Positions 1 through 64,000 of a DNA stretch of 64,000 nucleotides are shown here, piece by piece. Position 1 is the stretch's first letter, and the number at the start of each line of letters is the position of its first letter. Location: contig OZ020525.1 of NCBI GenBank assembly GCA_963971425.1, positions 13,894,187-13,958,186 of the forward strand. Reading direction: 5' to 3'. The DNA is from Bryoerythrophyllum caledonicum (Eukaryota > Streptophyta > Bryopsida > Pottiales > Pottiaceae). The notes beneath the pieces are model-generated. The model searched no databases. It saw only the letters and a list, made by a program, of their open reading frames with translations, and was not told where the DNA came from. A program made the position numbers and the translations under genes.

Positions 1-326
1 CTAAAGTCTCCAATTTGACTTTGAAGGTCAATAACTTTCATATTATGAATCCAAAAAATTAAAATTAAAATTCCACCAAGATCTTATTAGGGTCAATCTA
101 GTATTAAAGTTTCAAAAAGATATTTATTTATTTTTCAAATTTTAGGTACTTGCCCAAATGAAAAACATCCCCCCACGATTAAATGGGCACTTAGGGATTA
201 AACTACCAAATTGGACTATCTTATTTACAAGATTTGGTATCATTTTACAATGCACTTAACATAATTTGATGAGTTTATATAGCGCACACTTTAGGAATCA
301 TGCTGGGGAAGGCCATTATTATGTTA
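1..326. other. AT-rich intergenic sequence
   Basis: I see no coding potential, RNA gene or repeat structure here. The last three bases (TTA, 324-326) are the left target-site duplication of the next element. Confidence 0.5.
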
Positions 327-1110
327 GGGGTTGTTTACACCTGAAGGTTTGGGTTGGAGCCCATAGTCACAAGTGGTACCTCGCTTGAAGGATGAAACCA
401 TTGTAAGCGGGGTACCTTCCACCAAACAAGGGAGTTCTAAGTGGGTTGTGGCCCAAAATTTAGGTATAAATCCGAATAGAAGGGCTATGGCCCATTGTGT
501 ACTCGGCTGAATTTCTAAGTAGTTATATGACAATGGGCTCTTTTGAGAACAACCCCATAGTGAAAGAATTTGTAGTACAGTTAGATTACATCTTCAAAAG
601 AAATTCGTGAAGTTTTCAAATGAATCTAAATTACAAAAATGTAAATGTAACTTCAGCAATAAATGTCAGCAATAAATGTAAACTTCAGCAGTGAATGTCA
701 GCAATGAATGTCAACAGTAAATGTCAACAGTAAATGTGAGTAGTAAATGTCAGCGGTAAATGTAACTTCTTTTTTTGATGAACAAAGCTAATGGGAAAGA
801 AGTTGTCAAAACCCAACATTAAACTATTACAAATGATTGGATGAAATAGGTTCTGAAAATAATCTTATGGCCTTCCGGGAATACAACCTCCTAGAGGTTG
901 TAGGAAATAAGTCTTCTCAAGTTCTGTAAAACACTATTCAAATGTGCCATGTAGGATTCCAACTAGATTTCTCATCCACAGAAAAACTTTGGCCTACAAC
1001 CTGCATTGTGCTTGATGTAAACCCATTTCTCGCGTACTAATGCTTTATTCCTATCAGAACTCAAGATTTCTTTGGGCTCCAACCCAAACCCTCCTAATGT
1101 AAACAACCCT
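327..1110. mobile_element. Non-autonomous PIF/Harbinger-like element, TSD TTA
   Basis: The ends are inverted copies of about 40 bp: the left starts GGGGTTGTTTACACCTGAAG and runs into TTTGGGTTGGAGCCC, and the right ends GGGCTCCAACCCAAA...GTAAACAACCCT. TTA flanks both sides (324-326 and 1111-1113), the usual duplication of the PIF/Harbinger superfamily. The 784-bp body has no transposase. A related, much larger copy with TSD TGA lies at 26612-32211 and shares about 230 bp at its left end and about 350 bp at its right end. Confidence 0.75.
652..765. repeat. Degenerate ~12-bp tandem array
   Basis: About eight imperfect copies of a unit like CAGCAATAAATGT lie inside the PIF-like element. The second copy at 26612-32211 lacks it, so it arose by local expansion. 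Confidence 0.6.
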
Positions 1111-1176
1111 TTAAAGCCTGCCTCAACTTAAATAATTCAACAGTTCCAAGTTTGTGGATTCTCACGACAATCATTT

Positions 1177-1511
1177 GAGTTTTCCTAAAAGTCACCAAAA
1201 TACATTGGATACGTACCCCAAATCTTACGGTCTTATGTTAGTAACCGAGACCACATGCACATGGTGTCTTGCCTTGGAAAAGGTTTCGGGGGACTATTGG
1301 TCAACCCTGTGAGAACTTAGGATACTATGGGGGAGCTTTAGCTTGCATCGGGTAGGGCCCAAGAACGTTGATTGCAAAGCATTTCATTGGTGCAGAAAAA
1401 GGCGATATGAAATTTCCTCATGGTCTCTTTCTTTCTGATTATACATCTCATACTCTCTGGCATCATATTCCTCATGATTTGTCCATTCGGGAAGCACTTT
1501 GAGGAAAACTC
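1177..1511 (+). mobile_element. MITE family 1, copy A
   Basis: It is bounded by GAGTTTTCCTAAAAG and its near complement CTTTGAGGAAAACTC. The interior (TCTTATGTTAGTAACCGAGA, a run with CACATGCACATGGTG, then TTTCATTGGTGCA) recurs at 3986-4305 (+), 63176-63478 (-) and partly at 53345-53500 (-). No coding capacity. Confidence 0.65.
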
Positions 1512-1542
1512 TATTACATCTTTGCTTTCATGATAATCACGG

Positions 1543-1569
1543 TTTTTTTTTTTTTTTTTTTTTTTTTTT
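1543..1569. repeat. Poly-T tract (27 T)
   Basis: An uninterrupted run of T lies about 30 bp past MITE copy A. It may be the poly-A tail of a minus-strand retroposon, but I see no body belonging to it. Confidence 0.6.
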
Positions 1570-2049
1570 GTTTCATGGTTTTAGCCAGTGGCCGCACAAA
1601 TGTTTTGGAGACCACACATGTGGCGTCACAAAGTTTCTCCTGAAACCATACAAAACCAATTTTTTTTCATAAATATATTTTTTGGAGAACCCATCTCCAT
1701 AAACATAGATTTGTATATCCTTTTTGGCTACAAGATGGAGTCCCTGTTGTTCACTAGTAGCAATATGGCGATATGGAAACGGCCATCATTGAAATTTTGG
1801 CAATATAAAATCATAATTTTCCCAATTTTCCGGGAATATTCTTTTTTGGGAATTAAATTCGCCATTCGGTTCCAAATCGCCAAAAAAGAGCCCTGATGAT
1901 AACTATTTGAACATCCATCGTGTACTTCTGCAGCAATTTGTATCAGACACAGAGGAAGTGCTAAAGATACAAATAAGATACATATTTCTCAAGTTGGCAA
2001 GAGATTTAGTCAGAAATTGCTAGCAAGATTTGTACAAGGATTGTTTTAA

Positions 2050-2401
2050 GGGGGGTTTCACACTAGGGGCCGAGCTCGAGGGGCCGAGCAATTCTAGCAA
2101 TTTGATTGGCCTAGAGTTGAAAATCGGCCCGTGGGCCTTCACACTAGGGGCCAAGGGCCAAGGGCCGAAGGGCACCAAAATGCTTACATGGCAGCACTTT
2201 TTGAGAATTTTGGCGCCAATAGTTCGGCCCCTCGAGGAGAGTTTGGGTCCAACAAGAATAGAAACCCAAACTCTTGCCGAGGGGCCAAACATTTTCTCAT
2301 TAAAATAATTTTAATAATTTTTTACAACTCCAAAACTCGGCCCCTCGGCATAGTTTGGTCTTCAATGGAGTTCGGCCCTTGGGCTTAGTGTGAAACGCCC
2401 C
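2050..2401. mobile_element. MITE family 2, TSD TAA
   Basis: The left end GGGGGGTTTCACACTAGGGG pairs with the right end CTTAGTGTGAAACGCCCC. TAA flanks both sides (2047-2049 and 2402-2404), as in Tourist/PIF-type MITEs. The interior is GC-rich with several short inverted segments around GGGGCC. A relative with similar TIRs and interior lies at 60681-61051. The small reading frames inside are by-products of the palindromic composition. Confidence 0.7.
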
Positions 2402-2521
2402 TAAATATTCTGCAGTTGGAGTTGTTGACAAGCTCAAGTGCTCTCTACAGTACTTGAGAGACGAAAAGTGTGAAAGGAGTCCTTTGTTTTTTTGTTTCTT
2501 TATCTCAACTTGCTCCACTTT

Positions 2522-3089
2522 GCCCAGGGCGAATTGACGGCCAGGGAGAATTGACACCCTCACTCGTCCTTACCCGTGGGGGCCACGAGGTGTTGGGGCC
2601 AAACCCGGCCCCTATTTTTTGTGTGAATGAGGACCTATTTATAGCACGAGAGGGATCTCGAGAGTAAACAATGCCCATAGGCCCCAAATTTGTCAAAAAA
2701 AATTCCAAAAAAGCCTCTAGACCCCCCAAAATAAGAAGGCCAGAAATATGACCCCATGCAATGAAGACGGGGACCCACCTCGGATAAGGACGAGCGAGGG
2801 GGTCAATTCTCCCTGACCGCGAATTGACCCCCTTCCTCGTACTTACCCGAGGTGGGCCTTGTCTTATTTGCATGGGGTTAATTTTTCTGGCCCTCTTAAT
2901 TTGGAGGGTCCAGAGGTTTTTTTTGGATTTTGGGACAAATTTGGGTCCTACGACCATTGTTTATCCTGAAGACCCTCCCTTGCTATAAATAGGTCCCCAT
3001 CCAAAAAACAAAATAGGGGCCAGGTTTGGCCCCACCACCTCATGGCCCTCTCGGGTAAGTACGAACGAAGGGGTCAATTCGCCCTGGGC
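2522..3089. mobile_element. Fold-back MULE-type element, 9-bp TSD
   Basis: The element begins GCCCAGGGCGAATTGAC and ends GTCAATTCGCCCTGGGC. A perfect 9-bp direct repeat, CTCCACTTT, flanks it (2513-2521 and 3090-3098), which is the Mutator-like hallmark. It is almost entirely palindromic: 2522-2812 and 2815-3089 are inverted copies of one ~280-bp unit. Related units occur at 52756-52997 and about 55375-55665, and the same terminal sequence appears at 32281 and 49345. No transposase. Confidence 0.85.
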
Positions 3090-3237
3090 CTCCACTTTGG
3101 CACATGTCCAGTTGGTCATGCAAAATTCTCTTGGTCATGCAAGATTCTCTTGCGATACTAAAGATAAACGTAAACCAAGCAAGAGCTAGTATCCCCATGT
3201 CGAATCTCCTCTGAACCCAAGGTATGTTCTAGGTTTA

Positions 3238-3638
3238 GAGCATCTCCACGCGGAGACAGAGAAACGGATCATTCAACGAATTTGGAGTTTTGGAAGGATA
3301 GAAAGCTGCACCCGAGACCTCAAAATAGGGAAACGATATTTAATTTTAGAAGTTTTGGTGCATGGCATAGAGAAATCTCCTTGGATGGGGGAGTGCACCA
3401 TTTTTTGATGTTGGCAACATACCCATACCCTCGCGACATGTGGCGCCGTGTCATTGGTGACTACACGTGGCACCGTGTGATTGGTGGCAGGAGGTGAAAG
3501 GTGAAAGCGTCTTTTCAGAAGAAAAAAAATTGGAGCTTGCGGTGGAGCCAAGCAAATGCCAAACCTTAAACTACTCCTCGTGTGGAGAAGATTTTCCATC
3601 CTAGCGTGGAAAATTCCAAGCCAGGAGTGGAGATGCTC
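3238..3638. mobile_element. Tourist-like MITE, TSD TTA
   Basis: The left end GAGCATCTCCACGCGGAGA matches the right end GGAGATGCTC as an inverted repeat, and TTA flanks both sides (3235-3237, 3639-3641). The length of 401 bp, TTA duplication and lack of coding capacity fit a non-autonomous PIF/Harbinger element. Confidence 0.75.
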
Positions 3639-3985
3639 TTAGCCTGCCTTCATTTGTACTAAACAAATTTTGCAGGGTCAGTTACAAAATCCAGAAAGAA
3701 ATCTAGGGTCTGGGAGTTATGCCCTGACTTTGATGACAGTCGCGTTGAAGAGGGAACGAGCGACTAAGTTTGGGGGGCGTGAGATCATGTGAAAGTGACT
3801 TTCTCCACAGAGGTTCCTCACAGTCTGACTGCATACGACTAATTCGAGCAAGGTCCACATTCTCCGCCCTCTCTTTTTTGCAGCACCTCTGCCGGTCAAG
3901 GGTTTGCGGCCATCTAAATATTCTCAGGGAGCATGACCAACACAACATCCCCATGCCCTTTGGTTTACGTTTATCTACTGTAGTA

Positions 3986-4305
3986 GACTTTTCCTGAAAG
4001 CAAAGGATCTTTCACCACCAATCTTAGGGTCTTATGTTAGTGACTGGGACCACATGCACATGGTGACTTAACGTTGGAAAGGTGTGGGGGAACCACAGGT
4101 CAACCTTTTGGAAACTTGGGGTTCTAGGGGGGGAGCTTTGGCTTGCATGGGGTAGGACCCAAGAGCATTGACTGCTGTGCATCTCATTGGTGCATAAAAA
4201 GGGAGTATGAGATTTTTGGACGTCTCGTGCATGAAAAAGTTTCATCCTGTCTGGCACCATATTCCTACAGGCTTTCCTCTTCGGGGTGCACTTTCAGGAA
4301 AACTC
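3986..4305 (+). mobile_element. MITE family 1, copy B
   Basis: The TIRs are GACTTTTCCTGAAAG on the left and CTTTCAGGAAAACTC on the right. The body aligns through most of its length with copy A (1177-1511) and copy D (63176-63478, inverted), so the ends are supported by three copies. Confidence 0.7.
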
Positions 4306-5011
4306 TAATTTTGGAGACCAGGTTCAACTAATCGCAGACACTACCGAACAGTGGTTTGTCCCAGTTCAAACGACGAAAACGCGCCTGGGAGTGGGAAAGC
4401 CTGCAACAGGGGCTAGGGAATGAGCCGCTCCGTGGGGGCTCTGTGCGGACCGTGCTGGGATATACTATGTGTTAGTATGAATATTGGTGAACAAATGTGA
4501 TGTTATTTAGATTTTAATTTTTATGTGAAAGAGCGTGCAGTAAAATGACAATTATTATCGAGTGACAACAATTTAAATGGGTATTTGATTTTGGTCCGAA
4601 GTTTTATCAATATATTAGTCTAAAGCGGATGTTTTTTCTTCTTTTTATTTGAAAATGGAATGAATGCTTTACTTCTAGTGTTAGTGCAACGTCACGAATT
4701 GGTTCAAGCTGTTGGTGCTTTGCTCTTGTACACAATCCCATGCAGATAATTTGCATTCTGCGCAAGTGAAAGCGTTCTTTTTGATTTGTGTGATGAATAG
4801 AAAGGAGCGAGGTTTTGATTCACAAGTTGTCCTATCGTTTTGGATAGTATATTAGTAAGCTTAGAGAGCGTTTCGAGATGAAGGCTGAGAATTTTTTTGG
4901 ATAGGTAGGTGTGACATTATGGCCTTGTAGAGTTTGTTACGTGCTCCTAATCACGAGAGCACCAACCGCAAATTCCTTTGCAAACAAAAACCACAGCAAA
5001 CATAACGAACC
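4306..5011. other. Intergenic, no recognised feature
   Basis: Mostly AT-rich unique sequence. I find no supported gene or element. Confidence 0.5.
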
Positions 5012-5161
5012 TTTCGAAGCATGTTGGAACCAAAGCTTTCGAAGCATGTTGTAACCAAAGCTTTCGAAGCATGTTGGAACCAAAGCTTTCGAAGCATGTT
5101 GGAACCAAAGCTTTCGAAGCATGTTGGAACCAAAGCTTTCGAAGCATGTCTGAACCAAAGT
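5012..5161. repeat. 25-bp tandem repeat, six units
   Basis: Six head-to-tail copies of a 25-bp unit (TTTCGAAGCATGTTGGAACC plus AAAGC) differ at one or two positions, mainly in units 2 and 6. Because 25 is not a multiple of three, translations in every frame look repetitive; these are artefacts. Units abut without spacers, so it is not a CRISPR array. Confidence 0.9.
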
Positions 5162-6990
5162 TGCATAAAGTAACATATTTCTTTGCATGAGGTAACCAAA
5201 TGATGTCGTTTTTAGAAACAAATGCAGTGGTAAGAACTGGTTCTTAAATCTCGAATATGGTAGACAAACTTTATGAATGTGAGATTGTAGAGTTACCTAC
5301 ATTCATGGCATTGCTCAGGAGTGTTGCAAACCTGGATAAGTTTGGTTCAAGCGGTCCGTCCGAGTCTCTCCGGCGCAAAATTGAGAGATCCACTCGGGCG
5401 GCAGACGCTAATTCCTCATCAGTCCGCTCCCTGCCGAGCTGCTTCACCAGTACCCTTCTCCAGCTTCACAAGTTTTTGCATTTGAAAATAAACTGGTGAT
5501 TTCGACCAGCACATTTCTGTTCTGAGCATCGTGGTGTCGTCTCAGTAACCAATCGATACGATCAGGCACTCGCTTCTCCACAAATCACATCGACAGTGAT
5601 TCAAACATGCTTCGAAAACCGAAGTCATCAGTGTGTGAGCGGGGAAAGGCGGCATCGGAGAGCGAGAAAGGGGGATCGGGAGCGGGTAACAGTACTGCAA
5701 AAGATGCGACTCGGGGCGGGGCCCGTGCTGGGTGGTGACTGCCCCAAGTGCGGGCAGTTTTGCTCCGATAAGCCATCATCCTTCCCCTTCATACGCTCGT
5801 AAGTCACTTGCAAGTTCCAGCGTGGGGTGCATTTTGTCCGCGCCGATGGGGCATCATGTGCGGCATAGGGGTTGAAATCGGGCCGACAATTGGCGTTGGT
5901 TATGTGAGCTGGCCTTGGTTAGGTGGGGGCCCGCCATAAAAATAATTTGCCCCCGTCGGCCTGCCGATCGCCCTTACTACTGTACAACCACACCTCAGCT
6001 CCAGACACAGAGCTCGGCGGAGAGTATACCCACCTCCTTGTATACACACCGGAGCATTCATCCGTCAGACTTATTCTCATCCCTCTCTATCTACTCGCAC
6101 TTTGTTGACCTCTGTACAGTACAGTGGTTCTACAGATTTCCGTTACTGTTACATAGTTAGTGGTTACTTTGTAGTCACGTAGCTCGCTTGTAACCCTCGC
6201 TTTAATCTCTCTCATTCTAATACAATGAGCTTCACCTTGATCATCGTATCAAGGTTCACATCAGTGTAAGGTTGCTCTACCTTACACTGCTTGATCTAGC
6301 CACCGGATTGTCAGGTGTAGGAGCGTCAAGGTTTGCTAACTAGATTGATCAGGAAGCATTTTCTTAGGCCTGGCCACTAACATTCTGTTAAGCCTGCTTC
6401 TACAGGCAGTGAGTACTTTGTACTTTTCTAGAATCTGCCTGCAGAAGGAACTTGTTAGGTGGGGGTTGGATTTAGGGTGGCTGGTCAGGTGTGACTTCCC
6501 GGTGACGAGAGGTGTTTTCGGCCGTGAAAGGTCGTACGTTATCCCAGATCCTTGAGGTATGTGAAGCGTTTGGGACCTTCAACTTAGTGTTGGTGAATGG
6601 GTCTTTTGGCTAGAGATTGCCCAATACTATGAGTGCATGTTCGTCATCACCGTGAAGGATCACCTTATCCACCGAACTGAATGTTACACCCAGACTGCAA
6701 CACCCATGCCACTTGCGGCTTTGATTACCTGCAAAGTTGTCGTCTTGTGGGAAAGCATTTTCATCAACTCGTGTGATTGCAGGATGGAGAAGGTAACGGA
6801 GCCGTTGAACTGGGGACTCAACACCATGAAATTACACCGGTATAAAGAAGTCCCTTCCTGCTTTGACAGTTATCCAATCTATATTATACTTCTCGTTGTG
6901 AGACTACGAACCACTGCTCATTGTCATACATTTGGGCTGCTGCAAGTTTTTTCAAATCTGATATCTCCCCGGGCTTGGTGATATACGCAG
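5162..6990. other. Upstream region of the receptor kinase gene
   Basis: No confident coding exon is visible. The stretch 5950-6240 is pyrimidine-rich and leader-like, and 6262-6289 is a perfect hairpin. The 5' exon carrying the start codon of the downstream kinase must lie here, because the first recognised exon begins at a splice acceptor (6989-6990) with no in-frame ATG. Confidence 0.4.
6262..6289. other. Perfect 11-bp stem hairpin
   Basis: CAGTGTAAGGT pairs with ACCTTACACTG across the 6-base loop TGCTCT. It lies in the putative leader of the receptor kinase gene. Function unknown. Confidence 0.6.
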
Positions 6991-9900
6991 GTTGCAGTCG
7001 TCGACACTGCTCCAGGCTGTACTGATCTACCTCTGTCTAGCAGCTGCTTCGAGTCCTCTTTGGTGCACATATTCCACCGCACAACCAGTGCAAGCACCCA
7101 CAGTTCCACCGACAACAGCGCCTGGTTCAGCACCCACAATGCCACCGACAACAGCGCCTGGTTTAGCACCCACAATGCCACCGACAACAGCGCCTGGTTT
7201 AGCACCCACAATGCCACCGATAACAGCGCCTGGTCCAGCACCGGTAAGCTACTATATCATTGCACATGTAGATATAACAATCCAGTCTCCAAGTCTATTG
7301 AATCCATTGTCAAACTCATGAACTCGTACCACTTTTCAGACCAAGTTGTTTAAATCAGCTGCAATTGTTATGAGACCTCGAATGTTATGAAATGGAGAGT
7401 ACATGAGTCTGCTAATTCCTCCCTCTTTTGCCATGAGATGAGGAATTGAAGTACTTCAATTTCTTAGAACTGGATCGACCAGGACAGATGATCTCTACAA
7501 CAAGGCACCCACTTGAATCTTTACTGGTTACCCTGGAGCTGGCACTGGAAACATAGTTATTAATTCGCTGAAATGCCTTGATGATCCATGTGTGGTTAAT
7601 CAGTCACCTGATCGTAATCTTGGAAAAAGAGGAGGTATTCATATCCTACTTCAAGCCCTGGCCACTTCAGACGTTACAAACTAACACGCTGGGTTCCAAC
7701 CATATCTCTGTCATGAGACGAGTTTTTCTTACGATTTTTGTTCTGATAGGCCGAACCTGGTTAATTTTAACTTGTTGTTTTCAGGATCCTTCCAAGAATC
7801 CGATTGACCCGGGGCAAATGGCGACCCTCTACAGCCTGGAGAGGTGGCCGGACGTGTGGCGGCAGCGCGACATCAAGCCCAACATCACCGACTTAGGCGC
7901 CCCGAAGCGCGACCCGTGCGTGTATCAGTGGGTGGGCATCAAGTGCAACAACGGCACACCCTTCCAGTTCATCTACGACATCACGGTGGTTGACGTCGAA
8001 GAAGAATTCCCCGACAAGTTCCTCAATGTCATGGCCGAGCTGCTCACCCTCACAGGGTTGCGCATCTACCAAAAGGGCGACAAGGCCAGGTAGGTGCAAT
8101 AAATCATTTGAGCCTGACTTAGGACACACTTACTTCCATGAGTTTTTGTTCAGTCACCGTCTTTTGGTTTATGATAGTACTACCTATATACTCTTTTTAG
8201 CATTTACTATGCAGAGTAAATAGATAGTACTATCATAACCCAAAGGCTCGTGATATAAGCAAATTGGAGGTGTCTCAACAGGAATTCTTGGATGACTTGG
8301 TGGTCTGTAAATGTACTATAGTTTTTGGCTGCCTTTTAGAAGGAAAAAGAAGACGTCATATAAGGGAAGATCCTCATCTTCAGAGGGTTGCGCTTCGCCC
8401 AAAGTAAGGGCAAAGAGGCGAGGTGAGTGCAATAATCACGAGTAAATGAGCGGTCCCTTACTTAAGAGGTCTTTGTGCTTGAAATTCACCCAAAGTTTCA
8501 TTGATGTATCATACTGCTATTTGTTCACTGTTTTCAATGCCATGAAAGATCAACGGAAGGGCTTGGTGGAGAATCTGGATTATGTATGGAAGGGCTTGCT
8601 GGTTTCTAAACTCAAGTTAGAAGTAGTTTCCGTAGTGAAGGAGGACAACCCAGACGCCTTTTTCCTCATGATCAGTTTAGAGCTATTTAAGACTGATTTT
8701 TAAATGATTAAATGACGTCAAAACTCATGGTTTCTGTATGTACAACAACTTAAAAACGAAGGTCAAATGTTATAAATCTCAGGACTGATAATCACACTCC
8801 AATTATGTAATATACAGGTCATCACTCGGAGGCACTATTCCTGCCACTCTGGGCAATTTGACGCTTCTACAAGAACTCAACCTTCGCGGCAACAAAATGT
8901 TCGGCCCCATCCCACCGGAAGTCGCTCAGTTGCCGTCTCTCGTGTATCTCAACCTCGCGGACAATCACTTCTCAGGCACCGTGGACCAGTTCTGCAACTC
9001 GACATCCCTTCAGACGCTCCTGCTCTTCAACAACGAATTCAAGCAGGAAGTTCCATCCTGTCTGGGATCCATGAACCTGACGGATCTCAACCTGGGCGCG
9101 AACTTCATGACGGGGCCCATTCCCGAGAGCTTCGCCAGTTTGGCGCACCTGAAGACGTTGAACATTGATAACACGACGCTCACAGGGGGATTGAGTGAGA
9201 AGTTGGTGGCGTCGTGGCCGAATTTGACGTCGTTGTCGCTCAGGAGGAGCAATCTTTCGGGTCCGATTCCTGCAGCGCTCGGGAGTTTGACTGGTTTGAC
9301 GCAGATCATGCTGGCGCAGAATCGATTCTCCGGCGGAATCCCTACCTCGCTTGGGAATTTGACCAGTTTGACGACGTTGGCGTTGTATGAGAACCGGTTG
9401 AGTGGACCGATCCCGCCTGAGTTTGGTCGAATGGTGAATATGACGTTATTGTTGCTGGGAAATAACTCGCTCTCGGGGGCCATTCCGGACAGTTTGAGGA
9501 ACATGTATAAGTTGCAGCACTTGCACTTGCAGGGGAATAACTTGACTGGCGTTGTTCCGGGAGGGCTGTTCGCCAATTTGACCGATCTGAGAGGACTTTT
9601 TCTCCAGGTAAGACGGCGCCTTTCACATTGCTATGATCTCTCTCTACCTTTTACTGTACTCATCTGATAACTCTAACATGCCCCTACGCATCTACCTATT
9701 GTTAGAACACAGGATGGGTAATATCAATGACATGCACCTAGACGATAAATTTGTTGAGGTATGACCATGAATCTGGATAATTATCATGTTGTGTCTACCC
9801 TTGAAAGGCAAGGGTTATTACTTATATAATGCCCACTTTAGACATGAACAGACACTTTACAAATCGTGCGAGTCTAATGAATTCACCTTCCTTTCTCTTA

Positions 9901-12900
9901 TATATAATAACTAGGTTCTGACCATCATGTGTGATCAATTTGCAACTTGCAGGGCAATCATTTCAACGGAACCTTTCCCAGCAACGCGCTTTTCAGCGCG
10001 TGCACGCACCTGGTGAACGTGAGTCTGAGCTACAACAACTTCAACGGTCCGGTGCTGGAGCCGGGCACTGCCCTACCGAACAACCTGAGCTTCCTGCTCA
10101 TGGCGTACAACAAATTCTCCGGCCCCATTCCGACCGCCATGGGCGAGTCCATGAACCCCGTCATCTTCCTGGACCTGGCCAACAACTCCCTCACCGGCGA
10201 AGTCCCTGCCGCGGTGACCACCAAGGCGACCACTGCTCAGATCAACCTGTCGTTCAATTCCTTAAACGTTACGAAGCAGCCCGCGCTGCCTGGATACGGC
10301 CTCTTCAACTGCGGTCCCCAGGTACGGTCCTATCCGAAAAATATAACTGAAAATCACTTCTTCTTTCATGAAGCTTTACTGATGGTAAGGTAGAGGAATA
10401 CTGTTCTAGCCTACAATGCCTGCTTCTTGACTGGATACTACTAGACTGTATTACTAGGCTAATACCCGGTAGATACGAGGTGATCATGTCCACTTCGCTA
10501 CTGATACCTATGCACTGCTCGGAAAATACCCGGATGATACTGCGACAAGAAAGCAACATTATGAACCTGCAATACCTGTGTGAGCTCTTAGTGACTAGTC
10601 CAGTTACTTTATATTCACTTAACCCTTTAAACGTCATAAGGTTCCACTGGTGGCTGCAGTATCCTACGTGTATAGTGTCTGAGGTTCAGATATTGGAATG
10701 ACCTCCAAATGAAAGTTGTTAGTTGCAAAATCTTCAATCCAAAGGTGTAAGTCTTGCCGAACTTTTATACATTTTTGTATTCTACAGAGTAAAATATGCG
10801 CCTGTATGTAGGGTTCCGGACTGACGTGTAAGGGTTCAGAGGATATCTAGAACAGGTTCAAAATGTTGGTAGGTTACTGGAGGCTGATGTGTGTACAATA
10901 TGGATCAATCTAGTAAAAACTACAGAAAGACTAACTTCCATGATTCATAGGACAATTATTATTTCTGATAGTTCTGCGCACCTCGTACGAGATACTATCT
11001 ATAATTAATGAGAATCATTTTTACATGCACGTAGCATGACTTAATATTTTACCAAGTACCGTGATGGTTTTTCAGGAAGCCACGTGCACAGAGTACCACT
11101 CGGGCAGCAACCCAGGAGTGGCGATCGACGTGGGCGGCCCCGGCCACGCCCAGTACGAGGCGGACCTCTCCCTGCCGGAGTTCTCCGTGGGCATGTTCCG
11201 GCGGCAGCCGCTCTCGCTTTGGTCGCTGAGCACCACCGGGGTCGACGGCGGGGGCTCGATCAACGGGTCCAGAACGATCGACAACCCAGATGACGTCGAC
11301 GACTTCGTGCTCTACAACAACGCCCGAACGGGCGCAGACTCGTTCACGTACTATGTGCACTCGCTGGCGCTCGCGACCGTGTACAAAGTGGACCTGGGAT
11401 TCGTAGAGCTTGTCCAGGACATCCGTGTTGGTGAGCGCCTTTCTTTCTCCGTTTCACATATTGAGGAATCAGATTATCGTACATCCATCCACATTTACAA
11501 AACTATCTGGTCACAAATCGTCATCCAAAACCACCTTGTTTTACTAGTAATTGCTGGTACTTGGAAAATCCCAGATTTCTACTCGTGAGTTCATTGTTTT
11601 CATCTATTGATTTTGCTGCTTCATCCAAATTCTCTCTCGGTGCTTTCTAGTGTTGTTTAGTTGTTCACGATATGAACCTGATCCTGTGCAGGTGAGCGAG
11701 TTTTTGATATTTGGATCCAAGGGGAACTGGTGTACCAAGGCATGGACGTGGTAAGTAAAGCACCCGGTCCGTATCGCGCGTTTGTGGAGACGTTCGAGGT
11801 AAAGACACTGGAAACCTCGGGACTTCTCACCATTGAGCTTCGTGGGCACGGGAGCTGGCCCTTGGTGTTCAACAAGCGGTTCAAACAAGGGCAGTACTAC
11901 GGGCCCACCTTGTCTGCTTTGAAGGTGTCCCACGTTCGCCAGCAGAGTAAACTGGTGGCGATCGCAATTATCGCTGGCTCCACAGCTGGAGGGTTCGTGG
12001 TTGTGCTTGCTCTTCTGTTCCTGGTGTTGTTCTACGTGAAGAAGCATCGTCGGCTTCAGGCGCTCAAAGAGGAGCACTCCGTACTTGGACTCACATTCTT
12101 CAGGTATGTTTGGGTCACCTGATCTTCCTTGTTTTGGATTGATTTAAGATCACTCCTATTTAGTACAACTCTCCAGCACTCTAAACTCAGCTCGAAAGAG
12201 GAGAAAGGCGACTGACATTCATCACGTATCTCATGTGAACTCTTCTCCGCTCTTACTACTTTGACTTGAGTCCAGAGACCACCCCAAGCTCTTCCAGTGG
12301 CTGAAATGAAGGATACTAGCTCTTCTACTGATCATGTAGAGTAAACAACCAGTAGTAAAAAGAGAGGTCCATATCTCATTGAACTCTAGCTCCAAACGAC
12401 GACAACATAATTTCCTTGCACGACGTTTGTGTTCTCGTCTGCTTTGCTTTCCAGGTACAGCGAGCTGGAAGCCGCGACGAACAAGTGGTCGGAGAAGTCG
12501 GTGCTGGGCCAAGGCGCGTTCGGCAAAGTATACCGCGGCGTGCTCCAGGACGGTACGTTGGTGGCCATTAAGCAGCTGGTGACAAGGACGCCGGACGGGT
12601 CCAGCTTCTGCTCCAAGGAGGCCTTCCTGAACGAAGCGCGCATCATCAGCACCACGCGCCACCGCAATCTGATTGCGCTCCTGGGCTGCTGCTTCGAGAC
12701 GGAGAACCCCATGTTCATCTGCGAGTTCATGCCCAACGGCAGCCTCCACGACGCTCTGTTCGTGCGCAACATGCCACTCAACTGGGCTCAAAGGTATCAT
12801 CTCCTTCTCCTCCTCACCACTAATCCAATAGCTTCTAGATAACTGGAGTAAAGAAAGAGTAGTAATATTCTGATAAATCTCTCGTTTTTTCCCAGGATGT

Positions 12901-14769
12901 CTATTGCCAAGGACGTTGCAACGGGACTGCACTACTTGCACGACGAGACACCGAGTCGCATCATTCACCGCGACGTGAAACCTGCCAACATTCTACTGGA
13001 TGAGAAGATGAACGCGCGCGTGGCGGACTTCGGACTGGCCCGCCTTGTTGTGGATCAAGAGACGGTGGATCTCGTCACCAATGTCATGGGCACTCGCGGA
13101 TATCTTGCTCCTGGTAAACTTGTCAACTAACTCTGTCGGTGAATATCTGTCGGTGTCGGTGATATGTGTTGGTGAATTTTATGGACTTATTTGTTAAATC
13201 AGCCTCGTCTATCTTGTGTTCTCTAATCTCATAACATTGCACAAATTCCACACTATTTAGTGCTTAAATTTACACTAATTTTTTACTGTTTACTCATACC
13301 AATGAATTTTAGCCAGTGCAAACCGTGTTTTTATTATTATTGAATATAATGTATAATCTGAAAATGGATTAAGGAATGGATTTGAGCTTCTCCTTCAAAG
13401 CCTCCGTGTGGATATTTTGTATTGTGGAGATCAAAATTACAAGCATCTCTAAATCTAATAAGAATAATGTACTCTATCTTACCTATTACCTCCATTGACA
13501 AGTTAGAACAGCCCAGCTTGTTGTGAGGGGAGTTATCTATTCATGTGGTAGATGTGAGGGGTCGACTTGGTAGGTGATGGTAAATTTTTGAAGACAAATG
13601 GGGTTGTTGTAGAGGGAGCTGAAAGTAGGGTCTACTATCTTGATACCTCTTACCTCCACTGACAAGTTTGTTCTGTGTTTAGAGTATGCGTTGAATGGGC
13701 AATTGTCCGATAAGGTGGACGTGTACAGCTATGGAGTGGTGCTCCTGGAGCTGGTTAGCGGGCGCCATGGGTTGCAGCCCTCCCTGGACCTGCCGGTGCC
13801 TGTGCCGGTGTCCATGGTGCAGTGGGCATGGGACATGGTGCAGGACGACAAGGTGCTTGCTGTTGCAGATCCGCAGCTCGATCATGGCTTTTACAATGAA
13901 GACTTCATCCGAGTTGTCGAAATCAGCCTTTGGTGCACACAGAGCCACCCTCACATGCGCCCATCTATGAATCAGGTATGGAATTCACATGCCACTTGCC
14001 ATGGGGTTATAATCATTTGATGATCCATGACAACATGACACATAAAATAAGACCCTGTTTTCATGCCAACTATCATGCATGTATAGATAACTTGCCTTTG
14101 TGTGTCAGTTCATTGAATGGCATGTGTAACTCTAATGTGGCAGCCCTATCATCATCAAGTCTTAAACTGTTTATGTATGTGATTAAGCATAGCACTGTCA
14201 TAGGTTTGGCCAGAACTGATTCTAATTTTTTTTTAAAAGTCCATTATATGAACCAGAAAATAGTCTAGTAAATCCTTCTCATTGATCATTAAGACCATTT
14301 TAAGTGGTTTTTTGGCTAAAAAATTGAAATCAGGTAAATCCTAGCTTTTCCAAATGACAACCCTGTTATGCTTCATGTTTTAGACATAGTTTCAATACCA
14401 ATGTAGTAAGGTGAAAATTATTAAAATGATAGCATTTGTTTTGCGACATTGTTGAAGATGTAAACAAAGAAGTGGATACTTGCTACATTTGAATTTATGA
14501 AGCATTGGTTATGGCAGGTGTTGCGCATGTTGTTGAAACAAGCACAGGTGCCCCAGCTGGTGGAACAAAGAACTAACTATGAGGCACGTGATGTGGGCAA
14601 CCTACCCACCAATCCATTTGATGCGAAAGAGTGGTCATCATACGTGACAAAAGCTGCTGCAGCTGCACCCATGGCTGGCAAGGACTTCAACAGCAGCGGC
14701 CCAAGCACAGAGAGCTTTGATACCTCTGGGCGCCATAGCACACAAGTCTCAGGACTCTTGCCCCGATGA
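6991..14769 (+). CDS. LRR-malectin receptor-like protein kinase (10 exons recognised)
   Basis: A plasma-membrane receptor kinase. Exons: 6991-7243, 7785-8089, 8818-9607, 9953-10321, 11076-11430, 11692-12103, 12455-12793, 12896-13113, 13683-13975, 14518-14769; all have GT-AG borders and matching phases, giving about 1,190 residues. In order: a hydrophobic leader (LLQAVLIYLCLAAASS, a likely signal peptide), a proline-rich 12-residue repeat, an LRR N-cap region with paired cysteines, about a dozen LRRs, a malectin-like domain (around FDIWIQGELVY), a transmembrane helix (IAIIAGSTAGGFVVVLALLF) and a kinase. Kinase motifs are intact: GQGAFGKVY, VAIK, IIHRDVKPANILL, ADFGLARL and LAPEYA, so it should be an active RD kinase. 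The layout matches the LRR-VIII-2 type. Intron 13114-13682 is the longest late intron. The ATG exon is not resolved; TTG 6992 is only the first in-frame codon. Confidence 0.93.
7094..7237 (+). repeat. Four 36-bp coding repeats, proline-rich
   Basis: Four tandem 36-bp units encode APTMPPTTAPGL-like 12-mers within the first recognised exon of the receptor kinase, between the signal peptide and the LRR region. The pattern resembles extensin or mucin-like spacers that can be hydroxylated and O-glycosylated; that is inference. Confidence 0.85.
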
Positions 14770-17131
14770 TCCAGCCTACGAGGCCCTCGGAGGGTCAATT
14801 GTGCTCTGGGTGTTGTACCTTTTCCAGTGATTGGCTGTTGTTGTCGTGGTCTTCAGAATACTCTTAGTTTTGCGAGAGCTTTCCAATGCATCTCTCTGGC
14901 ATTGGCAAACTACAATGATTTCCATGAAGTGAAGTTGCACTAGAGTGTACCCAATGTGTAGATGATCTCTACAATCTATTCCTCTAGTAGACTCTTCCAG
15001 GGCCTTGTGGTCCACATAGGCATTAACCCTTTGATGCAATGTACCACAAAGCCTCTCTAGGTGTTAAAAACTGAGTTCAAATAAAATCCATGCGGAATTA
15101 GGGTGTGAAATTTGGAGTTCAAATTTGTGCATACATTACTTGAATATTCTACAAATATTAGATCATGATTTGGACTTATAGAACTCATGGGAAGGCTAGG
15201 AATACAACATAGAATACATCAAATACAATGAATACTATGTTGCATGTGCTGATGTACTTCATACACATGCTAAATGACTTTCGTCTTGAATTTTGATTGA
15301 AATAAGTCTTTAGGAGATTCTCCATTATTTTGTAATTGTCAATGTGTCTCATCGCATACAAAACTTTCTTAATTGTATAAGTTTGGAACATATGCTATAT
15401 TTAACTATTTCTGGACATTGAGCTCAATTCTGGACTGTGAACTGAAATTAAGATTTGGAGATTTTTCGGATAAAAGATAGTATAGCGTAAAATTCAATGA
15501 GTTTAGAAAACTTTTCAAGCATTAAATGCATCACTAATGATAGTTAAGAAGGAAAAAATGGCTAGAACAACCAAATCTGAGGTGAGAACTATACTTGAGT
15601 CCGCAACATGCATCCGGACATCTCTGATTGAATGTCGAAGTAGGCTTTAGAAGAAGAACCCTGTCCTCAAAACAGAAATTGTCCGACATATTGTAAATCA
15701 TAGGGTTGCTCATATATGAAATCACATGTGAACTTCGGAAAACTTGGACAGAGATGCCGGCATAAAATACTCACAATTAATCTATAAAATCTAAGTTCAT
15801 AGAACAGTGTTAGGTAGAGGAACATGTAACCGGATATCTCCCGATGAATGCAGACTAAGAGTTCAGTAATCAACCGTTTAATCATGAAAATTGTCATACA
15901 ATAAATATAGGGTGGTCGTTGTTGGCAGCCGCATGTAATCTACGGAGAACTGGTAGATCTATTTCAATCTAAGGGCTTTACAAATGCCCGCTACCCGTCC
16001 AGTTTCATAGAACTGATTTTTTAGGTAATGGACTATAGCCTTCTTATGATTCTTGAATGGATCTAGATCTGCAACGACACATTTAGGCCACAAATACTAC
16101 CTTGATCTTCTACTAATTAAGGCTTTTTTAATAATGTTGAGAAAGCACCAGAAGCTAGGCCTTCGGCTCTTATTGATGGCACAGACAAATTTTTTTGTGA
16201 TAAGATGGCTGGGGGTAGTAATAGTTCGACTGCCTCCATCAGCCTAAATTGTGGACGCTCATAGCACCATATCCCAACATTGTAATATTAGAGTAGTACT
16301 AAAGTAACATTTGCCGTGTCATCAAAGGAAGGCAGCTGCGCGGAGCCAAACTTGGCCGAATCTAGGACCTCGTCGGAGTAGAGAGGACCATGGAGAGATA
16401 TGACTATGACCTCCGAATTGCAAGCCACGACCATTGAATTAGACATTGAACATGGAAATGAAGGCAAAAAAAGGTGTGGGGTTGCCAAATGAAAGGAATT
16501 CGACCAGAGATCTCTGGATGCCTCGAAGGTTGCTCAACATTGAAGGGGTTCAATTGGAGATCTCCGGGAAAGCAGTGACGAAGCATAACCTCCCAGACGC
16601 ACGTTCCGTTGTCTAAAAGGTCATGTGAATACTCAATAGTGTTGAAGGATACTAAAGTATGAAGTTTGGGGGCGAGACACTAGCAATAACAATTCAAAGG
16701 AAGGACCTCAACAAATTACATTGTTTATAAATACATTTATCTACAAAATTGAAACATCATTATTGCATAGACAGTCATGAATTGACATTTACAAAGCATA
16801 TGTTGTAGAATATCCACGTTAATTCAATGTTCTAAGGCGCCGGAATTATGCCCGCCACCACAGCAAGGGCCATAGGGGTAGATTTTGGTATAAAATAGCA
16901 AGAACACAACCAGAAGCGCATATAGTTGCAACAAGCACAAAGAGCAAAGTTTTCAATGAAAATATGAACTAGAATAATACACAATAATTCAAATGTGCAA
17001 CAAGCCTACACGATTTTTTATGCTCAAACTCATTTTTATTGCATATCAACCATAGAAAACAAGACTATAGAGTACAAAATACCTTTACAACTCAATAATT
17101 CAACTCATAAGCACTTATAAACACTACCACC
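14770..17131. other. Intergenic, no recognised feature
   Basis: AT-rich sequence downstream of the kinase gene. No ORF has family-like content and I see no clear TIR pair. Confidence 0.5.
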
Positions 17132-18159
17132 ATATTTAGCCATCTCTTCCTTGGTAGACATCAAGAGCTCTTTGAGACACCGAACGTATCAACTTCCTAA
17201 CAACATCAAGCTCTATATTGTACCAAATTTCTTGGATCTTCTCCGGTAATTTCTTGGATCAATTTTACCAGTGGGTTTCTTCTCAGACCTGCTCAGACAA
17301 CAATCTACTTTATTCCATTCAAGATGTTTTATTGGATTGAGGTCGGGTGATTGTGGAGGGTGTCCAATAAGCTAATTTTTTTTGAGAACGCAACCAATCT
17401 ATAACATAATGTGCGGTATGCTTTGGATCATTGTCATGTTGGAAATAACCTCATCCTCTTCTAAACCTTGCATTTATATAATGCCCATAAGTTCCGTCTC
17501 TAAAATGTTGCCATATACATATTTATCCATCTTCCCTTCAATCAGATGAAGTTTGCCAACTCCTTCCCAACTCATACAACCCCAAATCATTATGTTTCCT
17601 CCTCCATGTTTGACAGTAGATTGCACATGCTCATCTAAAAGACATTCTCCACTCTTTCTCCAACATTACTGACGCCCATCTGAGCCAAAAAGATTGAATT
17701 TGAACCCATCAAGGAAAATGACATGAGGCCAAAACTCCCAATCTACATGCTTGCATTTCTTTGCCCACTGCAAACGACGTGCTTGATGTTTCTTTGTCAA
17801 AAGTAGCTTTTTGGTCTTCACACATGCTCTCAACCCTTGCCTCCGAAAACTCATTTTTATTGTATCATCACTCAATTGAATGCCTTCAGATCGTAACATT
17901 CTTCCTGTATCTGTAGTTGTACATGTATTTGGATCATTTAATCTCCTCACAATGTCACAATCATCACGTTCATTAAGAATTCTAGATCTACCAGGTGAAG
18001 TTTTTTTTGTTAGGCTTTCTCTCTCACCAAAACTTTGCACTATGTCAGAAGAAGTGCTTCAAGGAATGCCCAAAATGCAGAAATCTGGCCATATGAGTTG
18101 CCTCGTTGATACATCTCAAGAACTACCCTAAGTTGATTATTAGACCTTCTAGAAGCCAT
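17132..18159 (-). pseudogene. Degenerate Tc1-like transposase (DD34E type)
   Basis: On the minus strand the start MASRRSNNQLRVVLEMYQRG is followed by a helix-turn-helix region, then FLDGFKFNLFGSDGRQ (first catalytic Asp region), GGGNIMIWGCMSWEGVG and, in shifted frames, a FQHDNDPKH-like segment and SPDLNPI. These are the conserved blocks of Tc1/mariner transposases in the right order, but frameshifts and stops separate them, so the gene is dead. The sequence differs clearly from the Tc1 pair at 27-31 kb and is a second, older family. No TIRs could be identified. Confidence 0.8.
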
Positions 18160-19222
18160 AGCATATCACGTAAGGCCTCTCCAAATTTTACAAAAAAAAA
18201 CCATAACAAAAAGCCTGACAAGTGCACTCGTAATGAGAAGATAGTCGTGAGTACAACTTATGTACACATTCAGTTGTACACACCCCTTCCTGATTTTTGC
18301 ATGTAAAATCTCTACAAGTGGCAAATTTTGAGGGAGTCAATGTTAGTTAGGTGCTATGTGGTATACAAATTAAAGCTGGCCCAAAATATCTCTTATCAAC
18401 CCACAAACTACGCTATCGTCAACACCTATTTCAGGGATGCCTCATGTCTGAATACTTTTGCTCGCCACTGTATGTGTGTGATTGTGCATGTGTGTGGTTC
18501 TGTGGTTATTCATGCATGTGGAGCTATAGTTTATAAATGGAGCTGCATGTACTCATGTGTGTTGGGACGAGAATGAGATGTGGGGTGATTGTTGACAACA
18601 TGGATGTATGCAAAGGGCTGCATGTGGTTATGTATGTTTGGGATGAGGTTACATAATGGGGCTGCATGTGAGGTGGATGCTGGATGTATGTTGGAGTTAG
18701 TTTAGAATTGTTGCTTATATAGAACTGCTGTCAAATTGCAGCGGCGCTTGGTTAGCTTCGGGGCGAACCAACAGCTTCAGGGTTGAACGGAACGGAGTCT
18801 CGACCCAGTTCCGTTCAACCCTAGCTCCTTTCATGCAATTAATTCATTGTTTTGCACATAAGTGTAGCTTAGCCTTCAAAAGTTTGAGTAAACTAAAGAC
18901 TTTGGACTCCGTAGAGAAGCTACTGCAGTCTACTTGTATTTCCAAAAGAGCCCCAAACGGCTGCAGGACTTCAAGGACCTTGCAGTGCACATAGACGAGC
19001 GTCGGCTAAAAATGTTGCATAATGTTTCAACTCACTCGATCAGTTTGCTAGAACCACAACGGCAGTTGGTTTTGTAGTACTACGTGCTGTTAGCAAAGAT
19101 GCATTCTTCTATGGATGAGGAGACTGCTTCGCCAGTGACTCATTTCTCTCGAGTTTTTTTTGGTTGAAGCTCTTATACTTACATTGTGAATTGAGCTAAT
19201 GTAATGTTTTCACCTGTTGTTG
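18160..19222. other. Intergenic, no recognised feature
   Basis: Unique sequence with a TG-rich patch near 18460-18680 (alternating TGTGTG and GCATG motifs). No gene is supported. Confidence 0.45.
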
Positions 19223-19723
19223 TATTGCAGGCATGTTACAACATCATGGTCGATCCCATTGTCATCTTGACCAGTCGCCATCATCCTGATGGTGGAAACC
19301 ATAAATGTGTGAATCACTTTTGCTCAAAAGAACGTGTTCCTCTATGATTTTGTAGCAGCACTTGGTACATGCGACGAGCAGTTAGACGATCATTAAATGT
19401 TTATGCAAAACAATTGTCACCGTGCTTGCGAGGCCCCATTTGACACCAATCCCCTAACAAGGATTTGGAGAGTGGCAAACTCTAACTTGCCGCTAGTGGG
19501 CCACTTCCCTACCTACGTCAAGCTTGCTAAAATCGCCGCCGTCATGGTGTTGGGCAGTGTTGGAGACAAACGCACATTCAGTTCATTAACTTTCTTGAAG
19601 GACTGCTTGAGGAATTCCCCCAATAACCACCCTAGGGTGGTTGTCAGGATGTATTCCCAGAAGCTATTTGAGCTTAATAGACTTATGGTGCACGACCACC
19701 GATCCACGACCCGTGAAGAATAA
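19223..19723 (+). pseudogene. hAT transposase remnant (C-terminal dimerisation domain)
   Basis: The reading frame 19397-19723 has the hATC pattern: NPLTRIWRVANSNLP, FPTYVKLAKIAAVMVLG, SVGDKRTFSSLTFLKDCLRN and VVRMYSQKLFELNRLM. Residual coding-like sequence extends upstream to about 19223 with breaks. No N-terminal BED finger or catalytic core is present. It lies directly beyond the 3' end of the DGS1-like gene on the opposite strand. Confidence 0.8.
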
Positions 19724-19789
19724 AGTGAATTGAAAGTACAAGCTGAGCAACGTCCTTTTTATTGATATTTGTACTGAAATCTGCGAACC

Positions 19790-22700
19790 TTACCTCAATT
19801 TAGGCATAGGCACCAAAATCTCATACACACGTTCCATGCGAGCTGCAATTGCAAGCTTGTAGTACGTGGATAACCTTGGCTTCGCAAGCTCCACAATGTC
19901 CTTCTCTAAACTGCACACAAAAAAATAATTTACTTATTTTTGAATGCTCTAAGTGTATATGAGATTCCCACACATCAAATCATAAATATGCAACCACGTC
20001 GACTTCATTCTAAATGTTTCTGTCAAACAACTACTAGGTATGAAGGCCGGCTTCTAACAAATTGGAATGAACCAACTCTATTCTATATCCAACAATATAA
20101 TTAATGGTGATAAATGATTCTAAATAATGCGTGTAGTAGATGAATATGAAGACACCCAAATGAAAAGGAAGTCTTAAACAATAAAGATTAATATAATCTA
20201 AATTAGAATGGTACCACAAAGTCAATCCAAAAGGCTCCAAACAGTTTCAGACAAAGTGTGGTCACTAGGTCTATCTCTTAATAAAAAAGGAGGCTGGAAC
20301 ACAACATAACGGATAAGATATTATACTAGGGTTTACGGTTATGAAGTTTAATAACAGGAAAGATGATGATCTGACCTGCACCATTCTCCAGACTTTGTAG
20401 CAGGGCTTCTGACGGCCTTGTACAAGCGATCAAGGGAGTAAATAAGTGTCCCAAAGTGAGCAAAAGCATCCTCCTGACAAGAAGACGAATGTGGTTGTAA
20501 GTCCATCTATGAATAAACAGTAAGGATCACAGAGTAAGCATTGAACAGGGACCGTGTTTCTCACTTGGCCTTCGTCAACACACATCTGGCAGGTCATGAC
20601 GGCATTCTCCACATTCACCATCAGCATGCGACGTCGAAGCTGCGCCTTCCTTCCACGGCCTTCGGCCCCCTTGCCCTACATCCGCAACATGATCATGAGC
20701 TCAGACTCTAAGACTCAGATTTTGGAGACTATTCCCACGATGAAGTCACCCAAAGTTTCGATAAGATACCCTCTATTTTTATTTATTTTACTCCTGTATT
20801 TGTACACGCTAAAAATTTACCTTAGTGAAAGGCCTCTTCAGAAGCCACCCAATCAAGGTAAGGCCGAAGAATGCAGGCATGGCTGCCAACACGGCGAAGT
20901 TGATTTCATTTGCACGCAAAATTTGATTCAGGTCCAGCATCGCCCTGTACGAATACCAAACAAATTGTGGGATCAGAAAATATTCCAAATTGGTGTTGAG
21001 TATAGTTGGTATTGGGTAATATTCATACCCAACTGTACCCAACTGTATCCAGCCGCTAATAGTTGATCGGATTACTGTTACTGGCCTATCACCGTGTAAA
21101 GAATCATAATCATAAAGTTAGTGTACATGAAAAGGCGCTCTTCAGTTAACTTACGTTTCGATATCAAGCTTCAACTTTTGAACCTGCACATGAAAAGGGA
21201 AAAAAGTACACTGAATAAGATGCCGACACTTCGAGACTTCGATCATCAACTTACACCAATCCCAAATTATATGCAGCCTGCAACTTATTGATGACCTCAT
21301 CAAAATTTGAATGAATAGAGCGCGTTATGGAGAAACATCAACGTCACGTTTCTCGGTCTCAAATCGTTTTCCACTATACCGACATTCAGAACAGAAATAA
21401 GGACAAAGGGCTTACGACATTTGACATTCATTCCTGACTTTGCCACTGAAGTTCTTGAAAGATACCAAACGGAGTGTGAGATCCGACCTGAATGAGCAAA
21501 GCTCTGGCAAGTTCTCCGCCAAGAAGATTTCTCACAGGGTGCGTTAACTCTGTCTCGTATCTGCAAAATAAGTACATGAGAAGCCAGAATTAAATCTGCA
21601 AACAGCGAGCCATTTCGTGAAACAAAAAACATGATATCCAAAGATCAACGAGATGGATTCTTAAATTGGGACCATGATACCTGTGCATCATTTCCTCCAT
21701 TAACTGCTGCTCCGAGGCATCTTCTGCTGTGTCGGTGCCCTTCGTTTCAGCCACGAATTCCTTCAGCATCCTGCGAACCACAAAAAAAGGAATCAATCTC
21801 GGATCAAAATGGACACACAAGAAAACCACACACAAAAACAGAGATGTATACAAAAATCTGAGCATCCTTGTGAATCGAACCAGTATAGGCTGCATATGAC
21901 TTGTACCAAATGCAATCATGCCTAACCTGTGAAGAGATTCAGCTGTGAGTTTCACATCACCAAGTTCACGGCCTTCTCTGTGTCGCTTGTGGAAAGTGTC
22001 GAACAGATCGTCTCTGATCGACAGAAGCTGTTGCAACACGGATTAATCCCATCAGAAATTATCCACGAGGCTCTCTGGATTGAAAAGTTTCTTTGAGCCA
22101 AATTCCTCCATTAGTGAATGTTATTACCACGGTATCAACTTCACAAGGTAACGGCGCTATCCACAATCAACAAATAGGGCTGAAGAGGAAATTAAAATAA
22201 TACCGGTTGCTTGACATGTTCTTCGAAGAATCCGGTTGCGGCCTCCATTCCTTCTTGTGTCCACTGATTGAGATCGTTGCTACCAGAGAGCTGACTATGG
22301 CGATAAACCCAACCAGATAGCACACATAATCCAATGGCGCCCCCAGAATAATACAGCCAGTTCCTCACCACCTTCCGTGGCCTCCGGTAATGCCACATCT
22401 GCACAAAAACATTACAGAAAAGCCTCTTTCACACAAACAAAATCTCCTATTTCACAAACTTAACTCTAATTTAGTGCACATCACTAAATAAGTAGAGGCA
22501 ATGGAAAAGAATCAACACATCCACCACACATACTATCAAGGTGCCATTTTCTAAGATAGAATCTACATTCTAACCAACAGACCCTGGCCCCAGAATCTTA
22601 CCACTGTATCCAAAAAGTTTTGTAGTTTCCACATGTTGTCGGAGAGCAACTGAAGAGCATCGTCCAGCTCATTGTTTGTCCATTCCAGTCTTCGCGCAAG

Positions 22701-24696
22701 CATGTCTGATAACTCTTCAAAGTCAAGAACAAGCGTAATCGCTGATGATAAGTCACCTTGATTGTAGTAATCTTTCTGTCAAAACGAATCATGATGTCAA
22801 ATCTCTAGCTCACAAGCCCTGCTGTATATCCGATACAGAGAAACGAGCCTTGGCCACAATAAACCATCCGCTCAATCACCACATGAGAGGCAAGTTACAT
22901 ACCACATTTGACAAGAAAATGTATTATTATTATGATATAACAAGCGTGAAAAGGAGGAGTCATCTGCCTGTGGTAATTGGTATCCTCCCTCTATGACATA
23001 GAGCGCCTTGAGTACTGCCACTGCACACTCGGCGGCCGCCAGCCGACTTTTCTGCCCGTTGCTCACTTTTTCCCCCATTTTATCAACTTCAATGTGCACC
23101 TAGAAAAGTGTCAAAAAAAAACCACGTAAGCTTAGGCCGTCTAACGTCAAGCATGGGAGACATAATCGAGTTCTTTCCAAAGTCACCCAAAGTTTCAATA
23201 AGATACCCCATCTTTAGACTACGCTTTCTTCGCTCTAAGTAGTTACTAGATCATTAGAAGAGCTTGGTGGTGGTCTAGTCCTTCAATTCAGTCAATGAAA
23301 GAGTCAACGTAGTTCGCATGAGATCAACCCTGATGAACACTAGGCGCCTTTTCCACCTTCGAGTTGATTTTGAATCAATGGAGAACTGTTAAGAGGTGAT
23401 ATTTGTGAAAAAAGAGGAGGTATCTTGTTGACTTTCCAATGAACACAACAACTTCAAGGCAGATCTCACCTGGCCAATTACTGTTGCCAGACGTTCACGG
23501 AGATCAGCAAGGACAGCAACTCTCTCCGAGACGCGAGAACTGGCTGCGGTGACGAGCTCTTGCCCAGGTGAAGCCTCCACAAAAGAGGCTCGGAGGAATC
23601 TCTTGACCCCATGATAGAACGCCCAGGGACCTCGTTCCAGGATCATGAACCACAGCTTATCGTTCTCCCCACCCTGCTTCCCATGAAACCTTGAAAATGT
23701 TAGAAACCAGAAGACAATCAAGACTGACACACAATGACTGTAACCCTGGATGGACATGAGATAAAATGATGAGTAGAGGAAACATGATTGTAATCCTTGA
23801 CCAACATAAGATGAAATGTATCACTAGAGGAAACACGGATGTGATGTGCACAACATGTTAAAAAATATATGCAAACCTTCATGGGCTTAGATTACTGTCA
23901 AGAATTAGATCACCTCCGACAATCTCTGCCAAAAGTCCAAATGCTTGGTGACATGGTGAAGATGCTCCAGCAGCTGAGTAGTCGTGACGCTCATGACATC
24001 CACCACCGTTTCCACTGGGCCAACCTCATCTCTTCACATCACAAAAGCCAAGTACACTAATCAGTACATCCAAAAATCGAACAAAAAACCAACCAAAGAT
24101 CTGCTCTCATAAACCCTAATCTCTAACCATGATCTTTAGGCTAAGCACACATACATGAAACTCATTCATATTCAAATTCCGCAACTAATCCAGGTGCTCC
24201 AACGACTAAAATCCAAGACCATCGATCACTCAAACTCTAAACCCGGAGACTAAACTGATCAAAAATCTGCTCCTCTTGAACCCTAATCTCTAACCATGGT
24301 CTTGTCGCTAATTAAACTTACATGAAACCCATTCATATTCAAATTCTGTATGCTAGTTCTAAAATCTTGGACCATCTTAGCTTCAAATTCAACCCTAAAA
24401 AAACGAAAAATCCACCAAAACTTGAATAGATCAAATTCTAAGACTAAATTCAAATTCCGGAGACTGGAATTCGCCAAAGCATGAATAGGTCAAACTGTAC
24501 GCTGGGCAATTTGAACTCGGGAGAAAGCTAGAAAAGGTTGGAAGCTCTCTCACTCTTCGGGCGAGATCGGGGTGGCGAGAAGCAATGGCAGGCCCTGGCG
24601 CGACGACACCGACCCCATCTTCCAGTAGCGCTGCGCGCGCGTGAGCAGCCCGCCCTTCACCTCGAACCTCTCGCCATTGCCCGCCGCCTCCGCCAT
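19790..24696 (-). CDS. DGS1/NCA2-like mitochondrial membrane protein (~14 exons)
   Basis: The family (Arabidopsis DGS1, yeast Nca2) consists of mitochondrial outer-membrane-associated proteins linked to lipid trafficking and ATP synthase expression. Exons from 5' to 3' on the minus strand: 24696 to about 24600, 24024-23914, 23673-23470, 23099 to about 22903, 22775-22602, 22398-22204, 22027-21927, 21770-21681, 21560-21488, 21183-21155, 20944-20821, 20675-20565, 20473-20376, 19910-19790. Diagnostic pieces are HPVRNLLGGELARALLIQ followed by VQKLKLDIET (the NCA2 GEL-R-LLIQ motif), RPRKVVRNWLYYSGGAIGLC (first membrane segment) and FAVLAAMPAFFGLTLIGWLL (second). The C-terminus is ARMERVYEILVPMPKLR. 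The total of about 590 residues is close to the family length. From 22398 to the stop all junctions keep frame. Two are unresolved: the exon 1 donor, and the donor near 22900, where the obvious GT gives a stop. Confidence 0.87.
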
Positions 24697-26611
24697 CGTT
24701 GCCTCAAATCCTCCGCTCGATCAACACTCCTCAATCTCCATGTCTCTCCCTCCAAAACCCTCCAAAACGTTGCTAAAACCTCAAAAACCCAGTAAAACTC
24801 TCCAAATTTCTCTAGCTAGACGCTTGCTGTTTTCGGTGAGACTGTTGGAGATTCGACATGATTTAGCTTAGTTGCCGCGAGTTCAAGCGTGATGAGGAAT
24901 TCGTGTTCAAGCACTTACGTGAAATGTCTTTGCGGATCGTGATGAGGAATTCGTGTTCAAGCGCTTGCGATTGTGGGGGATGTTGCAAAGGCGTTACGGG
25001 GTGTAAATGCGGGTTGTATTCATTTTGGGTTGATTCTAGGAATTAGATCTAGAGCATGGGAAGATAATGACGGTTTTCGGGTGCGGTAATGGAGTGTTGT
25101 GCCACGTCGGTGGTTGCGGTGGAGCCAGGTCAACATTGACATGCCGCGTGGCGGGTGAGTCAGCGTGAGGTCGGACGACGTGGACGTGGGGCCTGGTTTT
25201 GGGGTTGTGTACCTGGTTCATCACCAACAAGGTCACAGGGTACAGTACGTGAGTATGCTTACTTATGTACTAGTATATTGACTCGTTTCCCAAACGGGGC
25301 AAGGGTAATCCTTGATATTAATAGGTTTGCAAGATACCATAAGGGTTTGTGTTGGTCTATTTATATGGTCATGTATTTTATTTTGACAATACAAAAAATG
25401 TAATAAAATTTAGTAAGATATACACCTTTGAAATGAAGATTATGAAACTAACATCTTTCAATATATGACCATTTCACAACTTCTCAAACATGTAGTAGGT
25501 GCAATGATGGTCGGAATTTAATATGCCATTCATTAATACACTTGTGGAACACACAGAAAACATCATGTTGCAAAAGAATCCTAGAACAGCTTCCCATTTT
25601 GAATCTCCTATTATTTTCTCCTCCACACGTCTCTCATGCCATGAAGATAAGTTGTGGCATCCAAGGCCCAGAGCACAACATGGTCTACTAAAGTTTAGAG
25701 AAGATAACAATACTTTGCATATATATACACATCATTCAAACATGCACATTCTTCACATGCAGATCCTTCAAATTAAACATCATTCACATAGACATCCTAA
25801 AACCATATGCGTCCTTTAGAGCTAAATCTTTTAGTACACTTTCTTCAAACAAACCTTTGAAAGAAACCTGACCCGTCTCAAGAATAACTTCTTCCATAAA
25901 AGAGAGCCATTCCAATTGCAAATTCAACACACTGACCTCCAAACCCCGAGAGCCGATTTTGTGTCGCGGCACAAGAGCGGAACCCATCGTACCTGCTCAC
26001 AAAAGATGTCGCCTGCACAACCTCATCAATGTCACAAAAAAATTCAAATCCACATAATTTAAACATCATGAAAAGGCGCTCCAAATCTCGGCATGCATGC
26101 ACACACAGGCCTTCCGTTTAGATGCAATGAGCGCCGCAACAACGTCCCGTGTTGAAGTTGACCGATTTTGCCTCAGCTTCCACAGCACCTCATCGCTTCC
26201 TCATCCACACCTCTGAGTTGGATCGCATTCACCATCACAACAATCAACCTAGGGTTTAGAAATCACCTTGAAAATCCACCGATCGGACTTGATCAGTCGG
26301 AAACTTGCAGCGCACTTCTGTAGCCAGCATGCGTGGATCACTCTCCAACGACGTGATGAGCGCCATCTCTAAAGGCCAGAACTCGACCGAGAGTACAACA
26401 AATCACACCGCAAACATACAAAATCTCCAAACAACAGAACGAAGAAGCTGGTACTTGTGTTTGAGTTCACAAGCTCCGGCTGAAATTCAAGACCGTACTA
26501 ATCCCTCTAGGCAAGAAACACAACCGATGACATTTGCGCAATATTGTGAAGAGGATATGATAGTCTTGACGGGGTTGAACTTGTAGTGCACCGGCGAGCT
26601 GAGGCAAGTGA
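24697..26611. other. Intergenic / upstream of DGS1-like gene
   Basis: The first few hundred bases (to about 25200) are the upstream side of the DGS1-like gene and contain an imperfect repeat of GTGATGAGGAATTCGTGTTC (about 24890 and 24938). The rest shows no supported gene. The TGA at 26609-26611 is the left TSD of the next element. Confidence 0.5.
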
Positions 26612-27183
26612 GGGGCTGTTTACACCTGAAGGTTTGGGTTGGAGCCCATAGACACAAGTGGTACATGCTTGAAGGATGAAACCATTGTAAGCGGGGTACC
26701 TTCCACCAAACAAGGGAGTTGTAAGTGGGTTGTGGCCCAAAGTTTAGGTGTAAACCCGAATAGAAGGATTGTGGCCCATTGTGCACTTGGGCTGAATTTT
26801 TAAGTAATTATATGAAAACGGGCTCATTTTAGAATTACTTCATAGTGAAAGAAAGATAGAGCAGTACGAGTACATCCTCGAATTGTTGCTGCCATATGCA
26901 CTTGTACCTTCAACCAAGCATTTTGACCTTGACCAAAAAGTAAGTAAATTGTTAGTTATGCTCATGTACAGTCAGGTACACTTCATTTACGAATTCTTGA
27001 CTGCAGCAGTAATGCACAGGGAAGTTCATGAACTTGGCAAAGCTGTATCATGCTCAAAAACAGTCCGATTTTCAAACCGAAAGTTGCTGTGGGTTCCTAG
27101 TGAGGAGTACTTTATTTACACAAGAAATATGTACATGAAAACTTCAAAATAATGAAGCATTGTACAATGAATGTGCAAACTGC

Positions 27184-28196
27184 CTACCATCGAGTGCTAC
27201 CCCCCCTTGCTGAAATCATGGCTTGCATTCGTTTAGGCATGGTTTGAATCAGCCGTTGGAGTTGTTCAAGAGAAATGTCATTCCAAATGACTTGAATGAG
27301 TGCACTCATTTCCTCCTTGTTGCTCGGTCTCTTGTAATAACGAACCTTGTCTTTCATGGTTTTCCAAACGTTCTCAATGGGGTTCAAGTCGGGTGAATTT
27401 GCAGGCCATTGCAATTTCTGCATGCCATGTGCTTGTCTCCAAAGTTCAGAAAGCTTAGCATGATGCACAGGAGCGCCATCTTCCATTAGGAGAAGTTCAT
27501 GTGATGCATCGTGCATGAAATAAAAGCCACAGAGAACACTATCATAGACATGTTTCACAAAAGCAATTGCTGTTCGCTCCCCTTCTGGCAAAAAAACGAG
27601 AGGACTCTTGTCGAAGCCTGTGAATGCTCCCCACACCATAACAGATGTTCTCCCTGATTTGAATGTTGGCGCAAGACATCGGTCAACATATCTTTCATGA
27701 CTTTTTCTCCAAACTCGAATCCGTCGAGAATCTTACCCAATTCAAAAGAACATTCATCGGTCCAGATAATCTTTGACCAATCCTCGACTGTCCAATGCCT
27801 GTAGCTACGAGCAAAGGCTAATCTCTTTTTTCTATGAATTACACTAAGGTAGGGTTTCCTTACAGCTACTCTACTTCCAAATCCAAGTCGTCGGATGTGC
27901 TTGCGGATGGTGTTTCTATGAACTCCAAAAGTCTCTGCAAGTGATACTAAATTTAATCGACGATCTCCATGAATGAAGCGTGCTAGATCCCTAACTGTAC
28001 GATCAGATAGCTTTGGTGGTCGCAGTTTAGGTTTTTGAGTGGTATTCAACCCAAATTTCTTCCACTTTGTCAAAACTGTGGAAACGGTAGAACGAGGCAT
28101 TCCTAGTATTTCTGCAATTCGTCCAGATTTTATCCCACCATTTCTCATTTCTATGATTAGACCCCTCTCATGATTGCTCAATGTTCGTGTGCGCAT
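27184..28196 (-). pseudogene. Tc1 transposase, DD34E, one frameshift (copy 1)
   Basis: A transposase that would cut and paste its element at TA sites. The N-terminus has paired helix-turn-helix motifs (GGIKSGRIAEILGMPRSTVS, then FGVHRNTIRKHIRRLG). The catalytic residues are in WTDECSFELG (Asp), LMEDGAPVHHAK (Asp) and NSPDLNPIENVW (Glu), with exactly 34 residues between the second Asp and the Glu. Two overlapping frames (28196-27555 and 27639-27184) each hold part. The conserved blocks VWRKSHERYVDRC and SVMVWGAF read in the second frame from just after ELG, so one base was lost or gained near 27737. The same lesion is in copy 2. Otherwise the gene looks young. Confidence 0.9.
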
Positions 28197-28815
28197 GATA
28201 ATCTGTAGATTGCAATTAAGTCTATGAGAATTGAAGAAAAAATTGAAAATTTATTGTAACATTAGACCAAAGGAGATATGGATATAAAACTCACCAAGTA
28301 TAGATTTGAAGATGATGTGGAATCGAGAAGAAACGATTGAAGTGGAGTTCAACTGTGAAGAAGCTGAGCTCAGAAGAAGCTGAAACAGCTCATCTTGACT
28401 CATCCATGATCTGAAATGGAGATGAACTGATTTGAAGATGAAGGCTACATGAGGTCAAATGAACTCAACATGCACTCAAAATGAGCTCAACATGCACTCA
28501 AAGTGGTCGGAGCTTCATATGGCTAGATCATGGCTAGAACATATCAATGAAGAAGAAGTCCAGATGGATTATCCCATAAGCATCGGCGCTCTGCAATCGG
28601 ACAATGAAGAAGAAGTCCAGACGGAATATCCCTTAAGCATCGGCGCTCTGCAATCGGACACTTATAAGTACCCCCTCCTCAAGATGTTGGGCACAATTGA
28701 ACAAAATCAGTGAGCATTCAACTTCTGGGTGCAGCCCAACGATGTCGGAAAATGCAGGGCGAGGGAGCAGTGCAAAATTTCAATCACAACGGAAAGTTGA
28801 TTCTAAGTGCATGGG

Positions 28816-29015
28816 NNNNNNNNNNNNNNNNNNNNNNNNNNNNNNNNNNNNNNNNNNNNNNNNNNNNNNNNNNNNNNNNNNNNNNNNNNNNNNNNNNNNN
28901 NNNNNNNNNNNNNNNNNNNNNNNNNNNNNNNNNNNNNNNNNNNNNNNNNNNNNNNNNNNNNNNNNNNNNNNNNNNNNNNNNNNNNNNNNNNNNNNNNNNN
29001 NNNNNNNNNNNNNNN
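28816..29015. other. Assembly gap of 200 N
   Basis: The run is exactly 200 N, which suggests a nominal size. The mirror arm spans the same place with 56 bp (29452-29507), so the true gap content is probably those 56 bp in reverse complement. Translations through it are meaningless. Confidence 0.95.
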
Positions 29016-29260
29016 GCGATAAGTATGAGGTGGCGGCGAGGCCATGTGAAGGAGTTATGAGTTTTGATTTTTTCAGCCCACAATGGTAATGCATTTGACG
29101 GCGGAGAATAAAGCCTTTGAAGTAGGTCTAGCAGTGGCACCAGGTCGCAAATTTTGGAAGTCAAAAGCCATCTCTACCAATGCTGGCAAATGGTGAAAAT
29201 TTTGGAAACTGTGAGGAGCAGGGAAAGGCTGAGGGCCAGAATTCGTAAATGAACTGTACC

Positions 29261-29310
29261 TGACTGTACCTGACTGTACCTGACTGTACCTGACTGTACC
29301 TGACTGTACC
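29261..29310. repeat. Five 10-bp repeats made from the Tc1 terminus
   Basis: Five exact copies of TGACTGTACC follow the degenerate copy GAACTGTACC (29251-29260). The unit is the end of the Tc1 TIR plus its TA target, tandemly expanded at the junction of the two copies. Confidence 0.92.
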
Positions 29311-31355
29311 AAAATTTGCGACCTGGTGCCACTGCTAGACCTACTTCAAAGGCTTTATTCTCCGCCGTCAAATGCATTACCATTGTGGGCTGAAAAAATC
29401 AAAACTCATAACTCCTTCACATGGCCTCGCCGCCACCTCATACTTATCGCCTTTGTTCTCCCGATTGAGGGGTATATCAGGCACACATCCTCAATACAGG
29501 TTTGCTCCCCATGCACTTAGAATCAACTTTCCGTGTGATTGAAATTTTGCACTGCTCCCTCGCCCTGCATTTTCCGACATCGTTGGGCTGCACCCAGAAG
29601 TTGAATGCTCACTGATTTTGTTCAATTGTGCCCAACATCTTGAGGAGGGGGTACTTATAAGTGTCCGATTGCAGAGCGCCGATGCTTAAGGGATATTCCG
29701 TCTGGACTTCTTCTTCATTGTCCGATTGCAGAGCGCCGATGCTTATGGGATAATCCATCTGGACTTCTTCTTCATTGATATGTTCTAGCCATGATCTAGC
29801 CATATGAAGCTCCGACCACTTTGAGTGCATGTTGAGCTCATTTTGAGTGCATGTTGAGTTCATTTGACCTCATGTAGCCTTCATCTTCAAATCAGTTCAT
29901 CTCCATTTCAGATCATGGATGAGTCAAGATGAGCTGTTTCAGCTTCTTCTGAGCTCAGCTTCTTCACAGTTGAACTCCACTTCAATCGTTTCTTCTCGAT
30001 TCCACATCATCTTCAAATCTATACTTGGTGAGTTTTATATCCATATCTCCTTTGGTCTAATGTTACAATAAATTTTCAATTTTTTCTTCAATTCTCATAG
30101 ACTTAATTGCAATCTACAGATTATCATGCGCACACGAACATTGAGCAATCATGAGAGGGGTCTAATCATAGAAATGAGAAATGGTGGGATAAAATCTGGA
30201 CGAATTGCAGAAATACTAGGAATGCCTCGTTCTACCGTTTCCACAGTTTTGACAAAGTGGAAGAAATTTGGGTTGAATACCACTCAAAAACCTAAACTGC
30301 GACCACCAAAGCTATCTGATCGTACAGTTAGGGATCTAGCACGCTTCATTCATGGAGATCGTCGATTAAATTTAGTATCACTTGCAGAGACTTTTGGAGT
30401 TCATAGAAACACCATCCGCAAGCACATCCGACGACTTGGATTTGGAAGTAGAGTAGCTGTAAGGAAACCCTACCTTAGTGTAATTCATAGAAAAAAGAGA
30501 TTAGCCTTTGCTCGTAGCTACAGGCATTGGACAGTCGAGGATTGGTCAAAGATTATCTGGACCGATGAATGTTCTTTTGAATTGGGTAAGATTCTCGACG
30601 GATTCGAGTTTGGAGAAAAAGTCATGAAAGATATGTTGACCGATGTCTTGCGCCAACATTCAAATCAGGGAGAACATCTGTTATGGTGTGGGGAGCATTC
30701 ACAGGCTTCGACAAGAGTCCTCTCGTTTTTTTGCCAGAAGGGGAGCGAACAGCAATTGCTTTTGTGAAACATGTCTATGATAGTGTTCTCTGTGGCTTTT
30801 ATTTCATGCACGATGCATCACATGAACTTCTCCTAATGGAAGATGGCGCTCCTGTGCATCATGCTAAGCTTTCTGAACTTTGGAGACAAGCACATGGCAT
30901 GCAGAAATTGCAATGGCCTGCAAATTCACCCGACTTGAACCCCATTGAGAACGTTTGGAAAACCATGAAAGACAAGGTTCGTTATTACAAGAGACCGAGC
31001 AACAAGGAGGAAATGAGTGCACTCATTCAAGTCATTTGGAATGACATTTCTCTTGAACAACTCCAACGGCTGATTCAAACCATGCCTAAACGAATGCAAG
31101 CCATGATTTCAGCAAGGGGGGGTAGCACTCGATGGTAGGCAGTTTGCACATTCATTGTACAATGCTTCATTATTTTGAAGTTTTCATGTACATATTTCTT
31201 GTGTAAATAAAGTACTCCTCACTAGGAACCCACAGCAACTTTCGGTTTGAAAATCGGACTGTTTTTGAGCATGATACAGCTTTGCCAAGTTCATGAACTT
31301 CCCTGTGCATTACTGCTGCAGTCAAGAATTCGTAAATGAAGTGTACCTGACTGTA
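29309..31355 (+). mobile_element. Tc1-like transposon, copy 2 (inner end missing)
   Basis: An inverted duplicate of copy 1. It has the outer TIR ending at 31353 plus the TA target, but starts at 29309 inside the element, lacking the inner ~110 bp with its own second TIR. It abuts the 10-bp repeats derived from the end of copy 1. Confidence 0.85.
30126..31138 (+). pseudogene. Tc1 transposase, DD34E, same frameshift (copy 2)
   Basis: Identical in translation to copy 1: 213-residue and 151-residue overlapping frames (30126-30767, 30683-31138). The catalytic Asp, Asp and Glu are all present but split by the same frameshift near 30585. The shared lesion means one copy came from the other after the gene was already broken, or that the assembly duplicated one copy. 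Confidence 0.9.
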
Positions 31356-31507
31356 CAATCTTCATGCAATAGGTGTGCTCTAAAATGCTCAAAAACATCA
31401 TTAATGGCCTGAAAATGGACTTGAAAATGTTTGGACAGCACACAATAAATCACAGAAATAGTAGAATAGGAAGGTTTTTATCCGACAGTTGCACACCGGA
31501 AGCTAGT

Positions 31508-31582
31508 AGGCTTGGTGGCTGAAGTAGTGCGAGGCCTTGAAAGGGAGGCTAGAGGTGGCTGGTTCAATCCTCGGTGGCGCCA
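31508..31582 (+). mobile_element. tRNA-derived SINE head (second type)
   Basis: GGCTTGGTGGCTGAAGTAG resembles a Pol III A box region and CTGGTTCAATCCTCGG a B box, spaced as in a tRNA gene. It lacks a foldable anticodon arm, so I read it as the 5' part of a SINE that may extend to about 31830. It sits inside the PIF-like element. Confidence 0.5.
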
Positions 31583-32280
31583 TTTTGGTCACCACACCGG
31601 ATCCGGCTAGAATTTGGGGGGAAAGGGGGGCCTCAAGGGGGCCCAATTGGCCCTTTTCGGCTCCGGGCAAAGGCTCAAGAAGGCTCAAGCACTTTTGCTC
31701 CTCAAGATTCCTCTAAGTCCAAAAATATTGCAAATATGTAGATCTTCTAAAAAATTGATAGATTTCAGTACATACCTTATTTTTTGGCCGCCTTGGAAAA
31801 TTCCTCTTCCAATTCTCACACCATGAGTTGCAACTATAACTTCTTTCTTTGATGAACAATACTAACGGGAAAGAAGTTGTCAAAAAACTTCAGTTCTAAA
31901 ATAGTCAAAATCCAGCATTAAAATATTATAAATGATTTGCTGAAATTCGTTTTGAAAATAACTCTCTTGGCCTTCCAGAAATACAACCTCTTAGAGGTTG
32001 TAGGAAATAAGTCTCCTTAAGTTCTGTAAAATACTATTCAAATCTGTCATGTAGGATTCCAACTAGGTTTCTCATCCACGGAAAACACTTTGGGCCACAG
32101 CCCGCATTTTGCTTGATATAAATCCATTTCCCGGGTACCAATTCTTTACTCCAATCAAAACTTGGGAATTCTTTGGGCTCCAACCCAAACCATCTAGATG
32201 TAAACAACCCCTGAGATGGTAAACTTGGTCCATCTCCAGCAACAACAGCTCAACATTAAGCTCACGCATATGTATTCAGA

Positions 32281-32880
32281 GCCCATGGTGAATTGACCCC
32301 TCGTTCCCCCTCATGGGATGAAGAGGGCAGTTGCCCGTGGGATAAATCATCCCTCCGAGCAAGCCATGTAGTGAAACCCTAGTCGGCTGGTACACAAACC
32401 CTCCCCCCTCCTGGCATGTGCCATCCCCGTGCACTCCTCTCGCTTCTCATGATACATTTCTCTACAAAATACCTGCAACGGATATTGCCTCGACACATTT
32501 CTCTATGTAATACCCGTGACGGGTATTGCCTCCTGTGAAGCTTGTGTTTGTAGAAGCACGTGTAGGGTTTGTTTCTATACCTCCCCATGTGTTTTCAAGT
32601 GTTATCCTTTGTGTCCATCTGAGACTAATATTGAGTATATTATTTTCTTTCATGGTTTCTATTCCGCATAGATTGATTCTTCGAGCTCATGTTTTGTGCT
32701 TAGGTATGTTGTCATTGAGAACCAAGGTTTGAATTTTATATTTTTGAGTTTCTTGAGTGATACATTAGTTTCTTTAATAAGTGATTGATTATAGTTTAGG
32801 GTATAAGATATATTTCAATCCTTCCATTTAGTGCGATTTAGGGTTTTTACGGCACAATTTTATGTTTTTTTGGGGGTCCT
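32281..32880 (+). repeat. Left arm of ~0.6-kb inverted repeat
   Basis: Matches the complement of 48770-49345 across nearly the whole length, including GAAGCACGTGTAGGGTTT and TTTCTTTCATGGTTTC. The inner end is near GATTTAGGGTTTTT. Confidence 0.85.
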
Positions 32881-33079
32881 AATAAGTATTACTTAAATTT
32901 TTACGTTACATAATGTTGTATTTGGTGTGTTTCAAAATCATAACGGGTGTTGGTATTTTATGATACTTTCATTCATTCTTCTTGGTATTGTGATTAGGTC
33001 TTGTATTGCTTAGAGAGGTTTGAAGATATAAGATTCTTACTTCATTTTTGTGTACGTGTAGTTTTTTCCATTCCGCGGG

Positions 33080-33675
33080 ATGGAATTACCCGGCTTACCA
33101 CTTGCCGTTCTCGACCGGGATTACAAGGAAGTCCCTCGTGCTGAGGAGCCATGGCATTGCAAGGTTGAGAATTGCGGCTTTGGTTCGTAGAAGAATTGGA
33201 GACACTTGAATAATCATCTTTGTCATCGCCATCGCATGGAGCTCACGACGCTAATACTTGGTCGTCTGTGGAAGGTAGAACAACTTTGCAACATCAACTC
33301 CTAGGATATGAATGCAATAATTTTAACGAAGCCGTTCAAGAGACAACGGAAGGAGTTTTGAAAAACACTCAAAGCGTAGATGAAGGCAGTGGAGGTATTA
33401 TGGGCACGGCTGGAGATGGCAGCACCTTTGACTGTAATGCGTGGAAAAAAACTTTTTTTGTCATAGCAATGGGGAAGAAGTATGCCGCTCTTTTGGGGGC
33501 TAAAAAGAAGTAGTTTATAATTGGATGTGGCATGCCTTGATGCACCACCGCACCATTCCAATTTTGTCTACGCAGTTATAAAGTTGAAGTTGGGTCGTGG
33601 TGCAGACGAGTTGGAGATTGCACCATTGAAGGATTTTCACCGCATTTTCAACCAAAAAAAGGAATGTATGAATGC
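33080..33675 (+). pseudogene. Decayed C2H2-type zinc-finger gene
   Basis: From the ATG at 33080 the frame reads MELPGLPLAVLDRDYKEVP and then WHCKVENCGF...NNHLCHRH, a C2H2 or BED-like spacing, with an in-frame TAG inside the finger. Downstream fragments (EGVLKNTQSVDEGSGG, WKKTFFVIAMGKKYAALLG, then VIKLKLGRGADELEIAPL) look like the rest of the same short protein in shifted frames. I do not recognise the family. It lies next to the left arm of the inverted repeat. Confidence 0.45.
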
Positions 33676-33841
33676 ATGATTGCACTTACATTGCCCCATC
33701 CTTAGATAGCTTAATTTGAGTACATAAACATTCATTAAGTTTAATGCGGTAGATATGAAAAACAATTTATTTGAGTTATGAGAAATTTATGTAATTCTAA
33801 AGGTAGGGAAGATAAAATATACATAGCAATACCCAAGGCAC

Positions 33842-34735
33842 CGCGGCCTTGGTGTAGTGGTTTAGGTCATGGCACACCTGTGAGGTGGTTGTGAGTTCAA
33901 GTCCTATTGCCAGCGTGGTGCCTACCACTAAGGTAGAGGCACCCAATTCCTATCACTTAAGCTAGTTCGGGACTCAAATGACATTGTATGTCAAAAACAT
34001 TTATGTACAGAGATGCGGAATTAGGAATGATACTCAACAAATATATTTTCAAATTTAATCACAAAGATTTGGAATTGATATAGAATTTAAAAGCCCAGAA
34101 ACCACCAGAGTCCATATTCAAACTCTAAAGTAGGTGAGATTTGGTGCCCTCCTTTGACCAATGCCAATAAGTGAGAGTAAGTAAAAGAAAGAAGACATGC
34201 CATGGATAACCAACTCATGGAGGGTACCCAATGCCAATCGGCCTTGTTCGACTTTTAAGGCAATGCCACGAATGAGAGTTCAATTGAGGTGGAGCAACCC
34301 ATAATTGCACACATCATGACCCAATGTCGATAATGACTAGTGCTTTCGGATTCTGAGTTATCGGTTTTGGGTCACTTCGTGCGAAACTTCAAGCATTTGC
34401 CATTTTCATGTACCATGCCATGCATACTCTACTGATTAGAATTGAGTGGCCGATCGGAATTGGGTGCCTCTACCTTATAGTCCATCCAATTATGGTGGGA
34501 GGTTCCAAGGCCTTGTTGTATGGGGACCCACAAAGCCCTTGAGGAAAATGACATGTCAGTTGTTTCTAAGGCAATTAGTGTAGGGAAGCACTTAGTGTAA
34601 AAAAGTGTTTACCCTCGAGAGGGGGAAGTAGTTCTATTACACTAGTCTATGTCCCGTGGCCATATGCTTAGTAAAGAGAATGAACAAATACTATATTCAC
34701 GTCGGTCTCCTTCGGACACCAGGATTGCTATCTTG
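33842..34735 (+). mobile_element. tRNA-derived SINE, interrupted by a MITE
   Basis: The 5' part (33842-33930) has GGCCTTGGTGTAGTGG as an A-box region and GGTTGTGAGTTCAAGTCC as a B box. After a nested MITE (33931-34475) the SINE resumes, including AGCACTTAGTGTAAAAAAGTG and the tail from GTTTACCCTCGAGAGGGGG through GTCGGTCTCCTTCGGACACC. A second copy starts at 55302. The tail is shared with the LINE at 55828-59142. Confidence 0.75.
33931..34475. mobile_element. MITE with perfect TIR, TA target, inside the SINE
   Basis: The ends are AGGTAGAGGCACCCAATTCC and its exact complement GGAATTGGGTGCCTCTACCT, flanked by TA (33929-33930 and 34476-34477), as in Stowaway/mariner-type MITEs. It is 545 bp and non-coding. 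Confidence 0.82.
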
Positions 34736-35479
34736 TGAGCGGCGAGCGGCGAGCGTTGAGCACTGAATTTTTTTTAAAAAAATCGTAGTGTTTTTTGTTG
34801 ACTTTGAAAAGGGTCACCTATGGCCGTGGGTTCTATTTAGACTGTGTTGACATATAAAAAATAAATAGAATTTTACGATGACAATGTACTTCGACACATG
34901 GAAGTATGAGTACTTTAGGATTGATTGCAACATTTCAATTGAAATTGGAAGGGACGCTTATGGGTGAGGGTTTAGAGTTTAGGGTGTGGCCACATATCAA
35001 TAGACTAAGAAATTCAATGGAAAAATTTCAAATTATATGGTTTAGGGTGGCAGGCACAATTTAACTGATACCTAATTCATACCCTTATAATACCTAGGTG
35101 ATATCCATGTAATACCTAGGGTATAAAAATTAGATACCATGGAGATACCCGTTTTGTGTGAACCACTCTAAATTGAAATATTCCTATTCTTCGACAGCAA
35201 TTGATTAAAAAATAGCAATGCCTAACATATGAAGATTGTAAACTCAGAGGACATGTAACGAAGTTACAAAGGATATTTATAATGAATCAAATATTTAATC
35301 CATGATAGAATGAAATATTCTCATCACGCATTAATGACATACGCTGTTTTTTGTTAGATATACGTGAAAAGAATGGGATATTGACATGAATGAAGATGAC
35401 CAATGTTGGGAAAATAATGAAGACAACCAATAAGTAATACAGTGATAGTAAAACAAAACAACAAACCAATGCAAAGGAA
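34736..35479. other. AT-rich spacer
   Basis: A short direct repeat of GCGAGCGGC lies just after the SINE (34738-34760). A related inverted copy is at about 48400-48440. TAATACCTAGG occurs twice near 35100. No gene is seen. Confidence 0.4.
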
Positions 35480-35861
35480 TCAAGATCCTGTAGCGAAAAG
35501 GTCACTCGCGTCACTATCGTCCGAAGAACTATCACTACTCTCCGAGCCACTAATGCTGGCCTCCCCATCTATGAAAGGACATGTACGGGACCTACGTGGG
35601 ACTACCGTTGTCGTGAAGGAAATCAGTAGATGTTGTAAAAGGATTAAAAAAGAGGAGAAAGAGAATGGTTAGGGCCGAAGGTAAAGACATGACTAGCGGA
35701 TTCATCCTCAATTACGCAGTCATACTTCACAAAACGGTATCTTTATCTTAGAGGATCTTTTACTGCCTTTTGTCACTAAATCAGGGCTTAGGAGCGTCCA
35801 CCAACTGGTTTTCCTACTGATTTCAGCAGTCCCCTGACCACGCGTGCGCCAGCCGCTCTGA

Positions 35862-35935
35862 CAAGCCAACGAATCGAACCCGTACCGGCGAGGTGCAACG
35901 AAATGCTCAGCCAGCCGAACTGAGCCGCGGTCGAT
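35862..35935 (-). other. tRNA-like module in left TIR
   Basis: On the minus strand GCTCAGTTCGGCTGGCTGAGC (35905-35925) forms a perfect tRNA D-arm and GGGTTCGATTCG (35870-35881) is a B-box/T-loop match at tRNA spacing. The anticodon stem does not pair, so it is a tRNA fossil or a Pol III promoter rather than a functional tRNA. Confidence 0.45.
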
Positions 35936-37174
35936 GACAGTACGTGGGCTCTAATGGTATTTAAGCCATTTTCTAACGCTTCTAAGATCAAAAAACCTAA
36001 ACAGAGTGTTATGGAAGTTTAGTTTATAGTGAAAGTAAGAAATGCTAGTGTTTAGAGTAAAGTTAGATGGAAGAAAGAAGGAGCAGCTACTTGTTGATAT
36101 TGTAGATAAGAGATAAGAGGGAATCTAGGCTTATGTGGGAAGTTATAGGCAAGAATTGGAGGTAAATTGACTTAGGTGACCAAACTTTGGTCAAAAAAGG
36201 AGGCTTAACGAACTCTTTGCATAAGAAGCTATGTACCAAGTTTTACTATTACTGGATCAATTCTCAATAAGATCCATGGCCTCAAACTCCTCTGTCTCTA
36301 ATATCAGCCCCCCATATTTCAACTCTTCATCACTCCTATTCTATTACAGACAAAGATCTCAAAATTTGTACATAAGTCATTCATATAACAAAGAACACTT
36401 CCACAAAAAATTTAATCCTAAAGACTCTATCAATAATCTTCCAAAACGTAGTCTCCTTGTACCAAGTTCTGCCCTTGAATCCCTCTCAAAACCCCGGTTA
36501 CAATTTACCTTATAACTTTTAGATTATAGTCCTAATGGATCTAAGATTTTAACACAATCTTTCTAAGACAATTGTAATACTACCTTCAAAATCTCACTAT
36601 CAAACTCACAATGATCTCGAAACACCACTCCTTCAAAGTATTTATACATTACTGCCTCAATTTCTAAACCCCTCTTTATTCAAATCCGCACCACGGCTTC
36701 ACTACGACTCCGATTGGAGCGTGTGATATATCACTGCAAAGCTAACAACAAGAAGAACAATACTCTTATAACTGACAATGAAATTCTAAAAACTCCCGAT
36801 GAAACAAGCAGAAACCTGAGGCTATTTTTAGTCTTGGGGAGAAGAGCTCGAGCGGGGGGAGAAGGGCAAGAGAGTCAAGAATTAACATCAGCCCACGCCT
36901 TTAAGCCTTCTTCTTTGGCCAAAGTTTGGTCACCTAAGTCAATTTACCTCCAATTCTTGCCCATAACTTCCCACATAAGCCTAGATTCCCTCTTATCTCT
37001 TATCTACAATGTCAACAAGTAGCTGCTCCTTTTTTCTTCCATCTAACTTGACTCTAAACACTAGCATTTCTTACTTTCACTATAAACTAAACTACCATAA
37101 CACTCTGTTTAGGTTTTTTGATCTTAGAAGCGTTAGAAAATGGCTTAAATACATTAGAGCCCATGTATTGTCAT

Positions 37175-37245
37175 CGACCGCGGCTCAGTTCGGCTGGCTG
37201 AGCATTTCGTTGCACCTCGCCGGTCCGGATTCGATTCCTAGGCTT
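37175..37245 (+). other. tRNA-like module in right TIR
   Basis: The mirror copy of the module at 35862-35935, with the same D-arm (37183-37203) and a B-box-like GGATTCGATTCC (37227-37238). Each faces the outer end of the element. Confidence 0.45.
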
Positions 37246-40200
37246 GTCAGAGCGGCTGGCGCACGCGTGGTCAGGGGACTGCTGGAATCAATAGGAAAAC
37301 CAGTTGGTGGACGCTCCTAAGCCCTGAGCTAGTGACAAGAGGCAGTAAAAGATCCTCTAAAATAAAGATGCCGTTTGGTGAAGTATGACTGCGTAATTGA
37401 GGATGAATCCGCTAGTCATGTCTTTACCTTCGGCCCTAACCATTCGCTTTCCCCTCTTTTTTAATCCTTTTACAACATCTACTGATTTCCTTCACGACAC
37501 CGTTTGCAGACGTGGAGGGGAATGTTGTGCAGCCATGGCGTCTGCAACAACGGCATCCCAAGGATTCAAATGGAATCAACGCCTGGGGCTCTTCACCTCC
37601 AACAACAAGGGAGAAAGCACTCCAACATGAGACCGTGACAATGATGCCATCAACGACGAAGGCCGACTGCACAAATTAAAGTCCAGTTTAGAATTTATGC
37701 ATGTGTCAAACTAAAATTGTAAACTGCATTCCAAAAATAAAATCTATTAAAGATAGGACTTACTCACAACGTCTCTTCGGGACAGTCTTCACATTTGGCT
37801 CATCGTCATCAATCTCCAAGAGGTGCTTGCGAGAGCCTTCCGCCACCACCGTTAGCGCAGCTGACTCGACCTCAATGGTGTCAGGGATCAAAGGAAGGAA
37901 GATTTCTTCCACCAACTCTCGGTCCTCCTCTAGTGCCAAAATGTGTCACTTAAGAGCCTTGCAGGCTTTAATAGACGCCCCTTCATGAAAAATAAAACAT
38001 ACGGTGTTAGTACATAAAATCAAGAGTATAACAGATGAAGTGGGTTGATATGAAACATTTCTAACCAGTAGATGTTGTGAGATCCAGAACAATGTCCTCT
38101 TTTTGAGTGCAGACATCAATCAGAGCCTCCATGAGGTTCGTGGACTTCTCTCGCGCACCACGCCATGGTACGTCGCTATCCGCCCTCATGATCAGAGTCT
38201 CCTAAGTAATGAGATTGGTCATGTGACCATCTGAAGAAAGCTGAATCTCATCTCGTTGCAACTCCATCCTATCAAAGAAAGAGAATGGAACCGCTAGATC
38301 CAATTTCCTCATGAAGCACTTCACAAGGAAGCACTTGTGAGTGCGCCCAGGGTGGCCATCACGGAATAGTGGCAGCCCGTTAATGGCAAACCACTTTGTC
38401 TCCTCGACAAAGCCCGCCCAATCGGCCCACGCTACAAGCTCATTGGAGATGAACTTCAAATCAGGGTAGAAAACTATAAGTGGCGCTCCGTCGCGAAGTA
38501 ACGCCCCAACCATCTCAAAGGCCCTGTAAATCCAATGGGATTCTTTCTTACCTCCGTCTGATAATCGGGTTGGAAGTTTGTTCCAAATCGGTACAACGAT
38601 GCCACCGTCAATGTCGGGGACTGGTAAATCCTCTGGAACGTCGAATAGTACCATGTCTGCCAAACCTAGAGTGCAATCCAATGCCTCATGTCGCCGATGT
38701 CGCGAGCCCAAGTGCTCCTTCAAAAACAGGCGAAGCTCCTTCCAAGCTGTGGGTTCGTCATCCTCCACAACGACACTATCAAATAGAGACATGATGGAGA
38801 GGGCACTCTCACACATGACCTTCACAGCAGTAGAAGACTGAGGAAGATTGAATATTGGTATCGAGTACACCGTTTGCGAGGGCTTCACATCAAATGTTGA
38901 AGGGCGACTGCTAGCTGACGGTGAAACGCCCATCGTCAGTGTCACCGCTGGAGGGACAGCAAATCCTCCAAAACCTCCGAGTTGGATAAACAACTTCTGA
39001 GGGCCTTCCTTCGCCACCAAAGCCGCGAACTCCTTGTACCTCTCCTTCGTCTCTTTCTTCTCCTTCTTGGAACTCTCCTTCTCCAGATTAGCAGCCTCCC
39101 TCTCCTCTTCCTTAACTACTGCCTTTGCTGCTTTCTCAGCAGCCTTGGCTTTGGCCTTCTCAGATTGCTCATCAGTAGCTACCAAGGGAGCCGCCAACAA
39201 GGGAAGGACGCTGTGAACTACAGGAGGAACCGCAATGGATTCGCAGGCCACTCGCAGCTGTACCTCGTCTCCAAGGGTTGGATCCACCTCCCGCATCTCC
39301 AAGTACCACGGGCATTGAAGGAGGTGGTGCACAGAAAACCGACGCCTCTGTGAATCTGTGAAGATACACTATGGAGCAGAAGTTTCTATCCACTTTGTGA
39401 AACGGATGGGTAGATCTCCAGCCGCCAAGAATCTTTGGGCCACGAGCACCCTCCAAAAATACCGCATCACAATCCGCTTCAGAGCCTTCTCGCAACCGTC
39501 CTGCGCCATAAACTCCTCGCTCTTCGTGTAGGAGCCCCCCTTCCCGATTTGTATAGATAACACCTTCGTCCACAACGTCATGCTCTTTGCCTCAATCCAT
39601 TTCCCAATGGTGGGGACGGGATTCGGAAGCCCTTCAGTCTTGAGGACAATGTTGTCCTCAAGGAGAATCTCTACGTAGAGCTTCTCAGCCTCTTCTTCTA
39701 GCTGTGAAACGAAATTCTGATAGTTAGAAATTGATCATTGAAATATAGAAAAAAATGTGGTGAATGTCAAGAAAGATTGAACCTTATCCCAGCCCAGAAC
39801 GTTGCCTTGTCAATCCAGCCACGAAGAACCTTATCCGACGCTCGCGACGCGGGGAAGTTATACTCCATCCTGCTACCCTTGCTCATGTTCCACCACCTGC
39901 TCCAGCGCAACTTGAACTTTGCAGCTACCCTAGCCGTGGCGATGAGCTAGAGTTTCTCGGGAGTCATCTCAGACCGCACCTGGTAAACATCAAAGTGACG
40001 ATTCACCTGCCTCACAAAATCAATCATTAGAGTGAAATTTATTAGGCTGGGAGTTAGAAATTCTATATGGTAAGGATTATGTAAATTACACCCTCCCTAC
40101 TTCTTTGAAGAAATCCTCCCCGTTAGCCGGGTTGATAATTGCCAACAACAAAGTGAGCATGGTCTGGCAAGTCGTCTTCTTCTTTTGCACAGCTTCAGTG

Positions 40201-41509
40201 CAACGACTCACCAACTCTGCCGCAATTCCACGCTGATCTTCACTAACACCCGTGACCAAGTTGTCCTTAAATTTTTGAATCTGCTCCTCTTGAACAACAA
40301 TCAGGTCCCTCTGTGGTCAACATAAGCTCCAGATCAGTTTCAATATTTAGAACTGGAGTATGAATAAGAAATCATTGGCCAGTGCAACATGCACAAAGGG
40401 ATCATTATGTACCTCATACATGAGCTTCACAAATGCTTCGAGAGTCATATGATACCATTTTCGTTGTCCCTTCTTTGACCACTCAAGGACACTAACTTCA
40501 TAATCCTCATCGCTGATGAACCCCTTCAACTGCTCAAACTCTAAGAGGCCGAAATGCTGAACACGCTTTAGGTTGTGTGTCAGGTGTTGCACAACGTGAT
40601 CTGATTCTTTTTGCCTACAAAAAAAGAACAATTCAGTTTCATTAAATAATATACCTAGAAATGTAAGCAATTGAAACAAACAAACTTTGAAGTACCTTAG
40701 TTTGTACCTGTTCAAGTCGGTCATGACGTTGAGCAAGATGTGTCGGTTCTCGATAGTCGGCTCGATAACTACGGCTCTCACAGGCACGTGAAAGGACACA
40801 TCAGATGGATGAAGTTGGGAAATCACCTCGGTCCAAGCCATATGGCGATGATTGCCATCCCAGACGAAGAAGAACTTCTCTGAAAACGCATGGTACTCCT
40901 CTTTGGTCTTCAACAGTTCCTCGAACTTCCGGTCCTCTTCAATCCAAAGCTCAGACCACGATGACTTGTCTGCTGGTTGCACCCGCTTCTCCACAAGGGA
41001 GAAACTCTTCACAGACACATAAAAACTAGCAGAACCAGGCCGATAGCCATTGACGAACTCCCCCTTCAATTTCTCCACATCACTACGAAGAGGTAATCTA
41101 ACCTCAATCATGGGCACCATCCGGCAGAGCGGAATGGGGAGATCACCAGCAAAGGAGCAAATGCTGCTCTGTAGGATGTCGTAAGAGGTCCCACGGATGG
41201 ACCTTCGCAAACTTTGAAGTGTTGGAGCGAGCCCATGCTCATCAACAAGTTCAGTGATGCGTGCTTCGTCCTCTATAATCTCAATGTCCCCACGTGAAGA
41301 AGTCGTTGTAGGTTCCATACTCTCAACCTGCAATATGTATGCATGAGAAACCAAATCAACCAATTGCATCTAGCTGAACTAGAAATTGGAATAGAATCAT
41401 GAAAAAAATCAAGATCATGCAATCCCTGATCATCCACGAGACGAGCATTGCCTCACCCACCACCCCAGCCAGTACCAAGAAGCTACTGATATTCTCCAGC
41501 CCGAAGGAC

Positions 41510-41700
41510 CGAGTACAGTCACCCCACCCTCCCCATACACTCTCGTCATCCTCCCCACTCAGTCACTCACCCTCACCTCTCTCAGTCCCCACCCTTTTCA
41601 CCCAGTCCTCACACTCTCCCCTCCTCACAGTCTAGCTCTCCCCAACTTCGCTACGTCCTGGATCCTGATAGAAAGTACAGGAAATGAAATCATGAACAAG
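41510..41700. repeat. Diverged duplication, unit 1 of 2 (intronic)
   Basis: CAGTCCTCACACTCTCCCCT and the following GCTACGTCCT(A/G)GATCCTGAT recur at 42035-42195. Both units lie in the intron between exons 3 and 4 of the methyltransferase pseudogene and are pyrimidine-rich on the plus strand. Confidence 0.8.
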
Positions 41701-41763
41701 AGCTGAAGACCAATAGTCCATGAAAAAAAACACACGCGCGACGAAGAGCAAATGAGCAGGGAG

Positions 41764-41867
41764 AAGAATCTCAAAATTTTACAAAAATCAGTGACCCCTG
41801 AAAATGGCTTTCGAATCCGAAAGCCAAAATCAGGGGTCATTGATTTTGGTAAAAAATCGAGAATCTC
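41764..41867. repeat. ~50-bp arm imperfect hairpin in an intron
   Basis: Arms 41764-41813 and 41818-41867 pair around the loop AATC, with GTGACCCCTGAAAATGGCTT opposite AAGCCAAAATCAGGGGTCA and only scattered mismatches. It may be a very small fold-back element or an RNA-level structure in the pre-mRNA. Confidence 0.8.
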
Positions 41868-42034
41868 CTCCCAGCTTTAGTGGACCATCGCTCGCGCTCT
41901 CTTCAAACCATACAGAATTGCCCAAAGCATATGCACGTGAATCATGCTCACACGAGCCAGCCCCTCCCCATGCAACAGAGACTGCAACGTACACAAGCCT
42001 CACCTCTTGGCACTCCCCACCGAACTCAGACACC

Positions 42035-42195
42035 CCACCCACCCCACTCAGTCTCTCACGTACACCCCACTCACTCCCCACCCTCTCACCCAGTCCTCAC
42101 ACTCTCCCCTCCTCACAGTCTACCTCTCCCAACCCTTGCTACGTCCTAGATCCTGATGGAAAGTACAGGAAATGAGATCTAGAATTGGAGCTAAA
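42035..42195. repeat. Diverged duplication, unit 2 of 2 (intronic)
   Basis: Second copy of the segment at 41510-41700. The hairpin at 41764-41867 lies between the two units. Confidence 0.8.
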
Positions 42196-43370
42196 GACCA
42201 AAGGATCTTATTGACGTACATGAAGTGCATCCATTTTCTCCACTTCCACCTCGGGTGCCCTCGAACTTCCTCGCTTATTCCCCCCGCTCACAGCCTATAG
42301 TGACAGAGATTCTCACATGATTTAGAAATTCCATCACGAGGATGAACCGAAGCACTACACAAACATCACGATTAGGGTTCCTCAGACCTCAGTCACATGT
42401 GAAGAACCGAACCCGACAAGCAAAGTCCGATGCCAAAACTGTGCTCATGCTCACACGACTACCCGATTAGAGCTCATCCAAGAAGGTGCGAGGAACCTCA
42501 CCCTCTAGTGAATCACGATTCCCGACCTAATTCCCGAGGGCCCTTTGGCCGGTTTGGCGTTCAATTACCTAGAAATGATGAGCCAAATCCCATAAGGTGG
42601 CTCACGGCTAAATTACCCTTGTTCTCGGGAGCTTTATGTCCGGCTCAAAACTCATTGACCATAGAGAATCAAGACGGGAAGAGTCGCTCATGTTAGCATT
42701 ATAACTGGTACAGATTGTTGAAAGCATAATCGGATTGTGACATACCTGATTTGGTGGGTCCCACCCTGGTTCCTGGAATTTGTCCACGAGGTTCTCAACG
42801 CCTCTTCGATGAGCCGTTCCAGCCTTACCGGATGCCTTTGATGAGGATCCGTTTCCCACCTATGTGGTTCGTGATTGATATCCCAGGCTCCCATACTCTT
42901 CACTTGAGTCATTATTCTAGCAGTCAGACTGGCCTTTACTGCCTTCAGATCCGTTATCTAATTGCAACGAGGTCTCAGCGGTACTGGATCTTTCATACAT
43001 TTTCCCAGAGTTATCTTTTAAAGAATATGCCTCTTCAAAATGCTCAGGAATACTAACGACGGTGCAAGACTCCTGAATAACAATCCGTGACGCCAGAATC
43101 AGATGAACCTATTGACATCCTTCTATTCAGCCACATGAAATGAAAATCCCAAAACACTAATCATACCTTGATCCTTGATTGGACGGGCTGCGGTCCTTGG
43201 TGGATACTTGCCAAATCCCTAAATCGTTCGCCCGATTCAGATGATTCCACTTCCTGGTTCTGAGCAGCCAGCAATGACTGATGTCTGCGCCGATCCTTTC
43301 GAGCCCGCGTCTGCTTCGGATTGGAGAAATTGGTACTTCGCTTCTTCCGGCCACCTATCTTAGTCATCAT

Positions 43371-44046
43371 CTACAAGATAGCCAAACCACTCATCCGCAC
43401 TCTCATTCAACATCAGAGTCTCCCTATGAATCCAATCAACACAATGCAATATCACTACAGTGCGGTGATAGAGCTCTTCTTCTACTCTATATTGCTTCCG
43501 TTTACACCGGAGACCTACTATTCAATATTAAGCTCTTATCAGATCTAGTTTTTTACACGCTGTCGCAAAGCCCTACCACAGCTTTCCCGTATTAACCTCT
43601 GTTCCATCCGTCAAATACGGGGTACAATTTAAGTTAAGCATCTTCATATTTGAAAAATGACGATCCGATAGATCTAAAGTTGTATTCATTCCGTGGCTAC
43701 AACAAGACAATTAACAATATTGGTAAACGGTAATTGAGCTCACGACTTTCATATTCCTAATTTGTTTCTCAGATTAACTTGTGGCATTGTCCACTGAAGC
43801 CGCCAATAGGCTAGAAAGGAGTAATCCTCTATAGATTAATGTATTTCCGCTGTAATTTCACTCTATCGTGATATATAGATTTCCGCCGTATGTTGCCCTT
43901 TATAAGATAATATATTTCCGCTATAATCAAGTCTTTACCAGTTCAGTATTTGAACGAGGGTCGCAAGCTAGTTCAATCTCTTTTTTGCAATTCAGTTGTC
44001 AATGCACCCCACCCTCACCTAACTCCGCTTCAAATAGTCTCTGTGC
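43371..44046. promoter_or_regulatory. Divergent intergenic region between methyltransferase and transposase genes
   Basis: The two genes point away from each other with 676 bp between start codons, so both promoters must lie here. TATTTCCGC-type words recur (43848, 43910 region). I cannot name specific binding sites. Confidence 0.35.
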
Positions 44047-47000
44047 ATGGCGTCTCTTACTTCTCATCAAGGCGGTGCTCCACTTGTCGTGCCCATTGGC
44101 GACAATGGCACAGTTTGTATCTCCGAGTCATTGCTATGTGTTCGTTTTGGTTATCGGGCTGGCACAGTCCACATTGAACAAGAGGTCTATAATAGCGTAG
44201 GTAATCATGAGCAGTCCATTTATCAAGTGAAAGACAGTGACGCGGTTGGATATTTTTGGAGCTTGTATTGTGGTTCATTCAAAGTATTTGGTGTTACAGA
44301 TGTTCAGTTCGCTGCTCATGCATCAATAGCCTTCATGACTCCTCCGGGCGATTCTGGTGATACTGAACTCGTGCCCGATTTAGGCACTAGGTCTAACCCA
44401 AGCGTCCATATTCTTAGCGATACAGAGGAAGATGAACTATCTGATGTGAACCTTGCTGAGTCAAAGATCCCATGGACCTCGTCTCATCAATTAGCAACTC
44501 GTACTAGTACTACCCCAGTTCCATCATACGCTCAAGCGTCTCCGTCTTATTCTTCAGGGAAGCCCCCAGTTTATCCTGGCTCGCGCAACGTCAGAAGCAT
44601 ACTAATTCATGTCCGGCATACCTGTAATAGGAAAGGGTCTAGGTCTGAGTTGTCTAGAATTGATATCGATAGTTTTGATTTGAAACAGGTTAAATATTTG
44701 CCTCCAAAGTATGATGGGGACGTAGTATTTGAACTTCCAACACTCCCGGAGGGTATTTCCCCCCAGTACGGAGGGGGCCTAGATGGGATGAGTAAACAAC
44801 ACGATGGTCACACGTGGTGCAAGACCATGACTACAAATATTCAAGAACGATTTTGGTCTTACGTACCGGAAATCTGTATGTACGGGGCATCTACAGTGCC
44901 CTAATATCACTTGTGATTAAAAGTCACGAAACGGTGGGCGCTCGAATCAGACCGAGTTGAGCGGATTCGCGTTCACTCCATTTTCACTGAATGGAGCACC
45001 ATCCGAGAAATCTACGCTCTCATGTAAAGTTTGCCAAACCCCTCCAATTTGTCTTGCGCTTTGTGATGCACGTATATACTATGTGACATCTATCGATCCC
45101 GATCGGACACGCGCTGCAATTCAATTGGGTCATCATCTTCATCCTATCTCGAAAGGTGTAGATCAAGATGCCATGGACGTCATGTACGATTGCGTAGCAA
45201 AAGAAGTCCAACGTACGCCCAAGGCTACTAATTCAGCAATTGTCATGGCTACGAGTAAGAATTTCCTCTCGGACTACCTCATCCGTCCACAATCGAAGTT
45301 GCCCAACCTTGAAGGAGCATCTTTGGATGCTGTCCTTGATCAATTCGAGACTCTTTCGTCTCCGAATATACGGAATCTAGTGTCCACGTGCAAGAAGTTC
45401 TATTGTGGTGGGAAGGGTGTAATGGACAACATCATGGAGCTGAAGGAGTCGTCGAAATTCGTGTTCATCCACGAAAACAAGTTTCCCGGCCAGTCTCAAG
45501 GTAAAGTATTCCTTTTCAAAATGTCTGTCGATCGATGTGGAAGTGGGGTAGACCTTGTTAGGCGTATGTAACCCGGAAATGACCTTGAAGATTGTTGGAT
45601 GATGTTTGATCATGTCAAACGAGTCAAGGATTGGACTACCATGGCATGTCATGTGTACGACAGCAAGTATTGTAAAGTAATGACAATTGCCATGTGCGAT
45701 ATGCAATCCGAGGATGCTCAAGCGCAACAGTTGTTCTGGGAGAATCTAAATGATACAATGAGACAACATGGCCTAGAAGACGTTAACTTCAAAGGCTTCA
45801 TGGCTGACAGTGCTGGTGCGAATTGGCATGCCGTTCGACGAGTTTATGGCAGCGGCGACAAGGACAAGCCCATGGATAATAGGGAACGCACATGCTTATT
45901 TCATTGGACAAAGTGTCTTCAGCGTGCGACCTCTAGAAGTATTCTTCCAGGCTTCCAAGAGCAACACATTGCCCTATGCAAAATCTGGAAAAATGCGAAG
46001 ATCCATGACGAGGCTGAAGCTCAGTACAATGTCATTCGAGCGTGATGGTTGCCCTCTGGTGCCACTACCAAAATCGGACGTCGTGCTCTTGAGGATTGGA
46101 TGGCATTCTGGCACTTCCGTTATCGACAATGGGGCGGCGCAATGCAGCTTGTAAGTGGTCTTCATGCTCCATATAGTTTACATGCGATTAGATTCTTAAA
46201 GAGTAATCAACCTATATCTAATGACGATTGTTGCGTTTCCTCAGGATCTCACTCTAGACGAGAGGGCTGACATGCCTTCCTGCAACCTTGCCGAAACTGT
46301 CCACAACCGTTGGCTCCAACAATCCGGAAACACAATGACGTGTCTATACGCAGCAACCGTAGACGACCTTATCTGTGCTTTCATGCAGATTACTTCGTAT
46401 CGAGCATGGTTGAAGGGCGGCGCGTCCGGAAAAGGTCCGGACAGAGGTACGCTTCGGTTGCGGTCCGCACAACGTTTGGGTGATCCTAAACTCATAGCTG
46501 ATGCTATTAGGAACTTCCCCGGAGCTGAGGACTTACTAACCAGGACATGCGGCTTAGAAGGTGCGGAGGTTTTCGGATCCACGAAGCGCAAGCTTGACAT
46601 GCCACCCGGGTCGTCCCACGATTCGCACAGGTCCGATACGGTGAACTATTCAATTCCCCGTGATGGTAAAAGGGTGACTCGGGCTCGCATCGAAGAGGCC
46701 CTTGGCGGACACGACTCTGGTGTCCAACATACAACCTCCGTTCTTGAGACGGACTGTGATCCGTCTAAGTGGCACATTGCTCGGCTCCCCAAAAAGTCTG
46801 CTCGAAAATGCCAAGCATTGCAGGCTCACACTGGTGAGCCCTGCAACACCAAAGTTGTACGTGGAAGTCATGGAACTCCTGCCCCCACCTATTCGGGTAT
46901 GAAGAAGGATTACAGATCGCCCCGTAATGTTAATGCGGAGTTCTGGTTTTGTCCAGATGATGTAGGCCGCTGTGTAAAGGGGTCGAAGAAAGCGTTTGTG

Positions 47001-47612
47001 ATGGATTGGCCATCAGTTCCAATATCGCGGCCTGTGAAACTTGGCACTAATTTGACTGTGCATGAGGTTTTAGCATTGGAGGAAGAAAGTTTCCAATTGC
47101 AACAGCGAGGAGCTCTTTCACCACGACGACAATTCCAAGTGTCTATGGACATGCCTCTTCCGCGATCTCACTTCCCCATTCCAGCAAATCCAAATTCTCA
47201 CCACAGTTTTCGGAATGGCTACGCGATTCGTAGAACAACAGATGCTCCCACAATTGACCAACGCAACAAGTGGTCAAGCGCAGCTCTTATGAATAACTGC
47301 TACGTCTCGAATTTGTTTGCCATACCGTATCCGGGATGGGGATGCGTTATCACTCTTGATACGGGGAAGGACAAGTCCTATTGCGTCATGTTTACGGACC
47401 TCCCAGGATGTTCATGCCTAGATTTTTTGAAGATGCAATCCGAAGCGTTGGGAAAGAAGGGGCAATGGAAGTATTGCAAGCATGTGTATTACATCTTATG
47501 TTACCTATGTAAGATGGACTACAAAGAGGACATGTTCATGCATGCTCCAAGCTACAGCTTTAACGAAGTTATGCGCATTCTCGAGCTTGCTAACATCACT
47601 AAACGAGCGTGA
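44047..47612 (+). pseudogene. MULE-like transposase with SWIM zinc finger, decayed
   Basis: A Mutator-like transposase relative. Pieces in order: 44047-44904, with HDGHTWCKTMTTNIQERF near its end; 44957-45571, with TRAAIQLGHHLHPISKG; 45599-46045, with the DDE-like core KDWTTMACHVYD, FKGFMADSAGAN and CLFHWTKCLQR (the C-x2-H feature of MULE transposases); and, after a 94-bp GT-AG intron (46150-46243), the C-terminal part to 47612. The C-terminus carries a SWIM finger, CSC...YCKH, in the segment ending at VYYILCYLCKMD. Breaks: TAA at 44902, a frame change before 44957, TAA at 45569 and TGA at 46045. The gene diverges from the methyltransferase gene and may be the transposase of the same element. 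Confidence 0.72.
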
Positions 47613-48769
47613 GGAAGGCGTTCAAGTCGTCGCAACCCGCAATTGATTAATATTTCTTGGCTGCTCAAGTGAAGCATCTTCTATACATGCTCAGTTCGTA
47701 CCCGATTTCATGACTGTAGTTGATGGTCATGAATTCAATTAATATATTATTATATTTCGTTATATTATTCTGAGCAGTAGAATCCCATACTTAGCGTGTT
47801 CCACACTTTGAAGGTGACGATTTTATACATAAGTCATTAGAAATGGGGACTGCCAATATTGTGGGAATTGTCTTAGCGATTTGTGCAAATGATATGCATG
47901 GAACGTAAAGGTGATTTTCGTGCATTTCGTAGTTAACAGTTAATACCCATGTATTTCGAATGTCTCTCCGATTCAGTACCAGTGAAATATCCACTTAATA
48001 CCTAGGTGATACCCGTTGTATATGAAGATCAATATTATCATAAATTAGCAAATACTGACCAAAATTGTCTGCTTCGTATCATATTCTACCAGGACGCCTA
48101 AACCCCATACCTAAGTAAATATGTGCTTTACATTCTAATATGGCACTTTACAAATGTAGGACCTTCAGAGAAAAAAATGGTGACACACCTTTAAACTAAA
48201 ACAGGGAACTCTAAAAGACCGAAATAAAGAAAAAAACACGCAATTTTGCAGTATACCACGGCTATAGGGTATTTTCTAAAATTAGACATTTTTGAAAATT
48301 TTGTCATCAAAATTTGATGATCTGCTGAAAAAACCAGGAATTTCACCTTTTTCGCAAAAAAATGACAAAAAAATTCCAGATTTTAGGATTTTTTATGCTC
48401 ACCACTCGCCGCTCGTTGCTCACCGCTCACAAGATAGCATCGCTGCTTCGGACACCGGCGTTCTTCTTTATCTCCTAGCAATACCCTTCATGAAGATGAC
48501 AACTAAAAAACATTCCCTTCTTTTCAAGCAAAATACTTGTCAAGCTACAAGAATATGAAACAAAACGTCTCTAGTTTCTTATCACAATATCCGTTATAAA
48601 AGAAAAAGGTCTGAGTATATGTACATGAGTGCATTTAAAAGGCAATACTCGTGACGCGCAGTAAAAGTTCTCTAAAATGTTCCAAGGAGCTTTTACATAC
48701 CTATCGTGCACAGAAGCAAATTTAAGAATTAAGTCACTATCTACATCTATGATGTATTTAGCATAAAGT
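47613..48769. other. AT-rich spacer with short repeat remnants
   Basis: No gene. 48395-48470 contains CTCGCCGCTCGTTGCTCACC and CTTCGGACACCGGCGTTCTT, which look like fragments of the SINE tail and of the G-rich repeat seen near 34735. Confidence 0.4.
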
Positions 48770-49345
48770 TGCGCCAAAAAACCCTAAGTCACACTAAATG
48801 GAATGATTGAAATATGTCTCATGCCCTAAACTATAAACAATCACTTATTGAAGAAACTAATGTATCACTCAAGAAACTCAAAAATATAATACTTAAACCC
48901 TAGTATTCAATGACAACATACCTAAGCACAAAAGATGAGCTCGAAGGATCAATCTATGTGGAATGGAAACCATGAAAGAAAATAATACAGTCAATATTAG
49001 TGTCAGATGGACCCAAAGGATAGCACTTGAGAACACATGGGGAGGTATAGAAAGAAACCCTACACGTGCTTCTACCCACACAAGCTTCTCAGGAGGCAAT
49101 ACCCCTCACAAGTACTTCGTACAGAAATGTGTCGCAGCAATACGCGTAACAGGTATTTCGTAGAGAAATGTGTCACGACGGGCGAGAGGAATGCACAAGC
49201 CATGGCACATGCCGGGAGGGGGGAGGATTTGTGTGCTAGCGGGCTGGGATTTCACCACTTAACTGGCAGGGAGGGATGATTCATCCCATCGGCAACTGCC
49301 CCTTCATCCCACAAGGGGGAACGAGGTGGTCAGTTCGCCCTGGGC
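48770..49345 (-). repeat. Right arm of ~0.6-kb inverted repeat
   Basis: Inverted copy of 32281-32880. Its outer end reads GTCAGTTCGCCCTGGGC, the same terminus as the right end of the MULE at 2522-3089. Confidence 0.85.
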
Positions 49346-49661
49346 GTGGGATATAAAGTGAACTCTACCACTCATATCAGCCACCACTGCACTCATCAGG
49401 TTGAAATGTGTCGGTAGAGGACAAGTATCATCTGGCAAGAATGACACTTGAAACGTGTGTCGGTAGCAGAGAAACATTGACCGGAATCCTCATCATGTTG
49501 AAGTGTGTCTCTTTCCAAGGAGAAAAGTACTGGCCAGAGTCTATCCAGGGCCTTTTTCTGTTGAGGAGAAAAGATGGGCCAGAATTGATCCTCAGAGGAA
49601 ACGTTGGCCAGAATCCACAGAGTTCTGTGTCGGTAGCTCGGAGAAATGTTGGCCGGATTTC
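49346..49661. other. 3' flank of the AZG permease gene
   Basis: Contains loosely repeated words around GAAACGTTGGCCAGAAT and GAGAAATGTTGGCCGG, followed by the stop codon. No separate gene is seen. Confidence 0.4.
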
Positions 49662-51822
49662 TCAGAGTTTTGCGTTGGCTTCCGAGTTGGGGACCGGCTC
49701 CTCGTAATCTTCGCCCTTGCTCTTGTGCAGCCTAGCAACGCCTGCGCGCGCCCAATCCCAGAGATGGAGCGCGATGTACGTACCGATGCCCCCGATGAGC
49801 CCGTACGCGATGGAGTACGTGAGCGGCATGAGCACGATGGTGACGAACGCCGGCACGCTCTCGCGGATATCCTCCCAGTTGATCTCCACCATGCTCTTCA
49901 ACATCATGACGCCCACGAGCACGAGCGCCGGCCCCACGGCCCAGGGGGGGATGGACGCCAGCAGCGGCGTGAAGAACAGGCTGAGGAAGAAGAAGAACGC
50001 CACGGTGATGGCGGTCAGCCCCGTGCGCCCGCCCTCGCGGATGCCGGTTGAGGACTCGACGAACGTGGTGACGGGGGAGGAGCCCAGGAGCGAGCCCGCG
50101 CAGATGGCCGTGGCGTCGCTCATGAACGCAAAGTACTGGCCCGGGAAGTTGCCCTCCGCGTCCACGTACCCGGCAAACTTTGCCATGGAGAACAGGGTTC
50201 CTGTGGTGTCCAGGATGTCGATGTACAGGAACGTGATGAGCGCCACCCACAGGTTGCTCTCGCCAAACTGGTGGAAGCTCAGCGCGCCTGCCGTCTTCTG
50301 GATCTTGTGCGCGTCCACCACGTGCTTGAAGTAGGCGTAGGCTTCATCACCCGCAGGAGTCTCGGGAAAGTATGTCACCTGAAAGAAAAAGTAGGGTTTA
50401 GGATCAGGGTATCAGTGATTTGGACACATTAATATATGCTCACATGAAATAAGAATCACCTAATCCAATGAAACACTGTTTCAATGCAACTCTGATTGCA
50501 CACATTGATGCAATGGAACACGTCTAGTTGAATTAGGATTCTTGCTTCATTGGGGAATCTGAGCACTATTTAGTAACACACAACCACGAAGTTGAATGTC
50601 AAAAGATCAAGCTTAATGAAGGTATGAGGGATGCAACCATGCATTTCCAGGAGACAACCAGTACGTCATACCTTAGTGTGGCGAAACCATGAGACGCCCG
50701 TGACGAACACAATGCCATAGATCATGGCACCCTTGACGTTCTTCATGAGCGCGTACGCAATGATGAGGAACCCGACCACACCTAGCCAGAACGTGGGGTC
50801 TTCCATGCGGTGCTTCGTACACATAATTGCACTCGAGGTGGATCCACCTGGGAATAAAACAACAACCACAGTATATTTTTAGTTAGGCTCTTGTATGCAT
50901 TAAGGATGATGGCAATTAAGGATGATGATGGTAATGGCGATTAAGGATGATGATGGTGATGGTGATAATCAGTTCTAGATACATGAGGGTAGAAAAGAGT
51001 TTTACCTGGCATGAGCACGGTGGTGCCATTGACTGTGATGACGGGCGCGAGCGAGACGCGGTACTGGCGCGGGCAGGCGCCGAGAGTGAGCAGCGTGCTC
51101 CCGTCGAACGCGACGAGCCCGACACCCTGGCTGGACTGCAGCCCTATGAACGCGAGGAACAGGCCGATCCCGGCGGAAGTCGAGAGGCGCACGGGCCGCG
51201 GGATCAGCTTCGCGATCTTGGTACGGAACCCGAGCGCCGCGATGAGCAGGAAGATGAGGCCCTCGATCAGCACCGCGGCGAGAGCCGACTCGTACTTGAC
51301 ACTACCGCCGCCGTGGAACCCCACCACCGTGTACGCGAAGTAGGCGTTGGTGCCCATCCCCGGCGCGAGCGCGATAGGCAGGTTCGCGAACATGCCCATG
51401 ATGAAGCAGGCGATCAGCGACGACGCGGCGGTCGCCACGATCAGGTCCTTCTTCACGGTTGTCAGGCACGCTTGGTAGCCGGGGTTCACCGGGGCGAATT
51501 TGCAGGCGGTCGTGGGCGGGACCATGGTGAAGCCTGCGGCGGTGCAGGACGCGGCGTCTCCGGCGTAGACCTGGTTGCTGCAGAGCGAAATGCAGTCGCT
51601 GACGCCGCACGGGCCGCCCGAGTCCGTCAGGATGCTCGCGTTCACCGCCAGGATGTACGCCATGGTCAGAAACGTCGCGGTGCCCGCCCGAAGCTCCTGC
51701 GTGAAGTGCGTGTTGCGATCCTCCAGCTTGAAGTACTTGCCCACCTTGCTCGCCCCGATTCTCGCGTTCAGCGTCTCCAGGAATCTCGAGTAGGCGCGCC
51801 CCGCGCGCCGCAAGGCGGCCAT
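49662..51822 (-). CDS. AZG: AZG-type adenine/guanine permease (3 exons)
   Basis: A plasma-membrane purine importer of the AzgA/NCS2 type; the Arabidopsis homologues AZG1 and AZG2 take up adenine and guanine. Exons 51822-51006, 50847-50672 and 50378-49662 have GT-AG borders and matching phases, encoding 569 residues, close to the ~580 of AZG1. Diagnostic motifs are the N-terminal [20 protein letters not shown], the pore segment [19 protein letters not shown], and [20 protein letters not shown] followed by [10 protein letters not shown], which holds the family signature. Many hydrophobic helices run through the length and no break is visible. The start is [14 protein letters not shown] at 51822. 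A long antisense frame at 50947-51852 is a GC-driven shadow. Which family member it is cannot be told from the sequence alone. Confidence 0.95.
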
Positions 51823-52755
51823 GGCTCTCGAATCACCTGCATACAGCCATGAAAATCGGCAAAAATCATCACCAACCCGGGCTTCAACTGATCTTCGGAT
51901 GTAGAACTTTGTGCATGATCAACCTAACGTGATTCCTGATCTATCATCAGATCACTTCTACGAACTTGGTCATCCTTCCTCGCACCTCACAACTATTGCA
52001 TGAGACAGGGTGACGTCAAGAGGTGCCGTAAACCCCGAGTGGTCGCACATCACCTGCGAAAAAACTCTCCTACAAATCTCTGGGAAAGTCGCATTCCCTC
52101 CAAACAAAGTGCAATTCTAGAGGTTCTAAAAATTAGCTATCCAACAATACTCTCCGAATCCTTCGCTGCAATCACTAGTACTCAACCAGCCTAGTTCTCG
52201 ACCTCAACGCCCTACAAACGAACTACGACAGAACGTGTGCAGTTAATAACTAGCAAAAGTCTTCCTTTTATGCTACAAGAGAACAACAAAACGAAGAGAC
52301 CTGCATGAAAAGGAAGACCATATACTAAAATGAAGAACGTGAAAAGCAACCCAACCTTCAAACCAACTAGAGGAGAAAGAGACAAGGCGGTGATGTCCAT
52401 GACAGACAGACCCCATCTTCTAGCAGATAACGTACTACGCCTTGTGAAAGTGCAAGTGAGGGATGATGGTTGATTCTTACCAAACTGATGAGAAGGTGGC
52501 CACAGCTAAATTGGTCTCTCTGGATCTGTCGTGGACACGACCCAAGTGCAAACACACATGCGCGCAGGCATCTTTGGAAAGTTTTTGTAGGCTGTGAAGG
52601 TGGTTCCTTCGGCGCCGACCGGCGGTCGCTCGCGGGGTACCGCTGGGCGGCGGTGCGGACTGCGTCCGGACAGTCCATTGATACTAAGTTAGTTGGATGC
52701 TAACTACGGTTTAGTTTGTTGGGTTTCTGTAGGGTTTCTTTGGGATTTGACTAAA
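51823..52755. other. Upstream region of the AZG permease gene
   Basis: No exon is supported; promoter and 5' UTR are expected here. I see no element with clear ends. Confidence 0.4.
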
Positions 52756-52997
52756 TACCCCGGTCGAGCGTTGCATCTAGACTTAGGCTTGGGAGGGTGG
52801 GGGAGGGTAGGGACAAAACCGGCCCCTATATTTATGTGGGAGGGGGGGCCTATTTGATCACGGGGGGGCTCCGAGGGTAATTTGACGCCGCAGGCCCCAA
52901 ATTTGACCTAAAAAATCCTCTAGAGCCCCAAAAGTTGAAAGGCTAGAAAAATGGACTCCCCTGAGACTGAGGCTTGGTGCAATGCCCGATCGGGGGT
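52756..52997. mobile_element. Diverged MULE-type MITE
   Basis: The ends TACCCCGGTCGAGCGTTGCA and TGCAATGCCCGATCGGGGGT are inverted. The interior (ACCGGCCCCTATATTTATG, AGGCCCCAAATTTGACC, GAGCCCCAAAAG) is homologous to the units at 2522-3089 and about 55375-55665. No clear TSD. Confidence 0.6.
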
Positions 52998-53209
52998 AAA
53001 TAGAGAGATCCGTTTCTTTGGGGTTTGTCTAGGAGTCAATGTTGTGGTATGGGAATGAATGTCAATCGGGAGAACTTGCTCTTGTGCTTTTGGATTCTCA
53101 TTCTGCCATGGTTTTTGTTACGTTGGGCATATGGGCCATGTGGTTGGTGTGCAGTTTGGGTGATATGAGCTTGATGTCATGCATGCGGAAAGTTCGAGAT
53201 ATTTTGAGA

Positions 53210-53244
53210 GGTTAGGGTTAGGGTTGAGGTTAGGGTTAGGGTTA
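53210..53244. repeat. Interstitial TTAGGG-type repeat
   Basis: Five to six hexamers of GGTTAG with one variant (GGTTGA). The hexamer differs from the TTTAGGG typical of plants. It is too short to be a telomere. Confidence 0.7.
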
Positions 53245-53344
53245 TTCAATAGAAGTCTCTTGAAAGCATTACTTGAATAAGAAAGACAGGGTGAAAACAA
53301 GTCAACATAGAGATGTGGAAATATACAAAGCTTGAGAGGGTTTA

Positions 53345-53500
53345 TACTTTTTGCACTAATGAAATGCATGTCAAGTTGTAATGGCAATAAATACTTTTAG
53401 GCCCTACTCGATGCAAGCTAAAGTTTACCCCCATAGTACACGGATTTCCTTAAGAGTTAATCGAGAGTTCCTCCACATCTTTGCCAAACCCAAGTTATCT
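53345..53500 (-). mobile_element. MITE family 1, partial copy C
   Basis: Shares GATGCAAGCTAAAG, CCCCCATAGTAC and CACATCTTTGCC with the other copies in inverted orientation, but no TIR remains. Confidence 0.5.
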
Positions 53501-55301
53501 TCTTCGTGTTAGAAGACTCATACTATTATAAGACATGCATGGTCACTTTTAGGATAGTTCTAATGGAGATATTCCTAATTCCATAATGATCCAACCAAAA
53601 ATGAACTTCTCCATCTCAAACATCAAATCTCTAATAATAAAAACTACCAAAAATATTTGAATCATCTTTTCATGGGAGTTGTGATTTGACAGATAATCTT
53701 CATTGGATGGATGATAAATGATGTCCATTGATGAGAAAATAAGCATCAAAGATTTTGTTCATAGTCTCATATATGGATGCTTGGCATTTTAAGGATTAAT
53801 GGTAAAGAATTAGGCAAGGAGAACTAAAAGCTTGGTAGTGAGTTGTATTCACAAGGTGATATTACTATTGAAGTGCCATTAAAGCTACCATAGATGTTGA
53901 TAATGCCTTGGGTATTTTATATTGTTACTAAATATGGATCACTCATGTTTAATTTAACTCAAAGCCACTTCACAAATATCTCTAAATAAAAACCACAAGT
54001 ATGACTAAGATTCATAAATCAAGGTGAGTTTTTCATCTTCAATTAGTGAAAAAACTACTTTCTCGAAAAATAATTTCCAAAAAAAAATGGTAGCTATTGT
54101 TAGAATTATCTTTTGCCAAATCTAACCCTCCGGTATGTTTATTGCTTCTTGGACCAAGGTACAATTGACAACTAATATTATGAGTTTAGCACTTGTGTAG
54201 GAAGGAAAAAATTTAGTGTGTGCTCCAGCTGGTTCATCATTGCTCTTGTTGAATATGGAAAGTGTATGTTCTTGTGATGGAGTACTTGGCTTCAGTACAG
54301 GATTCTCTTGATGGTCCTGCTTTTGAACAAATGTACGCGATGCCGCTTCACCTATTGTAAATTACTCCAAGGTGTTCCTTGATGAGCTCCACAGCGTAAA
54401 GTGATGGAACGGTTTGAAAATGTGGCTTCACAGTGAATGGTTGTGATTGGGTGTGTCCCATTTCCAATCAAAGAGGAAGGCTGGGTGGATTGTAAAGCCA
54501 GAAATTTCACAACTATTTCTTGTAAAAAAAGTACCCTAGATACAATTATTTCGTGTCATGATGGTTGAACCTAAACATGTTCCAATAAATATAGTACATT
54601 AGAAATATTTTCAAATTTTCTACAATTCCAAGATAACAGAGACAGACTACAGTTCTAGTACTATGGATTTTTTGTAAATAAAAAATGAACAAAATCTCTT
54701 TAGAAAATATATCTGTGCACCAAGTTAGAATTTTGGTCTTGCACAATGTAAAAAGAGTCAAGCTTGACTTCTAACAGTAGCCCAGTGTGACTGCAATTGG
54801 TGAGCTTCTGGGCAATACTGATCAACAGCATCATTGACTTGACGTTCATCAATGTTTTCATCAACATGTACTCGTTTGTAATGTGAAACCACCGTCGAAG
54901 CTGCATCAGAGATGAGATCCACTTGACATGAAAGTTGGTGATGATATGGTATTCACATGAAAGCTGGTGATAATATGTTGATATTTGGATAATACTTAGC
55001 TTAATATTTTCTTTACAATTGCCTACCTAAATATTCTCTCTTATTTTAAAATATCTTGTTAAAAAGGAGCACTCAAGTGGCTTATACACCCATGAATTAG
55101 ATTGTTGAAATCGGCCAAGACTACAAAAGTATGAAAGAAATTTTAAAAATGTGGGCTTATCATAAACTTGATGATAGGAATTCCAATGGATTATGAACTT
55201 GTAAATCTGGCAGCAGATGCCTCATCATATCTTACTCAAAACTCTCTTTCCTTTTCCGAATTTTGAATTATTTTTTGGTTTTGCTTGCAGTGTGATATAT
55301 G
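53501..55301. other. AT-rich intergenic sequence
   Basis: No supported gene or element in 1.8 kb. Short minus-strand frames (for example 54546-54761) lack any family-like content. Confidence 0.5.
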
Positions 55302-55374
55302 GGCACCATGGCCTTGGTGTAGCGGTTTGAGTCATGGCACACCAATGAGGTGGTTGTGACTTCAAGTCCCCATG

Positions 55375-55665
55375 TTGGTGTGGCGATTTGACAAGATATC
55401 CCCCACGCTCGGACTTACCGCATGGAGCCACAAGGTGGTGGGGCCAAACCCGGCCCCTATTTTGTTTTTGGATGGGGCCCTATTTATAGCAAAAGAGGGT
55501 TCAATGGGGTTAACAATGCCCGTAGGCCCCAAATTTGTCAAAAAAAATCCAAAAAAACCTCTGGACCCTCCAAAATAAGAGGGCCAAAAAATGACCCCAT
55601 GCAATTAGATGGGGCCCACCTTGGATAAGTCCGAGCATGGGGATATCCTGTCCACGCCCCGGTGT
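55375..55665. mobile_element. MULE-type MITE nested in the SINE
   Basis: The TIR-like ends include GATATCCCCCACGCTCGGAC and GTCCGAGCATGGGGATATC. The body matches the unit at 2522-2812, with ACCCGGCCCCTATTTTG, GGCCCCAAATTTGTCAAAAA and ATGACCCCATGCAAT. Exact outer borders are uncertain within about 15 bp. Confidence 0.65.
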
Positions 55666-55827
55666 GGTGCCTATTACCGTAGTCCACCCAACTATGACCT
55701 CGTTGTATGGGTATCCAAAAAGCCCTCGGGGGGATGACATGTTGATTGTCTCTAAGGGACCTAGTGTAAGGAAGCACTTAGTGTAGAAAAGTGTTTACCC
55801 TGGAAAGGAGGAAGTAGTTCTATTACA

Positions 55828-56092
55828 AAGAAGAAGAAGAAGAAGAAGAAGAAGAAGAAGAAGAAGAAGAAGAAGAAGAAGAAGAAGAAGAAGAAGAAGA
55901 AGAAGAAGAAGAAGAAGAAGAAGAAGAAGAAGAAGAAGAAGAAGAAGAAGAAGAAGAAGAAGAAGAAGAAGAAGAAGAAGAAGAAGAAGAAGAAGAAGAA
56001 GAAGAAGAAGAAGAAGAAGAAGAAGAAGAAGAAGAAGAAGAAGAAGAAGAAGAAGAAGAAGAAGAACAACAACAACAACAACAACAACAACA
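55828..56092. repeat. (GAA)n then (AAC)n microsatellite, LINE 3' tail
   Basis: About 79 GAA units (55828-56065) are followed by about 9 AAC units to 56092. It lies exactly between the TSD and the LINE 3' end, so it is the expanded tail of the LINE. Long homopolymer frames in translation (poly-F, poly-L) are artefacts of it. Confidence 0.93.
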
Positions 56093-56315
56093 CCGGTCTC
56101 CGAAGGGGGGCCGGCGTGAGTGAAGTGTCCGTTCATTCCACCACTAAGTCCATGCCCACCGGGCATGGGTTGGTAGTATGGAACCACTTCCCCCTTTCGA
56201 GGGTAGACACTATGTCCCCGGTATCAAGTAACCAATATCAAAGGACCCTAGGTTCCAAAAAGTCCCTAAAAGGGTGGAGGGCAAGTATGGTGAGTATGCA
56301 AATGCAGGTGTAGCT

Positions 56316-59142
56316 TTATGGAGGGGGGTTTGAAGTGTCAGGAAGGGGTTGGTTGTTTTCAAGTTTACGTTTATGTAGGAGTATCGACATAGCATGTTGG
56401 ATTGCAATAATGTTAATATTTGAAAAGGTGGTTTTGATTGAAGTGATGGGGGTTTTAAATGTTTCTTCAAGGGTTGTCATTGAGGGAATGAAGGTGGTGG
56501 CTCTAGCACCCACGGTGATGACAATGAGGGGGTCTACTTTCCATCCTAGTGCTTGAATGTCGTCAAGTAGTGGTTGGTATTTATTTGTTTTGTTTGCAAT
56601 AGTGTCCGGAGAGAATCTATCATTGCAATATGTGAATTCAATAAATTGGATGGTGAGACTAGGGTCTATGTGGTTTGGTGGGGGGTCTTTGTATGAAAGT
56701 CCTCTAACACATAGTAGGTCCGGTTTGAATCTTGCATTACAATGGCATCTTTGAGTATGACAGATACATGGTAATAGCCAAGGAGGGACCGCATTTTCCT
56801 GCGGGTTGTCATTAGAGGTTCCGGCATACATGAGAATGTAACACGAGGATTTGGTTGATGATATAAGTAGTTTACGAATAGCCCATACGGCTTTGTCATG
56901 TCTTTTGACAATTAGTGAGTGTATATGTGGGTTTTGGCACTTGAGTAAGACATGTAGCCATGTGTTTGGGTCTGTGGTGTTGCAAATTGGACATGTAATT
57001 GTAGGGAATCTTTCTATTCCAAAGAAGAGTTGTTTTTGGGCATTACCCATGTATTGTCCGGTGCGGAATTTGATTAGGCATGTGATTTGTGGGTCCGTTA
57101 TAATGGGGTTTTTCCAAAAATTGTTGGATAGTACGTTATGAATGTTTGGGTTGCCAGTCCATTTATCAATATTGGGGAAGTTTTCTGTAAGTTTTTCTAG
57201 GTTATTTACAAGATCATGTTTTTTGAGGTATTGTCCAAGAATCGTATGGGGCCTTTATCGGGAGTTTCACCCATAGAGGGCCATTCATATCTATGAAAGT
57301 AATATGGGGTGGTATGGGCGTGTTCGTATGGGTGTTCGGCATTCTTGTGGGTTTTTTCTCTTCCTTCCTTTGCTAGTTTGTCGGCTTGTTCATTGCCGTC
57401 GATATTAGCATGAGCTCGAACTTTGTGGAGTGTAGTAATTTGTGTATGGTTGTGGAGCATTGCAACCATAGATGTAAGGATAGTTTTATCCGGATGACTG
57501 TTGGGTAAAGTAGGGTGTTTAATGTGTGTATTAAAGAGATATAATACAATTATGCAATCTGTAAAAATGTGAGCCGGTTCGTTTGGGTATTGAGTGGTGA
57601 TTATTTTGAGGGTTTTGTATATAGCCATCATTTCGGCTCTTAGAATATTTTGGAGTCCATGTAGTCTTTTGCCTAATTTAATTTGTTTGGTTGAATTGTA
57701 TATCCCATAACCGGCTTTTTCTCGGTGCCAATGTCCCGGGCTTACTTCGGTTGGTTCTTTAAAGGAGCCGTCAGTGTAGTAGCTAAAGTTGGGGTCAAAT
57801 TTTAGGTATGTATTAATTTGGTAGTAGGAGAGGGGGAGGCTCAATTCGGTTATTGGTGATGTGGAGATGTTTGTGTGGGGGGTTTTAAACCATTTTTTGT
57901 TGCGGTCTACACGGGTTGAAATGGGTGTGGGAGAGGCAATTGCGGTGTTTAACTTGTTAATGTTTAGATTTTTTGCTATCAAATTGAGATGAGTGAGGTT
58001 TTCTAGAGTACCTATTTCTCGAGTTTGGTGATGTATACATAGGATATGTAGGGTTGCTGGTTCAAGGCGGGGTGTTTGTACTTGCGGTGGTATAGTGGGT
58101 TCTTTGTAGGTTATAGAGTCTGCTTCAAATAGTACTATGATGTGAGAGTCCGGAAATGGGCCTAAGTGTGGGTTAGGGTTGTGGTACCAATGAGTGTCGG
58201 GAGTGATAATAATGGTGATGTTGTGGTTGGGATCTTTATTTGCCGCTAGGCATGCCCAATGTGTTGCTTGTTGTGTTTCTTCTTCGTTGTGAGGGTGTGC
58301 AAGGCCTATTCCGCTCCATTTATAATCAAAAGCTTTTCCAAGAGAACCAAAAATCTTATCTCGTTTGAATGGAGAGTGAAATTTTGAGATTTTTGTAGAG
58401 CATGTAACGGGGGATGAGAAGTATGAATGTGTGATATTCAAAGATGTAATAAGATAGTCTAAGATAGGCTCGGGTAATGTGTAGTGTGCATTTTTAAGGG
58501 GGTCATTTTTGGGTATTCGGTAGTTATATCTTTGGTATAGCCAAACAATTTCGGTTTCGAATGTTTGGGGTATTGGTTCAATGTTAATGGGGGTTTGTAG
58601 TGCATTGTGGTATTGGTTCCACAACCATTGTAGTCTAGCGAGTGGTATGGTTATTAGATGTTTGCCATTACCTTCGTATATGTGGGCATTATCTTGTTGT
58701 ATTTTGATTGTATTTGTTTGTGCTAGGATGTCCGTTTCGGGGTTGCATTCGGTTGTAAAGATGTTAAGGAGGGGGATAATAAGAGGTGGCGTGACAAATC
58801 TTCTATTGCGGGGTTGTGCTTGGGGGTGGTGTAATTGTATGATATTTTGGTAATAATTGTTTTGAGTTCTAAGGTAGTATTGTGTGAGGATTTCGGTGTT
58901 ATGTAAGGAAGTATTTGGGTTGTGCCAAGGGAAAAGATTTCTTTGTGGGAGCCATTTGGCGTAGGTGTTGTTATTGTGGGACCAATGGCATAGATATGAC
59001 GTATATTGTTTGCTTATGTTGTTGGAGTCAATGTACTTTCTATGTTTGTGCGCGGTTATGTTGATTATTGGGTGTATGGAAGGGTTTTTTAATATGTGTG
59101 GTGGGGGCGCATGTGGTCGAGAATGTGTTGGGTTTGGAGGGA
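56316..59142 (-). pseudogene. LINE ORF2 fragment: RNase H, CCHC, restriction-like endonuclease
   Basis: From the 5' junction at 59142 the frame is open to 57206, then one frameshift near 57240 leads into the second frame ending at 56316. RNase H has all catalytic residues: YYTDGSF (Asp), LRAEMMAIYKTL (Glu), HIFTDCIIVLYLF (Asp) and ANIDGNEQADKLAKEG (Asp). Then comes CPIC...HVLLKC (CCHC), followed by KRHDKAVWAI, RFKPDLLCVRG, IQFIEFTYCNDR and KTNKYQPLLDDI, the PD-(D/E)XK-like pattern of restriction-like endonucleases in R2-type LINEs. A domain before RNase H (SGIGLAHPHNEEETQQATHW) is unassigned. RNase H plus RLE recalls the Dualen/RandI clade; that assignment is inference. Confidence 0.8.
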
Positions 59143-59240
59143 TAGTTCTATTACACTACCCTATGATAGGCTTAGTGAAAAGAATGAACAAACACTGTAT
59201 TCATGCCGGTCTCGATGTAGACCAGAGTTCTTCTTCCTCT

Positions 59241-60321
59241 AATATATTGGCTATATCCATAATAAAATCTGCAACAAAATTGAATTGTTTATTGTATACA
59301 TAAATTTATCATGTTATGTAAAAGTGACTTTGAAGCAAAGTTGCAATCAAGTTAGAACTCTAGGGTGATTTAACCCTTTAGCGCCTATGTGGACGACAAG
59401 AGTCAAAGATAATCTACAAGTGTAATAGATTAGGCAAAACATCATCTACACAATGTGTACATTTGAGCACAAAAATCTGTGACTCTATTTCATGGACATC
59501 ATTGTAGTTTGTTGATGCCTGCATAGATTAGAGATTGGAATGATCCATTGGAAAGGTAATGAGGACCTCAAAATGCGTTAAAAGGAAGCAAGAGACAATA
59601 GATTATTGTAGAAAGAGTTACAAGAGAAAAATCACAAAAACGACCTTGCCAGGGCCTCGGAGGCGCTAAAGGGTTAAGGTAACCTCCTCAGTAACCACCA
59701 AAACTCATAATCAATACTTATGAAGTTGGGGTATATCCAACCACTTCCATCCCATTACCACCCATTCAATTTCAAATGGACGATTGCTATTAGTAAGAAC
59801 CCCTTACTTTGGTCGGCTCCTATGGAGATACCTATTGGTGTCCACCGGCTAAACATGGCAGCACACTTAAAAATTTCATAAGTCATTTCCATTTCATTAA
59901 ATTACATAAAATCACTTGGATTGAAATTGTAATTCTATTGGCTATTACTGAAAAATAATTGTATTATTATTTGTTCACTCCATATTTGCGCACTGCTTGA
60001 CTTCTCGCTCATAGGGGGTATATCTAAATTGTGGCATGCTTGCAGTTTGACGGTGTCTACCCTTGAGAAGAAAAGTAATTTCAAATTGAGGTCATCAAAT
60101 GCGGACAAATTATATTCATATTCCAAAATTTATAAATACATGGAGTCACTTGTATTATGTATGCCAAATACGACCAAATACGTGATTGAATGAGGGAGAA
60201 TGAAGCCAAAATCAACAATATATGCCCATCTAAATACATGTATTCAACAAATACATCTGAATACATGTACTAATATATGTTGTTCCGGTCGGTTTCTCAG
60301 GTGTCTTGTTACTTGCTACAT
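59241..60321. other. Intergenic sequence
   Basis: Unique AT-rich sequence with no supported gene. GACGGTGTCTACCCTTGAGA at about 60049 is a fragment of the LINE/SINE tail. Confidence 0.4.
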
Positions 60322-60455
60322 AGTGTCTACCCTTGAGAGGGGGAAGTAGTTCCATACTACTAATTCCTTGCCTAGTGGGCACGGTTTTAGAAGTGGAATG
60401 AACAGACAATTCATTCATGCCGGGTCCCTACCACGGACCAACATTCTTCTTCTAC
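60322..60455 (+). mobile_element. Solo LINE/SINE 3' tail
   Basis: GTGTCTACCCTTGAGAGGGG, GGAATGAACAGACAATTCAT and TTCATGCCGGGTCCC match the tail of the SINEs (34597-34730, 59156-59240) and the LINE (complement of 56093-56212). It is probably a severely 5'-truncated retroposon ending in CTTCTTCT. Confidence 0.65.
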
Positions 60456-60520
60456 TAATATATGTATTTAGATACAATATAATAATACAACATAGTTTGA
60501 TGTATTAATACATCAAAATA

Positions 60521-60601
60521 CATGTATACAACAAATACATTTGAATCCATGTATACAACAAATACATTTGAATCCATGTATACAACAAATACATTTGAAT
60601 C
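60521..60601. repeat. 27-bp tandem repeat, three units
   Basis: Three exact copies of a 27-bp unit beginning CATGTATACAACAAATACAT. Confidence 0.92.
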
Positions 60602-60680
60602 CATGTATTTAGTTTTCCAAATACATGTACTTGATAACCTTATTCCACAATACTAACCTTTAATGTCAAACATAAACTTA

Positions 60681-61051
60681 GTGCCGCTTCACACCTAAAG
60701 CCCAAGTCCAAAGTCCAAACCCCATATCATTATGCCAAAAAAAATCAGCCAAAAAATTTGGCCTCTTTCATCTAACGGTCCAAATCTTGGTAGATTTTGA
60801 TTATTTTATTGAAAAATTTGACGGACTCTTGAAGGAAGTTTGGGTCAACTAAAAACGGCGACCCAAGTTTTGCTCGAGAGTCCGTCGCCTTGGCACCAAA
60901 ACTCTCCAAAAATACTGCCATGTAGGCACATTGGAAGACGACGGCCATTGGACTTTGGCCTTTGGTGTGAAGGCCGAGAGGCCGGACTTTGGCCATCTCA
61001 TTGGTGGAAACCGACGGACTCTTGACTTGGGCGTTAGGTGTGAAGTGGGCC
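60681..61051. mobile_element. MITE family 2 relative, TSD TTA
   Basis: The ends GTGCCGCTTCACACCTAAAG and the complement of TTAGGTGTGAAGTGGGCC are inverted, and TTA flanks both sides (60678-60680, 61052-61054). The interior shares CACCAAAA...CATGTAGGCA-type words with the element at 2050-2401. Confidence 0.72.
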
Positions 61052-61387
61052 TTAGGGAAGGAACAAAGTCCAATTTTGAAGATAGAAGTTCTTCTTTGCC
61101 ATGCTTGCACGCCTCGCTCTCTCTCTTGTACTCCGTACTTGTCAGCACCTCTCAAAAAGAATTTGGAAAATCTTGCTCCAGGGGAACATGAAATCATATC
61201 AGAACTTGTATCCCATATTATATGAAAAGGACTACTCAGATGCTATCATGCACTGTTCCTCAGGACCATGCTTTGGAGAGAACCACTTAGTCAATGAAGT
61301 TGTTTGTAAATTCACCCAAAGTTTCAATAATTACTTAGTTTTCTTATACTATATAATGTTGTTATTTTTTACTCTAAACAGTCACTA
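61052..61387. other. Spacer between MITEs
   Basis: No supported gene. The last two bases are the TA target of the next element. Confidence 0.4.
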
Positions 61388-61726
61388 CACTAAAAATTAT
61401 ATTTAGTGTTGGATGACAATTGGTGTATTTACCACCATCATGCCCCAACACTATTAGTCAACTTGTGGACAATTAGTGTATTGGGGCCACCATTTCTTAA
61501 TGGCAGCCTCCCTTTTAGCCGCCAAAGTTGCAAGTTGCATAATTAATGTATATTTCAAAATCTAACACTAAATGTCAACTTCTTCATTTTTCAATTCTTT
61601 AAATCTTACTATTGTTCACAATTGGTGTTGGAATTGACAATTAGAGTTGCTACAATTCTACCCTTGTTGACAATTGGTGTTGTTGTTCGTGTTTAGTGTT
61701 GCCAACACTAAATATAATTTTTAGTG
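61388..61726. mobile_element. Stowaway-like MITE, TA target
   Basis: The 25-bp ends beginning CACTAAAAATTATATTTAGT are perfect inverted repeats and TA flanks both sides (61386-61387, 61727-61728). Several internal copies of GACAATTGGTGTT are also present. Although the ends begin CACTA, the TA duplication argues against the CACTA superfamily. Confidence 0.82.
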
Positions 61727-63066
61727 TAGATCAATGGGAGAGTTTGGTGATGAATCCTTATTCATTCTTAAGCGTCGGGGAGATCATAATCTGGTCAATG
61801 TATGAATGGAAATTCTCCACGGATGAAAAAAACCACATTTCCATCCAATTTGTGTGTGGGTGCACTTTGTGAGCGTCCTTAGAACATGCACTTTGTTATA
61901 AGCCATGCAGGATAATACTAGACTTGGTTTTGGGCCATGGTGGGAAGATATGTAATAAAAACAGATTTCCATATATTGTATTTTGAAACTTTTGGTTTTT
62001 TTACCAAAAAATTGTTTAAACCATGAAGATTACCTTTGATGCGCTTAAGCTTTACTAGTAAAATGAAATTTATTAAGTCAAAGTTTGACTCTGACTTTTA
62101 CTATTTTTGAATCACTAAAATTGATTAACTGCTAGCAAATGTAAGTTTTGGTACCTATTATCATGGGATAGTACTTTCTACTCATTTTAAAGACATGGAT
62201 GATTTTCATCCAAATGAATTTTTTGTAGTAAGTTAGGGATATATGGAAAAAGTTGACTACCTTAGTATATTTTTCTAATTTATATTGTTTTTCTTAGTTT
62301 TCCTTTAGAAAATCATAAAACTTTGGTTATGCAAACAAAATGGAAACAAATCTACATATGGAAACCCTAAAGCTTTATTTAAGCAAAAATGTTAATAATT
62401 AATTTTTAAACTTTCAACATAAAATTAAACAAACAAAATAATCTCTATTACCATTATGAATCCATGGCCATAGGTCCCACATTCATGAGTTAACATGTGG
62501 AAGTGATAAACTTCAACACTACTTGAGAACTTATGAAGAGTTAAAAATAATTATGGAGGAAGTTTGGATTACGACAAGATAATGTTTGACCCCTTATGTA
62601 AGTGATCCAAGCTATTTTATCTTTTTTTCAAAAATATCATAAAACTAATTTTAGTTGCCTTTGAACCTAGGAACCCTGTGTATACTAAGGTCGGGGTACA
62701 TAACCTCAACTTTACCCAAGTTTGGCTTCCTTGAAAGAAAAATAAATTGAGCTGCCAAGGTCATGGCAAGCACGTTGCAGCTGGCGAATTGGACACACAA
62801 AGATTTTGAGGTTGATTCCGATAGCCCCGTGACAAGGCATCTATTGCTACTTTCCAAAAATAACAATGTCCATCAAGATGGGGGCTACTAATCCTTAAGG
62901 ATTAAAGACGACGGACTGCTATGACCAGCTAAGACAACAACTAAATTGCACATGGCCACAAATGAATGTGGTCGGCTGAAACCAAATCAGGAAAGGCTAA
63001 TGTGGACATAACAATCCCAGGGTTCATTCAGACAACCCTAGGGCAAGGCATCTATTACTACTCTCT
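61727..63066. other. AT-rich intergenic sequence
   Basis: No supported gene or element. Confidence 0.45.
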
Positions 63067-63174
63067 ATCTAGTTTGGGCTCGCTCATCTTTAAAGGGTTA
63101 GAGCAGCAATGAAGTTTCCTATCTAGTTTGGGCTCCCTCATCTTTTAAAGGGTTGTAGCAACGATAGAGTTTTC
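63067..63174. repeat. 54-bp tandem duplication
   Basis: Two imperfect copies starting ATCTAGTTTGGGCTC at 63067 and 63121, directly left of MITE copy D. Confidence 0.8.
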
Positions 63175-63175
63175 T

Positions 63176-63478
63176 TAAAAGTACACCCCAAAGCAGAAAG
63201 CAAGTAGGGATATGGTGCTAGACATGATGAAACTTTTTTATGCACGAGAATAGACGTCCAAAAATCTCATGTTCCCTATTTCTGCACTAGTGAGATGCAC
63301 AACAATCAATGCTCTTGGGTCCTACCCATGCAAGCTAAAGCTCCCCCATAGTACCCCAAGTTCTCAAAAGGTTGACTAATGGTTCCCCACACCTTTCCCA
63401 GTCACCATATGCATGAGTTATCAACATAAGACCCTAAGATTCGTGGTGAAAGATCCTAAATTACTTTCAGGAAAACTC
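63176..63478 (-). mobile_element. MITE family 1, copy D
   Basis: The ends GAGTTTTCTTAAAAG and CTTTCAGGAAAACTC are inverted. The interior is the reverse complement of copies A and B, including GGGTCCTACCCATGCAAGCT. Confidence 0.7.
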
Positions 63479-63633
63479 TAATGATTGAAACACAAGTATG
63501 TCACATTTCATGATGCTTTACAATAGTGAAGAAGTGCTTTCTATAAACAAAACTTGCTAGCCTTCTCCTCCTCCTCCTCATCCTCACCCGCCTATGTTAC
63601 ACTCCTCTCTCCTCCCTCCTGAAAAATCTGTCA

Positions 63634-64000
63634 CTAAGTAGGCACAAGGTGATGACACTCGCGGCCCCCATGAGTGAGAGCCTTGGCCACAATCATAGCC
63701 AGCGGAAGCGCAATCACCAAGCACAGCGACCCTCCTAACGCCGTCTTCGCGTAGCACCTCAACTCCTTCCAGTACTTATAAGACTGGCACACCATCCTCA
63801 CCAAACTACGCTCACTCCCTCGCCGACTACTCTCCACTGCGTCCTTTCCTCCCAATGTAGCGCGAGATGTAGATCCATCATGGTGGAGCAAACTCGACAG
63901 TCCACAGCTTGACGACTGCATGCTCTTGCATGGCCCGGTACTGATCAGTCTGCACATCTGCTCGCCATCGTCAAGCGGAGTTACAGGACTGGACAGTCCA
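63634..64000 (-). CDS. C-terminal exon of an unrecognised gene, cut by the window edge
   Basis: An open, GC-rich minus-strand frame from the right edge to a TAG at 63634. It contains a Ser-rich stretch (SSSCGLSSLLHHDGSTS), a basic segment (SSRRGSERSLVRMV), and one hydrophobic helix near the end (GGSLCLVIALPLAMIVAKAL) followed by a 13-residue tail. A membrane anchor at the C-terminus is likely. Codon use resembles the host genes. I do not recognise the family. Confidence 0.5.
   Translation of the reverse strand, partial: GLSSPVTPLDDGEQMCRLISTGPCKSMQSSSCGLSSLLHHDGSTSRATLGGKDAVESSRRGSERSLVRMVCQSYKYWKELRCYAKTALGGSLCLVIALPLAMIVAKALTHGGRECHHLVPT

Follow-up and report, generated by a model that had tools for sequence, protein, structure and literature searches.

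Accessory genes that combine ParB with a methyltransferase have already been published from algal transposons: the Ectocarpus element Sola1-1_Ec32 encodes a ParB-methyltransferase accessory protein of 1,104 amino acids, and green and red algal ones are mentioned in the same source (PMC12477816). In bacteria and phages, a ParB-CTPase fold is fused to an N6_N4 methyltransferase, and these fusions are linked to mobile elements (PMC12704722). Two further systems are of interest here, namely the VANDAL transposons of Arabidopsis, where the targets of VANC proteins often form tandem repeats (PMC5735166), and charophyte and dinoflagellate retrotransposons that carry DNMT (PMC5890265).

Here, a 64,000-nucleotide stretch of the Bryoerythrophyllum caledonicum genome (contig OZ020525.1, positions 13,894,187 to 13,958,186; hereafter the window) was analyzed, and a methylase-like gene in it belongs, as the second and divergently transcribed gene, to a multicopy DNA transposon whose terminal inverted repeats are short. 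Judged by the available part of its description, Sola1-1_Ec32 is likewise a very large DNA transposon in which the gene lies opposite the transposase, and its product likewise joins a ParB-like to an N4/N6-type methyltransferase domain, the predicted product here being somewhat longer at about 1,300 amino acids; the Ectocarpus element is, however, a Sola1 transposon, whereas the one described here has 10-bp target-site duplications and a SWIM-like finger and is putatively Mutator-like (PMC12477816). Altered methyltransferase motifs and intron palindromes go unmentioned in that part of the description, and the palindromes with a CGGATCCG core in intron 2 of the gene are new here. The bacterial and phage fusions, as far as the consulted account describes them, share the domain pairing and the mobile-element link but differ in that the gene here is eukaryotic and spliced, has altered methyltransferase motifs, and resembles ParB by motif (PMC12704722). 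The DNMT retrotransposons also place a methyltransferase on a mobile element in algae but, in the portion of the report drawn on here, with C5-cytosine enzymes in retrotransposons (PMC5890265).

Structure and Decay of the Methylase-Like Gene

The gene model comprises nine exons on the minus strand, from 43370 to 35480. Exon 1 (43167-43370), which encodes a basic N-terminus and is the same exon in relatives, is followed by exon 2 (42746-43108), intron 2 (41328-42745), and exon 3 (40696-41327), which carries the ParB/Srx-like region with DGNHRHMAW at 40859-40833. Exons 4 (40413-40614) and 5 (40101-40310), both placed from the exon model and relatives, and exon 6 (39788-40006) lead to exon 7 (38066-39701), which encodes a linker and the methyltransferase-like domain, with DVPE (of FDVPED) within 38657-38628 and DLTTST (of VLDLTTSTG) at about 38087-38067 at the exon end; the domain ends in exon 8 (37764-37980). 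Exon 9 is split into a first half (37503-37666) and a second half (35480-35605), the latter encoding an acidic C-terminal tail that matches the uninterrupted tail of three relatives (L012, L016, and L021). An earlier note on this DNA had reported the same three motifs, with the IV-like before the I-like, in ten exons forming one protein; the motifs, chain, strand, and coordinates stand, while the exons number nine, the tail having probably been counted as a tenth.

The longest stop-free run between 37500 and 43400 is 388 codons, whereas none of 200 dinucleotide shuffles exceeds 223, and the modelled frames contain three and four stops over 611 and 648 codons, versus means of 27 and 28 and minima of 13 and 16 in 500 shuffles each. 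The long run and the scarcity of stops relative to shuffles indicate that the exon chain is more than chance. Relatives in the same genome agree with it in exon content and exon order wherever visible, and the homologue P0057 reads through an intron precisely at the exon 7/8 junction. The further claim of a spliced eukaryotic gene is supported. A GT..AG intron occupies the modelled position in 10 of 11 copies for intron 2, 18 of 20 for intron 4, and 20 of 20 for intron 5; for intron 1 the fraction is 6 of 13, with a non-GT donor in L012 and a provisional acceptor in the young subfamily. Splicing would probably proceed as modelled.

The window copy itself could not yield the one protein that had been read from its exons. 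First, seven in-frame stops (five TAG and two TGA) interrupt it: two in exon 2, one in exon 6, two in exon 7, one in exon 8, and one at 37578, the last of the stops counted above, which is internal to exon 9 and absent from the three relatives compared there. Second, the splice donor after exon 6 is lost, with AT in place of the GT of most relatives compared, and this loss explains why exon 7 seems to be out of frame with exon 6. Third, the last exon is interrupted by a nested 1.9-kb palindromic (foldback-type) element (35606-37502, unstranded), with arms of about 600 nt that are 95-97% complementary. Explanations of the stops as a changed genetic code or as mere C-to-T decay were dropped, as relatives mostly have ordinary residues at these sites; among the six sites compared, one is mostly glutamate and at two one relative also stops.

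A Multicopy DNA Transposon

Alignment of two near-identical copies to each other and to the window delimits the whole transposon copy at 34720-48445 (unstranded), a length of 13.7 kb including the nested insertion. Terminal inverted repeats, located by inverted-repeat search and copy comparison, lie at 34720-34760 on the window's left and 48405-48445 on its right, and the flanking target-site duplication GTGTCCGAAG, read on the minus strand, is found at 48446-48455 (copy 1) and 34710-34719 (copy 2). Element ends with 10-bp target duplications were present in all three copies opened, and the three copies with both ends seen measure 12.9, 13.7, and 14.2 kb. A pair of 586-nt inverted repeats (32281-32864 and 48762-49345) was rejected as the termini, being without a target duplication and lying outside the ends given by copy comparison. 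The copy of the element in the window is dead.

Head-to-head with the methylase-like gene sits a divergent transposase-like gene (44047-47612, plus strand), putatively Mutator-like and broken by frame breaks and stops. Target duplications of Mutator-like elements are given as 8-11 bp in the part of the literature consulted (PMC6446971), a range that the 10-bp duplications fit. A SWIM-like CxCx..CxH finger was recognized by eye in the transposase; among 13 homologues there was no match to a MULE or SWIM domain and a single, weak match to Transposase_mut (E 0.18).

At least 120 places in the 437-Mb genome match the ParB-like exon. A divergent transposase lies within 15 kb of 54 of 120 such places, and of 34 of the best 37, versus a mean of 0.245 and a maximum of 3 in 1000 random placements. 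Its start lies beyond exon 1 in 9 of the 11 fetched copies that extend 700 nt past this exon, and one ParB-exon/transposase pair (C15) has a different arrangement. Transposase subfamilies lacking the partner gene were considered and not retained: at the 1 of 37 unpartnered places that was opened, a diverged partner gene is present. A whole-protein search with length limits that exclude exon-sized relatives returned none, and exon 7 as the query returned eight. The intact paralogues for which the earlier note had proposed a search do exist in the same genome, as all nine exons are open in 5 of 20 fetched copies; the remaining 15 were not shown to be open, six of them having exon 1 or 2 not found within the 10 kb fetched.

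Diverged copies are under purifying selection, with dN/dS of 0.10-0.23 in all copy pairs with dS above 0.3. These low values, together with the nine exons, would suit a plain host gene, as first supposed, that sits near transposons by chance, but such a gene is extremely improbable given its presence at so many places in one genome and the enclosure of gene and transposase within common ends flanked by 10-bp duplications. It is also quite improbable that the gene is a passenger, that is, a captured bacterial or phage ParB-methyltransferase gene that confers no benefit, with the intron 2 repeats representing neutral satellite growth. Transposons are known to capture genes, and the 15 copies not shown to be open would be compatible with such a history; the dN/dS across diverged copies, the retention of the gene beside the transposase, and a palindrome core common to subfamilies with otherwise different repeat units argue against it.

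The Methyltransferase-Like Domain

In known beta-class DNA methyltransferases, the target base and the cofactor are handled by a catalytic motif, (D/N/S)PP(Y/F/W), of which DPPY is one form, and a cofactor motif, FxGxG. The relation of the C-terminal part of the protein to beta-class N6/N4 DNA methyltransferases, as proposed earlier, is upheld at the level of sequence comparison: Pfam PF01555 matches 9 of 10 family members (best 2.1e-7), and among solved structures, CcrM and two entries for DpnA give the three best sequence matches (E 0.0016-0.0021). The window's own domain scores 23.4-24.1 bits against PF01555, below the cut-off of 26.7, and a profile of the methyltransferase alignment, which lacks the exon 8 part, retrieved no known methyltransferase structures. 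The family shares with CcrM and DpnA the order of motifs, IV-like (DVPE) and then I-like (DLTASTG) in the alignments, but differs in the motifs themselves. The catalytic DPPY-type motif is absent, with D(V/I)(P/H)E in all rows that cover the site, and FxGxG is absent, every row that spans this stretch having D(L/I)T(A/T)S(T/I) where the aligned row of DpnA reads DPFMGSG; the last G of the cofactor motif spans a splice junction, and single-exon rows are uninformative on that residue.

Because DPPY is replaced by DVPE and FxGxG by TASTG, methylation by the methylase-like protein is doubtful, and the expectation that the family methylates adenine-N6 or cytosine-N4 is not sustained. Self-marking of the element by a functional N6-adenine or N4-cytosine methyltransferase, perhaps at GATC or GGATCC in the intron 2 palindromes, is accordingly an unlikely explanation when these substitutions in the covering relatives are set against the points that favor it: kinship to CcrM- and DpnA-type enzymes, purifying selection on exons 7 and 8 (dN/dS 0.15-0.27 in four pairs), the occurrence of both sites in the palindrome core, and the self-modification suggested, in the available part of its description, for the Ectocarpus protein (PMC12477816). 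The domain may instead have lost ordinary catalysis and yet be under selection, which matters wherever 6mA or 4mC is predicted from genes of this kind.

The ParB/Srx-Like Region

A DGxHR-type motif with a candidate P-motif arginine is present in this region, and DGNHR is found in six of eight rows of the ParB-exon alignment, the exceptions (L019 and L025) carrying stops. Its R may be equivalent to the P-motif arginine of the ParB-CTPase fusions as partly described (PMC12704722). Of the ParB/Srx-like domain proposed in the earlier note, the motif stands, but profile searches and hhalign gave no ParB match. Pfam, NCBIfam, and PHROGs gave no match to a ParB family, the best result being a chance match to LBR_tudor in one of eight sequences (E 0.0014); a PF02195 search of the genome gave 0 matches, with 11 of 14 controls detected; and hhalign against six bacterial ParB proteins scored 17, with column shuffles reaching 27. 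A poor single-sequence structure model (pLDDT 47) gave no Foldseek match at E 0.001. The putative ParB membership rests on the motif and is unsupported by profile methods. Scans of viral contigs and searches of phage and plasmid proteins found no relative of the ParB-like part, and phage methylases appeared among search matches only at E 0.1 or worse.

Palindromes in Intron 2

The palindromes are long, centered on CGGATCCG, and often arrayed, with several per intron in most copies. Palindromes with at least 20 of 25 positions paired occur in 15 of 16 intron 2 sequences, and more than one in 11, versus 15-17 pairs reached in shuffles (20 each). Seven of eight loci examined have long palindromes, every one inside intron 2. 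In L027, from the set of 16 sequences, the palindromes are all short. CGGATCCG occurs 70 times in 76.9 kb of intron 2 intervals versus twice in the remaining 143.6 kb; in a separate survey of the intervals, that of L023, which begins within an incomplete exon 2, was left out. The exact core is absent from the intron interval in 6 of 22 loci (the window, L009, L020, L022, L023, and L025). One 16-mer palindrome form occurs 357 times genome-wide, its reversed control 0 times, and among 50 sites listed, 45 are found upstream of a scored ParB exon, at most 6 kb from it, and 5 are not close to any scored copy. Across subfamilies the core, which contains GATC and GGATCC, is constant, and the arms vary symmetrically and stay palindromic.

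Since the palindromes also fold into very stable RNA hairpins, they may function at the RNA level, or they may have arisen as a by-product of repeat dynamics. Hairpins could supply small-RNA silencing or divert it, or could help the long intron to be spliced, with the protein doing other work. The window palindrome folds as RNA at -76.6 kcal/mol (z -13), and the confinement of long palindromes to intron 2 would also suit this explanation. A hairpin, however, requires pairing arms and not a constant CGGATCCG at its loop, yet it is the center that is constant and the arms that change; moreover, hairpin RNA would be expected to favor silencing of the element. An RNA role is rather unlikely.

Proposed Function

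The best explanation overall, to which we would give an even chance, is that of a divergent transposon gene under selection whose product is a self-recognition factor for the intron 2 palindromes. Probably dimeric, and perhaps together with a nucleotide, the ParB-like region would bind the palindromes of its own intron, and the bound protein would mark or shield the DNA of the element. The methyltransferase-like domain would act either as a module that binds DNA or a cofactor or as an enzyme of altered chemistry, and the outcome would be that host silencing is countered or the transposase helped. Analogies are offered by bacterial ParB, which works with parS, and by VANC proteins, which work with tandem motifs of their own. 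VANDAL elements, in the part of the account consulted, also encode a second protein, and their tandem-repeat target motifs vary among related elements; a palindromic core is not described there, and the likeness is by analogy (PMC5735166).

More tentatively, and with slightly less than even probability, a eukaryotic transposon may possess its own parS-like system, in which a ParB-motif, methyltransferase-derived protein recognizes CGGATCCG palindromes within the intron of its own gene as a private subfamily self-tag that co-varies with the protein. The palindromes would provide a predicted recognition site for a class of accessory proteins without established function, and self-recognition by transposon-borne ParB-methyltransferase proteins is therefore directly testable. 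The copy in the window would no longer be capable of such self-recognition; where relatives often have several palindromes, its intron 2 has one (41755-41876, minus strand), with the core TTTCGGATTCGAAA, one base off CGGATCCG.

A Putatively Mutator-Like Element and Its Copies

The gene under study, which joins a ParB-like exon (exon 3) to a beta-class methyltransferase-like domain (exons 7 and 8), occurs in many copies. In the 437-Mb assembly (894 contigs, including the window), the ParB-like exon was found at no fewer than 120 places at E 0.001 or better, a lower bound, with 119 of 2,663 first-look candidates scored. Copies on contigs C11 and C14 showed 96.5-98.0% identity over a stretch with abrupt ends; short terminal inverted repeats (CAG...CTATCTTGTGAGCGG) lie at the ends of these two and of the window copy, and 10-bp duplications flank all three (CATGAAAATA and CATATTTAAC, with GTGTCCGAAG at the window copy). 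By comparison of copies, the window element spans 34720-48445; of the other two, one is about 12.9 kb long and one about 14.2 kb. The 10-bp duplication fits the 8-11 bp target duplication of Mutator-like elements given in PMC6446971, and the element is called putatively Mutator-like. Outside its ends, the transposon is flanked by 586-nt inverted repeats (32281-32864 and 48762-49345, 86% identical) with no visible target duplication, and related sequence was also found past the C11 copy.

Head-to-head with the gene lies a divergent transposase-like partner (44047-47612, plus strand), broken in the window. A search of the protein collection gave 54 relatives (43-86% identity), and the genome has 90 or more matching places (scored: 90 of 4,227 candidates). 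In an alignment, thirteen relatives all carry D, H, and W at positions that, in our reading, would be of the kind found in DDE transposases; a search of the relatives for Pfam transposase families returned no match except one at E 0.18. The divergent partner lies within 15 kb at 54 of the 120 listed ParB-exon places and at 34 of the 37 best, against a mean of 0.245 and a maximum of 3 in 1000 random placements; one pair has another arrangement. Among the 11 fetched copies whose stretch extends far enough, the partner starts just past exon 1 in nine and is absent there in L009 and L021. Of the 90 transposase places, 37 are without a scored ParB-exon partner, and the single such place opened contained a diverged partner gene (45-66% identity piece by piece).

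The class of transposon-borne ParB-methyltransferase accessory genes is already known. Within the literature as partially covered, no such gene was found in an element flanked by 10-bp duplications, nor do the parts covered mention altered methyltransferase motifs or intron palindromes of such genes.

Protein Domains

The earlier note had proposed both a ParB/Srx-like and a methyltransferase domain. The score against PF01555 rose from 15.3 to 23.4 bits once exons 7 and 8 were joined, 9 of 10 aligned members matched this family (best 2.1e-7), and the top three entries in a search of solved structures were DpnA (two entries) and CcrM, at E 0.0016-0.0021. A profile from A3, the alignment of the methyltransferase-like region of relatives without most of the exon-8 part, matched solved structures only in a designed protein. 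The relationship of the C-terminal part to beta-class methyltransferases is accepted as real. Canonical methyltransferases of this kind carry the motifs DPPY and FxGxG, which are replaced by D(V/I)(P/H)E and D(L/I)T(A/T)S(T/I) in every row that covers them. The change extends to relatives of other sources (38-65% identical) and is a feature of the family rather than a product of decay in the window copy. The N-terminal region carries VWDGNHRHMAW followed downstream by DLN(R/K), which resembles ParB/Srx by eye; none of the profile tests run supported this assignment and its structure model was poor, so the region is termed ParB-like by motif.

The Window Copy and Its Open Relatives

Described in the earlier note as ten spliced exons, the gene was read here as a nine-exon chain on the minus strand, 43370 to 35480. 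Exons 1-9 to a stop at 37578, with stops read as X, give 1,258 residues, the model's exon 6 ending five bases too late; the frames hold 3 and 4 stops in 611 and 648 codons, against shuffle means of 27 and 28. In L012, L016, and L021, compared with the window, the final exon is without the 37578 stop and continues to an acidic tail, which in the window copy is 35605-35480. There, a nested palindromic, foldback-like element (35606-37502, arms of about 600 nt) divides the last exon; a 4-bp ACGG repeat bounds it. Because of the seven in-frame stops, the lack of a GT following exon 6, and this insertion, the window copy is dead.

Five of the 20 fetched copies (L011, L012, L013, L015, and L016) have all nine exon stretches, each free of stops, although the intron 1 donor of L012 is not GT. 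In L014, L018, L020, L022, L026, and L028, the 10 kb fetched did not reveal exon 1, nor, in most of them, exon 2. Over exons 3-8, dN/dS was 0.10-0.23 for every pair with dS > 0.3, many of these dS values being near saturation, and 0.15-0.47 for closer pairs; the window copy gave 0.47 with its nearest relative, L009, and 0.39 with L021.

Palindromes in Intron 2

TRF, run on intron 2 of 13 usable copies, reported tandem repeats of 483-523 bp in six (L010, L012, L013, L015, L016, and L021), with units of 126 bp (x 8.9) in L034, of 64 bp (x 15) in L025, and of 140 and 220 bp in L027. The short-period repeats of L009 look unrelated, and L019 and L024 gave short repeats only. It found no tandem repeat in window intron 2; the window copy nonetheless has two copies of a 126-nt repeat separated by 488 nt.

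Palindromes with 20 or more of 25 pairs were present in 15 of 16 introns examined, with more than one in 11, whereas 20 mononucleotide shuffles per intron reached 15-17 pairs; loci whose exon 2 was unusable, six in all, were excluded. In the seven loci having long palindromes, of eight scanned, none lay outside intron 2. The window palindrome is at 41755-41876, its core with one base changed. Across 22 loci, intron-2 intervals totalling 76.9 kb contain 70 exact copies of the core CGGATCCG, versus two in the remaining 143.6 kb, both in L022 upstream of exon 3 of its second copy; for loci in which exon 2 was not found, the interval was set to the 5 kb preceding exon 3. Further single copies lie elsewhere in the window, at 31598, and in flanking loci totalling 27 kb. 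These sites are not independent, because many loci are close copies. The arms differ among at least four subfamilies (GGCTTT/AAAGCC, ACCACCTT/AAGGTGGT, ACCCT/AGGGT, and ATGGGTTT/AAACCCAT), each palindromic about the same core, and such subfamily-specific arms around a common core are the independent part of the evidence. Genome-wide, the 16-mer CTTTCGGATCCGAAAG occurs 357 times, against none for its reversed control and about 0.09 predicted from composition; among the 50 sites listed, 45 are no more than 6 kb upstream of a scored ParB exon, and such zones cover 0.09% of contigs C1 and C2.

The core, an unvarying dyad that recurs in non-coding DNA of the element, resembles a site to which a dimer would bind. 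The main rival reading of the same palindromes is that they form a strong RNA hairpin. For a binding site, the natural candidate binder would be the protein whose own gene contains the palindromes. The likeness is to parS, the target site of bacterial ParB. The repeated core is also likened to the targets of VANC, the VANDAL-encoded anti-silencing proteins of Arabidopsis (PMC5735166).

Neighboring Sequence

The neighborhood includes a kinase gene with leucine-rich repeats (recognized by eye) and a gene of the Xan_ur_permease type, which suggest a streptophyte lineage. A single ORF at 57206-59155 (minus strand) combines an RNase H domain (E 3.7e-12) with a PCIF1_WW match (39.2 bits, cut-off 31.1), the family of an mRNA-cap adenine methyltransferase, and looks as if it lies within a retroelement. 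Two short direct-repeat pairs, 33837-33904/55302-55369 and 34548-34641/55734-55827, are 87-88% alike, with the order of the two kept over a distance of some 21 kb; the first looks, by eye, like a tRNA-derived SINE. Tc1/mariner-type transposase ORF pairs at 27184-28250 (minus) and 30072-31138 (plus) have identical translations in inverted orientation with an N run between them, perhaps an assembly artefact. A long low-complexity run of lysine codons occupies 55765-56313 on the plus strand.
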